From NCBI RefSeq assembly GCF_900215325.1, contig NZ_OCMS01000001.1, positions 186,001 through 250,000 of the forward strand: a stretch of DNA of 64,000 nucleotides, given 5' to 3'. Under the pieces are notes generated by a model. It was not told the DNA's origin, made no database searches, and worked only from the letters and a program-made list of their open reading frames with translations. Shown here piece by piece: positions 1-64,000 of this stretch; position 1 is the first letter of the stretch, and every line of letters begins with the position of its first letter. Source of the DNA: Fibrobacter sp. UWB16. Lineage in GTDB: Bacteria > Fibrobacterota > Fibrobacteria > Fibrobacterales > Fibrobacteraceae. The position numbers and the translations under genes were made by a program.

Positions 1-54
1 ACGATTGACCATCTGATCGACTACGAACAAGCCGTCTGTGAGATGAAGCACTAA
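1..54 (+). CDS. 3' end of an unidentified gene (partial)
   Basis: The first 17 codons are open and end in TAA at 52-54. The visible tail reads TIDHLIDYEQAVCEMKH. It is too short to assign to a family. Its position ahead of a sulfur cluster makes a sulfur-metabolism role possible, but that is a guess. Confidence 0.5.
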   Translation, partial: TIDHLIDYEQAVCEMKH

Positions 55-91
55 GCGAGTCGGAAGTAGGAAGTTGACAGTAGGAAGTGCC

Positions 92-160
92 ATGCCCGAT
101 TTAATCGGGCATCACCCTTTCAACACAAGAAGGAGATTCCCGGTCGGAGCCGGGAATGAC
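92..160. repeat. Two dispersed palindromes
   Basis: ATGCCCGATT at 92-101 pairs with AATCGGGCAT at 103-112, and ATTCCCGG at 136-143 pairs with CCGGGAAT at 150-157. Both belong to the ATGCCCG/ATTCCCG palindrome family seen again near 18360, 19190, 23780, 27380 and inside folC. The first may terminate the partial gene at the left edge. Confidence 0.7.
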
Positions 161-262
161 AAACAAGGCGAATGTTGCGACAAAACGCTTGAGTTTTGGC
201 ATAGCTGAGCCGCAAAATCAAGCCACGAAGTGGAATGACAAGCAACAAAAAAAGGAATTTCA

Positions 263-673
263 ATGATTACAATTTCAAAAGATGATTATCAAAAAATCCT
301 GGAGCATGCCCAGAAGAACCTCCCCGAAGAGGCTTGCGGGCTGATTGCCGGGAAAATTGAGGGGAACGACAAGCATATTGAAAAGGTTTACCTGCTCACG
401 AATATTGACCATTCCAATGAGCACTTTTCGCTTGACCCTAAGGAACACTTAGCCGCCATCAAGGATATGCGCCAAAACGGCCTATCCCCGCTTGGTAACT
501 GGCATTCCCACCCCGAGTCCCCGTCGCGCCCGTCGCAAGAAGACAAGCGCCTCGCTTTCGACAGCAAGGCTAGCTACTTGATTCTTTCGCTGATGGATCG
601 TGAAAATCCGGTGCTCAATTCGTTCCATATCGAAGGCGACAATGCCACGAACGAAGGCTTGGTGATCGGGTAA
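263..673 (+). CDS. JAB/MPN (JAMM) metallopeptidase family protein, copy 1
   Basis: A 136-residue, single-domain JAB/MPN protein. The JAMM zinc site is complete: Glu23 in EEACG, then His81-Ser-His83-Pro, Ser91 and Asp94. Members of this family cut isopeptide or peptide bonds after a C-terminal Gly-Gly of ubiquitin-like proteins or sulfur carriers; mycobacterial Mec, which frees cysteine from CysO-cysteine, is a characterised example. No signal peptide is visible, so it should act in the cytoplasm. The ATG follows AAGGAATTTCA. It is followed by a terminator-like hairpin, a second JAB gene and a MoaD-ThiF-rhodanese fusion, so processing of that fusion's MoaD module is the natural hypothesis. The substrate is inferred only. 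Confidence 0.9.
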   Translation: MITISKDDYQKILEHAQKNLPEEACGLIAGKIEGNDKHIEKVYLLTNIDHSNEHFSLDPKEHLAAIKDMRQNGLSPLGNWHSHPESPSRPSQEDKRLAFDSKASYLILSLMDRENPVLNSFHIEGDNATNEGLVIG

Positions 674-690
674 AGGTCTCCGTACAAACG

Positions 691-737
691 GCGCCCCTGG
701 GATCCTTCTGAAATTCCGATTCCGGGGGCGCTTTTTT
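691..737 (+). terminator. Terminator-like hairpin between the two JAB genes
   Basis: GCGCCCCTGG at 691-700 pairs with CCGGGGGCGC at 722-731 (one T-G wobble), followed by six T. It ends 15 bases before the start of the next gene, so no promoter fits behind it. The second JAB gene must be reached by read-through, or the hairpin acts as an attenuator. Confidence 0.8.
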
Positions 738-752
738 ATAGGGGAAATTTTA

Positions 753-1160
753 ATGATGGCCAAATATAGTAAAAACATTTATGAACAAATGGTTTTAGCA
801 GCCAAAAAAGCATATCCGAACGAATGCTGTGGTATTTTGGTGGGTAAAAAGTCCGAACAGAGCGAAATCGAAGTGACCGAAATTCGCGAAGCCGAGAACC
901 AGTTTCAAGGGCAAAAAGCAGTCCACTTCAAAATAGACCCGCTATACCTTTACCACTTGGAACAAGAACTTGAAACGCGCGGTCTTGAAATTGTCGGCAT
1001 TTACCATTCACACCCCGACTGCCCCGCCATTCTCTCCAAAGAAGACGAAAAATACATGGTCCCCGGCCTCGAATACGTCATCATGTCCGTACAAAACGGC
1101 GAAGTCGTGGATGTGAAAAGCTACAAGAAGGCGATGCCGCCACTCAATAGCAATAACTAA
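753..1160 (+). CDS. JAB/MPN (JAMM) metallopeptidase family protein, copy 2
   Basis: A 135-residue JAB/MPN protein with a full JAMM site: Glu24 in NECCG, His85-Ser-His87-Pro, Ser95 and Asp98. It is clearly diverged from copy 1, so the two may have different substrates. GGGGAA at 741-746 serves either of two adjacent ATG codons (753 or 756). It lies directly behind a strong hairpin. The next gene encodes a sulfur carrier, E1-like enzyme and rhodanese in one chain, as expected of Mec-like sulfur-carrier proteases. The role is inferred from family and context. Confidence 0.9.
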   Translation: MMAKYSKNIYEQMVLAAKKAYPNECCGILVGKKSEQSEIEVTEIREAENQFQGQKAVHFKIDPLYLYHLEQELETRGLEIVGIYHSHPDCPAILSKEDEKYMVPGLEYVIMSVQNGEVVDVKSYKKAMPPLNSNN

Positions 1161-1205
1161 TGAATATTGACCAATGACTAATAACCATAAACTATTGACC
1201 ACAGA
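1161..1205. repeat. Degenerate ATTGACNAATGACTAATA tract
   Basis: Short imperfect repeats of TATTGAC, AATGACTAA and ACTATTGACC. Similar tracts occur at 28620-28708 and 33238-33262. They do not encode anything and look like low-complexity intergenic filler. Confidence 0.5.
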
Positions 1206-1258
1206 CCAACAGCTATCTGTTATAGAAAAAATCAATAAGTCCGCATAAAAATTAAGTA

Positions 1259-1288
1259 TTGGACAAACGCGTTTTTACGTTCTATATT
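1259..1288 (+). promoter_or_regulatory. Predicted sigma70-type promoter for the MoaD-ThiF-rhodanese gene
   Basis: TTGGAC at 1259-1264 and TATATT at 1283-1288 are spaced by 18 bases. Transcription would start near 1295, giving a leader of about 70 bases. The leader holds a small hairpin, CCTACAA against TTGTGGG, around 1307-1323. Confidence 0.5.
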
Positions 1289-1364
1289 TCAGCACGAAAA
1301 AATCCTACAACTATTGTGGGAAAATTTGTACGGAACAACCACTTTTTAATGTACGGAGAAAAAA

Positions 1365-2843
1365 GTGAGAATTTATATATCAGCAACCCTTAGGAATTTC
1401 TTCGGGAAAAACGCGCAAGTCAGCGTCCCCGAAAACACGGTTAGAAAGGCTCTCGCCAATTTAATAAGTACTTATCCAGAAGGAGAAAAAGTCCTTTTTG
1501 ATGAAAACAACAAGCTCAGAAGTTTCATCAAGATCTACCTCAACGGCAAGAATTTGAACGTCGATACACTCTGGGACGCCACACTTGAAGACGATTCCGA
1601 AATTTTGCTTTTGCCCGCCATCGCAGGCGGCGCACCGATTGAAGAATCGCAAAGCAAACACGTCGAAAGCTTGATTTCTGACGAAAGACGCAAGGAAGTC
1701 GCTTTTGACGATAGCGAAATTGAACGCTTCGGCAAGCACCTGATGCTCAAAGACATCGGCGTCAAGGGCCAAAAGCGCATCAAGGCCGCAAAAGTCGTCG
1801 TCATTGGCGTTGGCGCACTCGGCTCTCCGGTGATCCAGTATCTCGCCGCCGCAGGCGTTGGCACCATCAAGGCCATCGACTTCGACGAAGTCTCGCTCGA
1901 AAACTTGCAAAGCCAGGTATTGCACGGCACACGCGACGTCAAGCGTCCGAAGGTCGCCTCTGCAAAGGACAAAGTCAAAAACATCAACAAGAATATCGTC
2001 TTTGAAGCCGTCAAGGAACAGCTCGACGCATCGAACATCGAAGCCGAAATTGAAGGCTACGATCTCGTTATTGACTGCACGGACAACTACAAGACTCGCT
2101 ACCTGATCAACGACGCTTGCGCTCTGCACGGCATTCCGCTTGTGTTCGGCGCGATTTACCAGTTCGAAGGCCAAGTCGGCATTTTCAACTTGGATGGCGG
2201 TCCATGCTTGCGTTGCCAATACCCATCCCCTCCGCCAGCAGGGCTCATCCCCTCCTGCGCAGAAGGCGGCGCCATCAGCCCGCTCCCGGGAATCATCGGC
2301 AGCATCCAGGCAAACGAAGCGCTCAAGCTCATCTTGGGAATCGGAGAACACCTGAACGGCAAAATTCTCCACGTGGATAGTTTGTACTTATCTTCGAGAA
2401 TTTTCAAGGTCGAACACGATTGCCATTGCCCGATTTGCGGTAACAATCCGACAATCACAAACGTCGAAGATATCGACTACGAAGACCTTTGCGGATTGAA
2501 GACCACAAACGAAACGCCTGTGGAGGGATTCACGCCCGAAGAACTCGCCAAGCGCATCGACAACGGCGACGACATCACAATTGTTGACGTCCGCGAGCCG
2601 CACGAACGCGCGATTTTGCGATTCCCGAACGCCATCGTGATTCCTATCGGACAGCTCGTTCGCAGACAAAAGGAACTCGATCCAAATAAGGATACGATTT
2701 TCATTTGTAAACAAGGCAAGCGTAGCGAACTTGCCATCAACACCTTGCGCGAAGCGGGTTACACCGGTCCTTTGTACAACCTAAAAGGCGGTATCGACGC
2801 AATGAAGGACATCATGTTCTCGCACGAAGGCGCTTGGTTATAA
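1365..2843 (+). CDS. MoaD/ThiS-like sulfur carrier - ThiF/MoeB E1-like - rhodanese fusion
   Basis: Three sulfur-transfer modules in one 492-residue chain. Residues 1-89 are a beta-grasp MoaD/ThiS-like carrier ending in AIAGG (Gly88-Gly89). Residues about 115-370 are a ThiF/MoeB-type adenylating domain with nucleotide loop GVGALG (148-153), candidate catalytic Cys298 in PSCAEGG, and zinc cysteines C281/C284 and C355/C358. Residues about 385-492 are a rhodanese domain with active-site Cys448 in CKQGKRS. E1-rhodanese fusions are known (MOCS3/Uba4 type). Here the carrier is also fused, so its Gly-Gly is internal and followed by APIEESQ. It could only become a thiocarboxylate after cleavage. The start is GTG with GGAG six bases upstream. 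Two JAB peptidase genes precede it and the encapsulin follows. Confidence 0.93.
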   Translation: MRIYISATLRNFFGKNAQVSVPENTVRKALANLISTYPEGEKVLFDENNKLRSFIKIYLNGKNLNVDTLWDATLEDDSEILLLPAIAGGAPIEESQSKHVESLISDERRKEVAFDDSEIERFGKHLMLKDIGVKGQKRIKAAKVVVIGVGALGSPVIQYLAAAGVGTIKAIDFDEVSLENLQSQVLHGTRDVKRPKVASAKDKVKNINKNIVFEAVKEQLDASNIEAEIEGYDLVIDCTDNYKTRYLINDACALHGIPLVFGAIYQFEGQVGIFNLDGGPCLRCQYPSPPPAGLIPSCAEGGAISPLPGIIGSIQANEALKLILGIGEHLNGKILHVDSLYLSSRIFKVEHDCHCPICGNNPTITNVEDIDYEDLCGLKTTNETPVEGFTPEELAKRIDNGDDITIVDVREPHERAILRFPNAIVIPIGQLVRRQKELDPNKDTIFICKQGKRSELAINTLREAGYTGPLYNLKGGIDAMKDIMFSHEGAWL

Positions 2844-2998
2844 CGTAGGGCATTGAATAGGGAAAAGCTATGTCAAAAAAATTTTTCGACAAGGGCAGAT
2901 TCTCGTAACAACAAAATAAGCTTATTATTTTCTAACATTCACATCTAAATACTAGGAAAATAGTTTTAAACACAACTAACAATAAGAGGTAAACCATT
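2844..2998 (+). promoter_or_regulatory. Leader of the encapsulin operon
   Basis: A 155-base gap. It contains a 12-codon micro-ORF (2870-2908, MSKKFFDKGRFS, preceded by AGGG) and a perfect 12-base palindrome AATAAGCTTATT (2915-2926) that could be an operator. No clear -35/-10 pair was found. Whether the micro-ORF is translated is unknown. Confidence 0.3.
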
Positions 2999-3961
2999 AT
3001 GGCAAATGAAGCAGAAAAGAACACGGGCATTAATGCCCTCGGCGCCAAGGCCGCTTACAACCTGGCGAACGTCACCAAGACCAAGCCGCAATTTGGCGCG
3101 CTCACGCCCAAGTGGCTCACCAAGTTCCTTGAATTCAAGGGTCTCGAAACCGGTCTTTTCCGCGTGAACAAGGTCGTCGAAGGCCAGACACCGCTCGACG
3201 TTCTTTGCAGCGCTACCAAGAAGTCTGACATTATCCCGGAAGGCTACGTCGAATACGAAACCGAACCGCGCGAATACAAGCTCAACTCCATCTCCACGAT
3301 CATCAACGTCAACACCGCTATCGAAGACGTTTACAGCTCCCCGTATGATCAGGTTCAGGAACAGCTCGGTCTCGCTATCGAATCTCTCCGCGAACGTCAG
3401 GAAAGCCAGCTCATCAACAACGATGACTACGGTCTCTTGAAAAACATCGCTGACTCTCAACGCATCCAGCCGCTCCGTGCCGACGGCCGCCCGACTCCGG
3501 ACGATCTCGACGAACTCATCTCCAAGGTTTGGAAGGAACCGTCCTTCTTCCTCGCCCACCCGCGTGCTATTGCCGCATTCGCCCGTGAATGCACCCGCCG
3601 TGGCGTGCCGCCTGTCGTTGTAGACCTCGCCGGTAGCAGATTCCTCACCTGGCGCGGCATTCCTCTCGTTCCGACCGACAAGCTCCTTGTCGATGGCGTG
3701 AAGAACCCGAAGTCTCAGGGTGGCAAGACCAACATTCTCCTCGTCCGTACTGGCGAAGCCAAGCGCGGCGTTATCGGTCTCTTCCAGGCCGGTCTCAAGA
3801 ACGAACACTCCCGTGGCCTCTCTGTGCGTTTCCGCGGTATCGACAACAAGGGCGTTGCATCTTACCTCTTGTCTCTGTACTGCTCTGCCGCAATTCTCGC
3901 AGACGACGCTATCGCCGTGTTAGAAGATGTCGAGGTTGGCGAATACTATGACTACGAATAA
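2999..3961 (+). CDS. Family 2A encapsulin shell protein (SrpI-like)
   Basis: A 320-residue HK97-fold shell protein of the family 2A encapsulins. Recognition rests on the overall sequence (the YVEYETEPREYKLNSIST segment, the central SPYDQVQEQLGLAIESL stretch, the C-terminal RFRGIDNKGVASYLLSLY) and above all on the overlapping downstream gene, a cysteine desulfurase with a long disordered N-terminus, the known cargo of this family. Such shells self-assemble into icosahedral cytoplasmic compartments; published work on desulfurase encapsulins links them to sulfur storage. GAGG lies nine bases before the ATG. The 14-base overlap with the cargo gene suggests coupled translation of shell and cargo. 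Confidence 0.92.
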   Translation: MANEAEKNTGINALGAKAAYNLANVTKTKPQFGALTPKWLTKFLEFKGLETGLFRVNKVVEGQTPLDVLCSATKKSDIIPEGYVEYETEPREYKLNSISTIINVNTAIEDVYSSPYDQVQEQLGLAIESLRERQESQLINNDDYGLLKNIADSQRIQPLRADGRPTPDDLDELISKVWKEPSFFLAHPRAIAAFARECTRRGVPPVVVDLAGSRFLTWRGIPLVPTDKLLVDGVKNPKSQGGKTNILLVRTGEAKRGVIGLFQAGLKNEHSRGLSVRFRGIDNKGVASYLLSLYCSAAILADDAIAVLEDVEVGEYYDYE

Positions 3962-5690
3962 TCCAGAAACCAGATCGCTGGAAGAACTCGCTGGAGTTCC
4001 CAATGCGGCTGAACTGGAGCAATTGGCAAATGCGTATTTTCCGGATTTGACGGATAGCGCATATGCAGCAACCCCCGCCGCTCCCGAAGCGCAGAATGCA
4101 TCTGCCGCTCAGGGCGTCAGTGCAGCTCAGGGTGCCGCAGCCATCAGCCAGACTCCAGCCTTCGACTGGGAACACCCCTTTGCGACCTATGGCGACCAGC
4201 CGACATCCTCGGCTCCGTTTGCCTATGGCGGAAGTTCTACAGACACCTGGCTCAACACGGTCGAAGCCCCTGCGGTTCCCGAATCGCAGTTTGCATCGCA
4301 GCTGAGCGATATTCCGACAGCCCCCGCACCGGCTCAGGGTTACTCCCCGAAGGTCGTGTCCAAGACGCAGGCTGCCCAGAACGCGCGCCCAATCGACGCT
4401 CCGACGTCCCTCGGTGGCGATTCCGTGAAGACGAGTTCTGCAAACAGCGGCGCAAATTCTCGCAACGATTCCATCCGCATCGGTTCCAAGACGCTTGCCC
4501 AGATCCGTTCTGACTTCCCGATTCTTTCGAAGCAGATCAACGGCCATCCGCTCGTTTGGCTCGATAACGGTGCAACGACGCAGCGCCCGCAGGTCGTCAT
4601 TGACCGCCTCAAGTACTACTACGAAAACGAAAACTCCAACGTGCACCGTGGCGCTCACACGCTCGCGGCTGCATCGACAGACGCCTACGAAAATGCACGC
4701 AACATTGTTCGTGACTTTATCGGAGCTCCGTCTTCTCAGGAAGTTGTTTTCGTACGCGGTACAACAGAAGCCATTAACTTGGTTGCAAATGCCTACGTGA
4801 AGCCGACGCTCCAGCCGGGTGACGAAATCATCGTCTCCATCTTGGAACATCACGCCAACATCGTTCCTTGGCAGCTCATTGCCGAAGAAACAGGTGCGAT
4901 TATCAAGGTGATTCCGTGCGATTCTACCGGTCAGCTCAAGCTCCACGATTACGAAGCTTTGTTCACGAAGCGTACCAAGTTCGTTTCCGTGACGCATGTT
5001 TCAAACGTGCTCGGCACTGTGACCCCGATTGAAGAACTCATTGCCATTGCTCATAGACACGGCGTGAGAATCCTCATTGACGGTGCCCAGTCCATCGCTC
5101 ACATCCCGGTGAATGTTGCAGCCCTCGACGCAGACTTCTTCGTGTTCTCTGGACACAAGGTGTTCGCTCCGACCGGCATCGGCGTTGTCTATGGCAAGAA
5201 GGAATTGCTCGAAGCGGCCCGCCCGTACCATGGCGGCGGCAACATGATTGCGGACGTAACGTTTGAACGCACAATTTACAACGGAATTCCGAACAAGTTC
5301 GAAGCTGGTACCGGAAGCATCGCCGACGCTGTTGGCCTCGGTGCAGCCCTCCAGTACCTCTCCGAAATCGGGATGCCCTGCGTATTCCGCTGGGAACATG
5401 AACTGTTGCAGTACGGCCTCAAGGAATTGAAGACTGTCAAGGGTCTCCACCTTGTGGGAACCGCACTCAACAAGGCTTCTGCGCTTGCCTTCAAGCTCGA
5501 CGGTTATTCCGACGAAGAAGTGGGCAAGAGACTCGACGCATACGGCGTTGCCGTGCGCACCGGGCATCACTGCGCTCAGCCGGTTCTCCGCCATTTCGGC
5601 TACGAAAGTACCGTGCGACCCACTCTCGCATTGTACAACTCACCGGATGACATCGACGCCCTCGTAAGAGCGTTGAAGACATTCGCGTAG
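3948..5690 (+). CDS. Encapsulin cargo: cysteine desulfurase (SufS-like) with disordered targeting N-terminus
   Basis: A PLP enzyme that would take sulfur from L-cysteine, giving alanine and a persulfide. Residues 1-175 are low in complexity (Ala, Pro, Ser, Gln), with short motifs such as AELEQLANAYFPD and FDWEHPFATYG; this matches the encapsulation-targeting extension of family 2A cargo. The SufS-like catalytic domain begins near residue 180. It has PLP Lys404 in FSGHKVFAPTG and catalytic Cys542 in RTGHHCAQP. The ATG at 3948 has GAGG 12 bases upstream; an in-frame ATG at 3927 lacks a site. With 580 residues it is some 170 longer than free SufS. Confidence 0.93.
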   Translation: MTTNNPETRSLEELAGVPNAAELEQLANAYFPDLTDSAYAATPAAPEAQNASAAQGVSAAQGAAAISQTPAFDWEHPFATYGDQPTSSAPFAYGGSSTDTWLNTVEAPAVPESQFASQLSDIPTAPAPAQGYSPKVVSKTQAAQNARPIDAPTSLGGDSVKTSSANSGANSRNDSIRIGSKTLAQIRSDFPILSKQINGHPLVWLDNGATTQRPQVVIDRLKYYYENENSNVHRGAHTLAAASTDAYENARNIVRDFIGAPSSQEVVFVRGTTEAINLVANAYVKPTLQPGDEIIVSILEHHANIVPWQLIAEETGAIIKVIPCDSTGQLKLHDYEALFTKRTKFVSVTHVSNVLGTVTPIEELIAIAHRHGVRILIDGAQSIAHIPVNVAALDADFFVFSGHKVFAPTGIGVVYGKKELLEAARPYHGGGNMIADVTFERTIYNGIPNKFEAGTGSIADAVGLGAALQYLSEIGMPCVFRWEHELLQYGLKELKTVKGLHLVGTALNKASALAFKLDGYSDEEVGKRLDAYGVAVRTGHHCAQPVLRHFGYESTVRPTLALYNSPDDIDALVRALKTFA

Positions 5691-5699
5691 ATTAGACAA

Positions 5700-5762
5700 A
5701 GACGGCCCTTCGGCAGGCTCAGGGACCTAAACAAGTTCACTGAGCTTGTCGAAGTGAACGCC
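5700..5762. repeat. Dispersed palindrome, 'CCTTCG..GGCTCAGGGACCT' type
   Basis: CTTCGGCAGGCTCAGGGACC faces GAGCTTGTCGAAG across a short spacer. It is the same element as the one inside the trpCF coding region at 11729-11790. It lies between the desulfurase and the acetyltransferase, where it might act as a weak terminator or mRNA-processing hairpin. Confidence 0.7.
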
Positions 5763-5789
5763 GTAATACTCTTTCAACAAATTTGACTT

Positions 5790-6752
5790 ATGCACGAATT
5801 AATCCAAGAATCTGAAGTTGAAAAAGCCGTACAAATTATTTTCGACGATTACAATCGCGGCAAGCATATCGACAATATCGATATTTACAATCGACCCGAC
5901 CAGGCCGAGATCCAGACGATTTTGCAAAATCTGATTCGAGTCGTTTATCCCGGACACTTCAGAGATCGTTCGCATAAGATTTACAACCCTAAAAATAGCT
6001 TTGCAGTTCTTATCGAAGATACGTTCTACCACCTCCACAAACAGGTGGCAATTGCGCTAGATTACTGCAAATTGCGCGGTTCCATGACCTCGGACGAGCG
6101 CAAAATTGAAAGCTATAGAATTTGTAAGGAATTCTTCGCCAAGATTCCGCAAATTCGCGAATTCTTGGAAACCGATTTACACGCCGCTTTTGACGGCGAC
6201 CCTGCTGCCGGTTGCCTTGACGAGATTATCCTCGCCTACCCCGGTCTCATGGCGACAACCATTTACCGCATCGCCCACGAACTTTATCTTTTACACGTTC
6301 CGGTTCTCCCGCGACTCATGACCGAATATGCCCATTCCAAAACGGGCATCGACATCCATCCGGGTGCAACAATCGGCAAATACTTCTTTATTGATCACGG
6401 CACAGGCATTGTGATTGGCGAAACCGCAGTCATCGGCAAGAACGTCAAAATTTACCAAGGCGTCACACTTGGCGCACTTTCTACTCGCGGCGGACAAAAG
6501 CTCTCCGGCAAAAAGCGTCACCCCACCATTCAAGACAACGTCACTATTTACGCGGGAGCATCCATTCTCGGCGGAGATACCATTGTTGGCGAAAACGCAA
6601 TTATCGGCGGCAACGCCTTCATCACGCGATCCATCGAGGCCAACACTCGTGTCAGCCTCAAGAATCTTGAAATGGATTACGTTTCAACCACCAATAGCAA
6701 GCACAAGACAGAAGAGCTCCAGCAAAGCGACGAGTGGTACTATATTATTTAG
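5790..6752 (+). CDS. Serine O-acetyltransferase (EpsC/CysE type)
   Basis: Makes O-acetylserine from serine and acetyl-CoA, the committed step of cysteine synthesis. The 320-residue protein has an alpha-helical N-terminal part (1-180) and a left-handed beta-helix of hexapeptide repeats (about 185-290, GIDIHPGATIG to AIIGGNAFITRS). The DHGTGIVIGE stretch carries the conserved active-site histidine region of this family. The length fits the longer EpsC-like type. It lies 99 bases behind the encapsulin cargo gene, across a palindromic repeat. Serine acetyltransferases are common neighbours of family 2A encapsulins, where they would supply the cysteine used by the cargo. No clear ribosome site precedes the ATG. 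Confidence 0.93.
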   Translation: MHELIQESEVEKAVQIIFDDYNRGKHIDNIDIYNRPDQAEIQTILQNLIRVVYPGHFRDRSHKIYNPKNSFAVLIEDTFYHLHKQVAIALDYCKLRGSMTSDERKIESYRICKEFFAKIPQIREFLETDLHAAFDGDPAAGCLDEIILAYPGLMATTIYRIAHELYLLHVPVLPRLMTEYAHSKTGIDIHPGATIGKYFFIDHGTGIVIGETAVIGKNVKIYQGVTLGALSTRGGQKLSGKKRHPTIQDNVTIYAGASILGGDTIVGENAIIGGNAFITRSIEANTRVSLKNLEMDYVSTTNSKHKTEELQQSDEWYYII

Positions 6753-6797
6753 TAGGAAGTGGTTAGTAAACAGTGGTTAGTAGGAAGTAAAAAGGAC

Positions 6798-6827
6798 AAA
6801 ACCCGCACTCGGACGAGCACGGGTTTT
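6798..6827. terminator. Bidirectional terminator
   Basis: AAAACCCG pairs with CGGGTTTT around a loop that holds an inner CTC/GAG pair. It lies between the convergent acetyltransferase and pectate lyase genes and has T-runs in both directions. Confidence 0.7.
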
Positions 6828-6847
6828 CAATTTATTTTAAGATAAGA

Positions 6848-8596
6848 TTATCGAACAGTTATGCGTCGCGTTTCATGACCGACTCGCAAGAGGTACATGC
6901 CCGCACGAGGAACGGTTATCGAGCTTTCGCTCCCCAAGGACTGAACTTTTGTAATCAGCCTGCCCTGGGCATCCAGGAGATACGCAGCCTGCGTAGCACC
7001 TTGTACGGTAAGAACTCGACCGTTGACAGAAACATTGAAATGCGGAGCAACCGTAGCGACATTCAACGAAGTCGTGCCCTGCTCCGAGCTAGAGCTTGAT
7101 TCGACTTTACTAGAGCTAGACTCTGCAACCTCTCCATTTGCACCAATAACCGTAATAGTTCCGTTCTTAGTTGCATTTGTCGTAGCCCCAGTTGTTGTCA
7201 CGGTAAAGTTGTACGCTCCCACTTCAGCATTTTGAGCGACCGTACCTGAGATGTAGAAATCACTACCCTTCATTGTTCCCACAATACCTTCGGGGAGTCC
7301 CGTAACAGTCGCACCCGTGGCGCCAGCGACAGTAAAGTAAAATTCTTCGATAGATTCACCTTGCTTGACTTGTTGCTTGGCGCTACCCGAGCCGTGCTTA
7401 GTAAGTGTCGCCATTCCAGAAACAACCTCCCCCTGCGAGGAACTAGATACAGCCTGCGAGGAGCTGGACTGTGCGACACTGCTACTGGATTTCGCAACAC
7501 TTGAACTAGACACAGCCACGCTGGAACTAGACTGTACTTCGCTCGAAGAAGATGCGGGCGTCACCGTTTGAGATTTTCCCGGATCAGGGAGCGTCGCTCC
7601 TGCGTACAACTTAATGGAATCGCGCAAAGCGTAAGCTTTTGCCTGTGTACTCACATCGGTCAGGCTCATGGAATAGCTCGGCTTGAACGCCGTACCCGTA
7701 CCGTCCTGCTTCTTCTTCACGTTCTCTTCGTAATTTTCAATCATTTGCGCCGCCGTAATGGCTCCATCGCTCGTGTACAAGTCAAGCGCCTTCTGCACGC
7801 CAATGAACACGTTCCTTTCGATGCGGATGTCCGCCTCGATAGCGGCTCGCACGCAATAGCTCGCATTCTTGCTATCGAAGAGGTTGTTCGCCACATGTAC
7901 CTTGCCAAAACGCACACGCGGCATGCGTTCGACCACGCCGTCAGCCCACCACGTATGGTGAATCGTCACATTCAGGTGTCCGCGGTCGCTCGTCTTTGTC
8001 TTGCTGTTACCAATCAGGTTGCTGAACTGATGACCACTCGATGCCGAAGTGTAGCTGAACTTGGTCCACGAAATCGTCACAAAGTCCGAGGCGTTGGTAA
8101 TATCCAAGTTGCCGTCGTGACCGTCGTAGACATCCACGTGGTCAATCCACACATTCTTCGATTCGTGATTCACCTGGAGGCAATCTTCGTCATCGTCATC
8201 GTGTGCGCCCACACCCTTGAATTTCAGGTTGCGGATGATGACGTTCTTCGAGCCGCTCAGCTTCATGGCACTGCCCGAAGTAGGCTGCGCGATAATGGCG
8301 CCCTGGTAACCGTAAATCGTCACGTTGCTACCGACTTCCACCGGACCCATGTACGTACCCGGCTTCACGTAGATAATCTTGTTGCCCGCCTTGGCGTAGC
8401 TCTTGAGGTCGTTCACGTTGTCGACCGTGACCTCGGAGTAGCCCTTGCCGCCCGTAGTGCCGCCATTCTGCGTGGCAAAACCCGCCATCGGAAAATCCGG
8501 CGAAGTCACCGCAAACGCAGGAATCGCAGCCGTTGTCACAGCCATAGCCGCAAATGTAGCTACAGCACCAATCGATTTAGAGAACAAATAATTCAT
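6848..8596 (-). CDS. Secreted pectate lyase, polysaccharide lyase family 1, with Ser-rich linkers and C-terminal sorting domain
   Basis: An exported pectate lyase of 582 residues that would cleave polygalacturonate by beta-elimination. Order: signal peptide (1-29), PL1 parallel beta-helix (about 35-330) with the family motifs WIDHVDVYDG and RMPRVRFGKVHVANN, a Ser-rich linker (about 350-390), an Ig-like segment (about 395-480), a second Ser linker, and a C-terminal module ending YLLRVGHETRRITVR that resembles type IX secretion sorting domains. Linkers of this composition are typical of Fibrobacter plant-cell-wall enzymes. It is followed on the same strand upstream by a carbohydrate-binding lipoprotein gene, but a hairpin separates them, so they are probably separate units. 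Confidence 0.92.
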   Translation of the reverse strand: MNYLFSKSIGAVATFAAMAVTTAAIPAFAVTSPDFPMAGFATQNGGTTGGKGYSEVTVDNVNDLKSYAKAGNKIIYVKPGTYMGPVEVGSNVTIYGYQGAIIAQPTSGSAMKLSGSKNVIIRNLKFKGVGAHDDDDEDCLQVNHESKNVWIDHVDVYDGHDGNLDITNASDFVTISWTKFSYTSASSGHQFSNLIGNSKTKTSDRGHLNVTIHHTWWADGVVERMPRVRFGKVHVANNLFDSKNASYCVRAAIEADIRIERNVFIGVQKALDLYTSDGAITAAQMIENYEENVKKKQDGTGTAFKPSYSMSLTDVSTQAKAYALRDSIKLYAGATLPDPGKSQTVTPASSSSEVQSSSSVAVSSSSVAKSSSSVAQSSSSQAVSSSSQGEVVSGMATLTKHGSGSAKQQVKQGESIEEFYFTVAGATGATVTGLPEGIVGTMKGSDFYISGTVAQNAEVGAYNFTVTTTGATTNATKNGTITVIGANGEVAESSSSKVESSSSSEQGTTSLNVATVAPHFNVSVNGRVLTVQGATQAAYLLDAQGRLITKVQSLGSESSITVPRAGMYLLRVGHETRRITVR

Positions 8597-8730
8597 AAAA
8601 CATCCCTTTTTTCTTTAAATTTAAGCCGCCGAACCAGAAAACGCATCAAAAAAGAGCCCCACACAACTCAAAGTGTCCTCTATAGACAACTCCGTTTTAA
8701 CCGAAAAATCAATTACGATCACCCAGCAGG

Positions 8731-8760
8731 AAAGGCTTGCCCCCTAAGGAGCAAGCCTTT
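8731..8760 (-). terminator. Terminator of the beta-helix lipoprotein gene
   Basis: AAAGGCTTGC and GCAAGCCTTT form a perfect 10-base stem 30 bases behind the stop codon at 8790. Confidence 0.75.
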
Positions 8761-8789
8761 AGTGTTTAGGAGGAAATTCAAGGGAAAGG

Positions 8790-10457
8790 CTATTTTTCGT
8801 AGTAGGTCATGCCATTCGGGAGGGTAACTTCGGTCATGCCGCTCACATCTACCTGGGACACAGAGCTGACTTCGCCACCATAAATAATCATGCTACCAGA
8901 AGAGCTAGGCTTGAAAGCGGCTTTGCTAGAACCATACGCCGTACCAGCCGTGTAGCTTGTAGCAGTGCAATAAGGATACTCTTCGGTTTGGCTTCCGAAA
9001 CCAAGCAACACACCACCATTGATGCTAAATCCATTGTCCGTATCAATAAGCCCACCAGCCGTATTCGTGGAGCAAGAGCCTGAGCCACCCCTGTTTCCGC
9101 CCTGATTTCCCGGAGCAAACATTGCGCTAGACCTTCCGCTAGAACCGATTTCAAGGAGCAAAACGCCTCCGCTCATTGTTGCCGTTCCATTGGCATCAAG
9201 CACATCAATATCGTTACCCGCCGCATAGAGGTAATGGTAACCGCCACTGATAATGATATAACCCTTGGAGCCGCTCATCATGCCAGTCGGGCCGCCGCGG
9301 CCACCCCACTGAGAACCACTCGTTGAGTTGGCATCAGCCGAGCCTCCCGCCGCATTCCAAGCATCATCGCTTGCAACCGTCGCCGTCTTTCCGCCTTCTG
9401 CCCTGATGTAGAACGCTTCAATACCTTCGACAGCCTTGGTGATGTTGATGGATCCGTCAGAAATGCGCAATGTTGAATCGGCATGGATGCCGTCATCGCC
9501 CGCAGAAATCGTCGTGCGTCCACCGTTAAAATAAATGTTCATGTTGGAATGGAGCCCATCATCGCCAGCATTGATGTTAAACTCACCGCCAGTGATGACC
9601 ACAATTCCCTTTTCTTCCGTGACTACACCTTCGTCGTCGCCCTCGTCGCTCTTGATTCCGTCGCCATTTGTTGCCGTCAGTTCAAAATAACCGCCCTCAA
9701 TATTTACAGAGCCCTTGCCCTTGATGGCGTGATTTTTGGCTTTGACTGTAATTTCGGGCAAATCACGAATGCGCAAATCGTTGCTGCAATGAATTCCGTT
9801 GTTGTAGTTTCCGGTTACGGTTAACGCGCCGCTACCCTTGATTGTCAAGTCATCCTTGGCATAGATAGTCGCATTTGTCGTGTCGCTGGAACCGTTAGAC
9901 TTTGTATAAGATTTCGTGCGGGTAGAAGCATCTTCAAGAGTATTCTTTGTCCCATCCACCAACAATAAAAATACCTTGTTCGCATTTTGAACATAAATTG
10001 GAGCGTCAGAGGCGCTTGCAAGTTGCAAACCATTCAAGTACAGATAAACATTGTCTGTACTCCCAGCGTTAACGATTATTTGGTTGTCGTTCGAACTGCC
10101 GGTAAGCTGGTAATTTCCTTGGCAGCTGATGGTAATGGTCTTTTCATTTTGAGCAATGCAACCATTGTCATTCGAGACCGAAACGGATGCGTTGGTAAAA
10201 GTAATAACCGGATCACCAGAAATTTCGGAAACCATTACAGGATCCGAAGCCACTTGTTCAATAACGACTTCTTCGGTCGTAGAGCTTTGACTAGCCGAAG
10301 ATGATTCCGGATTAGAGACCACCGTAGTTTCACCGGCAGAATCTGATTCAGCAGCATTCGGGGCAACAATACCCGTAGAATCTACGCTACTATCACCACA
10401 GGCGCAAAGCGTTAGAGCTGCGCACCAAACGATGTTTGATAATTTCAATGTTTTCAT
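8790..10457 (-). CDS. Beta-helix carbohydrate-binding lipoprotein (DUF4353/Cthe_2159-like)
   Basis: A 555-residue surface lipoprotein candidate. The signal peptide ends in a Fibrobacter-style lipobox with Cys20 in LCACGDS, followed by a Ser/Glu-rich spacer to about residue 75. Residues about 85-470 are imperfect repeats of the form 'LTIKGSGALTVTGNYNNGIHC ...', 'GDGIKSDEG', 'AGDDGLHSN', 'AGDDGIHAD', which match the carbohydrate-binding beta-helix family whose studied member, Clostridium thermocellum Cthe_2159, binds cellulose and polygalacturonate and resembles PL1/PL9 lyases. Acidic DG/DD turns suggest calcium sites. It neighbours a pectate lyase, which supports a role in binding pectin or cellulose. 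Catalysis is not claimed. Confidence 0.82.
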   Translation of the reverse strand: MKTLKLSNIVWCAALTLCACGDSSVDSTGIVAPNAAESDSAGETTVVSNPESSSASQSSTTEEVVIEQVASDPVMVSEISGDPVITFTNASVSVSNDNGCIAQNEKTITISCQGNYQLTGSSNDNQIIVNAGSTDNVYLYLNGLQLASASDAPIYVQNANKVFLLLVDGTKNTLEDASTRTKSYTKSNGSSDTTNATIYAKDDLTIKGSGALTVTGNYNNGIHCSNDLRIRDLPEITVKAKNHAIKGKGSVNIEGGYFELTATNGDGIKSDEGDDEGVVTEEKGIVVITGGEFNINAGDDGLHSNMNIYFNGGRTTISAGDDGIHADSTLRISDGSINITKAVEGIEAFYIRAEGGKTATVASDDAWNAAGGSADANSTSGSQWGGRGGPTGMMSGSKGYIIISGGYHYLYAAGNDIDVLDANGTATMSGGVLLLEIGSSGRSSAMFAPGNQGGNRGGSGSCSTNTAGGLIDTDNGFSINGGVLLGFGSQTEEYPYCTATSYTAGTAYGSSKAAFKPSSSGSMIIYGGEVSSVSQVDVSGMTEVTLPNGMTYYEK

Positions 10458-10660
10458 ATATCACCCCATTTTTTCTATAAAAGTAGCTCCGGCACAATCG
10501 TAAAAAAAGTGATACAAACATATTTTTGAAATACGCACATTTTTCTTTTGGGACGAAAAGTTCCATACGGAACAAAACACCCCAACAACAATTACTCCAA
10601 CTAAGACCAACTTTCTTTTGAACATGCCTTAAATTTTTCTACAATTGGCGTAGAGGAATT

Positions 10661-12274
10661 ATGAGCGAAGATATTTTGCAAAAAATCGTGCGGATGCGCC
10701 GCGAAGACATCGATAGACTTGGGCTGAATTTCAACATTGATATTCCCGAGGCGCGTCGCGTTGGTCATACTGAATTTTTGGGTAATGCAGGAGCCATCCT
10801 TGAGGTCAAGAGGGCTTCGCCATCCAAGGGAGACATCGCACCGGACTTGAATCCAGTGGAACTTGCCACGACTTACGCCGAAGCACACGCTCAAGCGGTC
10901 TCCGTGCTGACCGAAATGAACTTTTTCAAGGGCTCGCTCCGTGACTTGATTGCCGTAGCGGACTTGATGGAACGCCGCCGTCAGCAGGGCTTGCACACTT
11001 GCGCTGTTCTCCGCAAAGATTTCCTTTTATTCGAAGACGAAATTGACATCGCTTACCGCTGTGGCGCCGATGCCGTATTACTCATCGCCCGCATCCTCGA
11101 CGACGAACAGCTCGTTAAGATGGCACAGCGCGCGCAGAAGTTCGGCATTCAGGCATTCGTTGAAGTTCGCGAAGCTGACGATTTCCGCAAGCTTGCCGTT
11201 GTGACAGCCGCTCTCGGAGATGCAGCCGCCAAGACGATCGTCGCAGGCGTCAATTCCCGCGACCTCGCCACATTCCACACAGACCCGCTGATTCCCGCAA
11301 GCGTCCGCAGCAAACTCCCCGCCAAAGCCGTTTTTGAATCGGGCATTCTGAGCGCCGCCGATGCGACATACGCCCGCAATCTCGGATTCACAGGGATTCT
11401 CGTCGGCGAAGCCGTCGCCAAGAATCCGCCGCTCGCCAAAGACGTGGTCAGCGCATTCGAAAGCGGATGCGAAAACGCCCGCGGACAGTTCTGGAAGAAA
11501 TTCGCCGAACGCAAATTTGCCAATAACGAGACTCGCGCCGCCTCATCACAAGATGCGCGCCCACAAGATGCGCGCCGCCCGCTCGTGAAAATCTGCGGCA
11601 TCACCCGCGAAGAAGACGGTCTCCTCGCCGCCGAACTCGGCGCCGACATGCTCGGTTTCGTGTTCAGCACCACCAAGAGACTCACCACCGAAGAATTCGT
11701 GCGAAACTTCGCCGCAAAAATCAGCATGTGTCATCCTGAGCCCTTCGACAAGCTCAGGGACCTAAATAAGGTTGGTGAGCCTGTCGAACCACTACTCGTT
11801 GGCGTGATAACCGACCCGAATTCCGTCGAAGGCAAAACCGCCATCAAGCTCGCCCAAGAAGGCGTGCTCGATGCCGTACAATTCCACGGCGTTGATCCGC
11901 ACAATTCCGACGCACTCGCGGAATCTTGCAGCGCAGCCCTCCCCTACTACTGCGCAGCCCGCGTAGGCGCCCCCGAAGATTTCGATTACGTCGCAAGTCT
12001 CCGCAAGAACGGCGAGCCCCGCATTTTGCTGGACGCCAAGGTCGAAGGCATCCCCGGCGGCTCCGGCAAGACCATCCCCGAATCGCTCCTCCGTGAAAAA
12101 GCAAACGGAGCCCCGCTCTGGCTCGCCGGCGGCATCAATCCTGAAAATGTCGCCACCCTCTGCGAAAAGTTCCACCCCGAACTCATCGACGTATCTAGCG
12201 GCATCGAAGACGCCCCCGGCATCAAGAATCACGACAAGATGAAAGCGCTGTTTGCGGAATTCGCCGCAAAATAA
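10661..12274 (+). CDS. trpCF: Bifunctional indole-3-glycerol phosphate synthase / phosphoribosylanthranilate isomerase
   Basis: Carries out two adjacent steps of tryptophan synthesis. TrpC occupies residues 1-255 (EVKRASPSKGDI, VLRKDFLLFEDEIDIAYRCGADAVLLIA, GVNSRDL) and TrpF residues about 305-537 (LVKICGITREEDG, VQFHGVD, DVSSGIEDAPGIKNHDKM). The domains are joined by a charged Ala/Arg linker with a repeated QDARPQDAR. Within TrpF, about 21 residues (CHPEPFDKLRDLNKVGEPVEP) are encoded by a palindromic repeat inserted in frame just before the strand LLVGVITDP. GAGG precedes the ATG. The gene is alone; trpB and trpA lie 5 kb downstream, and trpE and trpD are not in the window. Confidence 0.95.
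   Translation: MSEDILQKIVRMRREDIDRLGLNFNIDIPEARRVGHTEFLGNAGAILEVKRASPSKGDIAPDLNPVELATTYAEAHAQAVSVLTEMNFFKGSLRDLIAVADLMERRRQQGLHTCAVLRKDFLLFEDEIDIAYRCGADAVLLIARILDDEQLVKMAQRAQKFGIQAFVEVREADDFRKLAVVTAALGDAAAKTIVAGVNSRDLATFHTDPLIPASVRSKLPAKAVFESGILSAADATYARNLGFTGILVGEAVAKNPPLAKDVVSAFESGCENARGQFWKKFAERKFANNETRAASSQDARPQDARRPLVKICGITREEDGLLAAELGADMLGFVFSTTKRLTTEEFVRNFAAKISMCHPEPFDKLRDLNKVGEPVEPLLVGVITDPNSVEGKTAIKLAQEGVLDAVQFHGVDPHNSDALAESCSAALPYYCAARVGAPEDFDYVASLRKNGEPRILLDAKVEGIPGGSGKTIPESLLREKANGAPLWLAGGINPENVATLCEKFHPELIDVSSGIEDAPGIKNHDKMKALFAEFAAK
11729..11790. repeat. Palindromic repeat inside the trpF coding region
   Basis: TTCGACAAGCTCAGGGACC at 11744-11762 faces GGTTGGTGAGCCTGTCGAA at 11770-11788 as an imperfect inverted repeat. 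A related intergenic copy is at 5700-5762. It is translated in frame with no stop. Confidence 0.85.
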
Positions 12275-12293
12275 CTTTCAAGAAATCGCAATT

Positions 12294-12333
12294 ACAAGTA
12301 AAGCCTATCCTACAGGATAGGCTTTTTACTTGT
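12294..12333. terminator. Terminator after trpCF
   Basis: ACAAGTAAAGCCTATCC pairs with GGATAGGC...ACTTGT; the core stem GCCTATCC/GGATAGGC is followed by TTTTT. It lies between convergent trpCF and the Rpn-type gene. Confidence 0.8.
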
Positions 12334-12396
12334 TTCTATTTCTATTTCAAAATCTTTCATCCATGAATTTGACATAGTTCTAGGACTAAAATGAGC

Positions 12397-13443
12397 CTAC
12401 CTGGAATTATTCGAAAGGCCTAAAGAGGCTCGGATTTTAGCCATTGAAGCCCCCTTCTTTTGCATTCGTTCAACAAGGTTTAATGCCTTTTCAACAGCTT
12501 TATCCTCGATTTGCTTGACGAAATCAGGGTTATCCTCTACAAATGCCAACTGTTGTGCATATCTGTCCCATTTCAAGTGCATAATATACCTGTACCTTTT
12601 GAGTTCTTTTTTATTAAATCTAGCTAGTTCGGCAAACGGAAGCAAGCCCTCGAACTTTTCCGTTTTCAGAGCAGGAGGAAGCTCCTTCAAGCGGTCCAAA
12701 TAGCGAAAAATGAACAGCCACTTGGCGACCTCCGAATCACTTTTGCGAATCATCCTCGTAACCTTCGGAAGCTCGATAATCGTGAAATTGGCACTGTCAA
12801 TTAGCCGTTCGGCGGTTACATAATCGAGAATTCCGGCACGGTGAAGTGGCCGATTATCATCGAACACCCGAAATCGGGCAAAAGAAATCACATAGACAGG
12901 CTTGACATCGTAATCCCAATCGGGACCGGGTTCACCCTGTTGCACAATCATCTGACTTGAATAAAACACCAAACGCTTCAAAAAATTCGTTTCCCGCTGA
13001 ATCTGCACCTCTATTTCAATAAGATTATCCCGCTCATCGCGACAATGCAAATCAAGGATTGAAGATTTGGAAACCTTGCTACCAGAATCATTGAGTTCCG
13101 GCTGGAGCGACGCCACATCCATGATTTTTTGCGGGATCTGCCCTTCGAGCATATCATTCAGCAAGTTCAGCAAATTGCGTTTTCCGCGATGCGTATCCGG
13201 AGAAAACGTTTTCTTAAAAGTCTTGTCGTACAAGAGACTTGCGTAAGGTCCAAATTCACCTTCCTTGACAAAATACCGCGAGAGGTCGCATTCTTCGGCA
13301 TTATACGGGGCTACATTTTCATGAAGTTTATTCAACTTCGGAGAATCAGCAATCCAAACTAGCGGTTTATCTCCATGGTAAAAACGCCCGAGTCCAAGCT
13401 TTTCAAGAATCGGGTCTGCACATTTTTTATTTTGAACGTCCAT
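12397..13443 (-). CDS. Rpn-family recombination-promoting nuclease / PD-(D/E)XK transposase-like protein
   Basis: A 348-residue protein of the PD-(D/E)XK nuclease family annotated as 'putative transposase' (PF12784). The N-terminal half has the family opening (YASLLYDKTFKKTF, LLNLLNDML) and nuclease core LDLHCRDERDNLIEIEVQIQ, giving an Asp and a Glu-x-Gln catalytic set. The C-terminus is helical with MQKKGASMAKIRASLGLS, a typical short end repeat. Rpn proteins cut DNA and stimulate RecA-independent recombination in E. coli; many genomes have dozens of copies. No terminal repeats were seen around it, so it is probably not an autonomous element. It is a single gene facing trpCF. Confidence 0.88.
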   Translation of the reverse strand: MDVQNKKCADPILEKLGLGRFYHGDKPLVWIADSPKLNKLHENVAPYNAEECDLSRYFVKEGEFGPYASLLYDKTFKKTFSPDTHRGKRNLLNLLNDMLEGQIPQKIMDVASLQPELNDSGSKVSKSSILDLHCRDERDNLIEIEVQIQRETNFLKRLVFYSSQMIVQQGEPGPDWDYDVKPVYVISFARFRVFDDNRPLHRAGILDYVTAERLIDSANFTIIELPKVTRMIRKSDSEVAKWLFIFRYLDRLKELPPALKTEKFEGLLPFAELARFNKKELKRYRYIMHLKWDRYAQQLAFVEDNPDFVKQIEDKAVEKALNLVERMQKKGASMAKIRASLGLSNNSR

Positions 13444-13617
13444 TTGATCCCCTATTTACGTGTTGGAGCAATTTGCACACGCCCCTATCTTATTAACACG
13501 CGTTTTTCAAAAAATCATCCACCATTTTTTTCGTAAAATTTTTCATGCACAAGATAGGCATTTTCTATACCCGCCCATTTTCTTATTAAATTTTTACAAA
13601 AAAGTTATCGTAACCTA

Positions 13618-13646
13618 TTGACAATCAACGACTTACATTATATATT
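13618..13646 (+). promoter_or_regulatory. Strong sigma70-type promoter before structured RNA 1
   Basis: TTGACA at 13618-13623 and TATATT at 13641-13646, spaced by 17 bases, very close to consensus. Transcription would start near 13653. Confidence 0.7.
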
Positions 13647-13652
13647 GATATA

Positions 13653-13781
13653 CGTAAAGGTGAAATCGGTAATCCACTCAGACCGCTTGCGGGAGGGGTT
13701 CCCGTAAAACGGAACGGATTCACTGGTTTCATCAAGTGTTTGATAAAATGGCTTCCGGAATGTGCCGGAAGCCTATTTTTT
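13653..13781 (+). ncRNA. Candidate structured RNA 1 (leader or small RNA), paralogue of 16856-16978
   Basis: From a near-consensus promoter to a terminator (GGCTTCCGG 13750-13758, CCGGAAGCC 13765-13773, then T-run). It shares an ordered set of blocks with the RNA before trpB: GTAATCC, ACCG, TTG.GG, GGGG, a small hairpin of unlike sequence (CCGT/ACGG here), CGG.TT, then TTTCATCAAGTGTTTG and the terminator. Conserved loops with changed stems are what a functional RNA shows. It ends about 90 bases before a pyrophosphatase gene, so it may be a cis-regulatory attenuator or a free small RNA. I do not recognise a known riboswitch class. Confidence 0.5.
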
Positions 13782-13872
13782 GCATCTTCATTTTGCAGCG
13801 CCTCTGCAACCGCAAAAAAAAATAAAAATTTACAAAATCCCGCAAAAAGCGAAAAAAGCTATTTTCTGCGGC

Positions 13873-15027
13873 ATGAACAAACAAACTCTTTTCAACAACA
13901 TCATATCCATCTGTCTCTCGGGCGCTCTTTTCTGCGCTTGCGGCGACAGCACTTCTTCCGACTCAAACAACGAAGGAGAAGAATTCAAAAACACCGTCAA
14001 CGCCTTGGACTGGGGTTCCGACACCACATTCGTCATCGGGCACAAGACTCCTGATGTCGATGCCGTCACTTCGGCTATGAGTTACGCTGCACTCATGCGA
14101 GCTTTGGGGCACAACACCGTCGCCAAAATCGTAAGTCCAATCAATCGCGAAACGGCTTACATCGCCGAGAAATTCGGATTCAAAATTCCTGAACAGATGT
14201 CGTCTGTAAAAGCCGGTACGCGTCTCATCCTCACCGACCACGCCGAATCCGCGCAGTCCGTCGAAGGAGTCAAAGAGGCTAAGATTCTCCAGATTATCGA
14301 CCACCACATTCCTGGCGACCTTGACGAAAAAGTCACCTCCGACACTTACGTGAACCGTCAAATTATCGGTTCCGCCTGCACCATCATTTGGGATCTCTAC
14401 AAAAAGGCCGACGTCAAAATCGATAACGACATGGCCAAGATTCTTTTGGCGGGCATCCTTTCTGACACGCGCAACTTGACCAAAGTCGCATCCTCGGCTT
14501 TAGATTCGTCTGCATGGAAAAGCCTCATCGAACAGCTCAAGCTTTCCCCCGATAGCGTCGCCAAGCTCTCCCGCGAAATGGACGATGCGTCGCACGATTA
14601 CTACGGCATGACGGACAAAGAAATTTTCCTCTCCGACTACAAGGATTACGAAATTGAAGGCGTCAAAATTGGAATCGCAAGCAACGACTGGTATGTCGAT
14701 TCGACCAAGAAGGATTTCTTTAAACGTCTCGCCGCCGTGATGCCCGAAATTGCCAAAGAAAAGAAGCGCGACATTCTCTTTGCCAAGGTTGACGGACACG
14801 ACCCGAATCCGGATTCGGAGACCGCGGCCGAAACACCGTTCATCGAATCGGGCTCCTACACCATCATCTACGCTACAGGCGATTACGAAGCCACCGCTAA
14901 AAAAATCGCCGAAAGTGCATTCGGAGAACTTTTCAGCGAAGGCGTTTACTTCTCCGCCGAAAAAATCAGCCGCAAGTCGCTGATGGTCCCAAAAATCACG
15001 GAATACCTCGAAGGCAAGGAAAAATAA
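13873..15027 (+). CDS. Lipoprotein-type family II (Mn-dependent) inorganic pyrophosphatase, DHH superfamily
   Basis: A 384-residue DHH-superfamily protein with the marks of family II pyrophosphatases: GHKTPDVDAVTSA near residue 55, TDHAES, DHHIPG, and a C-terminal SRK motif in ISRKSLMVPKI (near 370) as in the DHHA2 domain. These enzymes normally act in the cytoplasm on pyrophosphate with Mn2+ or Co2+. This one begins with a signal peptide and lipobox-like end LFCACGDSTS (Cys23) plus a Ser/Asn/Glu spacer, exactly like nearby Fibrobacter lipoproteins. That implies location on a membrane outside the cytoplasm, where the substrate is unclear. Met at 13873 is chosen because longer in-frame starts lack a signal peptide. 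The ribosome site is weak. Confidence 0.8.
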   Translation: MNKQTLFNNIISICLSGALFCACGDSTSSDSNNEGEEFKNTVNALDWGSDTTFVIGHKTPDVDAVTSAMSYAALMRALGHNTVAKIVSPINRETAYIAEKFGFKIPEQMSSVKAGTRLILTDHAESAQSVEGVKEAKILQIIDHHIPGDLDEKVTSDTYVNRQIIGSACTIIWDLYKKADVKIDNDMAKILLAGILSDTRNLTKVASSALDSSAWKSLIEQLKLSPDSVAKLSREMDDASHDYYGMTDKEIFLSDYKDYEIEGVKIGIASNDWYVDSTKKDFFKRLAAVMPEIAKEKKRDILFAKVDGHDPNPDSETAAETPFIESGSYTIIYATGDYEATAKKIAESAFGELFSEGVYFSAEKISRKSLMVPKITEYLEGKEK

Positions 15028-15067
15028 AACCACCCCTTGCCTCAAAAATTCAACACTATAGCATAAG

Positions 15068-15100
15068 GGCTTCCGGGATTTGCCGGAAGCCTAATTTTTT
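15068..15100. terminator. Terminator after the pyrophosphatase gene
   Basis: GGCTTCCGG and CCGGAAGCC with a six-base loop, then TAATTTTTT. It uses the same stem sequence as the terminators of both structured RNAs. Confidence 0.85.
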
Positions 15101-15116
15101 ACCGTTTGTATTTCAA

Positions 15117-16484
15117 TTATCTGATAATAGGCTTTTCCCATTTAAACACTGGATAACCATCATTAATGTCGTCATCATCGGCAACATAAATATTGTCAAA
15201 AGCAAGGCCATTCATGGTACTAATAAATTCATCACTTTGCATAAAATATTGTTCTTTTTCCAAAGCTCCATTAGCAATCAGCTTACGGTCGTCTTGGATT
15301 AGATAAAATGAATTCACAGAAGTATTATACGTATTGGAATTCGTAGTATTCGAAATTCCTGCAGCCCGTTGGTTATTCGGAGCGATCAGGAAACCCACAT
15401 TATAACAAACCTTAATTGTTGAAGCCGAGTTATTGTTAAAGCCTGCGATTCCAGCTGTGCGATTAGATTGAGTTACAATCATTCCAGAATTATAGGCGTA
15501 ATACAACCATCCATAGTTTTTGTAACCAACAATACCACCAGCAAAATCAGAGCCTTTGACATAAGACTTTCGATTGAATACCTGTTGAATCTCAGCATAG
15601 TTCATTCGGCCAACAATACCGCCAACATATTTGTCTCCAACAATGTAGGAATTTTCAATGCCAAGGAACATTACATGTCCACTATCGCTTTTAGTCGTAG
15701 CGCCAAGAGTTCCAATAAAACCAGCTCGTTCATAAGCAGGCTTATTTACATAAATGCCAGAAACAATATAACCATTTCCGTCAAAAGTTCCTTTATACAT
15801 AATTTTATCCGTTCCGCCACCAATCGGCGTCCATTCATTCAAAGAACTTTGAGGCAAAATCAAATTTCCTTTTTCATCCACCATATTATCAGGGTTAAGG
15901 CGGATATGCTGCATCAACTTGGCATTAAGTCTTTCTTCGCCCTTATTCGTCACCTGGTCAGCAAAATACGCCAATTCCTCAGCGGTATAGATAAGCATGA
16001 ATGACTTTCCATCAATAAATTCTGTTGATGGCTTAGTCATCTTGCCTGTCCAAACATCAGAAACATTTGTATAAGCTTTAGTGCTGCTTGACGATTTTAC
16101 CGAACTACTCGATAATTTTGCAGAACTACTGGATTTTGCCATACTGCTGGACGATTTCACGCTGCTTGAGCTTTTTGCTTTTTTCTCTGGAGCCCAGGTA
16201 TATTTACCATCAACATAAGAACATGTGTAATAGTCCACTTCTTCAGAAACAAAAATACGCTCGCTAATGTTTGAATTTTTACAAGCTCCAAGTTCAAACA
16301 TTGATTCAACGCTCGTTCTTTTTTCGCTAGAACTACTTTTAATTTTGCTGGAGCTACTTTCCTTTCCGCTCACCTGCGGAGCAAGCGGCGAAGCGCTGTC
16401 ATCACCACACGCAGAAAGAAGGGACATTCCTACGAGGGCAAATACGCCAACAAGGCTAGTCCATTTAACTTGTTTACTTTTCAT
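15117..16484 (-). CDS. Fibrobacter lipoprotein with Ser-rich linkers and GLUG-like repeats
   Basis: A 455-residue exported lipoprotein. The signal peptide ends at SLLSACGDDS, followed by Ser-rich linkers (two blocks, around residues 40-55 and 105-140). Between them is a short Cys-containing segment (ELGACKNSN...YYTCSYVDGKYTW) common in Fibrobacter secreted proteins. The C-terminal 300 residues hold repeats of the type GTFDGNGYIVSGIYV, YVGGIVGRMNYAEI, FAGGIVGYKNYGWL and TAGIAGFNNN, which resemble GLUG-motif beta-helix repeats seen in bacterial adhesins and IgA-peptidase-like surface proteins. The Met at 16484 follows GGAGAAAAA. The function is probably surface binding; no catalytic motif was found. 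Confidence 0.8.
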   Translation of the reverse strand: MKSKQVKWTSLVGVFALVGMSLLSACGDDSASPLAPQVSGKESSSSKIKSSSSEKRTSVESMFELGACKNSNISERIFVSEEVDYYTCSYVDGKYTWAPEKKAKSSSSVKSSSSMAKSSSSAKLSSSSVKSSSSTKAYTNVSDVWTGKMTKPSTEFIDGKSFMLIYTAEELAYFADQVTNKGEERLNAKLMQHIRLNPDNMVDEKGNLILPQSSLNEWTPIGGGTDKIMYKGTFDGNGYIVSGIYVNKPAYERAGFIGTLGATTKSDSGHVMFLGIENSYIVGDKYVGGIVGRMNYAEIQQVFNRKSYVKGSDFAGGIVGYKNYGWLYYAYNSGMIVTQSNRTAGIAGFNNNSASTIKVCYNVGFLIAPNNQRAAGISNTTNSNTYNTSVNSFYLIQDDRKLIANGALEKEQYFMQSDEFISTMNGLAFDNIYVADDDDINDGYPVFKWEKPIIR

Positions 16485-16548
16485 TTTTTCTCCATTGGTA
16501 AAAAATCCAACAATGGAGCCCACCTCATCCCGTAAAAACGTTTTCGAT

Positions 16549-16703
16549 CCGCACAAAAAAAGCGTGGAATCGTCCGCGCCATCGTAGTTGAGGTAACGAC
16601 CAAGTAAACCTTAAGCAAAATAAACGCAAACGACCCACACCATAGGGTGTGAGTGTCTGCCCTTTTTCTCTTGCTTAGAAAGTTTTGGTCGTTTTTCAAC
16701 TAC
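16549..16703 (-). ncRNA. Candidate rod-shaped structured RNA (6S-like or leader)
   Basis: A long stepped hairpin. GTAGTTGA pairs with TCAACTAC, ACGACCAA with TTGGTCGT, and TAAGCAA with TTGCTTA, separated by small internal loops. An apical CACACC/GGTGTG hairpin sits inside a larger loop. A near-consensus promoter ends exactly where the outer stem starts. A short GC stem followed by seven T (minus strand, 16549-16580) ends the unit, giving about 150 bases. The rod with bulges and this length fit a 6S-type RNA, but a regulatory leader of the lipoprotein gene (start 65 bases further) is equally possible. Confidence 0.45.
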
Positions 16704-16704
16704 A

Positions 16705-16734
16705 AGAATAAGAGCGAACTCTAAATTATGTCAA
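16705..16734 (-). promoter_or_regulatory. Sigma70-type promoter of the rod-shaped RNA
   Basis: On the minus strand TTGACA (16734-16729), an 18-base spacer, and TATTCT (16710-16705). The predicted start falls at 16698-16703, at the foot of the long stem. Confidence 0.65.
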
Positions 16735-16855
16735 TGTAAATATAAGTAAATAGTGAAATTTTCCAAAGCCCCTTTTTTATATCGAGAAAAAATCGAAAAA
16801 ATTTTTCCATTCCCTTGCCAAATTAAATTTCCATTCCTACATTTATAGTATGAAG

Positions 16856-16978
16856 ATGAACGCAGTAATCCGTTTCAACCGTTGGTGGTGGGGCTCTACG
16901 AAATAGAGTCCGGTTTGCTGATTTCATCAAGTGTTTGTAAAAGGCTTTCGGGACTCTCCGGAAGCCGATTTTTTTTGG
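16856..16978 (+). ncRNA. Candidate structured RNA 2, upstream of trpB
   Basis: Paralogue of 13653-13781 with the same block order: GTAATCC, AACCG, GGTGGGG, hairpin CTCTA/TAGAG, CCGGTTT, TTTCATCAAGTGTTTG, terminator GGCTTTCGG/CCGGAAGCC with eight T. A -10-like TATAGT lies at 16844-16849; the -35 is poor. It ends about 100 bases before trpB, so attenuation of trpBA is possible. No run of Trp codons was found, and its paralogue precedes an unrelated gene, which argues against a classical trp attenuator. Confidence 0.5.
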
Positions 16979-17027
16979 TTTCTGGACTCGCAGCGCCTCA
17001 GCAGGCATAGAGACTTTAACCCTTAAC

Positions 17028-17070
17028 TAGATCCTTCGACTTCGGGCTCCGCCCATCGCTCAGGATGACA
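17028..17070. repeat. Dispersed 'GATCCTTCG...CAGGATGACA' repeat
   Basis: An imperfect palindromic repeat of the family GTCATCCTGAG...CGAAGGATC, here just upstream of trpB. Its AGGA may also serve as a weak ribosome site. Confidence 0.65.
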
Positions 17071-17078
17071 GAACAACA

Positions 17079-18353
17079 ATGACCTCAACAACTTCTAACA
17101 ACGGTTTCTTTGACAAGTTCGGCGGCAAGTACGTTGCCGAAATCATCCGCCGCCCGCTCGACGACCTCGAAGCGGCATTCAACAAGTACATCCACGATCC
17201 GGAATTTCTCGAAGAACTCCGCATCATCCAGCGTGACTACATCGGTCGTGAAACGCCGCTGTACTTCGCTCCGACCGCAACGGAACTGTTGGGCGGCGCT
17301 CAGATTTACATCAAGCTGGAAGGCCTCGCCAACACAGGCGCCCACAAAATCAACAACGCCATCGGTCAGTGCTTGCTCGCTAAGAAGATGGGCAAAACCC
17401 GCATCATCGCCGAAACAGGCGCCGGTCAGCACGGGCTCGCCACTGCCGCCGCTTGCGCAAAGCTCGGCCTCGAATGCGTCGTGTACATGGGCGAAGTCGA
17501 CGTCCGCCGTCAGCAGCCGAACGTGGCCACCATGGAAATGTACGGTGCAAAGGTTGTGCCGGTCACGAGCGGTAGCCGCACGCTCAAGGATGCCGTGAAC
17601 GAGGCGATGCGCGACTGGGCCACGAATTTCAAGAACACTCATTACGTGCTTGGTTCCGCTCTCGGCCCAGCCCCGTTCCCGGATATCGTTCGCACGTTCC
17701 AGTCGATTATCGGTGAAGAAGTCAAGCGCCAGGCCGCAGAACGCAACATCGACATTGCCGCGGTTGTCGCCTGCGTGGGTGGCGGTAGCAACTCCATTGG
17801 CGTGTTCACGCCGTTCATCAACGACGCAAACGTGCGTTTGATTGGTGCAGAAGCCGGTGGCATAGGCCCGAACGTTGGCGAAAACGCAGCCCGCATGACG
17901 GGTAACGCAAGCCGCGAAGGCATCGTGCAGGGTTACAAGAGCCGCTTCCTCATTGACGAAGACGGTCAATCCATGCCGACGCGCTCCATTTCGGCAGGTC
18001 TCGACTATATGGGCATTGGCCCGCAGCTCGCCGCTCTCGGTGAATCTGGCCGCGTGGAATTCACGGCAATTCTCGACAAGGAAGCTCTCGAAGCGGTGAA
18101 GTTCTTTGCCCGTAACGAAGGCATTCTCTTTGCGCTTGAAAGTGCGCACGCCGGTGCCGCCGCTATGAAGATTGCGAAGGAACTCCCGAAAGACAAGGCT
18201 CTCGTCATCAATATGAGTGGCCGCGGTGACAAGGACATCTTTATCACAAGCCCGGTGTTCCGCCCCGAAAAGTGGAAGGTATTCCTAAAGGCAGAACTCA
18301 AGCGCCTCGACAATAACGAAGACATCCACGACGCGGAAATAATGAACAAATAA
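17079..18353 (+). CDS. trpB: Tryptophan synthase beta chain
   Basis: Condenses indole with serine to form tryptophan in the alpha2-beta2 complex. The 424-residue protein has the PLP lysine in GAHKINNA (near residue 91), ETGAGQHGLATA, GGGSNSIG for phosphate binding, and SAGLDYMGIGP. It starts with the standard FGGKYVAE. It is followed 46 bases later by trpA across a palindromic repeat. The structured RNA upstream may regulate the pair. The C-terminus is slightly longer than usual. Confidence 0.97.
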   Translation: MTSTTSNNGFFDKFGGKYVAEIIRRPLDDLEAAFNKYIHDPEFLEELRIIQRDYIGRETPLYFAPTATELLGGAQIYIKLEGLANTGAHKINNAIGQCLLAKKMGKTRIIAETGAGQHGLATAAACAKLGLECVVYMGEVDVRRQQPNVATMEMYGAKVVPVTSGSRTLKDAVNEAMRDWATNFKNTHYVLGSALGPAPFPDIVRTFQSIIGEEVKRQAAERNIDIAAVVACVGGGSNSIGVFTPFINDANVRLIGAEAGGIGPNVGENAARMTGNASREGIVQGYKSRFLIDEDGQSMPTRSISAGLDYMGIGPQLAALGESGRVEFTAILDKEALEAVKFFARNEGILFALESAHAGAAAMKIAKELPKDKALVINMSGRGDKDIFITSPVFRPEKWKVFLKAELKRLDNNEDIHDAEIMNK

Positions 18354-18356
18354 AAG

Positions 18357-18382
18357 GAGATGCCCGTCTTCGCGGGCATGAC
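18357..18382. repeat. ATGCCCG palindrome between trpB and trpA
   Basis: ATGCCCG and CGGGCAT around a short loop, with the flanks GAG and GAC typical of this family. There is no T-run, so it should not stop trpA transcription. Confidence 0.7.
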
Positions 18383-18399
18383 AAAACGGGATTATAACT

Positions 18400-19152
18400 A
18401 TGAACTTAATGTCTCATCTCATTGCCGGGTTTCCGGACGCAGAAACTTCTATCGCCATCGCCGATGCCCTTGTGAAGGGTGGCGCCAACATCCTTGAAAT
18501 TCAGCTTGCCTTCAGCGACCCGAGCGCCGACGGTCCAGCCATCCAGACAGCCTCCACCATCGCTCTTGAAAAAGGCTATTCCACTAAGCAGGGCCTCGCC
18601 ATCGTGAAGCAGATTCACGAACGCCACCCCGAGACGCCGATTTACATCATGACTTACGGCTCGCTCGCCTTTACTCCGGGCGTCGAAAACTTTGTCAAGA
18701 TGTGCAAGAACGCAGGTGTTTCTGCTTGCATCATTCCGGACCTTCCGTTTGACCATGACGAAGGCCTCACCGAAGCTTGCAAGAAGCACGGTCTCGAAAA
18801 CATCCCGGTCGCCGCTCCGAGCATGACCAAGGAACGTCTCGAAACGATGGCTTCCGCGGGCTTCAAGTACATCTACGCCGCACTCCGCGCAGGTACTACC
18901 GGAAGCGAAACGACGATTGACCAAGCAACGCTTGACTTTATCGACACGGTCGGTAAGCACGGCGCGAAGGTTCTCGGCGGTTTCGGTATCCGCAATGGCG
19001 AACAGTCCAAGGTGCTTTCGAAGCATGTGTACGCCGTAGTCGCGGGTTCCGTATTCGTGAACATTGTGCTCGCAAACGCAGACACCGCCGAAGGCCGCGC
19101 AAAAGCCATCGATGAAATCGAAGCAAAAGCCAAGGAAATCGCCGGGAAGTAA
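18400..19152 (+). CDS. trpA: Tryptophan synthase alpha chain
   Basis: Splits indole-3-glycerol phosphate to indole and glyceraldehyde 3-phosphate. The 250-residue TIM barrel has the motif LEIQLAFSDPSADGPAIQ, with the catalytic Glu and Asp region, PIYIMTYGSLAF and a C-terminal GGFGIRNGEQ phosphate site. It starts at MNLMSHLIAGFPD, so the N-terminal helix of the usual alpha chain is short by about 15 residues, as in some anaerobes. The ribosome site is weak (CGGGA). It is co-directional with trpB. Confidence 0.95.
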   Translation: MNLMSHLIAGFPDAETSIAIADALVKGGANILEIQLAFSDPSADGPAIQTASTIALEKGYSTKQGLAIVKQIHERHPETPIYIMTYGSLAFTPGVENFVKMCKNAGVSACIIPDLPFDHDEGLTEACKKHGLENIPVAAPSMTKERLETMASAGFKYIYAALRAGTTGSETTIDQATLDFIDTVGKHGAKVLGGFGIRNGEQSKVLSKHVYAVVAGSVFVNIVLANADTAEGRAKAIDEIEAKAKEIAGK

Positions 19153-19178
19153 AGCCCGGATTTAATACGAGAAAGGCG

Positions 19179-19238
19179 ACCCCGGAATTAATCCGGGGTG
19201 ACAACGCAAAAAGAGGTCGGACAATCCGGCCTCTTTTG
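19179..19238. terminator. Palindrome plus terminator after trpA
   Basis: ACCCCGGA...TCCGGGGT (19179-19199) is a repeat-family palindrome. It is followed by AAAAGAGGTCGGA pairing with TCCGGCCTCTTTT (19208-19237), a terminator-type hairpin. Confidence 0.75.
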
Positions 19239-19446
19239 CATAATTCATTTTTATAGCAACCATTTTAAAAACTTATTCATAATCATTACATTTCTTGTTC
19301 GCATATTACATTTGCTAGCCCGCCTTTACAACTTTCGAGAAATTGCGTAGAAGTCGCGTTAACATATCCCCAAATACGCTTAAATTTTCCCTTTTCCCTG
19401 TTTTTAAAATTTCTATCTTTTCGCTCGAAAAATTCATGAGGTAACT

Positions 19447-21720
19447 ATGCTTTTTAATTTCGACATGATCCAGGCCACATACGCTCGCATTCCTGCACGC
19501 GTCGCTGTTGCCCGCAAGCAGCTTGGCCGCCCGCTCACTCTCGCCGAGAAGATTCTCTACAGCCACCTGATCGATGGCGCAGAAAACAGAACCTACAAGC
19601 GCGGCGCTGATTTTGCCGAATTCCACCCGGACCGCGTTGCCATGCAAGACGCAACCGCCCAGATGGCCCTCCTCCAGTTCACGACTGCAGGCAAGTCCCG
19701 CGTGGCTGTGCCGAGTTCCGTGCACTGCGACCACTTGATTATCGCTCGCGAAGGTGTCGAAAAGGACCTCCCCCGCGCCAAGGAAGAAAGCAAGGAAGTG
19801 TACGACTTCTTGCAGTCCGTCTCTGCCAAGTACGGCATTGACTGCTGGCTCCCGGGTGCAGGCATCATCCACCAGGTGGTGCTTGAAAACTATGCCTTCC
19901 CGGGCGGAATGATGATTGGTACCGACTCCCACACCGTGAACGCTGGCGGTCTCGGCATGCTCGCGATTGGCGTGGGCGGTGCAGACGCTGTTGACGCTAT
20001 GGTCGGTCTCCCGTGGGAACTCAAGTACCCGAAGATGATCGGCGTGAAGCTCACCGGCAAGCTCCAGGGCTTTGCTACCGCCAAGGACATCATCCTCAAG
20101 CTCGCTGGCATCCTCACCGTGAAGGGTGGCACCAACGCCATTATCGAATACTTCGGCGAAGGCGCACGCAGCCTCTCCGCTACCGGCAAGGCAACAATTG
20201 CCAACATGGGTGCCGAAGTGGGCGCTACCTGCTCCACCTTCAGCTACGACGATTCCATGAGCCGTTACCTCCGCGCAACAGGCCGTGCCGACGTCGCTGA
20301 CGCCGCCGACAAGATTGCCGCTGACCTCAAGGCCGACCCGGAAGTCGAAGCAGAACCGGAAAAGTACTTCGACCGCGTTGTGGAAATCGACCTCAACACG
20401 CTCATCCCGCATTACAACGGCCCGTTCAGCCCGGACCGCGCATTCGCCGTGACCGACATGGCAGAATCCCTCAAGGCCACCGAAACGAAGCCGGAATCTA
20501 CGCCGGTCGTGAGCGCCGCCCTCATCGGTTCTTGCACGAACTCCAGCTACGAAGACCTCTACATGGCCGCTAACATGATCAAGCAGGCTCTCGCGAAGGG
20601 TCTCACCCCGAAGTGCCCGCTTCTCATCAACCCGGGTTCCGAACAAGTTCGCTACACCGCCGAACGCGATGGTCTCATCGACTTGTTCAAGCAGTTCGGT
20701 GCAACAATCATGACAAACGCTTGCGGTCCTTGCATTGGCCGCTGGGACCGTGCAGGTGCTGACAAGAAAGAACTCAACACGATTGTCCACAGCTTTAACC
20801 GCAACTTCGCAAAGCGCGCTGACGGCAACCCGAACACGCACGCCTTCGTTGCCTCCCCGCTCATGGCCGTGATCGCCGCCCTCTCTGGCGACATCCGCTT
20901 CAACCCGATGACCGACACCCTCGTGAATAACGAAGGCAAGGCTGTGAAGCTCGATCCGCCGGAACAGTGCGAACTCCCGCCGAAGGGCTTCGACGTGAAG
21001 GACGCTGGCTACCAGGCTCCGGCAGCTGACGGTTCCAACATCACAGTTTCCATCAACCCGACCAGCAAGCGCCTCCAGGCTCTCGCCCCGTTCGGCGCTT
21101 GGGACGGCAAGGACATCGCAGGCGCCCCGATCCTCATCAAGGCCAAGGGCAAGTGCACCACCGACCACATTTCTATGGCTGGTCCGTGGCTCAACTACCG
21201 CGGTCACCTCGAAAACATTTCGAACAACATGCTCATCGGCGCTGTAAATGCCTTCAACGGCGAAACCAACAAGGTTCTCAGCAACGACGGCAGCTACAAG
21301 GAAGTTCCGGAACTCGCCAAGCAGTACAAGGCAGCTGGTGTCGGCTCCATCGTGATCGGTGACGAAAACTACGGTGAAGGCTCCAGCCGCGAACATGCCG
21401 CCATGGAACCGCGCTTCCTCGGCGTGAAGGCCGTGATCGTGAAGAGCTTCGCCCGCATTCACGAAACGAACCTCAAGAAGCAGGGCATGCTCGCCCTCAC
21501 CTTCAAGAACGCAGCCGACTACGACAAGATCCAGGAACAGGACGTGTTCGACATCGTTGGCCTCACCAAGTTCGCTCCGGGTTCCGAGTTCACGCTCGTC
21601 GCCCACCACAAGGATGGCTCGGTCGATAACATCGCCCTCAGCCACACCTACAACGAACAGCAGTGGGCATGGTTCAAGGCAGGCTCCGCCCTCAACCTCA
21701 TCCGCGCGAACAACAAGTAA
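19447..21720 (+). CDS. Aconitate hydratase (mitochondrial-type)
   Basis: Interconverts citrate and isocitrate in the TCA cycle. The 757-residue protein follows the mitochondrial/Bacteroidetes aconitase order. The 4Fe-4S cysteines are in GSCTNSS and CGPCIG. Other active-site motifs are [28 protein letters not shown] and [12 protein letters not shown]. The C-terminal swivel domain begins near residue 530. The codon usage is strongly biased to C-ending codons (ctc, aag, gac), as for highly expressed genes. It stands alone, with a terminator behind it. acn or acnA would be the usual symbol, but the subtype naming varies. Confidence 0.96.
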
Positions 21721-21740
21721 GCGCTTATCGCCTTTAACGC

Positions 21741-21773
21741 AAAACGCAGACTCCCCGGAGCCTGCGTTTTTTT
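21741..21773 (+). terminator. Terminator after aconitase
   Basis: AAAACGCAG and CTGCGTTTT enclose an inner CTCC/GGAG pair and end in seven T. Confidence 0.9.
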
Positions 21774-21875
21774 ATCCCCCCACACGTAACATTTTTCAAA
21801 GTTGCCATTTTTCGAGGAATAACTAAATTTAGTACGATATTCACTGAGTTTCGGCTCAAATTTTAGGAAAAGAAC

Positions 21876-23561
21876 ATGGCAAATAATCGTGAAAACTGGG
21901 GTTCCAAACTCGGGGTCATCCTCGCAGTTGCAGGTTCCGCAGTCGGTCTTGGCAATTTTCTTCGATTCCCTGTGCAGGCGGCTACCAATGGCGGCGGCGC
22001 ATTCATCATCCCCTACCTCATTGCGTTTGTGTTCCTTGGGATTCCGCTCGCCTGGATTGAATGGACACTCGGCCGTTACGCAGGCTACCACAATTACGGC
22101 ACCTCCCCAAGTACCTACCACGTGATTTTCCAAAAGAAAAAGAAGTGGGCAAAGTACCTGGGTTCGCTCGGACTCCTCCCGCCGATTTTCATCATTTTCT
22201 ACTACGGATTTATCCAGTCCTGGATTTTGGCATTCGCATTCTACTCTGCAACAGGCACGTTGATGGACGTTGTCGCGCAGGGTCCGGAAAAAATGACGGA
22301 ATTCTTCGGCAATTACATTATGCTCAAGACTTGCGTCGGAGGCATCCCGGTCGCCATCATCTTCTTCCTCATTACATTTATCGCGAACATGGTTGTGCTT
22401 TCGTTCGGTGTGCGCAAGGGCATTGAACGCGCCAACAAAATTTGCATGCCGATCCTCTTGATTTTGGGCCTTGTGCTTGTGGTCCGCGTGCTCACGCTCC
22501 CGGGCATCGGCAAGGGACTTGCCTTCATGTGGAACCCGGATTTCTCAGAACTCGCAAGCCCGAAGGTCTGGATGGCGGCAGCAGGCCAGGTGTTCTTCAC
22601 GATGAGCCTCGGTATGGCCATCATTTTCTGCTACGCAAGCTACCTCAAGCCAAAGGAAGACCTCGTGCTTTCTTCGCTCACGGCAAGCGCAACGAACGGC
22701 TTCGCCGAAGTGATTATTGGTGGTACGGTCGTGATCCCGATGGCAGTGCTCATCGCAGGTGCAAACATCGAAGAATGCGCGAAGCTCGGCACGTTCGGTC
22801 TTGGATTCCAGACGATGCCTTACGTTTTCGGAACGCTCCCGTTCGGTGGCGTGCTTCAGACTGTTTGGTTCACGATGCTCTTCTTTGCAGGCATCACAAG
22901 CGCCATTTCCATCATCCAGCCGCTCATCAGCTTCTGCGAAGACGACCTCAAGTTTACGCGTAAAAAGTCCGTCACGACGGTCAGCACGATTACCTTTATC
23001 GGTAGCCTCACCGCTATTTTCGGCCTCGCCGCAGGCACCGTCGATGAACTCGACTTCTGGGGCGGTACGTACCTTATCGTGTTTGTGGGCATGATCCAGG
23101 CGGTTCTCTTTAGCCTCGTGCTCGGACGCCGCAACGCCAAGAAAGCCCAGGAAAATGGCGACCTCCCAGCCGAAGTCGTTGTGGAACCGGGCGAAAATGA
23201 AGCTTTTGCCACCATGAACGATGGCTCGCTTCTCAAGCTCCCGCGTTTCCTCCGCCCGATTATCCTTTACGTCTGCCCGATTTACCTGATAGTGCTTTTG
23301 GTTTCGTTCACACTCACGGACGGTCTCCCGTTCATCACGCTTAGCAACGTAGACCCGAACGCAACGGTCACATTCCTCGGACACACGTTCCCGCAAATCG
23401 GATTCACGTGGGCATTCCGCGGATTCTTGCTCGTGCTTTTCTTGCTTTTGAACCTTGCCATAGCCTATGCCTGGCGCAAAGGAGGCCCCGCAGAAAAGGG
23501 CCGCAGCAAGAGTATCAAGAAGATGGAAATCGGTAACTCTGACGAAAACATGGAGGGCTAA
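21876..23561 (+). CDS. Sodium-dependent transporter, NSS/SNF family
   Basis: A Na+-coupled amino-acid symporter of the neurotransmitter:sodium symporter family. The 561-residue protein opens with NWGSKLGVILAVAGSAVGLGNFLRFP, the unwound TM1 sodium and substrate site of LeuT-like proteins, and has about 12 membrane segments. The charged segment near 430 (KAQENGDLPAEVVVEPGENE) is a cytoplasmic loop. AGGAAAAGAAC precedes the ATG. A tiny gene four bases behind it matches the small subunit of MetP-MetS type systems, which suggests methionine or another neutral amino acid as substrate. The substrate cannot be decided from sequence. Confidence 0.93.
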   Translation: MANNRENWGSKLGVILAVAGSAVGLGNFLRFPVQAATNGGGAFIIPYLIAFVFLGIPLAWIEWTLGRYAGYHNYGTSPSTYHVIFQKKKKWAKYLGSLGLLPPIFIIFYYGFIQSWILAFAFYSATGTLMDVVAQGPEKMTEFFGNYIMLKTCVGGIPVAIIFFLITFIANMVVLSFGVRKGIERANKICMPILLILGLVLVVRVLTLPGIGKGLAFMWNPDFSELASPKVWMAAAGQVFFTMSLGMAIIFCYASYLKPKEDLVLSSLTASATNGFAEVIIGGTVVIPMAVLIAGANIEECAKLGTFGLGFQTMPYVFGTLPFGGVLQTVWFTMLFFAGITSAISIIQPLISFCEDDLKFTRKKSVTTVSTITFIGSLTAIFGLAAGTVDELDFWGGTYLIVFVGMIQAVLFSLVLGRRNAKKAQENGDLPAEVVVEPGENEAFATMNDGSLLKLPRFLRPIILYVCPIYLIVLLVSFTLTDGLPFITLSNVDPNATVTFLGHTFPQIGFTWAFRGFLLVLFLLLNLAIAYAWRKGGPAEKGRSKSIKKMEIGNSDENMEG

Positions 23562-23564
23562 AAA

Positions 23565-23669
23565 ATGGACGCTGAATTCACTACAGGCGGACTCGTTTTC
23601 ATGATTTGCGCTTGGGGCGCCATCATCGGGCTCTGCGCTTTCTGCTTCTACAAAGTGTTTAAGAAGTAA
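23565..23669 (+). CDS. Small membrane subunit of the NSS transporter (MetS-like)
   Basis: A 34-residue protein with one hydrophobic segment, GGLVFMICAWGAIIGLCAFC, followed by YKVFKK. Its ATG is three bases behind the transporter stop, with GGAGGG upstream. MetS of Corynebacterium is a similarly short single-pass protein needed for MetP transport; the family shows an aromatic-Gly pair in the helix as here (AWG). The placement and RBS make it a real gene despite its size. Confidence 0.8.
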   Translation: MDAEFTTGGLVFMICAWGAIIGLCAFCFYKVFKK

Positions 23670-23770
23670 AACTTTACTGGATTGGGCTGAAGCCCCAACT
23701 CTTTGGCTCGGTTATAAAAATGAGTAAACTCATTTTTGCAACGCTCGCCTTCTGAGTTGTCTTCGGCTCT

Positions 23771-23806
23771 GTCATGCCCGCCACCGCGCGGGCATCTCTT
23801 TTTTAT
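23771..23806. terminator. Palindromic repeat acting as terminator
   Basis: ATGCCCG and CGGGCAT with a short loop, followed by CTCTTTTTTA. It is a dispersed-repeat copy placed behind the transporter operon. Confidence 0.75.
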
Positions 23807-23871
23807 ACCCCCACTAATCATTACTATATTTACCCCAACTTTATAATAACTTTTTATACTAAACAACCTAT

Positions 23872-26800
23872 ATGAAACGTACTACTTGCCCTGGCGAAGT
23901 TCCCTATTACATAGCTGTATTTTTAACATCTTTTATGCAACTGGGTTTATTCATCCATTTCCAAAGATGGATAACCTTCAACTCCGAAGGCGCTAGGTTT
24001 TTCTGGCTGAGCCTACTACTCCAGTTCGCCATGTTCTCGCCGAGCATCATCATGATGCATGTGGCAAGTTACTTCGCCGGCCGTTTTCCCAAGAGCAAGG
24101 TCATGGGTTGGACCTCCATCGGCATGGCTATCTCCGTTTTGCTCATCGCATTCTTCTTTGGCGATAGACTCGACTTTGGCGCGTTTGCATTCCTGTTCCT
24201 GTACGGCATTTTCCTCTCGATTTTCAATCCGGCCAAAATCGGCCTCATGAAAGAAATCACCGACGGGAACGACCTCGTGAAAATCAACGCCAAGCACTTG
24301 ATTTTCATGGCGCTCGGCATCACGATTATATCCTTCCTCACATTTGACTACAGCCCGAACGACAGCTCAACCATTAGCTACTCGCTCCTCCCGTTCATCC
24401 TCTCGGCTGTTGGACTTTTCGCTGCGATTTCGTCGTTCTGCATCCGCGTATGCAAGCCGAACAAGTTCGTGAAGCTTCGCTCCCCCATGCGTAATTTCTC
24501 TTCGACCTGGTCGAACCCGATGCTCAAGCTCTCGATGCTCGGTATTGCCGCTTTCTGGAGCGTGACGCAGTTCCTCATCATGATTTCGCAGAACATGACG
24601 GGCACGCAAAGCACGACACTTTTCCAGTGGACGTTCATCTTCACCGGAATCGGCTACATCATTGGTGCCATCAGTGCCGCAAAGTCTTCCAAGAACTTCG
24701 TAGAAACAGGCCTTATCCCGCTTGCCGCCATTGCCTCTTCTATCACGATGATTGTTACGCCGTTCATCAATAACCAGTACGTCCTTGCGTTCCTCTACGC
24801 ATTCATCGCCTTCTGGGCAGGCTCCGCATTCGTTGTCCTCCGCACGGTCATCCAGAACGTCACGCGCCCTGACACCTCGGGCCGCATCCACGCCGTCTCG
24901 TTCATGATCCAGATGAGCTTCCTGTTCATCTTGCTCGGCTTCCAAGTCATCCTCTTCCTCATGACCGAACTCAGCCTCCACAAGCAGATGTTCTTCCTCG
25001 CCGTAATCCTAGCCCTCACGTTCGTGTTCACGCTCAAGCGCACCCCGATGACGCTCCTCCGCGCAGGGCTCCGCTTTGCATTCTCATACGTGTTCCGCTA
25101 TAAGGTCAAGGTCCACGGCATCCAGAACATGCCCGAATCCGGCCCGCTCCTTTTGGTGGGTCCGCACTTTAGCTTCATCGACTGGGCCGTGCTCCAGATG
25201 GCATCTCCGCGCACGCTCCTCATCGCAAGCAACAGGAACACGTTTGCAGATTGGTACTTGCGCTGGTTCTCTCACGGCAAGTCGGTCATCAACATCAACC
25301 GCCGCGACCCCAGCGAAGCCATGGAAAAAATCCACGAAGCGCTATTGAAGGGCGAAGCGGTGGTCATCTTCCCCGAAGGCGAAGTTTCCAAGACGCCATT
25401 TGTTTCCAAGTTCTCGCTCGACTACAGCAAGGCAATTGAAGGCACTAACGCTCAGCTCGTCCCGTTCTACATACAAGGTCTCTGGGGCAGCCGCTACAGC
25501 CACGCCTCCGAATGCGTGAACCGTCCGCAGTATTTCAACCGCGTCATCAGCGTAGGCTTTGGCAAGGCCATGCCCGCCACCACGCCCGAAAACGTCATCC
25601 GCAAGGATCTGCAAAACTTGGGCACGGATATTTGGAACATGGCTATGGACCATTCCGCAAGTATCATTCCGCTCTGGTACCGTGCAATGCGCAAGCGCCG
25701 TTCCCGCCCGATTTTGATTGATCCCGCCGGCCGCCACGTGAACGGCTACGAGATGATTCGCCTCTGCCACTACTTCGGCAAAAAAATCAAGTCGCTCACC
25801 AAGAATGACCAGAATGTAGGCTTCATGCTCCCCACAAGCCGCGACGCAGCCCTCGGCATTATGTCCATCCTCGGTTGCGGAAAGACGACGGTCAACTTGA
25901 ACTACACCTCGCCCGTCGACACGCTTATCGGCTGCATTGACAAGGCTGAACTTTCGACAATTGTCACGTCCCGAGCCTTCTTTGACAAGCTCTGCGGCAA
26001 GAACGCCGACTTCAAGCAGCTTGCCGAAAAATGCCAGATGTTCTACATCGACGAAGAAGAACAGAAAATCAGCACATTCTGCCGTCTGCTCGAATCGTTC
26101 ATCGTCTTAACGTTCCCCAAGAAACTTTTGAGAGATTTCTGGTTCACCACGTCTAAGTTAACCGATGATGCCGTTATCTTGTTCAGTTCCGGTTCTGAAG
26201 GTACGCCGAAGGGTGTAGAACTCACGCACAAGAACGTGATTTCCAACGCCCAGCAAGGAGACCACGTCATCAGGCTTTGCCGCACCGACGTGATGACATC
26301 GCTCCTCCCGCTGTTCCATTCGTTTGGCTTTACGATGACATTCATGATGCCGCTTTTGGACGGTGTGCCGATGGTGCTCTGCCCCGACCCGACCGACATC
26401 AAGACTCTTGCCCGCGTATGCGCCGAATACAAGGCAACCATCCTCATGGGCACCCCGACGTTCCTCCGCGCCATCGCCATCAACCGCTGGGTACACCCTA
26501 TGTGCCTCGACTCTTTGCGCTACGTGATTGCCGGTGCCGAAAAGCTCCGCCCCGAAATGCGCGAAACGTTCAAGCTCAAGTTCGGCAAGGACATTTACGA
26601 AGGTTACGGTTGCACGGAACTCACGCCGCTTGCCACGCTCAACGCCCCGAACGTTTTGCTGGACGACTTCTTGACGATGGAAAAGTGCTGCGACCACACG
26701 AGCATCGGCATGGTCGTCCCGGGTTCAACAGGCGCCATTATTAACCCCGAGACAAACGAATTCTTGGCTCCAGGTGAAGAAGGCATGCTCGTCATCACAG

Positions 26801-27270
26801 GCCCGCAAGTCATGAAGGGTTACCTCCGCGATGAAGCTAAAACTGATGCCGTCATTTTTGAAGTCGATGGGCGTCGCTGGTACAAGACCGGAGACAAGTG
26901 TACCATCACCGAAGACGGCTTCGTCAAGATTCTCGGCCGCTACAGCCGCTTTGCAAAGCTCGGCGGCGAAATGATTTCGCTTACCGCTGTGGAACTCCGC
27001 ATTGCAGAAACGGGCATCATGGGCGAACATGAATTCGCCATTACCGCAGTTCCGGATTCAGTCAAGGGCGAACGCATCGTGCTCCTCGTCAAGGGCGACG
27101 CAACGCTTGACACCGAAGAAATCTCGAGAAGCCTCCGCAAGTCGGGCATTCCGCCACTCATGCAGCCGGGTTCCGTGTTCTGCGTTGAAGCCATCCCGAA
27201 GCTCGGCAGTGGCAAGTGGGACTTCAACGGAATGAAGAAGCTCGCCACGGAATTAGTCGAAAAGAAGTAA
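23872..27270 (+). CDS. LplT-like MFS flippase - PlsC acyltransferase - acyl-ACP synthetase fusion (Aas type)
   Basis: Recycles lysophospholipids at the inner membrane. The 1132-residue protein joins three parts. Residues 1-400 are a 12-helix MFS transporter like LplT, which flips lyso-PE inward. Residues about 415-600 are a PlsC acyltransferase with the HX4D motif in GPHFSFIDW (near 431) and FPEGEVSKTP (near 500). Residues about 640-1132 are an AMP-forming acyl-ACP synthetase with FSSGSEGTPKGVELTHKN (near 770) and YGCTE. In E. coli LplT and Aas are separate neighbouring genes; here transport and reacylation are one chain. The gene is monocistronic, with repeats on both sides. No clear ribosome site precedes the ATG. 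Confidence 0.92.
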   Translation: MKRTTCPGEVPYYIAVFLTSFMQLGLFIHFQRWITFNSEGARFFWLSLLLQFAMFSPSIIMMHVASYFAGRFPKSKVMGWTSIGMAISVLLIAFFFGDRLDFGAFAFLFLYGIFLSIFNPAKIGLMKEITDGNDLVKINAKHLIFMALGITIISFLTFDYSPNDSSTISYSLLPFILSAVGLFAAISSFCIRVCKPNKFVKLRSPMRNFSSTWSNPMLKLSMLGIAAFWSVTQFLIMISQNMTGTQSTTLFQWTFIFTGIGYIIGAISAAKSSKNFVETGLIPLAAIASSITMIVTPFINNQYVLAFLYAFIAFWAGSAFVVLRTVIQNVTRPDTSGRIHAVSFMIQMSFLFILLGFQVILFLMTELSLHKQMFFLAVILALTFVFTLKRTPMTLLRAGLRFAFSYVFRYKVKVHGIQNMPESGPLLLVGPHFSFIDWAVLQMASPRTLLIASNRNTFADWYLRWFSHGKSVININRRDPSEAMEKIHEALLKGEAVVIFPEGEVSKTPFVSKFSLDYSKAIEGTNAQLVPFYIQGLWGSRYSHASECVNRPQYFNRVISVGFGKAMPATTPENVIRKDLQNLGTDIWNMAMDHSASIIPLWYRAMRKRRSRPILIDPAGRHVNGYEMIRLCHYFGKKIKSLTKNDQNVGFMLPTSRDAALGIMSILGCGKTTVNLNYTSPVDTLIGCIDKAELSTIVTSRAFFDKLCGKNADFKQLAEKCQMFYIDEEEQKISTFCRLLESFIVLTFPKKLLRDFWFTTSKLTDDAVILFSSGSEGTPKGVELTHKNVISNAQQGDHVIRLCRTDVMTSLLPLFHSFGFTMTFMMPLLDGVPMVLCPDPTDIKTLARVCAEYKATILMGTPTFLRAIAINRWVHPMCLDSLRYVIAGAEKLRPEMRETFKLKFGKDIYEGYGCTELTPLATLNAPNVLLDDFLTMEKCCDHTSIGMVVPGSTGAIINPETNEFLAPGEEGMLVITGPQVMKGYLRDEAKTDAVIFEVDGRRWYKTGDKCTITEDGFVKILGRYSRFAKLGGEMISLTAVELRIAETGIMGEHEFAITAVPDSVKGERIVLLVKGDATLDTEEISRSLRKSGIPPLMQPGSVFCVEAIPKLGSGKWDFNGMKKLATELVEKK

Positions 27271-27299
27271 TCGCGACCGCCGCGCCGCAGTAGGCAAAT

Positions 27300-27408
27300 C
27301 TTAAATGTCATCCTGAGGACCAAAGGGACGAAGGATCCAGTTACAATTCGAGATGCCTGCTGCGCATCTGTGTCATGCCCCGCACCGACGGGGCATCACC
27401 TTTTTTAT
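27300..27408. repeat. Dispersed repeat followed by terminator-type palindrome
   Basis: GTCATCCTGAGG...CGAAGGATCCAG at 27307-27341 is the GTCATCCTGAG repeat family. It is followed by ATGCCCCG/CGGGGCAT and TTTTTT at 27375-27406. The rest of the 266-base gap shows only TATATT at 27507-27512, a possible -10 for the RidA gene. Confidence 0.7.
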
Positions 27409-27536
27409 AAGCACCACCAATAGCCTTAGAATATATCCGCACGCAAAAACGTGCGGGCATTTTAAATTGCGGGCCATAAACGCCCCAAATGCATCTCAAT
27501 TATTGTATATTAAAGGCGCAAAAACAAGGAGATTAC

Positions 27537-28004
27537 ATGAGTCAAATTGTCTCTAAATTCCAAGAATTGGGGCTGACGCTCCCCGCCTGCCCCGCACCGG
27601 TTGCCGCTTATGTTCCGGCAACGCGCTTTGGCGATACGATTATTGTTTCTGGGCAGTTGCCGTCTGTGAAGGGAGACTTTTCCGCCTTTACCGGTATTGT
27701 TCCGAACCAGATTTCTGTGGAAAAAGCTAAGGAAGCGGCACAGATTTGCTTCTTGAACAACATTGCCGCAGCCCTCACGCAGTTGAAAGCCGGCGAAACA
27801 CTCCGCCTCGTTCAGATCCAGGGTTTTGTGCAGTCCGCAAACGATTTTCACGACCAGCCGATTGTGCTGAATGGCGCTAGCGAACTTGCCGTACAGATTC
27901 TCGGAGAAAATGGAAAGCATGCACGTACGGCTGTTGGCGTTTCGACGCTCCCGAAGAACGTCGCCGTCGAAATCAGTTGCACGTTCCAGGCAATCGCAGA
28001 GTAA
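27537..28004 (+). CDS. RidA/YjgF family protein
   Basis: A 155-residue protein of the RidA (YjgF/YER057c) family; characterised members hydrolyse reactive enamine/imine intermediates from PLP enzymes. The family signature appears as FGDTIIVSGQLP, AKEAAQICFLNNIAAAL and a C-terminal NVAVEISCTFQ. The usual C-terminal Arg motif (R-x-x-V-x-V) of active deaminases is replaced here (ARTAVGVSTLPKNVAVEI), which matches the YjgF-like subgroup of about 150 residues whose activity is less well defined. Start 27537 follows AAGGAGATTAC. Confidence 0.88.
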   Translation: MSQIVSKFQELGLTLPACPAPVAAYVPATRFGDTIIVSGQLPSVKGDFSAFTGIVPNQISVEKAKEAAQICFLNNIAAALTQLKAGETLRLVQIQGFVQSANDFHDQPIVLNGASELAVQILGENGKHARTAVGVSTLPKNVAVEISCTFQAIAE

Positions 28005-28057
28005 AGTATCTGTAATTAGAACTGTGTATGGTGATGCCGTCCCCATTCGCGGATCAT

Positions 28058-28087
28058 GACTACTAAGCAGCAAAGCTGCAAGTAGTC
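28058..28087. terminator. Hairpin between convergent ridA-like and HD genes
   Basis: GACTACT pairs with AGTAGTC, with an inner GCAGC/GCTGC pair. The T-run is weak, so termination is likely but not certain. Confidence 0.5.
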
Positions 28088-28112
28088 AAAGAGAACGGAG
28101 TCCGGCATGACA

Positions 28113-28616
28113 TCACAACACAAGTGAGCGGATCCACTCGCGCATGTGGAATACGGAATAGCCCGAAGTCAAAGACTTCTGGGCTATTTTTGCACCCCAT
28201 TCCGTCGCCATTTTCTTGGGATCCAGCGGAAACCCGACGCGGCCCAAATCCAGACGGTCCGCATCAAAGCAAGTGTCAATCGTAATAATTCCCGTACGCG
28301 GCTGAATCGTGTGGAGGCGGCACGCATCATAGAGCCAGCCAAAGCGCTCATCGTCCAGCTCAAAGCGCTTTTCTTCACGACAGCGCTGTGCAAATTCTGC
28401 GCCACGAGCGCCATGTTCTCGGTCGTAAGCATCATCCAAACGCTGCGAATCATGGAAAATCGCAAACAAGCGCACCACATCAATGTCGGCGCCAGTCTTT
28501 TTCGCCAGGAGGAGACCATTGTACTCCACCTGATGCCAATGCTCAATGCCATGAACCTCGGACTCGTAGAGCCGATTCTCAAAAGCAAAGTTCATTAAAG
28601 CCGCGAAATCGATCAT
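28113..28616 (-). CDS. HD-domain protein, putative metal-dependent phosphohydrolase
   Basis: A 167-residue protein. GIEHWHQV supplies an HD-type first histidine, FAIFHDSQR the His-Asp pair (near residue 54), and DADRLDLGRVG a downstream Asp. This is the common pattern of small HD hydrolases acting on nucleotides or similar phosphates. No extra domain is present. The substrate is unknown. It is next to mutS on the same strand, but a low-complexity tract of about 90 bases separates them. Confidence 0.78.
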   Translation of the reverse strand: MIDFAALMNFAFENRLYESEVHGIEHWHQVEYNGLLLAKKTGADIDVVRLFAIFHDSQRLDDAYDREHGARGAEFAQRCREEKRFELDDERFGWLYDACRLHTIQPRTGIITIDTCFDADRLDLGRVGFPLDPKKMATEWGAKIAQKSLTSGYSVFHMREWIRSLVL

Positions 28617-28619
28617 ATT

Positions 28620-28708
28620 TTAGTTGTTAGTTCTTAGTCATTAGTCAGTAGTTTTATTATTGCAGTTTCACCGCATTTATCTAAAGACCATTGACTATTG
28701 ACTAATTG
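28620..28708. repeat. Low-complexity TTAGTNATTAGTCAATAG tract
   Basis: Degenerate repeats of TAGTTCTTAGTCATTAGTCAG and ATTGACTATTGACTAATT behind mutS. Same family as 1161-1205. Confidence 0.5.
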
Positions 28709-31348
28709 CTATTTTCCGTAATTTTCCTTCAGGTCCATGAGGCGCTGCAGCGCCTGCATCGGAGTCATTTCTTCGGGCTTGAGCCTGCGAATTTCATCCT
28801 TGAGCAAAAGCGTGTTTTCGTCTGGCGGTGCAAACAAGTCCATCTGCGGCTGCGCCTTGATTTTCTTGTTTTGCGCCTCGTCACTCGGGTCAATCTTCTG
28901 CTTTTCCAAACGGAGCAAAATCTTGCGAGCTCGGCGCACCACGTTAGGTGGGAGCCCCGCCATCTCGGCCACGTGAATACCATAGCTCGAATCGCAAGCG
29001 CCTTCGAGAATCTTATGCAAGAACGTGAGCTTGTCGCCCTTTTCCTGCACGGCGACCTGGAAATTGCCAGCGTGTTCCAGCGATTCCACAAGCCCCGTCA
29101 ATTCGTGATAGTGCGTTGCAAACAGCGTAAGCGCCATACGAGCGGGTTCGCTGTGGAGCGTTTCGACAATCGCCCACGCAATCGAAAGGCCGTCAAACGT
29201 ACTCGTACCGCGACCAATTTCATCGAGCAGCACAAGGCTATGCGGAGTCGCATTGCGCAAGATGTTCGCCGTTTCGATCATCTCGACCATGAACGTACTG
29301 AGGCCACGGCTCAAGCGGTCGCTAGCGCCCACACGTGTAAAGATGCGGTCCACTACGCCAATGCGAGCACTTTCAGCCGGTACAAAGCAACCAATCTGCG
29401 CCATGAGCACAATAAGCCCCGTCTGGCGCAAGTACGTCGATTTACCGGCCATGTTCGGGCCAGTAATGAGCATCAGTCGCGTTCCGTCCGGCGAGAGCGT
29501 CACATCGTTCGGGACAAAGTTCAAATCGGGGTTCACCGCAACAATCACCGGATGGAAACCGCCGCGAATTTCAATACCCGTTCCTTCAAAAACTTCCGGG
29601 CAAACGTAATTGTACTTGCGGGCCGCGCGGGCAAAGCTGTACAAGCTATCGACTCGAGCAATTGCATCGGCAATGCCCTGGAGCTCGGCGCGCCAGCTGT
29701 TCACGCGTTCGCGAAGTTCGCAGAAAATCTTGTATTCCAACGCATGGATGTTGACTTCGGCATTGCTGATGACGGATTCGCATTCCTTCATCTCAGGCGT
29801 GATATAGCGTTCGCCGTTCACCGTTGTCTGCTTGCGGATATACTCGTCCGGAATCGGCTGCGTGGCCTTTGCCATCTGCGCCTTCGTGATTTCGATGTAA
29901 TAACCGAACACGCGGTTGTAACCGACTTTCAATGACGGGATTCCGAGGCGTTCGCGTTCGCGACCTTCCAACGAAGCAATCCATTCGCGGCGTTCCTTGA
30001 TGTCCTCGTTCATTGCATCAAGTTCTGCACTTGCCCCCGGGCGGATCATTCCGCCTTCGCGCACGGTCATCGGCAAGTCATCATTGAAGTACTTGAGCAA
30101 GTCTTCGCCACGGCCCTTTGCTGCATTCAACGTTTCGCGTAGACCTTCAAAAAGCGGCGCATGCAAGCCTTCCAAAACGTCAGCGACCTTTGATGCCTGC
30201 GAAAGAGAACGTCCCATTCCCGCGAGGTCACGCGCATTTGCACGACCGCTACCGACGCGGCCCATCAAGCGTTCCATATCGAGAATCGACGTGAGCGATT
30301 CCTTGAGTTCGTCAAGCGCCACAGGATTCTGGACAAGTTCGCCCACCGCTTCTTCGCGTTCGCGGATGCGGTCCACAGCAATCAACGGATGGCTCACCCA
30401 ATCCTTGAGCGTACGCCCCCCCATTGCCGTCACCGTAAAATCGAGCACCGAGCAAAGCGTGCTGGAATAATCGTCAGCATTCAACGGACGCACGAGTTCC
30501 AAATTGCGGAGCGTGCTCGGGTCGAGCGTCATGTAATCGTCCAGATTCAAAATCTCGAGCGTCGTAAAGTGCGACAGTTCGGACTTTTTCTGGTTGATCA
30601 AATACTGGAGCAAAGCGCCCGTCACGGACGTTTCAAAAACACGACCATCCAAGCCAAGGCCATCAAGCGCTTCAACCTTGAAGTGCGTAAACAGCACATC
30701 CTTTGCCTGGTCTTCTGCAAACAAAATAGCAGGGAGTTCAGTGACCAAGACGTTTTCCGCCTTGATCAAGTCCATAATCGCCGCTGGGATCGTCGTCCCT
30801 TCGGGAATCACAATTTCCTTGGGCATACGGCGGCTGAATTCGCATTCAAAAGCCTGCACACTGCTACGGCACGTCGCCAAATAACCCGTCGTCACATCGG
30901 CAATCGCAAACGCGGCCACATCCCCGTTTCCGCCCTTGCCATCATCGCTTGTCGCAGGCACATAAGCGCAAAGGTAGTTTGCCTCTTTTGCGTTGAGGTT
31001 TTCTTCGTTCATCGCCGTGCCGGCGCTGATGATTTCAACAATGTCGCGCTTGACAATACCCTTCGCGAGTTTCGGGTCTTCGACCTGTTCGCAAATGGCG
31101 ATGCGGTAGCCGGCGGCCACCATCTTGGGCACGTAGCGTTCGGCAGCGTGGTGCGGGAATCCGCACAAAGGCGTTGCACCGGAGGCGCCGTTATTGCGGC
31201 TCGTGAGCGTTAAACCTAAAATTTTCGAGGCGATTACAGCGTCATCTTCAAAAAGTTCAAAGAAGTCGCCCATGCGGAAAAACAAAATGCAGCCAGGATT
31301 TTCTTTCTTGATTTCGTAATATTGCTGCATCAACGGAGTAACGGCCAT
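28709..31348 (-). CDS. mutS: DNA mismatch repair protein MutS
   Basis: Recognises mismatches and starts repair with MutL. The 879-residue protein has the N-terminal mismatch-binding Phe-x-Glu in MGDFFELFEDD, core and clamp domains, Walker A GPNMAGKSTYLRQTG, and DEIGRGTSTFDG. The C-terminal PMQALQRLMDL is the helix-turn-helix dimerisation tail. Its ATG overlaps the scpB stop by one base (TAATG), so the two are translationally coupled. Confidence 0.97.
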   Translation of the reverse strand: MAVTPLMQQYYEIKKENPGCILFFRMGDFFELFEDDAVIASKILGLTLTSRNNGASGATPLCGFPHHAAERYVPKMVAAGYRIAICEQVEDPKLAKGIVKRDIVEIISAGTAMNEENLNAKEANYLCAYVPATSDDGKGGNGDVAAFAIADVTTGYLATCRSSVQAFECEFSRRMPKEIVIPEGTTIPAAIMDLIKAENVLVTELPAILFAEDQAKDVLFTHFKVEALDGLGLDGRVFETSVTGALLQYLINQKKSELSHFTTLEILNLDDYMTLDPSTLRNLELVRPLNADDYSSTLCSVLDFTVTAMGGRTLKDWVSHPLIAVDRIREREEAVGELVQNPVALDELKESLTSILDMERLMGRVGSGRANARDLAGMGRSLSQASKVADVLEGLHAPLFEGLRETLNAAKGRGEDLLKYFNDDLPMTVREGGMIRPGASAELDAMNEDIKERREWIASLEGRERERLGIPSLKVGYNRVFGYYIEITKAQMAKATQPIPDEYIRKQTTVNGERYITPEMKECESVISNAEVNIHALEYKIFCELRERVNSWRAELQGIADAIARVDSLYSFARAARKYNYVCPEVFEGTGIEIRGGFHPVIVAVNPDLNFVPNDVTLSPDGTRLMLITGPNMAGKSTYLRQTGLIVLMAQIGCFVPAESARIGVVDRIFTRVGASDRLSRGLSTFMVEMIETANILRNATPHSLVLLDEIGRGTSTFDGLSIAWAIVETLHSEPARMALTLFATHYHELTGLVESLEHAGNFQVAVQEKGDKLTFLHKILEGACDSSYGIHVAEMAGLPPNVVRRARKILLRLEKQKIDPSDEAQNKKIKAQPQMDLFAPPDENTLLLKDEIRRLKPEEMTPMQALQRLMDLKENYGK

Positions 31349-32052
31349 TAAGCATCTCCCATAGACAATTCAATCTGGTCAGTCGATTCTTCGAGCGGAG
31401 TCGGTTCTTCCGGAGCGTTATCAGGCTTAGAGTACTGCGGCACCAGAGCGCCCGCTTCCAAAAGTTCACTGAATTCGCGCAAACGCGGCAAGTCTTCAGG
31501 AATGCGATTGATACCAAAGTATTTCAAAAATTCCTGCGTAGTCACGTAAGTATAAGGGTTACCAACCGTTTCAGCGCGAGCGCCCAAAGTAATAAAGCCT
31601 TTGTCAAGCAAGTTACGGATCGGACCATCCGCAGACGAAACGCCACGAACCTGTTCAATCGCAGCCTTCGTAATCGGCTGCTGGTAAGCAATCACGGCAA
31701 GCGTTTCAAGAGCAGCCTGGCTGAGCCTGCGGGCATTTGCTTCCGGGAAGAGTTTGCGCACCCACGGATAATACTTTGCACGTGTTCTAAAGCGGTAACC
31801 GCCCGCCTGTTCCACAATTTCAAACGGAGACTGAATTTTGTTCAAAGAATCGTTCGCGGTAATGAGCGCATCCGCTACAGAACGAGCATCCAAAAAATCG
31901 CCGAGAATTTCGCGAAGCTTCTTGAGCGTCACGACATCCGGAGACGCAAAGACGAGCGCCTGTATAATGCGAGCCAGGTCTTCCCTACTTTCAACTTTCG
32001 GGAGTTCCGCCGATTCTTCGGCCAGTTCTTCGACATTCTGATCTTCAGCCAT
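31348..32052 (-). CDS. scpB: Segregation and condensation protein B
   Basis: The kleisin-binding winged-helix subunit of the SMC-ScpAB condensin. The 234-residue protein has two winged helices (about 25-190) with the family motif ALETLAVIAYQQPITKAAIEQVRGVSS. The acidic C-terminal tail (PDNAPEEPTPLEES) is disordered. scpA is not in the window. It sits between proB (41-base gap) and mutS. Confidence 0.95.
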   Translation of the reverse strand: MAEDQNVEELAEESAELPKVESREDLARIIQALVFASPDVVTLKKLREILGDFLDARSVADALITANDSLNKIQSPFEIVEQAGGYRFRTRAKYYPWVRKLFPEANARRLSQAALETLAVIAYQQPITKAAIEQVRGVSSADGPIRNLLDKGFITLGARAETVGNPYTYVTTQEFLKYFGINRIPEDLPRLREFSELLEAGALVPQYSKPDNAPEEPTPLEESTDQIELSMGDA

Positions 32053-32093
32053 ACGTTTGATCCTTTTGTCTAAAGCGGTCTAAAGTCACCTAG

Positions 32094-33233
32094 TTAGAAT
32101 ACAACCAAGTCGTTCTTGTGGATAAGTTCATCAGGAACATTCTTGCCAAGGACTTCGTGCACCTGGGCAGTTTTTTTGCGGAGCACAAGCTTGAGCGTTT
32201 CGCTATCGAAACCAGCAACACCGCGAGCCACAGGATTCTTCTTTTCATCCTGGACTTCAATCAAGTCGCCCTTGTCAAAATGCTTCTGTACCGCAATCAC
32301 GCCCACCGGCAACAAGCTCGAATGATTTTCACGCAAAGCCTTCACGCCGCCTTCATCGACAATCACGCTTCCACGCGGCGTCGTAATGAAGCTCAGCCAA
32401 CGCTGACGGCTATTGAGCTTTTTCTTGGAACCTGCGAACAATGTACCTGTTGCATTTTCAAAGAACACCTGATGCGGGAGTACCTTCATACCGCTAGCGA
32501 GGAATGCATTCGCGCCACTCTTCGTCACATTGCGAATGGCTTCGAGCTTGCTCCTCATGCCGCCGGTACTGACGGCGGACCCGGCCTCGCCAGGCTTTCC
32601 GGCCAATGCCAAAATCGCAGGCGTGATTTCAGGAACAAAGTTCAACAAGCGAGCGTTCGGATTCTTCTTCGGATTGTCATCGAACAAGCCGTCTTCATCC
32701 GTAAAGATGAGGAGCAAGTCTGCATCAAGGAAGAGCGCCACATCGCTCGAGAGCTTGTCGTTATCGCCCACCTTGATTTCGGCGACAGCCAAGGAGTCGT
32801 TCTCGTTAATGATCGGAACAATCTTACGGGCAAGCATTGCCTTGATGGTGTTCTGCAAATTCTTGTAACGCGCACGATCACGGAAGTCTTCTGCAGACAA
32901 GAGAATCTGGCCAACGGAAAGTTGCACCCAGCGGAACATTTCGCGATAAGCGTACATGAGGTCAATCTGACCCACGGCAGCACAAGCCTGCTTTTCGGCA
33001 AGCACGGTCGGCTTTTGAGCGTAACCCAATTCAGCCATGCCAGTACCCACAGCGCCACTCGTGACAATGACGACTTCCTTGCCCGCATCCATCAAGCGTG
33101 CCACGGAATCAGCGAGCTTCTGGATGTAACGCGTACGAACGCCACCACGCTCGGAATCCACGAGAATGCGAGAACCAATCTTCACCACCACGCGGCGAGC
33201 TTCATCTAAAATGTTCTTTCTTAATTCACTCAT
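32094..33233 (-). CDS. proB: Glutamate 5-kinase
   Basis: First step of proline synthesis: phosphorylation of glutamate. The 379-residue protein has an amino-acid kinase domain (VVVKIGSRIL, VTSGAVGTGM, NENDS, GDNDKLSSDVA, GTGGM-like STGGMRSKLEA) and a C-terminal PUA domain (about 285-370). The length matches PUA-containing ProB. proA is not adjacent. Confidence 0.96.
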   Translation of the reverse strand: MSELRKNILDEARRVVVKIGSRILVDSERGGVRTRYIQKLADSVARLMDAGKEVVIVTSGAVGTGMAELGYAQKPTVLAEKQACAAVGQIDLMYAYREMFRWVQLSVGQILLSAEDFRDRARYKNLQNTIKAMLARKIVPIINENDSLAVAEIKVGDNDKLSSDVALFLDADLLLIFTDEDGLFDDNPKKNPNARLLNFVPEITPAILALAGKPGEAGSAVSTGGMRSKLEAIRNVTKSGANAFLASGMKVLPHQVFFENATGTLFAGSKKKLNSRQRWLSFITTPRGSVIVDEGGVKALRENHSSLLPVGVIAVQKHFDKGDLIEVQDEKKNPVARGVAGFDSETLKLVLRKKTAQVHEVLGKNVPDELIHKNDLVVF

Positions 33234-33237
33234 TTTT

Positions 33238-33262
33238 CAGTCGTTAGTTATTAGTCAATAGT
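33238..33262. repeat. Low-complexity TTAGTTATTAGTCAATAG tract
   Basis: A short copy of the intergenic degenerate repeat, between rapA and proB. Confidence 0.4.
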
Positions 33263-36256
33263 TTACTTGCACACCACCAGGCGAATCGCATCGAGGCGGA
33301 GTTGCGGGTTAGCCACAATTTTCTTGCGTTCCTGTACATTCTTGCGGAGCTGCTTCAAAGCTTCGCTCGTACCCGCCTTGCCACGCATCGAGAGCAAATG
33401 ATTCATGCGCTGGTATTCCTGTTCCGAACGAGCTTCCACGGCATTTGCCGCTTCTTCTGCATACTTCTTAGCCTGTTCAGAAACAATCAAGCGAGCCTTT
33501 GCCAAGCCATCCTTAGCAAAGTAACGGAGCGTCATATCGACAGCCGCATTTCCCTGCGGAACACCAACATCCTTGAGCGCCGCATTCGAAAGCGCATCGA
33601 AATGTCCGGACATGTTTTCGCCCTTCGCATTCACGAGCACCTTGAAATACTTCGGCCCTGCGATATCGGCACAGCCCCATTCTTCGGACACCGGGAGTTC
33701 CACAGCAAAGTTGTACTGCATCATGAGCCCGCGCAAACCGGAGTTCGGCCAAATGGCGCAAGAAACCGTTCCGCGCCCCATACCCGTTTCGTAATCGAAC
33801 ACGCCTTGAGCCAGCGGATGGTCCAAGCTGATAAATTCAATATCGTCGTGCGTCATCGCAACATCGCGATCAAACGTGACCGTCATGCAAGTGCCACCGC
33901 TCACGCGACCGTCGCCGTCACCTTCTCCACTACCTTCGCCACACAAATCCGTTTGGCTATTCACGCGTCCACCGCCACCAGCAGTAGCCGCAGCCATTGC
34001 CAAATCAGGCATGCCCGGCACAGAGCCCGCTTCAACTTGCGGTCCCATCGTGATAAGGAAGCAATCCTGCACAGAGCTCTTTTCAACATCGAGTCCGCGA
34101 TTCATCAAAGAATCAAACACGAGATTCTTGAGTTCCGGTTCGGCATCAAGTTCACGAATTTCGTCTGTGATTTCCTTAGCCTTTTCTGGATTGCGGGAGT
34201 TGAATTCGAGCAAGCGGTCACGGCCGTTTTCAATATGCTTACGCATCTGTTCGCAATCTTTCTTGACCTGCGGGATGACGTTCTTCACAAAATTTTCAAG
34301 GCTAGCGCGCGGCGTTGCCAAAGCTTCAATCAGCGATTCCGTGTACTTGAGGAAGAGTTCACCACCGCTCATGAGCGGAGCGCCAAACGAATTCAAGCCT
34401 TCGTTGTACCAGCGGAACATCACTTCCTGACCCGAGCCCTTCACGTACGGCACGTGGATGATGATGTCCTTGTCCTGACCAATGCGGTCCAAGCGGCCAA
34501 TACGCTGTTCCACGAGAGCGGCATCAAGCGGCAAGTCAAACAGCACCAAGTGATGCGAGAACTGGAAGTTACGGCCTTCAGAACCAATTTCAGAAGCGAT
34601 GAGCAAGTTAGCGCCATCAGGCTTGCTGAAGTTTGCCGCAGCCTTGTCACGAGCCATGATGCTCATGTCTTCGTGGAACATCACAAACGCACCTTCACCC
34701 AAGAATTCGAGGAGCAAAGTTTCAAGCGCCTGCACGACCTGGATCGATTCGCAAATCAGCAAAACCTTTTCGTTCTTGTATTCCTTGAGGAACCCCTTGA
34801 GCCACACAAAACGTTCATCCATCGCCCATGCGTCGGAGAACCTCGTGCAGAGGAGGCCATTTTCTTGAATGTCGGTCGATGCTTCCAAGTCGCGATCGGC
34901 AGCAACGTCCACCATTTCACGGTAAGCCGGATTCGGTTCAAGCGGGATTTCATCGAGCACACGCTTCGGGAATCCGCCCACGCCCTTACGCGTATTGCGG
35001 AACACCACAGAACCCGTACCCATGCCATCGACAATGCGGCGCATCCATTCGCCTGCAGTCATGGACTTTGAATTTTCCTGTTCCAGCCAAGGACGGATCT
35101 GCGAGTTCTTCGGGACGCATTCGTACAAGTCGTCCCAGCTCATGTGGTGGTTCGGGTCGGTCGGGAGCTTATTTAAATCTCGCACAAGCTTGAGGTAAGT
35201 TTCCTGATCCTTGATAAAATCGTTGTAATCGGCAAAGCGCACCGGGTCCAGCATCTTGAGGCGGTTGAACTGCGATTCCGGATGAAGCTGCAAGGGCGTA
35301 CCGGTCAAAAGCAACACGCCCTTAGAGCGACCAATCACCCTATTTGCGAGCATGTACTCGTGGCTCGTAAAACCATCCTCGCACACCAGATGGTGGGCTT
35401 CATCGATGATGGTCATATCCCAGTTCGTCTTCAAAAGGTCTTCGATCAATGCAGGCTGTGCCATCAAAAAGTCGATGGACACAATGATGTCGTTACTCTG
35501 CATGAACGGATTGGGCTTCGTTTCATCTTTCGCGACACCCACAAACAAACCACGGATGTAGCCTTCGTCCACCAGCGTAAAGAGTTGGTTGAAACGGCGC
35601 TTCATTTCAATCATCCACTGGTGCTTCAGCGTTTCCGGAACAATCACGAGCGTACGCTGGATGCGGCCTCTCGACTTGAGAGCATGCCAAATCATGCCCG
35701 CTTCAATCGTCTTACCCAAGCCCACTTCGTCCGAAAGCATAAGCCTCGGGAGCGTAGAGCTAGAGCATGCGCGGTAGCAAAGGTAATACTGGTGCGGGAT
35801 CATGTTCACACGCGGGCCAATCATGCCGCGAACCGGCGAAGACGTCCACTTGTAATACATTTCCATCGCATCTTCATGACGCAAAAAATCACGCGACGAG
35901 CAAACTTCGTCATCGGCCAAGGCCTTAAACAGCACAGCCGGTCGAGCGGTCGAAATCTTCGAGCTCAGCTCGGATTCCTTCATCTCTTTGCCATTACGCC
36001 CGACATAAACCATGATACCCGCATCTTCGCGAACGGAGTCCACCACGAAGGAGACACCCTTTTCACTCTTGACGGTTTCACCTACTTGCAAAACAAAACG
36101 TTCAATCGGAGCTTCATCGGTCCTGTAAATACGAGCTTGACCGATAGACGGGAACAAAATTTTAACAGTACGGCCCTGAACTTCAGATACAATACCAAGC
36201 CCCAGGGTAGGTTCGGCTTGGCTCACGTAGCGCTGACCAATTTTAAACATCATCAT
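33263..36256 (-). CDS. rapA: RNA polymerase-associated SWI2/SNF2 ATPase, RapA-like
   Basis: A 997-residue Snf2-family ATPase; RapA binds RNA polymerase and helps recycle it after termination. The N-terminal Tudor-like part (GQRYVSQAEPTLGLGIV...VKILFPS) is diagnostic. It is followed by Walker A DEVGLGKTIEAGM, DEAH box IIDEAHHL, and the second helicase lobe with LLIASEIGSEGRNFQFSHHLV and QRIGRLDRIGQ. Between residues about 755 and 790 there is a Gly/Ala-rich insertion (AAATAGGGGR, EGSGEGDGDGR) not expected in RapA. Three ATG codons in a row begin the gene. It is divergent from the GYF-RDD gene. Confidence 0.92.
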   Translation of the reverse strand: MMMFKIGQRYVSQAEPTLGLGIVSEVQGRTVKILFPSIGQARIYRTDEAPIERFVLQVGETVKSEKGVSFVVDSVREDAGIMVYVGRNGKEMKESELSSKISTARPAVLFKALADDEVCSSRDFLRHEDAMEMYYKWTSSPVRGMIGPRVNMIPHQYYLCYRACSSSTLPRLMLSDEVGLGKTIEAGMIWHALKSRGRIQRTLVIVPETLKHQWMIEMKRRFNQLFTLVDEGYIRGLFVGVAKDETKPNPFMQSNDIIVSIDFLMAQPALIEDLLKTNWDMTIIDEAHHLVCEDGFTSHEYMLANRVIGRSKGVLLLTGTPLQLHPESQFNRLKMLDPVRFADYNDFIKDQETYLKLVRDLNKLPTDPNHHMSWDDLYECVPKNSQIRPWLEQENSKSMTAGEWMRRIVDGMGTGSVVFRNTRKGVGGFPKRVLDEIPLEPNPAYREMVDVAADRDLEASTDIQENGLLCTRFSDAWAMDERFVWLKGFLKEYKNEKVLLICESIQVVQALETLLLEFLGEGAFVMFHEDMSIMARDKAAANFSKPDGANLLIASEIGSEGRNFQFSHHLVLFDLPLDAALVEQRIGRLDRIGQDKDIIIHVPYVKGSGQEVMFRWYNEGLNSFGAPLMSGGELFLKYTESLIEALATPRASLENFVKNVIPQVKKDCEQMRKHIENGRDRLLEFNSRNPEKAKEITDEIRELDAEPELKNLVFDSLMNRGLDVEKSSVQDCFLITMGPQVEAGSVPGMPDLAMAAATAGGGGRVNSQTDLCGEGSGEGDGDGRVSGGTCMTVTFDRDVAMTHDDIEFISLDHPLAQGVFDYETGMGRGTVSCAIWPNSGLRGLMMQYNFAVELPVSEEWGCADIAGPKYFKVLVNAKGENMSGHFDALSNAALKDVGVPQGNAAVDMTLRYFAKDGLAKARLIVSEQAKKYAEEAANAVEARSEQEYQRMNHLLSMRGKAGTSEALKQLRKNVQERKKIVANPQLRLDAIRLVVCK

Positions 36257-36322
36257 AACCTGTAAATTTAGGATTTTTTCGAAAATTCGGCTTGCGAACT
36301 TTTTACTAAATTATTCCACAAC

Positions 36323-37087
36323 ATGAAATGGTTTTATATCGACACATCAATCACCGACGGGGATAGGCGTCAAGGTCCTTATTCTATCGATGAAATTAGA
36401 GATTTTGTCAACGAAGGCAAGATAAAAGACGAAACTTTAGTCTGGCACACCGGCGAAGCTAATTGGAAAGCATGGAAGGATTTTCCCGAAGCAAGCGAAC
36501 CCCCAGAGCCAACCGAAGAAGAACTCCTCAAGCAGACGATTGAAACGCTTCTCCAGAGCAAACTAAACCGCAAACGCTACGCAGGATTTTTTGTACGCGC
36601 TAACGCCTTTATTATAGACAACTTAATTCTTTCTGTTGTCGGTGCGTTGTTCCTTTACGTCATGAGTTTGGCAGGAATGCTGGACCTGAACGCCGTTTCC
36701 GAAATCGTAAACCAGTACATCGACAACCCCGCCTCCACGGAACTCGTTTCCAAGGCGCTCGAACTCCCCGGAATGTCCACGTTCTTTACGATTTGGAGCG
36801 TTGTACAGGCAATTTACTTTATCGTTTTCCATGCGGTTTGGGGCGCCACGCCAGGCAAAAAGCTTTTGCGCATTCATGTTGAAATGGCAAATGGCGAAAA
36901 GCTCTCGTGGGCATTCTCGATTTTCCGCTTTGTGGCAAGCATCGTCACGCAAGCGACACTCATTTTTTATGGTCTGGGTTACCTGATTGTCCTTATCGAT
37001 CCGCAAAAGAGAGCGCTACACGACTTTATCGCACAGACTCGTGTCGTTCATAATGCCATCGAACAAAAAGAAAATAAAGAGGTTTAA
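36323..37087 (+). CDS. GYF_2-RDD domain membrane protein
   Basis: A 254-residue inner-membrane protein. Residues 1-55 form a GYF_2-type domain (WFYIDT...GPYSIDEIRDFVNEGKI...LVWHTGEANWKAW), a protein-interaction fold. Residues about 85-250 are an RDD domain with three hydrophobic segments and the RDD signature region (RYAGFFVRANAFIIDNLIL; GATPGKKLLRIHV). RDD proteins are poorly understood; some act in ion or osmotic tolerance. The murA start is six bases behind its stop, so the two are probably co-transcribed. Confidence 0.88.
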   Translation: MKWFYIDTSITDGDRRQGPYSIDEIRDFVNEGKIKDETLVWHTGEANWKAWKDFPEASEPPEPTEEELLKQTIETLLQSKLNRKRYAGFFVRANAFIIDNLILSVVGALFLYVMSLAGMLDLNAVSEIVNQYIDNPASTELVSKALELPGMSTFFTIWSVVQAIYFIVFHAVWGATPGKKLLRIHVEMANGEKLSWAFSIFRFVASIVTQATLIFYGLGYLIVLIDPQKRALHDFIAQTRVVHNAIEQKENKEV

Positions 37088-37092
37088 TTTAT

Positions 37093-38370
37093 ATGGATCA
37101 GTTTATCGTTCCGCAAGTTAAAGCACCGGTCAATGGTGAAGTTGAAATTTCTGGTGCCAAAAACGCCGTGCTTGCCGTCATGGCAGCAGCACTCCTCGCC
37201 GATGGCGTTTCTGAAATCACAAACGTTCCGCACTTGAAAGACATGAAGACCATGTCCGATGTGCTCCGCGTGATCGGTTGCCACATCAACGGTGGAAGCC
37301 ACGTTCTGAGAATCGACACCCGCGGTGTAGACCATCTCGAAGCACCGTACGAACTCGTGAAGACCATGCGCGCAAGCTTCTACGTGCTCGGCCCTCTCGT
37401 CGCCAGATTCGGTCGCTGCCGCGTCTCGCTCCCCGGCGGATGCGCCTGGGGCCCGCGCCCCGTGGATCTTCACCTCAAAGGTCTCGAAGCACTCGGTGCA
37501 AAGATTACCGTCACTCACGGTTACGTCGAAGCCACATGCGAAGGCCGCCTCCCCGGCGGTAACTTCAACTTCCCGATTTCTAGCGTCGGCGCAACAGTCA
37601 ACGTCTTGATGGCAGCAACACTTGCGAAGGGCGTAAGCGTCTTGCAGAATGCCGCCCTCGAACCAGAAATTGATAACCTCATCGACTTCCTCACGAGCAT
37701 GGGCGCAAAGATTCAGGGCCGCGGCACGCGCACCCTCACCGTCCAAGGTGTTGAATCGCTCCGCCCGGGTACAGGCGTCACCATCCCGGACCGCATTGAA
37801 GCAGGCACATTCCTCTGCGCCGCCGCCATCACGCGCGGCCGCGTCAAGGTCACGCGCATCATCCCGGAACACATCGCCTCTACGCTCGACGCCTTCCGCG
37901 AAATCGGCTGCAAGGTGAACGTCGGTGCCGACTGGGCCGAAGTCGATGCCCGCCAGCAGGAACTCAAGCCGATGAGCCTCGTCACGCTCCCATTCCCGGG
38001 ATTCCCGACCGATATGCAGGCACCGTTCATGGCAACGCTCCTCTCCATTCCAGGGAACAGCCTCGTGCAAGACACGGTTTACAACGACCGCTTTAAGCAT
38101 GTCGCAGAGCTCGAACGTTTGGGAGCCTCCATCCAGCTGAACGGCAACACGGCTACCATCAAGGGAGGCCTCCCGCTTGAAGGTGCTGACATCATGGGTT
38201 CTGACCTCCGCGCCAGTGCAGCTCTCGTTCTCGCAGGGCTCATCGCCGAAGGTGAAACAACCATCAGCCGCATTTACCACCTCGACCGCGGTTACGAAGA
38301 TTTCGAAGCTAAGATGGCTAAGATCGGTGCAACAGTCAAGCGTTTCAACCCGGACGCCCGCGACGATTAA
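37093..38370 (+). CDS. murA: UDP-N-acetylglucosamine 1-carboxyvinyltransferase
   Basis: First committed step of peptidoglycan synthesis: transfer of enolpyruvate to UDP-GlcNAc. The 425-residue EPSP-synthase fold has the active-site cysteine loop LPGGCAWGPRPVDLHL (the fosfomycin target Cys is present), ISGAKNAVL at the N-terminus and DLRASAALVLAGL near the C-terminus. The loop reads CAWGPRP rather than the usual CAIGARP. A terminator follows. Confidence 0.96.
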   Translation: MDQFIVPQVKAPVNGEVEISGAKNAVLAVMAAALLADGVSEITNVPHLKDMKTMSDVLRVIGCHINGGSHVLRIDTRGVDHLEAPYELVKTMRASFYVLGPLVARFGRCRVSLPGGCAWGPRPVDLHLKGLEALGAKITVTHGYVEATCEGRLPGGNFNFPISSVGATVNVLMAATLAKGVSVLQNAALEPEIDNLIDFLTSMGAKIQGRGTRTLTVQGVESLRPGTGVTIPDRIEAGTFLCAAAITRGRVKVTRIIPEHIASTLDAFREIGCKVNVGADWAEVDARQQELKPMSLVTLPFPGFPTDMQAPFMATLLSIPGNSLVQDTVYNDRFKHVAELERLGASIQLNGNTATIKGGLPLEGADIMGSDLRASAALVLAGLIAEGETTISRIYHLDRGYEDFEAKMAKIGATVKRFNPDARDD

Positions 38371-38394
38371 AAAATTGCGTCATCCCAAACGCAC

Positions 38395-38422
38395 AAAAGC
38401 CGGCTTCCAGCCGGCTTTTTTT
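38395..38422 (+). terminator. Terminator after murA
   Basis: AAAAGCCGGC and GCCGGCTTTT with a five-base loop, ending in seven T. Confidence 0.92.
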
Positions 38423-38439
38423 AACGTCACCCTGAAGAC

Positions 38440-38550
38440 ATTTTCCTCAGCGTCATCCTGAGGCGAAGCCGAAGGGTCCAGTCATATCTCGTCAATGCAA
38501 AATAAGACTTGACTGGGTCCTTCGGGGCATAGCCCCTCAGAACGACGAGA
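38440..38550. repeat. Two GTCATCCTGAG-family repeats in inverted order
   Basis: GTCATCCTGAGGCGAAGCC and GAAGGGTCCAGTC at 38452-38485 face GACTGGGTCCTTCGGGGC and CCCCTCAG at 38510-38541. They lie between convergent murA and ybgF and could form a large cruciform or a bidirectional terminator. Confidence 0.7.
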
Positions 38551-38555
38551 TGTTT

Positions 38556-39416
38556 TTATCGCATCTGCTCTCTACAAATCTCCGTTGCCGAGCGCCCGTC
38601 CGGAGACCTAAAGTCGAGCATTTCCTGCAATGAAATTGCCGCCTGCTCCAGTTCCGGAGTCGAAGCACACGTATTGTTCGAAAGAATCATCTGCAAATAC
38701 TGCTTTTTACGGTCCAGATTGCATTCATTGCCGTAAATTGAAGCAAGCTTATACATGCCCGCGCAAGCCTTCATCCCATTCGGATTGGAATCTACGAGAT
38801 TCGTGAGGAGCGTCTTCGCTTTAGCCGCCTGATTCGCTTCAATCAAGCAAAGAGACATCCAGTAGAGAGCCCCTTCTGCCATTTCGCCCTTTTTCACAAG
38901 TTCATAGACCTGCTTAAAGCCGTTGTACGCAAGCTTGTATTCGCCACGGTGATAATCCGAATGAGCGGCATTGAACATCGTTTCCGCTTCAATCATCTTT
39001 TCGGCATTGGCGTCCGGTTCCATCACAGCGCTAGCCACGCCATTGTTCACCACGACCTTCTTTGCCAAAATCTTGTCAGACTTGCCGAGGAGCAAATCCA
39101 AGCGGTAAATGATTTCTTCCTGACGCGTATCGCGGCGGACCGTTTCTTCGCTCATGCGATTCGAAAGCACCGTCACTTCGGCCTGCAAGCGCTTTTGCGC
39201 CACCGCAGAAGCCTCAAGCTGCGCCTTCACGCTATCGAGTTCTGCACGGAGTGATGCATTTTCAGCAGAAAGAGCCTTGTACGACGAATCATTTTTGGCA
39301 ATGACATCATCACCGACCGCCCGCATTTCTTTTGTACGCAACATCGTAATGCTACTGCATCCCGAAAGCACAAAAGATGCCAAAACAACACCGAGAGATA
39401 AAGACTTCAAATTCAC
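38556..39416 (-). CDS. Tol-Pal system lipoprotein, YbgF/CpoB-like
   Basis: A 286-residue lipoprotein. The signal peptide ends in VLSGCSS (lipobox). Residues about 45-110 form a coiled coil (ASLRAELDSVKAQLEASAVAQKRLQAEV), then a TPR region (about 140-265). This order is that of YbgF/CpoB, which coordinates Tol with cell-wall synthesis, though YbgF is usually soluble rather than lipidated. It is the last gene of the tol operon, 18 bases behind pal. Confidence 0.82.
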   Translation of the reverse strand: MNLKSLSLGVVLASFVLSGCSSITMLRTKEMRAVGDDVIAKNDSSYKALSAENASLRAELDSVKAQLEASAVAQKRLQAEVTVLSNRMSEETVRRDTRQEEIIYRLDLLLGKSDKILAKKVVVNNGVASAVMEPDANAEKMIEAETMFNAAHSDYHRGEYKLAYNGFKQVYELVKKGEMAEGALYWMSLCLIEANQAAKAKTLLTNLVDSNPNGMKACAGMYKLASIYGNECNLDRKKQYLQMILSNNTCASTPELEQAAISLQEMLDFRSPDGRSATEICREQMR

Positions 39417-39434
39417 GATAAAGTTCTCCCCAAA

Positions 39435-40013
39435 CTACTGATCAATAGACACACGGAAATGCGCTCTGCGGTTCTTGGAATACGCCGTCTCGTCAGTTCC
39501 CTGCACCTTCGGGCGTTCCTTGCCATAGCTCACTGAAACGAGCCTGTTCGCATCCACGCCGTATGCAATCAAGAACTCACGCACCACGGTCGATCGGCGA
39601 GCGCCCAAAGAAATGTTGTAGTCTTCAGTGCCGCGAGCATCCGTATGGCCTTCGACCGTCACGATAAAGCGATTTTCGTTGACCAAAATTTCAGCCACTT
39701 GCGCGAGCAAGCGCTTTGCATTTTCCGTCAATTCGGAGCGGTCATAGTCAAAGTAAACATCTTCGAGCATGATGCGGTTGATCAATTCTTCCAAGCGTGC
39801 ACGTTCTGCTTCAAGGCGTTCCGCTTCCAAGCGTGCCAAAGAATCCGCGCTCAGCGTATCTGCCACAAGCGCATCAAGGTTCAACGTCGAATCCGCAGGA
39901 GCTTCCGGCGCCGTTTGCGGTTGCGGATCCGTTTCTGGCTTTTCCTTGCTGCAGCCCCAAGCAAAGAGTGCAACAGCCGTACCCATCAAAGCGAGTTTAA
40001 TTACCTTACCCAT
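39435..40013 (-). CDS. pal: Peptidoglycan-associated lipoprotein, OmpA family
   Basis: A 192-residue outer-membrane lipoprotein that would tether the outer membrane to peptidoglycan. Signal peptide to LFAWGCSKEK, a Pro/Asp/Glu-rich linker (25-75), then an OmpA-like domain with YFDYDRSELTENAKRLL, the peptidoglycan-binding VEGHTDARGTEDYN, and LGARRSTVVREFL. It follows tolB by 11 bases. Confidence 0.95.
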   Translation of the reverse strand: MGKVIKLALMGTAVALFAWGCSKEKPETDPQPQTAPEAPADSTLNLDALVADTLSADSLARLEAERLEAERARLEELINRIMLEDVYFDYDRSELTENAKRLLAQVAEILVNENRFIVTVEGHTDARGTEDYNISLGARRSTVVREFLIAYGVDANRLVSVSYGKERPKVQGTDETAYSKNRRAHFRVSIDQ

Positions 40014-40024
40014 AATTCACTCCT

Positions 40025-41299
40025 CTATTTAAATTTCTTATCGTCAAAGAACCAGGACCAAGTCGGCGATGTATTTTCAACACCATTCGTAATACGAGTC
40101 ACGCCACTTCCGTCTTTACGCATAATATAAATTTGATAATTGCCACCGCGGTCACTTGCAAATGCAATCAACTTGCCATCGGGCGACCAAGTCGGGTGTT
40201 CGTTATTCCCTGCGTTCGAGGTCAGCTGGATAATATCCGTACCATCAAGAGCGCAAGTATAAATGTTCATCTTGCCATCATCCATCGACGTGTAGACAAT
40301 GCGATCCCCATCCGGAGACCAGCTTGCGCGTTCATTGTAATGCCCCATGTACGTAATGCGGCGCACATCCGTGCCATCCTTCCCTACCGCGTACACCTGC
40401 GGAGAGCCGCCACGGTCACTCGTAAAGAGCACTTCGCTTGCAAACGGGCTCCAAGAAGGGCTCACCTGATTCGATTTCAAGTGCAAGAACTTCTGCGCAG
40501 AACCCGTCTTCATGTCGCCGCGATAAAGTTCCGTCTTAGCACCTTCCGTCACGGAGAAAAGGAGTTCACCCGTTTTCGGATTCACAGCCGGGCTAAACGT
40601 CTGCTTGAACTGCGTAAAAAGTGGGGTTTCCTTGCCGCCAAACGTGATGGCGTAAAGGTTCGGGCGTTGCTTGCGGAAGTTCACATACACAAGGCCCTTG
40701 TTGCCTTTCTGCCAAACCGGCATCATGTTGATTGAAGAGTCACGCGTAATCTGGCGACGAGAGAAACCATCGTAATCCGAAATCACGACCTGCTTCATGC
40801 CATCGATTTTCGAGACGTAAGCAAGCTTCGTCGAAGCAACCCCGCGTTCCCCGAACAAGCGATAAACAACCTTGTCAAAGAACGAATGCACCGCCTGACG
40901 CACGTCGAAAGGCTTCACGGTATAGCTTTCGCCAAGCAACACATCCTTCGTCTCGGACGCATACAGATAGCAATCGAGCTTGATTTTTCCATTCGGGAGC
41001 TTGGTTGCAATGCCGGTCACGTACTGGCGAGCGCGTTTCTTGCTAAAAAGCACCAAGTCAAACTTGTCCGAGCTCACGGCTTCAAAACGCCCCGTGAGGT
41101 TTGCATCACGCGTCAAAATCAAATGCGGAGCTTCGTTTGCCCACTTGATGTTTCCATTCTCTTCAAAAGGCACAACGCCAATCGGCATCGTCTGGAATAC
41201 CGAAATACCCACATCTACAGCAATCGTATCAATCGCCGCAAACGCAGGCACCGCAAGCGCCATCGCCACAAACACAAAAAGCAATTTTATTTTATTCAT
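40025..41299 (-). CDS. tolB: Tol-Pal system beta-propeller protein TolB
   Basis: A 424-residue periplasmic protein. Signal peptide (1-21, ALAVPAFA), N-terminal domain (about 25-165), then a six-bladed beta-propeller with TolB repeats (ASWSPDGDRIVYTS, PTWSPDGKLIAFASDRGGNYQIY, SPSWSPFASEVLFTSDRGGSPQVY). It interacts with Pal. The order tolQ-tolR-tolA-tolB-pal-ybgF matches the classic operon. Confidence 0.96.
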   Translation of the reverse strand: MNKIKLLFVFVAMALAVPAFAAIDTIAVDVGISVFQTMPIGVVPFEENGNIKWANEAPHLILTRDANLTGRFEAVSSDKFDLVLFSKKRARQYVTGIATKLPNGKIKLDCYLYASETKDVLLGESYTVKPFDVRQAVHSFFDKVVYRLFGERGVASTKLAYVSKIDGMKQVVISDYDGFSRRQITRDSSINMMPVWQKGNKGLVYVNFRKQRPNLYAITFGGKETPLFTQFKQTFSPAVNPKTGELLFSVTEGAKTELYRGDMKTGSAQKFLHLKSNQVSPSWSPFASEVLFTSDRGGSPQVYAVGKDGTDVRRITYMGHYNERASWSPDGDRIVYTSMDDGKMNIYTCALDGTDIIQLTSNAGNNEHPTWSPDGKLIAFASDRGGNYQIYIMRKDGSGVTRITNGVENTSPTWSWFFDDKKFK

Positions 41300-41308
41300 A
41301 GTTATTTT

Positions 41309-42244
41309 CTAGTTCGGCGTAAAGTTAAACTGCAACACAAGACTTGAACCCTTGTACGTCGGCGGGAGTTCCGGCAACTTCGAAATTTTCACCGCACGCA
41401 TCGACAAGTGGTCCCACGCACTGTTCGACGAAGACCGTTTGAGGAACACGCTAGTAATCGCACCCGAGCGTTCCACCGAGAACTGCACCGTCGTCTTTGC
41501 ATCACGATCAATCGTCAGTCCGTTCGGCGGGTTGAAATTGCTCATGATTTTTGCCTTTGCGCGTTCCAGGAACACCTGCATCAGCGGGTCCATATCAATC
41601 GGATTGACCGCCTTGAGGCTCGGCAATTCAAACGACTTTTGCAAGTTCAAATCATCAATATCAAAGTCGTCATCATCCTTCGGCTTTTTCGCAGGCTTCT
41701 TTTCGACGTTCTTCTTTTCTACCGTTTTCTTCGCGACCTTTTCGACCGGTTTTTCAACAGGCTTCTCGACCGGCTTCGGCTTTTCGACCTTTTCTTCCGG
41801 CTTCTTTTCTTCGGACTTGGGTTCCGGCACAGGCACAGGTTCCGGCGTATCGGGCTTAACTTCGGGAGCAGGCTCTTCGGGAACTTGCGGAGCTTCCGGC
41901 TCAAGCGTTTTTACAGGAGTCGGCTCTGGAGCGGGTTCCGGTTCAGGGGCTGTTTCTGGCACCGGTTCGGGCGGTTGCGGAGGCGGCGGTTCCACCTTCG
42001 GCGCTTGCTGCGGTTCTGGTTCCGGCTTCGGGGCGTGTGCCACCGGCTGCTTTACCGGTTCATCGACTTGCACCATCTCGAACACGGGAATTTCTTCGGC
42101 AGGCTTGCTCAAATCAATATTGTGCAAACCAATCAAAGTCCCGACAACCGCCAAATGAAACACGACAGCACACACGATGATCTTGAGCAAAGATCCATCG
42201 TTTTCCGTCTCGAAATATTGGATATGGTCCCTATTTCTTTTCAT
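41309..42244 (-). CDS. TolA/TonB-like energy-transducing protein
   Basis: A 311-residue inner-membrane protein linking TolQR to the outer membrane. One membrane anchor (about 20-40, IIVCAVVFHLAVVGTLIGL), a long Pro/Glu/Lys spacer (about 60-190; many PEP, PVP and KPVEKPVEK repeats) and a C-terminal TonB/TolA-like domain (about 215-311, VQFSVERSGAITSVFLKRSS). The Pro-rich spacer resembles TonB more than the helical TolA of Escherichia, but the operon position argues for the TolA role. Its start overlaps the end of the ExbD/TolR gene by 14 bases. Confidence 0.88.
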   Translation of the reverse strand: MKRNRDHIQYFETENDGSLLKIIVCAVVFHLAVVGTLIGLHNIDLSKPAEEIPVFEMVQVDEPVKQPVAHAPKPEPEPQQAPKVEPPPPQPPEPVPETAPEPEPAPEPTPVKTLEPEAPQVPEEPAPEVKPDTPEPVPVPEPKSEEKKPEEKVEKPKPVEKPVEKPVEKVAKKTVEKKNVEKKPAKKPKDDDDFDIDDLNLQKSFELPSLKAVNPIDMDPLMQVFLERAKAKIMSNFNPPNGLTIDRDAKTTVQFSVERSGAITSVFLKRSSSNSAWDHLSMRAVKISKLPELPPTYKGSSLVLQFNFTPN

Positions 42245-42647
42245 TTACCAGTTCGTCTTTTGGGGTCATTGTCAAGAAACCGAGCTTCGTTACACCGAGC
42301 TTTTGCACCTGCGTCACCACCTTCATCACAAAGCCGTAACTTACAGCTTCGTCCGAATTGATGACCACAGCCATTTCGCCATTCCACAGCGACTTGAAAA
42401 TGCTCTCGAAACTTTCCATATCCACCTGCATATCGGCGATGAAAATTTCGAGGTTCTTGGTGATGGAAACTTTCAATAGTTTCTGCTGTTCCATCGTCGG
42501 AGCCTTGACCTGCGGGAGATTGACCTTCACGCCCTGGCTCATCAACGGTGCACACAAAATAAACACAATCAAGATTGCGAACACGATGTCAATCATGTTC
42601 GTGAGGTTAAGTTCCTGCTTTAAGTCCTTACGGCGGCTGCGTTTCAC
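42231..42647 (-). CDS. tolR: Biopolymer transporter ExbD/TolR
   Basis: A 138-residue protein with one membrane helix near residues 17-40 (LTNMIDIVFAILIVFILCAP) that carries the proton-pathway Asp conserved in ExbD/TolR/MotB. The periplasmic part ends in FLTMTPKDE. It overlaps tolQ by four bases (ATGA) and the tolA-like gene by 14, so translation is coupled. Confidence 0.94.
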   Translation of the reverse strand: MKRSRRKDLKQELNLTNMIDIVFAILIVFILCAPLMSQGVKVNLPQVKAPTMEQQKLLKVSITKNLEIFIADMQVDMESFESIFKSLWNGEMAVVINSDEAVSYGFVMKVVTQVQKLGVTKLGFLTMTPKDELVNEKK

Positions 42648-43345
42648 GCTTCCTCCTCGGCAACTCCTTCAACAGCGAGCATGTCCCCTCTCTTGAACAA
42701 ACTCAATACTTGCGATCCAAAGTTGTAATAAGAAGTTTCGTTACTTCCATTTTTAGAGGTAAAGTAATTGTACCCGGCAGAGGCAGGGATAGCCACAACA
42801 AGGCCAGCCACCGTGGTGATAAGCGCCATAGCGATACCCGGAGCGACAACAGTCAAATCCGCAGAACCATGATGACCAATCTGGAAGAACGCAATCATGA
42901 TGCCCCAAACCGTACCGAGCAAGCCAAAGAACGGAGCCAAGTTAGAGCTCGTGGCAAGGAAAGTCAAATAGCGGTCCTCACCCATGCGGATTCCTTCAAT
43001 CGAACGCTGGATAGCATCTTCGAGTAAGGAGGAACGATGCTGAATAGATTCGTAAGTTACTTTACCCTTGAACTTGGATACTTCGTTCAAGACCTCGACG
43101 CTCAACAGGCGGAGTGCGCTATCGCTAGAGACGGTACAAAGTTTTTGGAGTTCAGAGAAATGCTTGAGCTTGCAGAAATCCTTAAAGAACTTGGCATTGG
43201 CACGCAAATTCGATTTATGCTTAAAGAACTTCACGATGATGATGCCCCAGGAACCCAGCGACATAAAAGCGAGAATCCCGAGAATAATCATGGTTACAAT
43301 ATCGGACTGCGTGATCATCTGCAGTATAGGTACAGTATTGTTCAA
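42644..43345 (-). CDS. tolQ: MotA/TolQ/ExbB proton channel protein
   Basis: The proton-channel subunit of the Tol motor, about 233 residues with three membrane helices (near 15-35, 135-160, 170-195) and the family segment FFGLLGTVWGIMIAF. The start is TTG at 43345, five bases behind GGAGG; a TTG further upstream at 43357 would bury the ribosome site inside the gene. First gene of the operon; an AT-rich region of about 180 bases precedes it. Confidence 0.93.
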   Translation of the reverse strand: MNNTVPILQMITQSDIVTMIILGILAFMSLGSWGIIIVKFFKHKSNLRANAKFFKDFCKLKHFSELQKLCTVSSDSALRLLSVEVLNEVSKFKGKVTYESIQHRSSLLEDAIQRSIEGIRMGEDRYLTFLATSSNLAPFFGLLGTVWGIMIAFFQIGHHGSADLTVVAPGIAMALITTVAGLVVAIPASAGYNYFTSKNGSNETSYYNFGSQVLSLFKRGDMLAVEGVAEEEA

Positions 43346-43539
43346 GACAACCTCCAAAAAAATTTTACAAAAATATACGTACTATATTATAATACAAAAA
43401 AACATAACCCAAAGTAAACAGAAAACGTTTAACAACACTTTTTTTGACAAATGCTGCAAAACTACTTCTTTGCATGATATTTTTTGTATATTAAAAGCAC
43501 AAAACAATGTAATGGATTTTTAATTCCAAGGAGAAAACA

Positions 43540-44079
43540 ATGAAAAAACTCATCGCATGTTTCGCTCTTGCAGCACTTTTCGCTGGCTGCTCAAGCAACC
43601 CGCCGCAGACCCCGCAAGAAAAGCAAGCTAGCCTCCTCATCGAAATGCAGATGCAGAAGAAGAGCTACCTCAAGCAGCACATTCCGGCTGGCATCGGCAT
43701 CGGCGAATCCGCAGATGAACAGATTGCTTACGAAAAGGCCGACCAGAACGCTCGCGTAGACCTCGCCAAGTCTATCGATGCTCAAACCAAGGCTCTTGTC
43801 AAGAACTTCAAGGAAGATGTGAGCGACGAAATTGCCGAACACTTCCAGAGCACGTCCAAGACCTCTGTGAACCAGCGCCTCAATGGTGCAACGCTCAACG
43901 ACGTCAAGGTTGAAACCACAGCCGATGGCAAGTTCAAGGTTTACGGCGTGATGACGCTCGACTCTGACCTCGTCTCCGAATACATCAAGATGCTCGAACA
44001 GCAAGAAAAGAAGGAAGAAGCTGAAAAGATTCGCGCCGCTGCTGAAAAGGCTTACGCCGAACTTGATGAAATGGAATAA
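43540..44079 (+). CDS. LPP20-like lipoprotein
   Basis: A 179-residue lipoprotein. Signal peptide and lipobox LFAGCSS, then a domain with GIGESADEQIAYEKADQNAR typical of the LPP20 family, and a helical Glu/Lys-rich C-terminus (EQQEKKEEAEKIRAAAEKAYAE). LPP20 of Helicobacter is an outer-membrane antigen of unknown activity. AAGGAG precedes the ATG. It is divergent from the tol operon and probably monocistronic. Confidence 0.85.
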   Translation: MKKLIACFALAALFAGCSSNPPQTPQEKQASLLIEMQMQKKSYLKQHIPAGIGIGESADEQIAYEKADQNARVDLAKSIDAQTKALVKNFKEDVSDEIAEHFQSTSKTSVNQRLNGATLNDVKVETTADGKFKVYGVMTLDSDLVSEYIKMLEQQEKKEEAEKIRAAAEKAYAELDEME

Positions 44080-44124
44080 TCTTCCATCTTAAATTTCAAG
44101 CAAAAAGACATTGGCTAAGCCAAT

Positions 44125-44220
44125 GTTTTTTTTTCAAGACTTCACTGGATTCCTCGCTACGCTCGGAATGACGATGCTCCGTCATCCTGAGGGGCTTCGC
44201 CCCGAAGGATCCAGTCAAAT
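44125..44220. repeat. Dispersed GTCATCCTGAG repeat
   Basis: GTCATCCTGAGGGGCTTCGCC and GAAGGATCCAGTCAAA, preceded by a half-copy (CACTGGATTCCTCGC). Between convergent genes. Confidence 0.65.
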
Positions 44221-44225
44221 TTTAT

Positions 44226-45572
44226 TTAGCGGTGTTCGTTCGTCGTGGGCTCCATGCCTCGGAAGAACGCGAGCCCATCAAAAACATCCTTAAGCGCCTG
44301 CACAGTCGCCCCAATCATATAAAGACTACCTGTAATGAGCACCGGCGAACCGTCCGTGACGCTCGCACAAACTTCATTGAGATACTCAAGGGAAAACTCG
44401 CCCGCACTCGCGACATGCAGTCCAAGCTTTTCAAGCTCGCCCTGCAAATCAATGAGTTCGCGGAATCGCGGATACGGCGTACGCGTGATATGCCAAGCGC
44501 TCACGTGCGGCGCCATGAGCTTGAGCATCTCGCCCACATCCTTGTCGCGGAGCGCTCCAAACACGCAATGGAACTTCTGATTCGGGTAATACTTATCAAG
44601 CGTCTCGACCAGACGGCGGACTGCATGGGAATTGTGCGCACCATCTAGAATAAACTTTGTCACGCCGTTTGCATCGATAAGCTTTTGCATACGGCCCGCC
44701 CAGGAGCGCGTCGCAAGAGTCTTAAGTGCAAGCGCATCATCGTACACACTCGGATTTGTCATTCCCGCGAAAGCGGGAATCTCCTTATCACTGTTCGATA
44801 TACGTTGTAAAAATAATTCCGCAGCCTTAAGCGAAAGGCTTGCGTTTTCAATGTAATGTTGTCCTAAATTCGGGAGTTCAATATCGTTACGGATTTCGGG
44901 AACAACGCACAAGCATCCGTGCGAAGCCGCAAAAATTTTGGCTTCAGCAATCAAAGCATCATTCAAGCCACCCAAGACAAAAGTCTTGCTATGACCATTC
45001 GAAAGAATACTTTGTGCGGAACCCGCCACACCCATTTTTTCCTTGAGGATTGCAGATTCCGTGCTACCGAGAACTTCCGTGTGCTCCAGCCCGATGCTCG
45101 TAAGCACAATCAATTCGCCATCGGCAACGGCAGTGCTGTCCAAGCGACCGCCCATGCCCGCTTCCAAGACCGCAACATCGATGTTCTGTTCTGCGTAATA
45201 GAGGAATGCGACAATCGTCAGCACTTCAAAAAACGTCGGTTCCACTTGCGTTTCTTCGGCAGCGGCCTTGACCTGCATAATCAAACGGTCAAGAGATTCA
45301 TCGTCAATCGGCAAATCGTTCACACGGATGCGTTCACGCATGCTCACCAAGTGCGGGCTCGTATAAAGCCCCGTCTTGAGGCCGTGCGCCTGCAAAACAC
45401 CCGACAAGTAATAGCTCGTCGAGCCCTTGCCGTTCGTGCCAACAACATGAATCGTCTTAAACTTTTTTTGAGGATTTCCGAGAGCTTCGCAAAGTTTACG
45501 GGTAGAAGCAAGACCCGGCATCATCCCGAATATGAGGCGGGAATTCAAATATTCCAATCCGTTCTGAATCAT
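44226..45572 (-). CDS. folC: Bifunctional folylpolyglutamate/dihydrofolate synthase
   Basis: Adds glutamate to folates. The 448-residue Mur-ligase-like enzyme has ATP loop VVGTNGKGSTSYYL, SPHLVSMRERI, LEAGMGGRLDSTA and LDGAHNSHA. At about residues 268-282 the segment DKEIPAFAGMTN is encoded by a 27-base palindrome (44758-44784) of the dispersed ATTCCCG repeat family, inserted in frame in the region between the ATPase domain and the C-terminal domain. The gene is alone on its strand. Confidence 0.95.
   Translation of the reverse strand: MIQNGLEYLNSRLIFGMMPGLASTRKLCEALGNPQKKFKTIHVVGTNGKGSTSYYLSGVLQAHGLKTGLYTSPHLVSMRERIRVNDLPIDDESLDRLIMQVKAAAEETQVEPTFFEVLTIVAFLYYAEQNIDVAVLEAGMGGRLDSTAVADGELIVLTSIGLEHTEVLGSTESAILKEKMGVAGSAQSILSNGHSKTFVLGGLNDALIAEAKIFAASHGCLCVVPEIRNDIELPNLGQHYIENASLSLKAAELFLQRISNSDKEIPAFAGMTNPSVYDDALALKTLATRSWAGRMQKLIDANGVTKFILDGAHNSHAVRRLVETLDKYYPNQKFHCVFGALRDKDVGEMLKLMAPHVSAWHITRTPYPRFRELIDLQGELEKLGLHVASAGEFSLEYLNEVCASVTDGSPVLITGSLYMIGATVQALKDVFDGLAFFRGMEPTTNEHR
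44758..44784. repeat. Palindromic repeat inside folC
   Basis: ATTCCCGC and GCGGGAAT around GAAA, with the GTC and CTCC flanks typical of intergenic copies. It is read through in frame as EIPAFAGMT. Confidence 0.85.
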
Positions 45573-45597
45573 GATCTATAATATAGAAAAGACGAGA

Positions 45598-45861
45598 GTT
45601 TAGTGGTTGGTGGTTAGTGGTTGGTGGTTAGGAACAGTGAGCTACGAGCAACGAGCGATGAGACTTGAGTGATGTAGACTCTGTCACTCTGGAGGCTTGT
45701 AAAGCCGATAGAGTCCATAAACGCAGTGGATCCTATCGCGTCGGCTACGCCTGGCTCCAGGATGACAATTTACTATCCCCTGATACCAGTAACCTGCTCC
45801 CTGACACCTACATAATTGATTACATTTTACGTGCTTTAATTTTAAATCAAGGGTTAATTAT
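45598..45861. repeat. Low-complexity and degenerate repeat region, no gene
   Basis: GTGGTTGGTGGTTAGTGGTTGG tandem-like tract at 45602-45632, then CTACGAGCAACGAGC. At 45688-45765 lies a degenerate GTCATCCTGGAGCC-type repeat. The last 90 bases are AT-rich and could hold the endonuclease gene promoter, but no clear -35/-10 pair was found. Confidence 0.5.
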
Positions 45862-46605
45862 ATGAAAGTTTCAGCAAGCGCTGTCGCTTTGATTCTTTGC
45901 GTTTTCGCAACTTTTTCGTTTGCGAAAGTCGATCCCGAGGCATCACCTCGTCACTACAACTACCGCGATGCAGGCAAGCAGATGAGGCGCATCTACTACG
46001 GCGAACTTCAGGAAACCATCTACTGCGGTTGCCGCTATCTCGACAAAAAACACGTGGACTTTAGCACCTGCAACTACAAGCCGCGTGAAAACCCCAACCG
46101 CAAAAGCCTTGATCGCACCAAGCGCATCGAGTGGGAACACATCGTGACCGCCCACAACATGGGGCAACACCTCCCCTGCTGGCGTGACGGCGGCCGCAAG
46201 AACTGCAGCGCAAACGACACCACATTCAAGATCATGGAAGGCGACCTCCACAACCTCTACCCCGCCATTGGCGAAGTGAACGGAGACCGCAGCAACTTCA
46301 TGTTCAGCCAGTGGACGAACAACCCGGTCCCCATGTACGGCGAGTGCGAAACTATCGTCGATTTCAAGGACAAGAAGGTCCAACCCCGCAAAGAAGTCCG
46401 AGGCTTAATCGCCCGCGTGCATTTCTACATGGAAAAGACCTACAACATCAACCTCTCCAAGCAAGACCGCAAACTTTTCGAAGCCTGGGACAAAATGTAC
46501 CCCGTCACCGAGCGCGAATGCGAGCGCGACCGCCGCATTTTCAAGGTCCAGGGTGACCACAACCCCTTCGTCTTCGAGAAATGCCTAGATTCTGTTGACA
46601 AGTAG
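45862..46605 (+). CDS. Secreted endonuclease I (EndA/Vvn family)
   Basis: A 247-residue exported nuclease. Signal peptide 1-21 (ends FSFA). The beta-beta-alpha metal core is in RIEWEHIVTAHNMG (catalytic His) with EGDLHNLYPAIGEVNGDRSNF, which supplies the metal-binding Glu/Asn. Several Cys pairs (CGCRYLDKKH, CWRDGGRKNC, CERDRR, KCLDSVDK) suggest disulfides in the periplasm, as in Vvn. It would degrade DNA non-specifically, for nutrient use or blocking transformation. It lies 97 bases upstream of rpsD. Confidence 0.92.
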   Translation: MKVSASAVALILCVFATFSFAKVDPEASPRHYNYRDAGKQMRRIYYGELQETIYCGCRYLDKKHVDFSTCNYKPRENPNRKSLDRTKRIEWEHIVTAHNMGQHLPCWRDGGRKNCSANDTTFKIMEGDLHNLYPAIGEVNGDRSNFMFSQWTNNPVPMYGECETIVDFKDKKVQPRKEVRGLIARVHFYMEKTYNINLSKQDRKLFEAWDKMYPVTERECERDRRIFKVQGDHNPFVFEKCLDSVDK

Positions 46606-46702
46606 TGAACATTTGACTAAATTTGAAGTCCAAATCTCGCATGTCGTGCCAAGCTCTGCCAACTTGCGAGCGTAACCAAAGAGCTTCCTCAAAGAGGTAA
46701 AT

Positions 46703-47308
46703 ATGTCCTCCTTCCGCGGACCTAAAGGTAAAGTAGCACGCTCTCTCGGCGTTGCCGTTTCTCAGAAGACTCAAAAGGCTCTCGACCGCCGCAACTTCGC
46801 ACCTGGCCAGCATGGTCAGACCCGCAAGAAGTCTGCTTCCGTTTACAAGCAGCAGTTGGTCGAAAAGCAGCGTCTTCGTTTCACCTACAACATTTCCGAA
46901 GCTCAGCTTGCCAAGGCATACAAGGAAGCTAACCGTCGTGAAGGTTCTGCAGGTGATAACCTGATGATCTTGCTCGAAACTCGTCTTGACGCAGTTGTCT
47001 ACCGCATGGGTTTTGCCCGTACGATCTTCGCTGCTCGTCAGTACGTTGCACACGGTCACTTCACTGTGAACGGTGTTCGTAGCTTCTCTCCGAGCCGCCT
47101 CATCAAGGCTGGCGACGTGATCGCTGTTCGTGAACAGTCCAAGGAACACGTGCAGATCAAGGAAGCAATCGCTTCTGCAGCTGCCGCTCCGGAATACTTG
47201 TCTGTCGATCTCGGCAAGATGCAGGGTACTCTCGTGAAGCTTCCGCTCCGCGACCAGATCCCGGTCAAGCTCGAAGAACAGCTCGTCGTGGAATACTACT
47301 CCAGGTAG
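46703..47308 (+). CDS. rpsD: 30S ribosomal protein S4
   Basis: A 201-residue S4, with the S4 RNA-binding domain near 90-150 (LDAVVYRMGFARTIFAARQYVAHGHFTVNG). The N-terminus MSSFRGPKGKVARSLGV lacks the four zinc cysteines of C+ S4 forms, so it is a C- type. It is not in an rpsM-rpsK-rpoA cluster, so this is a detached copy. AAAGAGG precedes the ATG. A terminator follows. Confidence 0.97.
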   Translation: MSSFRGPKGKVARSLGVAVSQKTQKALDRRNFAPGQHGQTRKKSASVYKQQLVEKQRLRFTYNISEAQLAKAYKEANRREGSAGDNLMILLETRLDAVVYRMGFARTIFAARQYVAHGHFTVNGVRSFSPSRLIKAGDVIAVREQSKEHVQIKEAIASAAAAPEYLSVDLGKMQGTLVKLPLRDQIPVKLEEQLVVEYYSR

Positions 47309-47344
47309 TAAGCCGCTTAGAGCCAACAAGACTCAAGCTTTTAA

Positions 47345-47374
47345 AGACGCTCGCAGAAATGCGGGCGTTTTTTT
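47345..47374 (+). terminator. Terminator after rpsD
   Basis: ACGCTCGCA and TGCGGGCGT with one G-T wobble, then seven T. Confidence 0.9.
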
Positions 47375-47564
47375 ATTTTATTATAAAAGCAAGTTTTTCT
47401 TCGTAAGACAAATCATTTATAGACTTGCCAACTTTTTGGGCATATGCGACAAGCGCACGATGATCATACCTACAAGATGGAGCATCTTTATAAGGATTCG
47501 GGAAACCCAAATATTCGCTTTGAATATCCGCTAAATTCATGGTCTTTTTTTCAATTCCACTCAT
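47373..47564 (-). CDS. Small hypothetical protein paired with a GNAT gene
   Basis: A 63-residue protein (MSGIEKKTMNLADIQ...). The ATG at 47564 has GGAG ten bases upstream and overlaps the end of the preceding GNAT gene by 14 bases. It has the look of a short partner protein (NPYKDAPSCRYDHRALVAYAQ; SYEEKLAFIIK). No family recognised. The coupling suggests a GNAT-partner pair, perhaps toxin-antitoxin-like, with the GNAT first. Confidence 0.6.
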   Translation of the reverse strand: MSGIEKKTMNLADIQSEYLGFPNPYKDAPSCRYDHRALVAYAQKVGKSINDLSYEEKLAFIIK

Positions 47565-48105
47565 AAGTGTAATTCTCCAAAAGCTTTTGGGCAGCACTAG
47601 GTTCTATCAAAAAATGATACGGATGAAGAATACCAACGAAAGAACATCCGAGAAACTCAATATAGTGATTCAAAAGCTCCCTATTAAGAGCAAAACCGTA
47701 AACAAATCCATCAAAGCCACATTTAAAAGACATATCTACAGCAATAGCAAAAAGATGACCTCCGACACCACTATACTTTTTCTTTCCAAATAAATATATG
47801 TTATTTCTAGGCGCCGTACAAGCCCAATGCAAATACACGGCTCGAATATCAGAATCCTTTTTTAGCGCAATAAGTCCCTGTACTTCATTATTTCTCTTTA
47901 AAGCAAGAGCAAACACATCAACATTTAAAGGGACTTTAACCCAATCAATTCCCCAACCATTGGACGAATTATATTTTCTAAGAACAGAACGACTTTCTAT
48001 TTTAAAAACGAAAGTTTCTTCAATTGATCCGGTTTCCAAATCCTTGAGGCAAGGAACCATTTCATCTAGCCATATATCAACGCAGCCATTTAATACATCA
48101 TTCAT
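47551..48105 (-). CDS. GNAT-fold acetyltransferase-like protein
   Basis: A 184-residue protein. The CoA-binding motif of GNAT enzymes appears as KKKYSGVGGHLFAIAVDMSFKCG (R/Q-x-x-G-x-G/A position), preceded by strand VQGLIALKKD and followed by HYIEFLGCSF. AAGGAG-like AAGGAGAAAAAAATG sets the start. It is followed by an overlapping small gene. The AT-rich composition differs from rpsD and the GH8 gene on either side, so it was probably acquired. The substrate is unknown; a tRNA-acetylating toxin role is possible but not shown. Confidence 0.68.
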   Translation of the reverse strand: MNDVLNGCVDIWLDEMVPCLKDLETGSIEETFVFKIESRSVLRKYNSSNGWGIDWVKVPLNVDVFALALKRNNEVQGLIALKKDSDIRAVYLHWACTAPRNNIYLFGKKKYSGVGGHLFAIAVDMSFKCGFDGFVYGFALNRELLNHYIEFLGCSFVGILHPYHFLIEPSAAQKLLENYTYEWN

Positions 48106-48174
48106 TTTTTTCTCCTTCCCCGTCTACACGCTTGAAAAAACGGGATTAATCATTTTTTATGAATATAGAATTGT

Positions 48175-48197
48175 AAAATGTCAAATCATGACATTTT
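48175..48197. promoter_or_regulatory. Perfect inverted repeat upstream of the GH8 gene
   Basis: AAAATGTCA and TGACATTTT separated by AATCA. It lies in the divergent region between the GNAT and GH8 genes and has the size of a GntR or LacI operator. The regulator gene at 49666-50991 is a plausible binder. Confidence 0.45.
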
Positions 48198-48328
48198 CAA
48201 TTTTATTCAAATTTTGTTTTCGCAAATGCCACAATTTTCCAAGCCGTCCAAGAAACACTCGCAACACTTTTAAATTATTTCATCTACAAAACAGGACGGG
48301 AGCCCAATACATTTCTATTTTAGATGCC

Positions 48329-49447
48329 ATGAGAAACATTTTTGAAGAAATTGGTAAGACTCCCGCCGAAATCGAGGCAAAACTCAACAAGGCTTTCACG
48401 CAACTGTTCGAAGGCGACCGCGAAAACGAACGCATTTGCTTTGACAAAGGCAATGACATGGCGTACATCGTGGATATCGGCCACAACGACATCCGCTCCG
48501 AAGGCATGAGCTACGGCATGACGGTTGCCGCACTCCTCGGCAAGCAGGACCTTTTCGACAAGCTCTGGAAATTCGCCAAGACGCACATGAAAAACACCGA
48601 AGGCGACCTCGCCGGTTATTACTCCTGGCAAGTCTCGACCGCTGACTTTTCGATGATGGACCCAGGTGCCGCTCCGGATGGCGAAGAATACTTTGCCGCA
48701 GCGCTCTTATACGCCGCCAAGATTTTCAAAAACGAACAATACAAGCGCGACGCCGTCGAGCTCATCAACGACATGGCACACAAGCCGCAAGCTGGCGATG
48801 TGTACACGATGATGGACGTGAACGCAGGACTCGTGCGATTTTCACCCATGAAAGGGAACGATTACACCGACCCGAGCTACAACACGGTCGCCTTCTACAG
48901 AATGTACGGCGAAGCCAGCGGCGATGCAATTTGGAACAAGATTGCAGACAACAGCGTTGCTTACTTGAAAAAGGCTTGCCACCCGGTCACGGGACTTGCC
49001 GCCGACTACAGTGAATTTGACGGAACACCGAAGAAAACGCCTTGGCACCCGGAAAGCGATTGCTTCTGCGGAGACGCTTGGCGAGTCGTGTGGAACATCG
49101 GTCTTGACGCTGCGAAATTGCAAGACAAGGGCGAACGTACCGACGTGAGCGAATGGGAAGTTTCCGCAGTCCGCAAAATTCTCGGTTACCTCCACGGGCG
49201 TCGCCCGTATCTCGCCGACATGCGTGTCGACGGGAGCGCGTTCCCGCGCGAGGCAAGGCCTGCTACGGGCGGCCTGATTGCCATGAACGCAGCATCGACA
49301 GTTGCACTCCCCGCAGGCGATCCGCTTATCAAGCCGTTCGCCGAAGACCTCTGGAATATGGAAATCCCGACCGGACTCTGGCGCTACTACGACGGACTCC
49401 TGTATATGCTCGGGCTCCTCGCCTGCTCTGGCAAGTTTAACGCTTGA
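48329..49447 (+). CDS. Glycoside hydrolase family 8, reducing-end xylose-releasing exo-oligoxylanase-like
   Basis: About 372 residues, without signal peptide, so cytoplasmic; it would trim imported xylo-oligosaccharides from the reducing end. It aligns along its length with the Bacillus halodurans Rex enzyme as I remember it: IRSEGMSYGM with general acid Glu58, DPGAAPDGEEYFAAALL, HPVTGLAADY, and SDCFCGDAWRVVWNIGLDA with candidate base Asp249. The start is uncertain. ATG 48329 has no good ribosome site, and in-frame residues just before it (TGAQYIS) resemble the Rex N-terminus (GAFYT), so a non-ATG start or a lost start is possible. Confidence 0.88.
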   Translation: MRNIFEEIGKTPAEIEAKLNKAFTQLFEGDRENERICFDKGNDMAYIVDIGHNDIRSEGMSYGMTVAALLGKQDLFDKLWKFAKTHMKNTEGDLAGYYSWQVSTADFSMMDPGAAPDGEEYFAAALLYAAKIFKNEQYKRDAVELINDMAHKPQAGDVYTMMDVNAGLVRFSPMKGNDYTDPSYNTVAFYRMYGEASGDAIWNKIADNSVAYLKKACHPVTGLAADYSEFDGTPKKTPWHPESDCFCGDAWRVVWNIGLDAAKLQDKGERTDVSEWEVSAVRKILGYLHGRRPYLADMRVDGSAFPREARPATGGLIAMNAASTVALPAGDPLIKPFAEDLWNMEIPTGLWRYYDGLLYMLGLLACSGKFNA

Positions 49448-49463
49448 TTCTTATTGCATTACG

Positions 49464-49665
49464 TCATCCTGACACCGAAGGTGGAAGACAACCTCGAAAG
49501 GCGAGTGTTGCAGCCATGCTTGCATGGATATAACCGAGCCGAAGAGGTTGGGGCTTGCCCCATCCAGTAAAGTCTTGTATTGCGTAACGAGACTTTACTG
49601 GACCCTTCGCTACGCTCAGGGTGACGAAGAAGCATTCGTTCGGAATGACGGTGATTCTGTAAAAA
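49464..49665. repeat. Cluster of dispersed palindromic repeats
   Basis: GTCATCCTGACACCGAAGG, then GAACCGAAG-like segments and ACTGGACCCTTCGCTACGCTCAGGGTGACGAAG. Several GTCATCCTGAG/CAGTAAAGTC units lie between the convergent GH8 and regulator genes. Confidence 0.65.
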
Positions 49666-50991
49666 CTAGTGTTTCTCGACAACTCTTCCTAGCGGCGTCT
49701 GCATTTGACGCCGCTGTTCTGCATATATGGTCGGCGCGACAATGTGGTAAATTGCCTCTTTCACCATTGTCCCGACATTGAATGCAAACGAATCAAACAC
49801 GTAGCGGTAACTTTCAATCGTATCGTCAAAGCCCACCACATACGGCGCCGGCAACTTTTTCGCCTTGAAGTAATCAATCAACGAAGCCGCCACCCAGTCA
49901 TTTGAACACACAAATTTATTCAAAGTCGCATTCTTCAAAAGCGATTCCAAAATGTTGTCCAAAAGCACCTGGCGCTCAACGCCATCGTGTGCAGCCGCAT
50001 CCGCCAAGTCAAACGGAGACGCATAGCGTTCATCGACAAGTGGAATCACATCCGTCCCCGCATCCAGCAAGCCTTGTAAGCGAGCCTTCGACCAAAAACT
50101 AGCATGGTACGGCGAGAGGTAATGAACAGGTCCCATATCCTTGCTCTTGAGGTAACGCCCGACAATCACGCCCGCTTCCTTGCCAAAAGCCACGTTGTAG
50201 AAAGCCCACTTCTTTTTATTGCGGGCAATCACCGGAATCACATCCGGAGCGTATTCCCACCAGACCGAAATCGGATTCTTGAACGATGCAAAATGTGCGA
50301 ACAACTTCGCCGCATCATCCACCAGCCACGTCGAGAGGAAAACGCCCAAGCAGTGAGTATCATTTTTTACAACAAACGTTTCGCCCGACGACAAATAGAA
50401 CAGGTTCGAAGCTTCGTGATACCCGATAAACTTCACCGCAATTTTCTGTTCTGCGGCAATCTGCGCAAACGTACGGAACACATCGGATTCGCGTTCGGAC
50501 TCAATTTTCAAGCGGCCGAATTCATCCGAACGATGCACAAACAAAATGTAATTCGACTTTTCGACAGGGCGCTCTTCGCTAAAGAAAAAGCGGTGCCCCA
50601 CATGGCGCAAAATCCCTTGCGCACACTTTTGCATCAAAAACTTTTTGACAATGTAAAGCGAAACATTGTAACGGTTCGAGAGTTCCTTGCACGAAGGGAG
50701 TTCATCAAAGGCATTCAGATACCCGCTGTCCAAATCGTTCTGGAACTGACGCTCGACCACTGAATACACACTCTCTTCGGCTTTCACCTCGAACGACGGA
50801 GCCGTGCCCCAAAAACAGCCCTTGCCATGAACGAGCTGCACAAGCTTTTCTTGAGCCAAAATCTTGTAAGCGCGATGAACCGTATTGACAGAAAGGCCAA
50901 GACGCTCCGCCATTTTGCGCACAGAGGGCATCTTTTCGCCATCGCGAAAACCGGCATCGGCAATCGAATTTTTTACATCTTCAATAAGCAA
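49666..50991 (-). CDS. GntR-family transcriptional regulator with LacI-type sensor and a second HTH-like segment
   Basis: A 441-residue DNA-binding protein. Residues 1-65 are a GntR winged helix (MPSVRKMAERLGLSVNTVHRAYKILAQEKLV...HGKG). Residues about 78-135 form a second, degenerate winged-helix-like segment (LPSCKELSNRYNVSLYIVKKFLMQKCAQGILRHVG). The rest is a periplasmic-binding-like sugar sensor. The start is TTG at 50991 with GAGG eight bases upstream. It is convergent with the GH8 gene, so xylo-oligosaccharide control of that gene is the simplest guess. The tandem HTH arrangement is uncommon. Confidence 0.85.
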   Translation of the reverse strand: MLIEDVKNSIADAGFRDGEKMPSVRKMAERLGLSVNTVHRAYKILAQEKLVQLVHGKGCFWGTAPSFEVKAEESVYSVVERQFQNDLDSGYLNAFDELPSCKELSNRYNVSLYIVKKFLMQKCAQGILRHVGHRFFFSEERPVEKSNYILFVHRSDEFGRLKIESERESDVFRTFAQIAAEQKIAVKFIGYHEASNLFYLSSGETFVVKNDTHCLGVFLSTWLVDDAAKLFAHFASFKNPISVWWEYAPDVIPVIARNKKKWAFYNVAFGKEAGVIVGRYLKSKDMGPVHYLSPYHASFWSKARLQGLLDAGTDVIPLVDERYASPFDLADAAAHDGVERQVLLDNILESLLKNATLNKFVCSNDWVAASLIDYFKAKKLPAPYVVGFDDTIESYRYVFDSFAFNVGTMVKEAIYHIVAPTIYAEQRRQMQTPLGRVVEKH

Positions 50992-51034
50992 CTTTAAATC
51001 CTCTTCATTTCACAAGATAACAAAATATTCCATC

Positions 51035-51670
51035 ATGAAAATTTCTAAATTTGTCGCCATGAGAATTGGTTTAGTATTTATGCTTTTGGCAGCCTGCATC
51101 GCCGCAGCCGCCCCCTCCAAAAAAGCCTCCGCGAAAAAGTTCAAGGACCCGCGCGACGGCCACACCTACAAGATTGTGAAAATAGGCAACCACAACTGGC
51201 TCGCCGAAAACCTCACCTACAAGACGACCAAGGGTAGCTACTGCTACAACGATGACAAGGAAAACTGCCACAAGTACGGTCGCCTCTACACGTGGAAAGC
51301 TGCCATGAAGGCATGCCCCACCGGCTGGAAACTCCCCGACCGCAAAGACTGGAATTTCTTGAGCAAGTACCTCGGCGCAAGCAAGAAGAACGGCTTTAGA
51401 GTCAAGCAGGCAGGCCAGAGAATCTGCTTCGGCAACAACGAAATGTGGAGCCCGTACTGCGAAGAAACCAAAGCATCATTCAACGCGTCTGGCAAAAGCG
51501 ACACACACTTCGCCTACGAAGACATGGACAAGTCCGCATTTTTCTGGACAGCCACCGAAGAAACGACCTACATTGCGAACTTCGTGACCATCGGCGGTTA
51601 CAACGAACGTTATGCGGAACGAGCCATCGAAGAGAACAACGCCTTCTCCGTCAGGTGCATCCAGAAGTAA
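51035..51670 (+). CDS. Fibrobacter major paralogous domain protein
   Basis: A 211-residue secreted protein. Signal peptide (1-27), then the domain first described from Fibrobacter succinogenes (TIGR02145): DPRDGHTYKIVKIGNHNWLAENL, KYGRLYTWKAAMKACPTGWKLPDRKDW, FFWTATEE, SVRCIQK. The function is unknown; many paralogues with Ser-rich linkers occur in this genus. It is divergent from the regulator gene, with only 43 bases between the starts, so both share one promoter region. Confidence 0.92.
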   Translation: MKISKFVAMRIGLVFMLLAACIAAAAPSKKASAKKFKDPRDGHTYKIVKIGNHNWLAENLTYKTTKGSYCYNDDKENCHKYGRLYTWKAAMKACPTGWKLPDRKDWNFLSKYLGASKKNGFRVKQAGQRICFGNNEMWSPYCEETKASFNASGKSDTHFAYEDMDKSAFFWTATEETTYIANFVTIGGYNERYAERAIEENNAFSVRCIQK

Positions 51671-51695
51671 CAAGTTTATATAAAATATTAATTAT

Positions 51696-51726
51696 AAAGC
51701 AGACAAATTTATTTGTCTGCTTTTTT
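51696..51726 (+). terminator. Terminator after the paralogous-domain gene
   Basis: AAAGCAGACAAAT and ATTTGTCTGCTTT form a perfect 13-base stem, followed by TTTT. Confidence 0.92.
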
Positions 51727-51817
51727 ATCGTTTCAGAATGCGCCTAATAAATTTCTTTATAAGTAAAAAATTCAACAGAATCATTTCACGAACAACTTAT
51801 CGATTCGTTTCAGACGC

Positions 51818-51982
51818 TTTTTTACAACACCTTTTTTATCTTCATCAAGAACTTAAAGAGTAGCAAACTGCCTCTTGTACTCATCCACATAATACACCGC
51901 CTTTAATTTTTTTGAATTACAAATGTAGATACTAAAATTGACGGCATTGCAACCCATAGGTTGCAAAATTACGTAAAATAAA
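51818..51982 (-). repeat. Island repeat copy R1 (165 bp) with 22-codon micro-ORF
   Basis: Nearly identical to 53347-53509. Read on the minus strand: hairpin TTGCAACC/GGTTGCAA (51947-51966), TTTTAGTATCTACATTTGTAATTC, AAAGGCGG, then ATG at 51890 of a 22-codon frame ending at 51822. The TACATTTG block matches the Bacteroidetes -7 form TAnnTTTG. The flanks 51727-51817 and 51983-52016 show nothing else. Confidence 0.8.
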
Positions 51983-52016
51983 GCTTACAAGAATATCGAG
52001 ATAAAGAATTAGCGTT

Positions 52017-52193
52017 TCAGTCAGTGTACCCTGCCAAAGATACATCTTTGATGAAATCTTTGTCAAGTAGTCTCTTTAGTTTCTCAGCAGGAATTTCCTT
52101 TTCTTCCAAAACAGCTCGGAAAATTCGAAGCATCTCAGCCCGGTTTGTTTTTTCGCGCTTTTCAGGCTCCGTCCAGTTGTAAGCTTCCCCATA
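52017..52193 (-). pseudogene. 3' remnant of an unidentified gene
   Basis: A 58-codon open frame with no start, beginning after an in-frame stop and ending TGA at 52017: YGEAYNWTEPEKREKTNRAE, then MLRIFRAVLEEKEIPAEKL and DKDFIKDVSLAGYTD. The charged, helical composition looks like real protein. No family recognised. It follows the HigBA pair on the same strand. Confidence 0.45.
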
Positions 52194-52206
52194 TTAGTAA
52201 ATGACT

Positions 52207-52230
52207 TATAGTTCGTCAAAACGAACTATA
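52207..52230. promoter_or_regulatory. Perfect inverted repeat after the antitoxin gene
   Basis: TATAGTTCG and CGAACTATA around TCAAAA, 15 bases behind the antitoxin stop. No T-run follows on the minus strand, so it may be a processing hairpin or an operator rather than a terminator. Confidence 0.45.
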
Positions 52231-52244
52231 CATTATTGGAACCA

Positions 52245-52805
52245 TTAAGCTAAAACTAAATCTTTTTCCTTACGGTTGATTGATATATTGTCAAGAACGA
52301 TTTTTGGTTCATCTGCCGGATGAATCTTTTCCAATTTTGCAGAAGAACTTTCTATAAGCATCGATGCTAAATTCAGCATATTATGCGCAGCCTCAGTTTC
52401 GAAACTCGCAATTCCTTCTAAAATGCAATCATCGTCAACAGCATATTTTTGAAGTTCTTTTACCAAGTTGACAAGTTGACTATATGTTCCTTTTATTTTT
52501 TGAGCGATATTTTGAGGTTTAGAAATTGTAATTGTAGTCTCGTAACCTAGAGTTGCGAGATAAGAACACATATCGTCAACTTTTATCTGATCGTTGCTAG
52601 CGCTTTCAAGTTTAGAAATGAACGATTGCGATGTATTCATTTTTTTTGCCATTTCAGACTGCGATAAATCAGCCTTGGCTCGTAAAATGGTCAGATTTTG
52701 GCTTATACTATGATTTTTTATATGCTCGGTCGTTTCTTTTGCGATCTTTTTTTCAACCCCCATTTCATTCATTAAATCGGATATGGTTGTAAGATTTTTT
52801 TCCAT
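52245..52805 (-). CDS. XRE-family antitoxin, HigA-like
   Basis: A 186-residue protein with an XRE helix-turn-helix near residues 35-90 (LRAKADLSQSEMAKKMNTSQSFISKLES). The C-terminal 90 residues are an unassigned helical extension, which makes it longer than the usual 90-110-residue HigA. AGGAG precedes the ATG. It lies 33 bases behind a RelE-like toxin gene, giving the toxin-first order of higBA. It probably represses the operon through the inverted sites at 53242-53308. Confidence 0.85.
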   Translation of the reverse strand: MEKNLTTISDLMNEMGVEKKIAKETTEHIKNHSISQNLTILRAKADLSQSEMAKKMNTSQSFISKLESASNDQIKVDDMCSYLATLGYETTITISKPQNIAQKIKGTYSQLVNLVKELQKYAVDDDCILEGIASFETEAAHNMLNLASMLIESSSAKLEKIHPADEPKIVLDNISINRKEKDLVLA

Positions 52806-52838
52806 GTTGATCTCCTGAGATTGGGTTGAATAAGTAAA

Positions 52839-53204
52839 CTAAAGAGTTTGAATGAATTGATGTCCTGTTTTGATATCGCTTTGCTGCGATTGTTTGTCCC
52901 CAATCGACGTTATGAAAATAACATGATTAAGTACATTGGGATAGATATACAAGCGGAGCTGAAAACCACCTTTGGGTGGTCTTTGGTCTATTGCAAGCAA
53001 TCCATTTTTCTCGTTATGCACAAAAGGAAGCACTCTTTTCGCCTGTTCTAAAGAGACACCTTCATCTAGAGTCTTTTTATAGGTGTCTAGATTTTTCAAT
53101 GTGTTTTCAAACTCATGCGGGTATTTTCTACTAATACGATCCGCTGTGGATTTTGAAAAGCATGGGGCGAAACAGTATTCCCAAACATGTTCTGCTCGCA
53201 GCAT
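52839..53204 (-). CDS. RelE/HigB-like toxin
   Basis: About 121 residues from MLRAEHVWEYCFAP. The start at 53204 is chosen because AGAGGA lies seven bases before it; upstream in-frame codons lack a site. The size, the C-terminal strands (LLAIDQRPPKGGFQLRLYIYPN...HVIFITSIGDKQ) and the following XRE gene fit the RelE/HigB superfamily of ribosome-dependent mRNA interferases. Catalytic residues are not clear enough to name. Confidence 0.72.
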   Translation of the reverse strand: MLRAEHVWEYCFAPCFSKSTADRISRKYPHEFENTLKNLDTYKKTLDEGVSLEQAKRVLPFVHNEKNGLLAIDQRPPKGGFQLRLYIYPNVLNHVIFITSIGDKQSQQSDIKTGHQFIQTL

Positions 53205-53241
53205 AAAGATTCCTCTTAATTCATTTTCCCTCTTGTATTTT

Positions 53242-53308
53242 ATTCCGTTTTGGAATAAAAAATACAAAAATTAAAAATAAAAGCCAATATAAAATTCCAA
53301 AACAGAAT
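53242..53308. promoter_or_regulatory. Paired inverted operator sites before the toxin gene
   Basis: ATTCCGTTTTGGAAT (53242-53256) and its inverted near-copy ATTCCAAAACAGAAT (53294-53308) flank a minus-strand promoter-like TTGGCT - 17 bases - TATTTT. This is the layout of toxin-antitoxin autoregulation. Confidence 0.6.
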
Positions 53309-53346
53309 ATTTTTTATATAAAAAACGCAACATTAAGTTTTCTTAT

Positions 53347-53509
53347 TTTTTTACAACACCTTTTTTATCTTCATAAAGAACTTAAAAAGTAGCAAACTGC
53401 CTCTTGTACTCATCCACATAATACACCGCCTTTATTTTTTGAATTACAAAGGTAGATACTAAAATCGAGGACATTGCAACCCATAGGTTGCAAAATTTCG
53501 TAAAATAAG
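53347..53509 (-). repeat. Island repeat copy R2 (163 bp) with 22-codon micro-ORF
   Basis: Matches R1 over its whole length. The micro-ORF (53419 to 53351) differs from R1 by one synonymous change and one Leu/Phe change. A 2-base difference lies just upstream of the micro-ORF, so only that frame is preserved from the ribosome site onward. It lies 55 bases behind the stop of the GNAT gene. Confidence 0.8.
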
Positions 53510-53564
53510 ATTTATAATTCTTGCAACTTTGATTGAGACGTTTTCTTCAATGTCTGACAATATT

Positions 53565-54152
53565 TCAAATCGTCTTCAACAATTGCAAAAGTTCTTTTTG
53601 CGTCGATTTTGTCTTCCTTGTTCCAAACTCGACAAAATTGTTCTGCGTACAATAAAAATCTAGAAGTTTTTTCTTGTTTTCACACTCCAGAACGCAAAGA
53701 ACTCCACCCACGCCATGCTGGAGGTGTAAAATTTGCTCCATGGCCAAGAACAACAAATCGTTTCCTGTAATTGAGTCGTTAAGCCCTTGCTGAAAATTTT
53801 TTCCAAGCTGGGCTATAAGGTACGCAGGAATATTATACTCACCATCGTCCAAAGAGCTTATTCTTGAAAGTTTCCGTTGAACAGTCCGTGACACATTCTG
53901 AGCCTTTACGGAAATAGTCTTTATTGCCAATGAGAAATATCCCAAAAACGCACCATTCTTTTGCGAAAAGACCAGATAGCTCACAGCCTGATGCTTTTTA
54001 GCGAATTCGACTGCCGATTTTTTCAAAAAGCCCTCAACATCCTTATTCAAAGGACACTCGTAGAGGGTACAGAGATCCGACAAGAGCTCTTCTATTGGAG
54101 CCCCGCAGAGATACTCCATGATATTTACAACAAAATAGGATTTAGAAGCCAT
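53565..54152 (-). CDS. GNAT-type toxin candidate
   Basis: A 195-residue protein of GNAT shape: central AVSYLVFSQKNGAFLGYFSLAIK, a helix with QLGKNFQQGLNDSITGNDLLFLAMEQI (CoA-site region), and YCTQNNFVEFGTRK at the end, as in TacT/AtaT-type toxins (a short NGF/LGF-like segment before the end). It overlaps the upstream 61-codon gene by 11 bases. The ribosome site is weak, consistent with coupling. Toxin function is inferred from gene arrangement and fold. Confidence 0.65.
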   Translation of the reverse strand: MASKSYFVVNIMEYLCGAPIEELLSDLCTLYECPLNKDVEGFLKKSAVEFAKKHQAVSYLVFSQKNGAFLGYFSLAIKTISVKAQNVSRTVQRKLSRISSLDDGEYNIPAYLIAQLGKNFQQGLNDSITGNDLLFLAMEQILHLQHGVGGVLCVLECENKKKLLDFYCTQNNFVEFGTRKTKSTQKELLQLLKTI

Positions 54153-54327
54153 GTTTCTTTCTAAGGAGAGTAAGTTTTTTCAAACTGTAAACTCCGCTTA
54201 GAACATCAGCCTTAACACGACTGACAGAAACAGGGGCCTTCAAAGAGCGATCCACAGCCTTAACGAAGGACTCCAATTGTTTGGTCCCAACCACGTTAAA
54301 GTTCTTTTTTATGCTCGATGTAGCCAT
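54142..54327 (-). CDS. Small putative antitoxin of the GNAT pair
   Basis: A 61-residue basic protein (MATSSIKKNFNVVGTKQLES...LTLLRKKHGF). It is directly upstream of and overlapping a GNAT gene. GAAGGT precedes the ATG. No DNA-binding fold is obvious. Antitoxin is a guess from context. Confidence 0.6.
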   Translation of the reverse strand: MATSSIKKNFNVVGTKQLESFVKAVDRSLKAPVSVSRVKADVLSGVYSLKKLTLLRKKHGF

Positions 54328-54416
54328 GATTTACCTTCTAGCGAAATATACATTAATCAAAACAACAATACAAGCCCGCCAAAAATAGCTATGATGAAAT
54401 CCTAGCCTTTTCGAGC

Positions 54417-54488
54417 TTTTGAATTACAAATGTAGATACTAAAATCAACGACCTTGCAACCCTTCGATTGCAAGGTTTGTAAAATAAA
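54417..54488 (-). repeat. Island repeat copy R3 (short, 72 bp)
   Basis: Carries only the hairpin and TTTTAGTATCTACATTTG part of R1/R2. The stem here is ACCTTGCAA/TTGCAAGGT with a different loop, so the stem changes while pairing is kept. It lies just behind the terminator of the wecB fragment and about 90 bases before the GNAT pair. Confidence 0.75.
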
Positions 54489-54492
54489 ATTC

Positions 54493-54525
54493 AAAAAAAA
54501 GAAATGTCCCGCTTCCACGGGACAT
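54493..54525 (-). terminator. Terminator of the wecB fragment
   Basis: ATGTCCCG/CGGGACAT with minus-strand T-run TTTCTTTTTTTT. Homologous to the terminator at 58552-58581. Confidence 0.85.
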
Positions 54526-54554
54526 CCTTGCATTTACGCTTTTCAAAAACGATT

Positions 54555-54995
54555 CTACCCCTTCCTCCACACCATCTTGTTGACGATGCCGGTGTAGCTC
54601 TGGATAATCTTCACGACCTTGGTCGAGACGTTTTCTTCGATGTAGTCGGGCACGGGGATGACGTAGTCGCCGTTGGTGTTCATCGTGACGGCTGTGTCGA
54701 CGGCCTGCAAGAGGGACTTTTCGTCGATGCCAGCGATGAAGAAGCAGGCCTTGTCAAGCGCTTCGGGGCGTTCTGTGCTGGTGCGGATGCAGATTGCCGG
54801 GAACGGGTGGCCGACGCTTGTGAAGAAGGAGCTTTCTTCGGGGAGCGTGCCGCTGTCGCTCACGACGGCGAATGCGTTCATCTGCAAGCAGTTGTAATCG
54901 TGGAATCCGAGCGGTTCGTGCTGAATCACGCGCTTATCGAGCTTGAAGCCCGAGGCGGCGAGGCGGTTACGGCTGCGCGGGTGGCAGCTGTTTGT
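54555..54995 (-). pseudogene. Duplicated 3' fragment of wecB (UDP-GlcNAc 2-epimerase)
   Basis: About 146 C-terminal codons, nearly identical to the end of the wecB-like gene at 58616, from CHPRSRNRLAASGFKLDKR to NKMVWRK. Homology also covers the 3' flank and terminator (54502-54992 against about 58558-59052). Upstream of 54995 the sequence breaks off into unrelated DNA. There is no catalytic N-terminus, so it cannot be a working epimerase. Confidence 0.88.
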
Positions 54996-55051
54996 GTCAC
55001 GAGATCCACCCATACCACCAGTAATCAATTTTTTACCCTAAGCAAAGGTTA

Positions 55052-56539
55052 TTAAACACAAATTTTATTCCTAAAAGACTCAAAGAATCCAAAGACTTTC
55101 TTGAATTTTTCGTCTGATTTCAATTTTTCAATAATGGTTGACATATCGGAATCAGTTTCTTCTCCAGGAAGTTCCATACATTTTTGAAAAAAAGCAATAA
55201 CAAAATCGCTAGATGTAATAGTTTCCTTTGCAAGAGTTCCATTTTCAATTGACTCGTACTTCCGCTTGCACTCTTGCAAAAAGAAATTCTTCACAGGTTC
55301 AATCTTTTCATTGAAAATCGAATGTGGAGCGCCAACAGACAGCGTATAAAGATTAGGCCCATTTTTTGAAGAAGTATCCGTCATCAGCAATTCTTCATCA
55401 GCATCTTCATCCAAGTTAGGCAAAGGAACTGCAACACAATCATTCTCCCATTCCCAATCCTGTTCCAAGTTGAAAAATAGCCTAATCATTTCCAGAATTT
55501 CCGCACAAGCCAGTTCATAAGGATATTTCTCTTTTGAAGAACCTAAAGTTTGAATATGATAATTACGGAAAAGATTCAAAATCATCTTCTTTTCGCGTAT
55601 GGTATAATTAGAATTGTTTAGAACAGCTCCAAGAAAAAGGCTGAAAAAATCATCGTCCATACGGTTGTAGAAATACTTACCGAAATCTTTCCAGCAGAGC
55701 TTTATCAATTCTCGCGAATCACCGACTGGAATCCTGTAGAAATCGGTAAAAAACCTTTGAAGGTATGATTTAGCAAATGTTTCGTCTTCTTCGTCATCCC
55801 TTGCATAGAGTCCATTTATGTTAGCTTTCAATTCCCTATCGTTTATAGCAACAACCTGAATTAAAGGAGTTTCATTGCATATATGATGAAGCCGATTCAA
55901 GACCTTGAGAGAATAATCAGGCAAACACCGATCCAATTCATCCACGACAAACAGAATCTTTTTACCTTCGTAAGCCATATAACCACAGAGCAAATTATTT
56001 ATCGTCTCAATTATATCAGAAATCGATGCCAAGGATTTCCATGGCTTTAATTCAACAGCTTTCTTTTGTTTCACTTTATCCTTAATCAAAGCGAAAATAT
56101 TTCCAATATTCACTATATCAGCCACAGCAAAATGTTGAGTTACACACTGAGACAATTGAACGATAAATTGCTTCATCAAGGCATAGTAGTGGTCTTGTTG
56201 TTTATCGGGATTTTGAGACTCAATTGTATTTAACTGTCCAACAATAACAGATAAAATTCCCACAAGGGGTTCTTCATAATAGTCGTTTTTCCAGCAATCG
56301 TAATGGAATATGATGCACTTGCTTGAAAATTTCTTTTCAATTTCGTTCAGAATAAAAGTCTTACCCACACCCCACATACCCATGACAGCCAACGACATAG
56401 GCTCTTTCGAATAAAGCCGATGACTTATCATCTCTGAAATGTCACCAATCATCTTGCTTCGATCAAGAATATCTGGATCTTGGGCATTTTTTCGTTTGCC
56501 TTCTATGAATTCGGCAATCATTTGATCAAATTCATCCAT
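55052..56539 (-). CDS. KAP-family P-loop NTPase (second copy)
   Basis: A 495-residue KAP NTPase. Walker A MGMWGVGKTFILNEI near residue 52, and Walker B KILFVVDELDRCLPDYSLKVLNRLHHIC near 190, the KAP signature. Typical KAP membrane segments within the P-loop domain are absent or weak (CGYMAYEGKK region). The C-terminal half is unassigned. KAP proteins include PifA, which excludes phage T7. It lies between the wecB fragment and an ATPase-nuclease pair. Its sequence is related to the KAP at 61700. Confidence 0.86.
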   Translation of the reverse strand: MDEFDQMIAEFIEGKRKNAQDPDILDRSKMIGDISEMISHRLYSKEPMSLAVMGMWGVGKTFILNEIEKKFSSKCIIFHYDCWKNDYYEEPLVGILSVIVGQLNTIESQNPDKQQDHYYALMKQFIVQLSQCVTQHFAVADIVNIGNIFALIKDKVKQKKAVELKPWKSLASISDIIETINNLLCGYMAYEGKKILFVVDELDRCLPDYSLKVLNRLHHICNETPLIQVVAINDRELKANINGLYARDDEEDETFAKSYLQRFFTDFYRIPVGDSRELIKLCWKDFGKYFYNRMDDDFFSLFLGAVLNNSNYTIREKKMILNLFRNYHIQTLGSSKEKYPYELACAEILEMIRLFFNLEQDWEWENDCVAVPLPNLDEDADEELLMTDTSSKNGPNLYTLSVGAPHSIFNEKIEPVKNFFLQECKRKYESIENGTLAKETITSSDFVIAFFQKCMELPGEETDSDMSTIIEKLKSDEKFKKVFGFFESFRNKICV

Positions 56540-56661
56540 TAGTCAGCTCCCGATTGATTAACAACATTGTTAGAATATATATCATTTACTGAACTTAAGA
56601 AGACACAACAAGCCACATCTGTCGCCCCAAACAGTATTATCTTCTTGCCAAAGACGGAGAT

Positions 56662-57126
56662 TTACAGCGAATATGATGCGGGCGTATTCGCAACAATCAG
56701 TCTTGCGTTCAGGGAACTGATTTTTTTCATGCCCTTTTGAATCAACGGCGATGATGCAGGAAAATGATTTTTGCCAACAACAAACGCCAGCTTCCGTTGA
56801 GAACACTCAGGATTCAATTTTGGATTTTTGAGAGACGCTTCCAGTTGTTCTATGGCATGTTCAATATCGCCACCTTTCAATTCAACAAAGCAAAACAAGG
56901 GGGCTGATTTTTCAACCAACAACTTGTCACACCGGGCAGAACGAGTATTTGAAAGAATCACGCCCCCATCGACATCAACCTTCAAACAAGACTTTTTTGA
57001 CTTATTGACAAATGTAATCTTGCTTTTCTGTTCTTCAAACTTGATATTAGAATCCTTGGTTGAGCACCAAGATCCAGAAGGCAAAGAATTAGCCCATACA
57101 TTCAAAGATTCATTCGCTTTATTCAT
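56662..57126 (-). CDS. Small PD-(D/E)XK nuclease-like protein paired with an AAA ATPase
   Basis: A 154-residue protein. Asp67 in RCDKLL and Glu82-Leu-Lys84 in CFVELKGGDIEHAIEQL give the D...E-x-K arrangement of PD-(D/E)XK nucleases, followed by a helix with Gln as in Holliday-junction-like and restriction-type members. It overlaps the ATPase gene by four bases (ATGA), so the two are translated together. It would be the effector nuclease of a two-gene system. The assignment rests on motif and context. Confidence 0.65.
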   Translation of the reverse strand: MNKANESLNVWANSLPSGSWCSTKDSNIKFEEQKSKITFVNKSKKSCLKVDVDGGVILSNTRSARCDKLLVEKSAPLFCFVELKGGDIEHAIEQLEASLKNPKLNPECSQRKLAFVVGKNHFPASSPLIQKGMKKISSLNARLIVANTPASYSL

Positions 57127-58295
57127 ACTTCAAGCAATTGGCTAAATTCGTTAGAAATATCTACAGAAACAGAATCCAAGAACGACTGCGCAATCAAGCG
57201 ATTTTCACGATCGAGCAAACTTTTGACACGACCATTACTCACTCCGTAAACACGAACATCTTCGAAGTTTATAAAGTCGCTTTGGCCAACAATCTTTTCC
57301 ACCTTTCGCCTAGCAGAATCATCCTTTACAGCAGAATCGCGCGCTTGAATCAGGTTATTTAAAGCCGAAAGTATATACGGGCTATGCGTACTAACAAACA
57401 AAGTATTGCACAAGTTGCCATTCAACTTGCGAGCGAACCATTTCACAAGCCCATACTGCGCCATAGGGAACAGATTTTGTTCCGGTTCTTCAAGGAAAAC
57501 CTTTACACCGCAATTTTTTAGATAGTTATCGGCAATCCCCATTTTCTTCAACTTTAAGTCTTGCTCAATGAGATCCTTAAGCATCAGGTCTGTTTGCATC
57601 TTTCTGAGGCTCGCTGGCTCGGACTTAAGCGAAATATCGAACAGGTACGACAAAAGGGCATACTGCGGAATCAAGGACTGCAAGCCACTTGATGCGTTCG
57701 AAAATTTCAGCTGTTTACCATTCATGGAAACATGGTCCGACTTGTCCGCATCGTTATAGAAATACGAAACACCCATGTCCAAAATATCCAACTTGTGGTT
57801 ACGGTCAAAATTTTTGCGGGCGACATCCCATTCTGCCATGTAATTGCGGATATTATTAAACTTATCGAAGTTTACATCGAGCCAATTCGGGATTGACGCG
57901 ACAATATTCCTCTCAGCCGGAATATAGGTATTTTTTGTACGCTTAAAACTCCAACGCTTATTGGTCCATTCAAAATGAATACCAATAAGTAGTTTTTTGT
58001 CAAACTTGATCTCAATCTGTAAAGTATCCGACTTATAATAAATCTCGGCACCTGGCAGAGCATAGTCGTCAAGCTTGTGGAATGTAATTAATTGATCTCT
58101 GACCACATCAGGATTCATCCAATCGCCAGGAACCTGCGTCAACTGGATTTTCTTTTCAACCCAATTGCAGAAACTGGCAATTTTGAGGATAGTGCTCTTA
58201 CCCGAACTCTGAGGACCAATAAGGACATTGACCCTTTTGAAATCCAAAGAGGCCGACTTGATTGGTCCAAAATTCTTTATTGTAAGCTTTTGCAT
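57123..58295 (-). CDS. OLD-like/AAA_15-type ATPase
   Basis: A 390-residue ABC-type ATPase. MQKLTIKNFGPIKSASLDF and Walker A LIGPQSSGKSTIL at the N-terminus, signature near SNASSGLQSLIPQ, Walker B LEEPEQNLFP, and the STHSPYILSAL switch segment. This is the form found in several anti-phage systems where the ATPase senses and a partner nuclease acts (Septu, PARIS and Gabija are examples of that logic). There is no TOPRIM domain, so the partner gene would supply nuclease activity. An inverted repeat lies 40 bases upstream. Confidence 0.85.
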   Translation of the reverse strand: MQKLTIKNFGPIKSASLDFKRVNVLIGPQSSGKSTILKIASFCNWVEKKIQLTQVPGDWMNPDVVRDQLITFHKLDDYALPGAEIYYKSDTLQIEIKFDKKLLIGIHFEWTNKRWSFKRTKNTYIPAERNIVASIPNWLDVNFDKFNNIRNYMAEWDVARKNFDRNHKLDILDMGVSYFYNDADKSDHVSMNGKQLKFSNASSGLQSLIPQYALLSYLFDISLKSEPASLRKMQTDLMLKDLIEQDLKLKKMGIADNYLKNCGVKVFLEEPEQNLFPMAQYGLVKWFARKLNGNLCNTLFVSTHSPYILSALNNLIQARDSAVKDDSARRKVEKIVGQSDFINFEDVRVYGVSNGRVKSLLDRENRLIAQSFLDSVSVDISNEFSQLLEV

Positions 58296-58335
58296 GGTTG
58301 AATCCTGATGTTACCCAATAAAAAATAATAAATCA

Positions 58336-58356
58336 TTTTGACACAAAGTGTCAAAA
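58336..58356. promoter_or_regulatory. Perfect inverted repeat before the ATPase-nuclease operon
   Basis: TTTTGACAC and GTGTCAAAA around AAA. On the minus strand it contains TTGACA, with TATTAT 18 bases further, so an operator overlapping the operon promoter is likely. Confidence 0.5.
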
Positions 58357-58401
58357 TACGATTTTTCATACATATTAGCGATATTCCAGCCATCATATTG
58401 A

Positions 58402-58537
58402 ACTATAAAGAATTTCTTTATAGTTGCCACACTTGTATAGGATTCTTTACCAACAATAGCTCCGTACGGAGTGGTTGTTTCCATTTTGGAAACAACCACT
58501 TTTTCATCAAGCCTGATTTTTGTCAGGCTTTTCTTTT
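58402..58537 (+). ncRNA. Candidate small RNA with three hairpins and a terminator
   Basis: Hairpin AACTATAAAG/CTTTATAGTT (58402-58426), palindrome CTCCGTACGGAG (58460-58471), hairpin GTGGTTGTTTCC/GGAAACAACCAC (58471-58499), then TTTCATCAAG-like TTTTCATCAAG and terminator AAGCCTGA/TCAGGCTT with T-run (58509-58537). The TTTCATCAAG block before a terminator is shared with the RNAs at 13653 and 16856. It lies in a 320-base gap without a gene. Confidence 0.4.
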
Positions 58538-58551
58538 ATCCCCCTCTATAC

Positions 58552-58581
58552 ACAAAAAGATTGTCCCGCTTCCGCAGGACA
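58552..58581 (-). terminator. Terminator of wecB
   Basis: TGTCCTGC/GCGGGACA with a GGAA loop, followed on the minus strand by ATCTTTTTG. Confidence 0.75.
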
Positions 58582-58615
58582 TTTTCATATCATTTTTCGC
58601 TTTTCAAAAACGATT

Positions 58616-59794
58616 CTAGAACTTCCTCCACACCATCTTGTTGACGATGCCGGTGTAGCTCTGGATGATCTTTACGACCTTCGTGGAGACGTTTTCTTCG
58701 ATGTAGTCGGGCACGGGGATGCCGTAGTCGCCGTTGGTGTTCATCGTGACTGCGGTGTCAACAGCCTGCAAGAGGGACTTTTCGTCGATGCCGGCGATGA
58801 AGAAGCAGGCCTTGTCAAGTGCTTCGGGGCGTTCCGTGCTGGTGCGGATGCAGATTGCCGGGAACGGGTGGCCGACGCTTGTGAAGAAGGAGCTTTCTTC
58901 GGGGAGCGTGCCGCTGTCGCTTACGACGGCGAAGGCGTTCATCTGCAAGCAGTTGTAGTCGTGGAATCCGAGCGGTTCGTGCTGAATCACGCGCTTGTCG
59001 AGCTTGAAACCCGAGGCGGCAAGGCGGTTACGGCTGCGCGGGTGGCAACTGTACAGAATCGGCATGTCGTACTTTTCGGCCATTTTATTGATGGCGGTAA
59101 AGAGGCTCGTGAAGTTTTTCTCGGTGTCGATGTTCTCTTCGCGGTGGGCGCTGAGCAGAATGTACTTGCCCTTTTCGAGACCGAGGCGGGCGTGGATGTC
59201 GCTCGCTTCGATTTGTGCGAGGTTCTTGTGCAGAACTTCGGCCATGGGGCTACCAGTCACGTACGTGCGTTCCTTGGGCAAGCCGCAGTCAGCGAGGTAG
59301 CGGCGAGCGTGTTCGGAATAGGCCATGTTCACGTCGCTAATGATGTCCACGATGCGGCGGTTGGTCTCTTCGGGCAGGCATTCATCCTTGCAGCGGTTGC
59401 CCGCCTCCATGTGGAAAATCGGGATGTGCAAGCGCTTTGCGGCGATGGCCGAAAGGCAGCTGTTGGTGTCGCCGAGAATCAGCAATGCGTCCGGTTTGCA
59501 AGCGACCATAAGCTTGTAGCTGCAATTGATGATGTTACCCACGGTTGCTCCGAGGTCGTCACCGACGGCATCCATGTAAACTTCGGGATCCTTGAGGCTC
59601 AAGTCCTTGAAGAACACGCCGTTCAGGTTGTAATCGTAGTTTTGGCCGGTATGCGCGAGAACGCAATCAAAGTACTTGCGGCACTTGTCGATGACAGCCG
59701 CGAGGCGGATGATTTCGGGGCGCGGAAGTATTCGGGCGTTTCCCTGCTGCGCAGGGGCGGACTTTCGCGGCACGAAACCGTGGCGTAACCCCAC
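58616..59794 (-). CDS. wecB: UDP-N-acetylglucosamine 2-epimerase (non-hydrolysing), with replaced N-terminus
   Basis: Would interconvert UDP-GlcNAc and UDP-ManNAc for surface polysaccharide. From PRPEIIRLAAVIDKCRKYF onward it is a complete WecB: LAHTGQNYDYNLNGVFF, ILGDTNSCLSA, HMEAGNRCKDECLPEETNRRIVD, SAHREENIDTE, VSDSGTLPEESSF. The family normally starts with a strand and a GTRPEII loop. Here the bases before RPEII diverge (ARILPRPEII) and the 25 upstream residues (MGLRHGFVPRKSAPAQQG...) are unlike any WecB, from a GC-rich patch at 59720-59860. The first beta strand is probably lost, so this may be a recent pseudogene or chimera. Confidence 0.8.
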   Translation of the reverse strand: MGLRHGFVPRKSAPAQQGNARILPRPEIIRLAAVIDKCRKYFDCVLAHTGQNYDYNLNGVFFKDLSLKDPEVYMDAVGDDLGATVGNIINCSYKLMVACKPDALLILGDTNSCLSAIAAKRLHIPIFHMEAGNRCKDECLPEETNRRIVDIISDVNMAYSEHARRYLADCGLPKERTYVTGSPMAEVLHKNLAQIEASDIHARLGLEKGKYILLSAHREENIDTEKNFTSLFTAINKMAEKYDMPILYSCHPRSRNRLAASGFKLDKRVIQHEPLGFHDYNCLQMNAFAVVSDSGTLPEESSFFTSVGHPFPAICIRTSTERPEALDKACFFIAGIDEKSLLQAVDTAVTMNTNGDYGIPVPDYIEENVSTKVVKIIQSYTGIVNKMVWRKF

Positions 59795-59883
59795 AGTTTC
59801 CCCGCCTAGAGGGCCAAGCGCTTGATACGAGCGGCCCTCCCGGCCCTACGGGCTTCAATCCCTAACGCAAAATACAAGAAAAA

Positions 59884-60825
59884 TCAATTTTCACAATGCT
59901 TATATTCATTTTTACGCAACTTTGCAACCAACCATTTCTTGTTAAAAAATTCATTTATCGTTGGTGAAGACAATGGTGCGCAAGAATTTTCTAATGTAAA
60001 ACACAACTTCAAACCATCCGAGTCCATTTTCAAAGAGAAATCATTCTCACTAAAGTTCTTATATTGTTTTTCAGTACATTCTATTATGCGTTCTGACAAT
60101 TTCCTTATTTCAAAATGAATCTTGTCCCTCAAGATTATAGAACGAATAGGTTTACCACCCGCAACGAAATTTCCTCCCAAAGCCAAAACCTTACCATTAT
60201 GCGAATAGCAAACATTCAATCCTTGTTTGCGGAATTGAAGAATTTCTTCTTTTGACCAATCCTTATCGGGAGCAAAGTTCTTTAAATCATCAATCAAATT
60301 AGGCCAAGAATCACAAATGATCCCATACAATTCAGAATCAGCATAATCAGGACTTCCAAGAGGAGGATGTTTTTTCACATCCAAAAAACAAACAAAATCG
60401 TCACCAACAATAGCGAATAAAACATAATCTGATCTTTTTGAATAATCTGAATCCACAGAAACTTCTTCATTTAGATGAAAATGATGTATTTCCCAATCCG
60501 TCCACAACAAATCCGCCCTTTTATCCAACATAGCATTTTTCAACGATTTCGATAAGAACGGATTAACATCACACCCATATTTAAATTTATCAGCCAAACG
60601 ATTGATACTAAGCCAATAATTTTTAGGCGCACGATTCCAAAAACCTTTACTATAATGAACCACACGCTCTTTAGGCTCAATTAAATGTATCGCAAATAAA
60701 AGCCAACACAGAATAGAGTCTTTTCGACTTGATAATTTTTTACACCCAAAGCAAGCCATATACGCCCTCGCAATTTCTTGGAAATCGTTAGTCAACTTTT
60801 CAATTATTTTCTGTAACTCAGGCAT
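59884..60825 (-). CDS. Hypothetical protein of the island
   Basis: A 313-residue soluble protein, family not recognised. Visible features: an N-terminal helical part with Cys-rich FGCKKLSSRKDSILCWLL; a central WTDWEIHHFHLNEEV followed by SDYVLFAIVGDDFVCFLDVKKH, whose His/Asp/Lys pattern could be a nuclease-like site; and a mixed C-terminal half (SIILRDKIHFEIRKLSERIIE). It is nine bases behind the membrane-protein gene, so they form an operon, perhaps with the KAP gene further upstream. AT-rich. A defence function is only suggested by location. Confidence 0.7.
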   Translation of the reverse strand: MPELQKIIEKLTNDFQEIARAYMACFGCKKLSSRKDSILCWLLFAIHLIEPKERVVHYSKGFWNRAPKNYWLSINRLADKFKYGCDVNPFLSKSLKNAMLDKRADLLWTDWEIHHFHLNEEVSVDSDYSKRSDYVLFAIVGDDFVCFLDVKKHPPLGSPDYADSELYGIICDSWPNLIDDLKNFAPDKDWSKEEILQFRKQGLNVCYSHNGKVLALGGNFVAGGKPIRSIILRDKIHFEIRKLSERIIECTEKQYKNFSENDFSLKMDSDGLKLCFTLENSCAPLSSPTINEFFNKKWLVAKLRKNEYKHCEN

Positions 60826-60834
60826 ATTAAAAAA

Positions 60835-61539
60835 CTACAAATATTGATTCCTAGTTTTATCCAATTCCTTCATTAGATGTAAATAAGGCTTAAAGAAAAT
60901 ATCTTCATTTAAACCTTTGAATGATGGAGGATTTTTCATTTTAAAAATCATTCTTACCATATTGTGGTGTACCGTAGACTTGCATATTCGCTCCGCTGCA
61001 TCCATCAATTCTGGAGTAATATAAGGAGAATAATACTTTAGCAATTTATCAATATTAAGCTCAATATTGCCTACACATTCCGTCAACCACTCTCTAATGG
61101 TATAACAAGCCTCTTGATCAACATACCCTAAATTCAATCTAGATGGATTTATTAATTGGATGCGATCATCAACACGCATCGAATGTAAAATACTCATACA
61201 ACATTCACTTGTCAATTTTTTTTCATCAAAGTCAATAACATACAGTTTACCAAGCCGTACAAAAACGTCATTCATCCACGAAACTATATCCTGTATTCTA
61301 GCACAAATGCACTGATTTATCCTCGCAATAGACTTTCTACGAGGAAGATACACTTGTGTAACATAAAATATAAAACTAACAACGAAACCAATCGACAATT
61401 GAAAAAGGACTTGAAACCATTCGTCAGCATGAGGAAACCATTCCACCACATTTTTCGTTTGAATATACAGTCCAATAACAATAATCGCAAGTAAGAAGCT
61501 CACGAAAATAATGGTATTACCTTTAATAAAACTGATCAT
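60835..61539 (-). CDS. Hypothetical membrane protein of the island
   Basis: A 234-residue protein with two membrane helices near residues 8-28 (IIFVSFLLAIIVIGLYI) and 45-65 (FQLSIGFVVSFIFYVTQVYL), then a cytoplasmic helical domain of about 165 residues. The ATG at 61539 follows GAGG by six bases; a longer frame to 61593 has no site. It lies between a KAP NTPase gene and a soluble unknown. KAP NTPases often need membrane partners, so this could be one. Confidence 0.68.
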   Translation of the reverse strand: MISFIKGNTIIFVSFLLAIIVIGLYIQTKNVVEWFPHADEWFQVLFQLSIGFVVSFIFYVTQVYLPRRKSIARINQCICARIQDIVSWMNDVFVRLGKLYVIDFDEKKLTSECCMSILHSMRVDDRIQLINPSRLNLGYVDQEACYTIREWLTECVGNIELNIDKLLKYYSPYITPELMDAAERICKSTVHHNMVRMIFKMKNPPSFKGLNEDIFFKPYLHLMKELDKTRNQYL

Positions 61540-61620
61540 ATTAAACCTCAAACATTTCCAATTTTGGCGTATTGTCCAACCTATACTTCTCACTATAGCA
61601 AAATGTCTGCATTAAAAGTC

Positions 61621-61647
61621 ATTTCTAACGTTCTATAACGTTTGAAA
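61621..61647. promoter_or_regulatory. Inverted repeat in front of the membrane-protein gene
   Basis: ATTTCTAACGTT and AACGTTTGAAAT, symmetric around CTAT. The gap 61540-61699 otherwise shows AT-rich sequence only. An operator is possible. Confidence 0.4.
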
Positions 61648-61699
61648 TTCTGAAGAATGATTTTACGAATATACATATTAGCCTCATTTACAATTCAAA

Positions 61700-63277
61700 T
61701 TAAGCAGGAGCAATTATGTCTAACGTTCTTCTAAAAGCTTTTACAAATCTAATATCATCTTCTGGAGGCGTCTTTCCGTTTGCAGGCTCAAGTTTATCAT
61801 CCTTGCTTAAATAAAACCAAAGAACTTCTGCTTTGGGATTATCCATATCAAATACATATTTTTTTTCTTCTATTTTTTCCAATTTCATATCTTCAAGGAT
61901 ATCAGGAACATGAAGTCCCATTTTCGGAAACAATTTATCTTCATTCTCCACACAAATACGATATCCTGTTTTAAAAGTTTCAAAAATGTCTTTTTCAAAA
62001 GAATCAGAATTATTCACAAGCTGCGCTTTGCATTTTATTTTTAAAGAACACATTCCTATATCGCACACTTTATAGCTAGGATATCCAATTGCATATTGAT
62101 TCCGTTCGTACTCCATCTTTATTTCCGGCAAAGAAGACATCGTAATTGCACGGCAAAAACAGTCCAGCAGCTCTACACACAAGACTGTCAAACTCGGCTT
62201 AATTCGGTCAATTCCGTCGGCAGCCCCGATTTCAAGGGTAATTTGATGAGCAACATTAGTAAACGCAACCAATTGCTCACGGATTCGAATAGAAACTTCA
62301 CCAAAAGCCATTTCAAACAGATCATGCAATAATCGCATTTGAGATTCATTCAGTACTTCAAAATACTTTTCTAGGCCATTCAAAATGGGCAATGCAGTTT
62401 GGCTCGATTTCCCTGGCGGGACAGGAATAATCATCTGGATAAATTTTTGCAGATAGTAATTGCCAAAAGAAAACGAGCCCTTTTTATCAAAGTAGTTCTT
62501 CGACGAATATGTGTCCGGCCCCGATGTAACAATTGCGTTGGAAGTCATATACCCTCGCCCGTACATTTTCGAAATGCCATCACAAAGTTCTTCCCGGTTT
62601 ATTGCTGCAATTTGAATAAATTGGAACAAATCGTTCTCAGTATCGTAGCAAATATGGTGCAAGCGTTCAAGGACCTTTATAGCATATTCAGGAATGCACC
62701 TATCTAATTCATCAACAACAAGGACAACTCCCCTGAATTCCAATTTGATTTCCAGCAACAACTGGTAAATAATCTCTATGGATTTTTTCAACAACTGATT
62801 AGAATCAAAATCCTTAGTCAGCAATTCAGCTTTGTCTTTAGATAAAGTTTCTCCCACATCCTTTTTGAGCTGTTCAAGATCAACTCCTATTTCTTTAAAG
62901 TCTACGCCAAGTTTATTCTTGGCAATCATGAACGAAATAGACTTGAAAAAGCCTAGAGCGATTTCAAGAGTTTTCTTCTTTTTACCATCCTGAATAGCTT
63001 CAGACGATTGCAAGCCATTTAGCGCATCAACTAAAACAGAAAGAATAGCCTCCAAAGGTTCTTCGTAGTAATCATTCTGCCAACAATTGTAATGAACTAC
63101 AAAATACCCACGGCCTTTCAATCTTTCTTCTAGCATCTTTATGATGAACGACTTGCCACAACCCCATTTGCCATCAATAGCCAAGGAGCAACCAGCCAAC
63201 TGATTGACCTTGTTAGAGACAATCATTTCAAGCATATCTACAAATTGTGTTCTTCCTAGTAAATCAACCTGAGCCAT
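61700..63277 (-). CDS. KAP-family P-loop NTPase (first copy)
   Basis: A 525-residue KAP NTPase. Walker A IDGKWGCGKSFIIKML near residue 32 and Walker B VVLVVDELDRCIPEYAIKVLERLHHIC near 180, almost the same as in the KAP at 55052. Strands FVVHYNCWQNDYYEEPLEAILSVL also match that protein, so the two are paralogues. The middle (about 100-140) has an insertion with GFFKSISFMIAKNKLG. The C-terminal third is unassigned. It is followed by the two-helix membrane protein and a soluble unknown, and is divergent from a sugar nucleotidyltransferase. Confidence 0.86.
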   Translation of the reverse strand: MAQVDLLGRTQFVDMLEMIVSNKVNQLAGCSLAIDGKWGCGKSFIIKMLEERLKGRGYFVVHYNCWQNDYYEEPLEAILSVLVDALNGLQSSEAIQDGKKKKTLEIALGFFKSISFMIAKNKLGVDFKEIGVDLEQLKKDVGETLSKDKAELLTKDFDSNQLLKKSIEIIYQLLLEIKLEFRGVVLVVDELDRCIPEYAIKVLERLHHICYDTENDLFQFIQIAAINREELCDGISKMYGRGYMTSNAIVTSGPDTYSSKNYFDKKGSFSFGNYYLQKFIQMIIPVPPGKSSQTALPILNGLEKYFEVLNESQMRLLHDLFEMAFGEVSIRIREQLVAFTNVAHQITLEIGAADGIDRIKPSLTVLCVELLDCFCRAITMSSLPEIKMEYERNQYAIGYPSYKVCDIGMCSLKIKCKAQLVNNSDSFEKDIFETFKTGYRICVENEDKLFPKMGLHVPDILEDMKLEKIEEKKYVFDMDNPKAEVLWFYLSKDDKLEPANGKTPPEDDIRFVKAFRRTLDIIAPA

Positions 63278-63613
63278 TTAGCTAAACCTATTCAACTCGC
63301 CTTCTATTGTCAAGTTTGCGCATCCAATTCAAATCAATACAGTGAACATTTGCACCATTGCACAAAATTACACTTACTCAATTTAATCAAATCAAGTAAT
63401 AAAGTCAATACTTATTTCAGAAATAACTTCAAACGTTTTATAGCGAAAGCAAATTAATGCTGTTGTGTTACAAAATTTTTTTTCTGAATCCAGTCTAACT
63501 CATTCCATATAGCCATACATATTCCCTCTCCAAAACTTTACAAATTGCTTACATTTTATTACATTTGTGAAGAAAGTACGTTAGGGATGTGCTCCGAATA
63601 AGAAGGAATGAAA
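63278..63613. other. AT-rich divergent intergenic region
   Basis: Contains no gene. TTACATTTTATTACATTTG at 63550-63568 includes a TAnnTTTG-like block that could be a promoter for the nucleotidyltransferase. No inverted repeat stands out. The region marks the right boundary between the AT-rich island and higher-GC core sequence. Confidence 0.4.
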
Positions 63614-64000
63614 ATGAAGATTATTCTGCCGGTTGCAGGCAAGGGCGAACGCATGCGCCCATACACCAACAATCTGCCTAAGTGTCTCCTGCCCGTTGGC
63701 GGTAGGACAATCATAGACTGGATTGTCGCAGATACGCTCCCACTCAAGGCTACGGAAAGCATCTTCATTACCGGCTACAAGGCCGAAGCTATCGACGATT
63801 ATCTCAAAGGCAAACCTGAATGGGGCCGTACACGCACCGTTCTCCAAAACGACCCGCAAGGACTCGGCCATGCCATAAGCCTAGCCCTCCCCTATGTCGA
63901 AGACGACGAGCCGATTCTTATAATCCTCGGCGACACACTATTCAAAGCCGACATCCAAGCCCTTGCCAACGCCACAGAGAACATCCTTTACACCTACAAG
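63614..64000 (+). CDS. Sugar nucleotidyltransferase (partial, 5' part)
   Basis: 129 codons, cut by the window end. MKIILPVAGKGERMRPYTNNLPKCLLPV holds the G-x-G-x-R-x-x-P...K-P-x-x-x-P signature of NTP-sugar transferases (GalU, RmlA, GlmU-N); ILGDTLFKADIQ supplies the metal Asp. The ATG at 63614 is preferred because AAGGA lies six bases before it, though ATG 63608 is also in frame. Nearness to wecB suggests surface polysaccharide synthesis. Which sugar is activated cannot be told. Confidence 0.88.
   Translation, partial: MKIILPVAGKGERMRPYTNNLPKCLLPVGGRTIIDWIVADTLPLKATESIFITGYKAEAIDDYLKGKPEWGRTRTVLQNDPQGLGHAISLALPYVEDDEPILIILGDTLFKADIQALANATENILYTYK

Follow-up and report, generated by a model that had tools for sequence, protein, structure and literature searches.

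How a core biosynthetic enzyme comes to carry a palindromic repeat within its reading frame, and whether such a repeat serves any purpose there, are questions raised by the trpCF gene of Fibrobacter sp. UWB16. The gene occupies positions 10661-12274 (+) of the 64,000-nucleotide stretch analysed here (termed the window; positions 186,001 to 250,000 of contig NZ_OCMS01000001.1), and its source genome (G000) comprises 3.56 Mb in 9 contigs. Open reading frame, Pfam and structural match identify a fusion protein of 537 amino acids, which joins indole-glycerol-phosphate synthase (TrpC; PF00218, E 2e-47) to phosphoribosylanthranilate isomerase (TrpF; PF00697, E 2e-25) and contains the sole TrpF found in the genome. 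The predicted structure (mean pLDDT 82, pTM 0.83) has a well predicted barrel, and the whole chain matches two TrpCF structures, 1pii and 7ety, at Z 29.7 in both cases; the high rmsd probably reflects how the two domains are positioned to each other. The columns of C312 and D458, the cysteine and aspartate that are catalytic in TrpF, are invariant across the trpCF genes of the genus. The best match to the TrpF profile starts only at residue 367, within the region of the insert considered here.

The original prediction derived about 21 residues of the TrpF domain from a dispersed palindromic element at 11729-11790. The origin and the start of this segment stand; its end falls one base further on, so that the in-frame insert CHPEPFDKLRDLNKVGEPVEP (residues 357-377) spans 11729-11791 (+). 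In the structural model it lies between a helix (344-356) and a strand (378-383) with pLDDT below 50 at residues 359-374, as would be expected of a disordered loop leading from helix 2 to strand 3. In TIM barrels the helix-to-strand loops face away from the active site, which would explain why an insert is tolerated at this position. At the DNA level, the insert opens with TGTCATCCTGAGC and continues into a long imperfect palindrome, here called type A, the core of which (TTCGACAAGCTCAGGGACCT-AAATA-AGGTTGGTGAGCCTGTCGAA, 11744-11788) is defined by its RNA fold and by other copies in the genome. The stem consists of 7+5+5 pairs with mismatches between them, and the predicted RNA fold has an energy of -22.8 kcal/mol (z -2.6 versus shuffles).

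A second copy of type A in the window is intergenic (5705-5754); it lies after the stop codon (5690) of a class-V aminotransferase gene and ahead of the ATG at 5790 that comes next. The two copies are 84% identical over 49 nt (5705-5753) as a direct repeat (D6) and 78% identical as an inverted repeat (I1), and the intergenic copy folds more strongly (z -5.2) than the one in trpF. A search of the whole genome with a 101-nt query yielded a best further copy of 91% identity (E 5e-14) and about ten copies at E < 1e-4. Repeat frequencies were assessed in a sample of 862 kb of the same genome (24%) plus 200 kb from each of two relatives. In the 862 kb, the 49-mer gave six BLAST matches at E < 0.05, and five shuffled 49-mers gave none at the same threshold. 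An Rfam search of positions 5400-12600 returned no match.

The segment is an insert, since TrpF proteins of outgroup genera within the Fibrobacteraceae lack it and have a short, repeat-free loop instead (e.g., VRKILNSMELYPLLVGV or VRKILNSMELYPLLVGVITN). A minimal loop, KIGSNRPILVG, also occurs in some Fibrobacter species (L057, L060), and alignments to the solved TrpF proteins 1dl3 and 1nsj/1lbm break at the insert site. The proposal that normal TrpF proteins have no such segment is thereby borne out, and the comparison with relatives suggested at the time reveals the insert to be missing from the family's other genera and also from certain Fibrobacter species. Conversely, the segment might have been ancestral to TrpF, with the intergenic repeats derived from it; its presence in distant TrpF proteins that lack the repeat had been named as the sign of such an origin. 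The outgroup and solved proteins are without the segment, many intergenic copies reside in species whose TrpF does not contain it, and nothing was found in favour of this history, which the outgroup comparison rules out for practical purposes.

Beyond the original prediction, other repeat families fill the same loop in other species. When about 60 different trpCF genes of Fibrobacter, drawn from two collections, were aligned, no fewer than five types of element emerged in the loop between helix 2 and strand 3, where they occur alone or in series. Next to type A, the palindrome of the window, these are type B1 (DNA TGTCATCCTGAGCAAGCGCAGCGCGTCGAAGGATC, peptide CHPEQAQRVEGSP), type B2 (DNA TGTCATCCTGAGCGCAGTGCAAACGGAGTCGAAGGATC, peptide CHPERSANGVEGSP), type C in antisense reading (DNA AGATTGCTTCGCTCCACTCGCAATGAC, peptide KERLLRSTRND), type D, which is the dRS3/CGTC-1 palindrome and is found in L043/L044 (DNA GTCATTCCCGCGCAGGCGGGAATC, peptide LSFPRRRESP), and type E, a GGAGCCGACGG variant. 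Type C is followed by A in L034, by B1 in L041, L062 and L083, and by E in L037 and L091, and the loop of L033 contains one half of type A. A loop variant, FVTSFSTKL, was considered as a further CGTC family, an idea that found no support: it gave three scattered partial matches and no full element.

Two more sites of TrpCF harbour such repeats. The TrpC-TrpF linker (approximately 11532-11579, +) has a pLDDT below 50 at residues 295-304 and is palindrome-free in the window protein; in L041, L042, L053 and other relatives it contains type C in sense reading (CHCEERSDEAI), and in L038 type A in another reading frame (ALRQAQGPCKVGEPAEP). The third variable site is the loop after TrpF strand 4 (VQFHG..; approximately 11888-11947, +), where relatives carry type A (L039, L051, L071), type C (L229 and L236), a D-like element (L234) or a long D-like array (L235). 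In the latter gene (G025:C34:152975-154888) the loop is much enlarged and includes a tandem array of PGMTAEGK, which by its look is palindrome-derived. Across the species of Fibrobacter, three flexible sites of one enzyme have taken up palindromes of several unrelated families.

The concentration of repeats at these sites was also apparent when families were not picked by eye. Residues were marked if they lay under 14-mers that occur at least twice in the sampled Fibrobacter DNA outside the trpCF gene of the own genome. This procedure marked 17.4% of the residues in the loop from helix 2 to strand 3 (25/60 genes), 5.4% in the linker and 5.7% in the strand-4 loop. The corresponding values are 1.2% for TrpC, 3.9% for the part of TrpF ahead of the loop (strand 1 to helix 2), 0.5% from strand 3 to 4, 0.6% from strand 5 to the end, and 0% for the loop of the outgroup. 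On the gene tree, which was built without the three variable sites, loop types turn over rapidly: 24 changes are needed (A 4, B1 6, B2 5, C 11), a count in which gains and losses are indistinguishable and which is inflated if recombination breaks the single tree.

Several other genes in the 862 kb sample contain in-frame repeats, namely those for RNase HII (rnhB), NAD+-dependent DNA ligase (ligA), MurB, a folylpolyglutamate-synthase-like, an FAD-dependent and a Ser-rich secreted protein, as well as two proteins without a Pfam match; chance-like matches of the core motif in open reading frames (e.g., L120:4942, L125, L152 and window positions 29973 and 34058) were left uncounted. The folC-like gene lies within the window (44226-45572, -) and carries in frame a type D palindrome, AGATTCCCGCTTTCGCGGGAATGACA (44757-44785, -), which encodes KEIPAFAGMT. 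This insert is present in 2/30 folC genes of the genus and missing from 28/30.

The loop of RNase HII contains different repeats in different species. In rnhB (L130:6881-7786, -) and its relatives L190-L219, this second hot loop precedes the strand LIAVDGN; palindromic repeats (VILNEAQRNEGS, CHPGLVPGSP, VGEPAEPL) are found there, as are apparent short tandem repeats (LTTNHQPLTT, SLVSRLSS). In ligA (L127:15273-17633), a stretch of B- and D-type repeats is placed directly ahead of the conserved KIDG motif, and a secreted protein (L142:7468-9492), which has a sorting domain at its C-terminus, contains two repeat-encoded peptides, NVILSSSEGSSSS, in its Ser-rich linker. Repetitive DNA of other kinds also occurs in the window. 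Three hairpins of the form GGCTTCCGG..CCGGAAGCC resemble one another and lead into T runs (13747-13781, 15065-15099, 16940-16974); they are possibly related terminators. A+T-rich blocks of repeats lie within 51818-58893 (94 nt at 97%, 83 nt at 73-89%), close to a 300-nt repeat of 95% identity located at 54533 and 58594.

How did the filled loops spread through the genus? The type A inserts of L031, L034, L064 and L071 differ at 0-1 of 62 nt in genes that are otherwise 10-25% apart (p 1e-3 to 1e-7, with sites treated as independent). At one mismatch or less, the type A 49-mer is confined to trpF within the genus, being exact in G000, G050, G006 and G077 and changed once in G046; the nearest copy elsewhere has three mismatches. 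Likewise, B1 shows 0/35 differences in genes that are 17-27% apart, and its CAG variant is found in 5/5 trpF copies versus 7/37 copies elsewhere (p 9e-4). Finally, the sister genes L058 and L082 differ by replacement of the whole loop and not by a clean insertion. The occurrence of identical inserts in genes about 23% diverged, with copies elsewhere being different, strongly indicates that short-tract homologous recombination carried loops filled with types A and B1 from species to species. Such loop exchange predicts that the trpF copies are closest to one another, which is not expected of separate insertions from a heterogeneous pool. Identical inserts thus probably moved from one species to another as alleles of the loop and were not each inserted afresh, a point on which the original prediction was silent.

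Exchange would not be needed if trpF contained a preferred target into which an active repeat had transposed independently for each insert. The presence of at least five element types and of two-element series in a single loop, along with the dispersal of repeats across all sampled genomes, fits this scenario. Yet, we consider it unlikely, given that the A and B1 copies in trpF are identical to one another and mostly unlike the copies elsewhere, that the sister genes swap their entire loop, and that no RAYT transposase was found in the own genome.

The main caveat on exchange between species is that many of the relatives are metagenome-assembled genomes (MAGs), such that identical repeats could in part stem from assembly chimeras. 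The key type A carriers L064 and L071 belong to this group, with an estimated contamination of about 8% and 5%, respectively (apparently from genomes G006 and G077). As a general account of identical inserts in diverged genes, misassembly at repeats nevertheless has a very small probability, since the exact insert is confined to trpF loci and there is no other repeat to pull reads in; moreover, the reading frames remain open, and type A also occurs in G000, G046 and G050, each of which consists of few contigs.

Palindromic repeats within genes are already known from Rickettsia, and in-frame copies are established there (PMC10969869) and in several other bacteria. The Rickettsia palindromic elements (RPEs), RPE-4 and RPE-6 among them, are inserted in frame in many unrelated housekeeping genes, and protein structure is predicted to accommodate them (PMC10969869, PMC3733652). 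The original prediction likened the trpF insert to these elements, and as behaviour the likeness fits: a dispersed palindrome sits in frame within a conserved gene that stays open, is missing from homologues, and has counterparts in a number of other, unrelated genes of this genome. RPE-6 has been assigned to CGTC-1, which is equated with dRS3 (PMC3733652), and type D, as present in folC and in the L043/L044 loop, is of this CGTC-1 kind. The differences are that Fibrobacterota constitute another phylum of gut bacteria that are not intracellular, that element A of the window is a different palindrome, and that in Fibrobacter one loop is filled by several families genus-wide with apparent exchange between species.

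The CGTC superfamily, which includes the Neisseria dRS3 elements, is defined by a C/TGTC tag, an 8-9 bp stem starting with AT and a 4-5 nt loop, with most tails being CCA; these repeats have no dedicated transposase, and intragenic copies are known, with recB of two Xanthomonas species containing different REPs at about the same site (PMC3733652). Type D matches this definition in tag, stem and loop (TGTC-ATTCCCGC-4 nt-GCGGGAAT, in the folC insert and L043/L044), having an AT-starting 8-bp stem and a 4-nt loop; its unpaired tail is CTCC, and CGTC tails are mostly, not all, CCA (PMC3733652). In contrast, element A has no 8-9 bp stem and 4-5 nt loop after a tag, and only its opening TGTCATCCTGAGC resembles a CGTC head. 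Its long interrupted stem does not conform to the CGTC definition, and hence the window insert appears RPE-like by analogy of its working and is assigned to no named family. With the CGTC repeats, the Fibrobacter elements share intragenic copies and the lack of a dedicated transposase; they differ in that, across dozens of species, a single enzyme has been recolonised at three sites.

REP/REPIN elements of the GTAG type, mobilised by RAYT, are similar to the Fibrobacter repeats in that the latter are short, dispersed and mostly intergenic palindromes. However, the Fibrobacter repeats have no GTAG tag, and a search of the own genome for the Y1/RAYT transposase (PF01797) gave no match, while 5/14 control genomes were positive. 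By their description, the Wolbachia palindromic elements (WPE; Ogata et al. 2005, via PMC3733652) likewise appear to be protein-coding palindromic repeats. Fibrobacter is not mentioned in the paper on CGTC REPs (Di Nocera et al. 2013, PMC3733652), and literature searches on Fibrobacter palindromic repeats, repeat sequences, and TrpF with palindromes retrieved nothing relevant. New in this genus is that several repeat families have recolonised the same loops, together with the sign of probable loop exchange between species.

Is the palindrome retained for a function? It might act as a hairpin in the trp mRNA or as a DNA site (e.g., for gyrase), or the loop might tune protein stability or partner binding. 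Type A has hardly changed across 62 nt among diverged genes and folds better than shuffles (z -2.6), which speaks for such a role. On the other hand, the loop is empty, half-filled (L033) or occupied by unrelated repeats in other species, B1 folds no better than shuffles, type A is translated in different frames where it occurs elsewhere in TrpCF, and Rfam offered no match, all of which renders functional retention improbable.

The preferred reading, to which we assign a probability of roughly 80%, is that a palindromic repeat landed in a flexible TrpF loop, was tolerated there, and that filled loops were then reshuffled between species. A short mobile or once-mobile repeat would have entered the surface loop in frame and would have been kept because the loop tolerates additional hydrophilic residues. 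Flexible loops may in this way put up with selfish or neutral repeats, to be followed by reshuffling, and selection would chiefly remove insertions that are out of frame or in the core. The encoded peptides would be neutral, lacking a specific function, and a mild benefit of the insert peptide is possible.

These findings imply a warning: peptides such as CHCEERSDEAI or FPRRRESP in protein databases can be translated repeats. Whether the insertion of repeats provides raw material for protein evolution has been an open question since the Rickettsia reports. Dozens of Fibrobacter species now present a natural series of TrpF alleles, which are empty, half-filled, filled or doubly filled and involve several repeat families; TrpF is easily assayed, and hence these alleles make it testable whether an insert is neutral, does harm or is of use, and how the repeats move. 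Tentatively, and at somewhat less than even odds, the variable loops of Fibrobacter may be viewed as exchangeable cassettes, which capture intergenic palindromes and are traded between species by recombination. If so, “selfish” repeats would continually feed new loop sequence into core enzymes.
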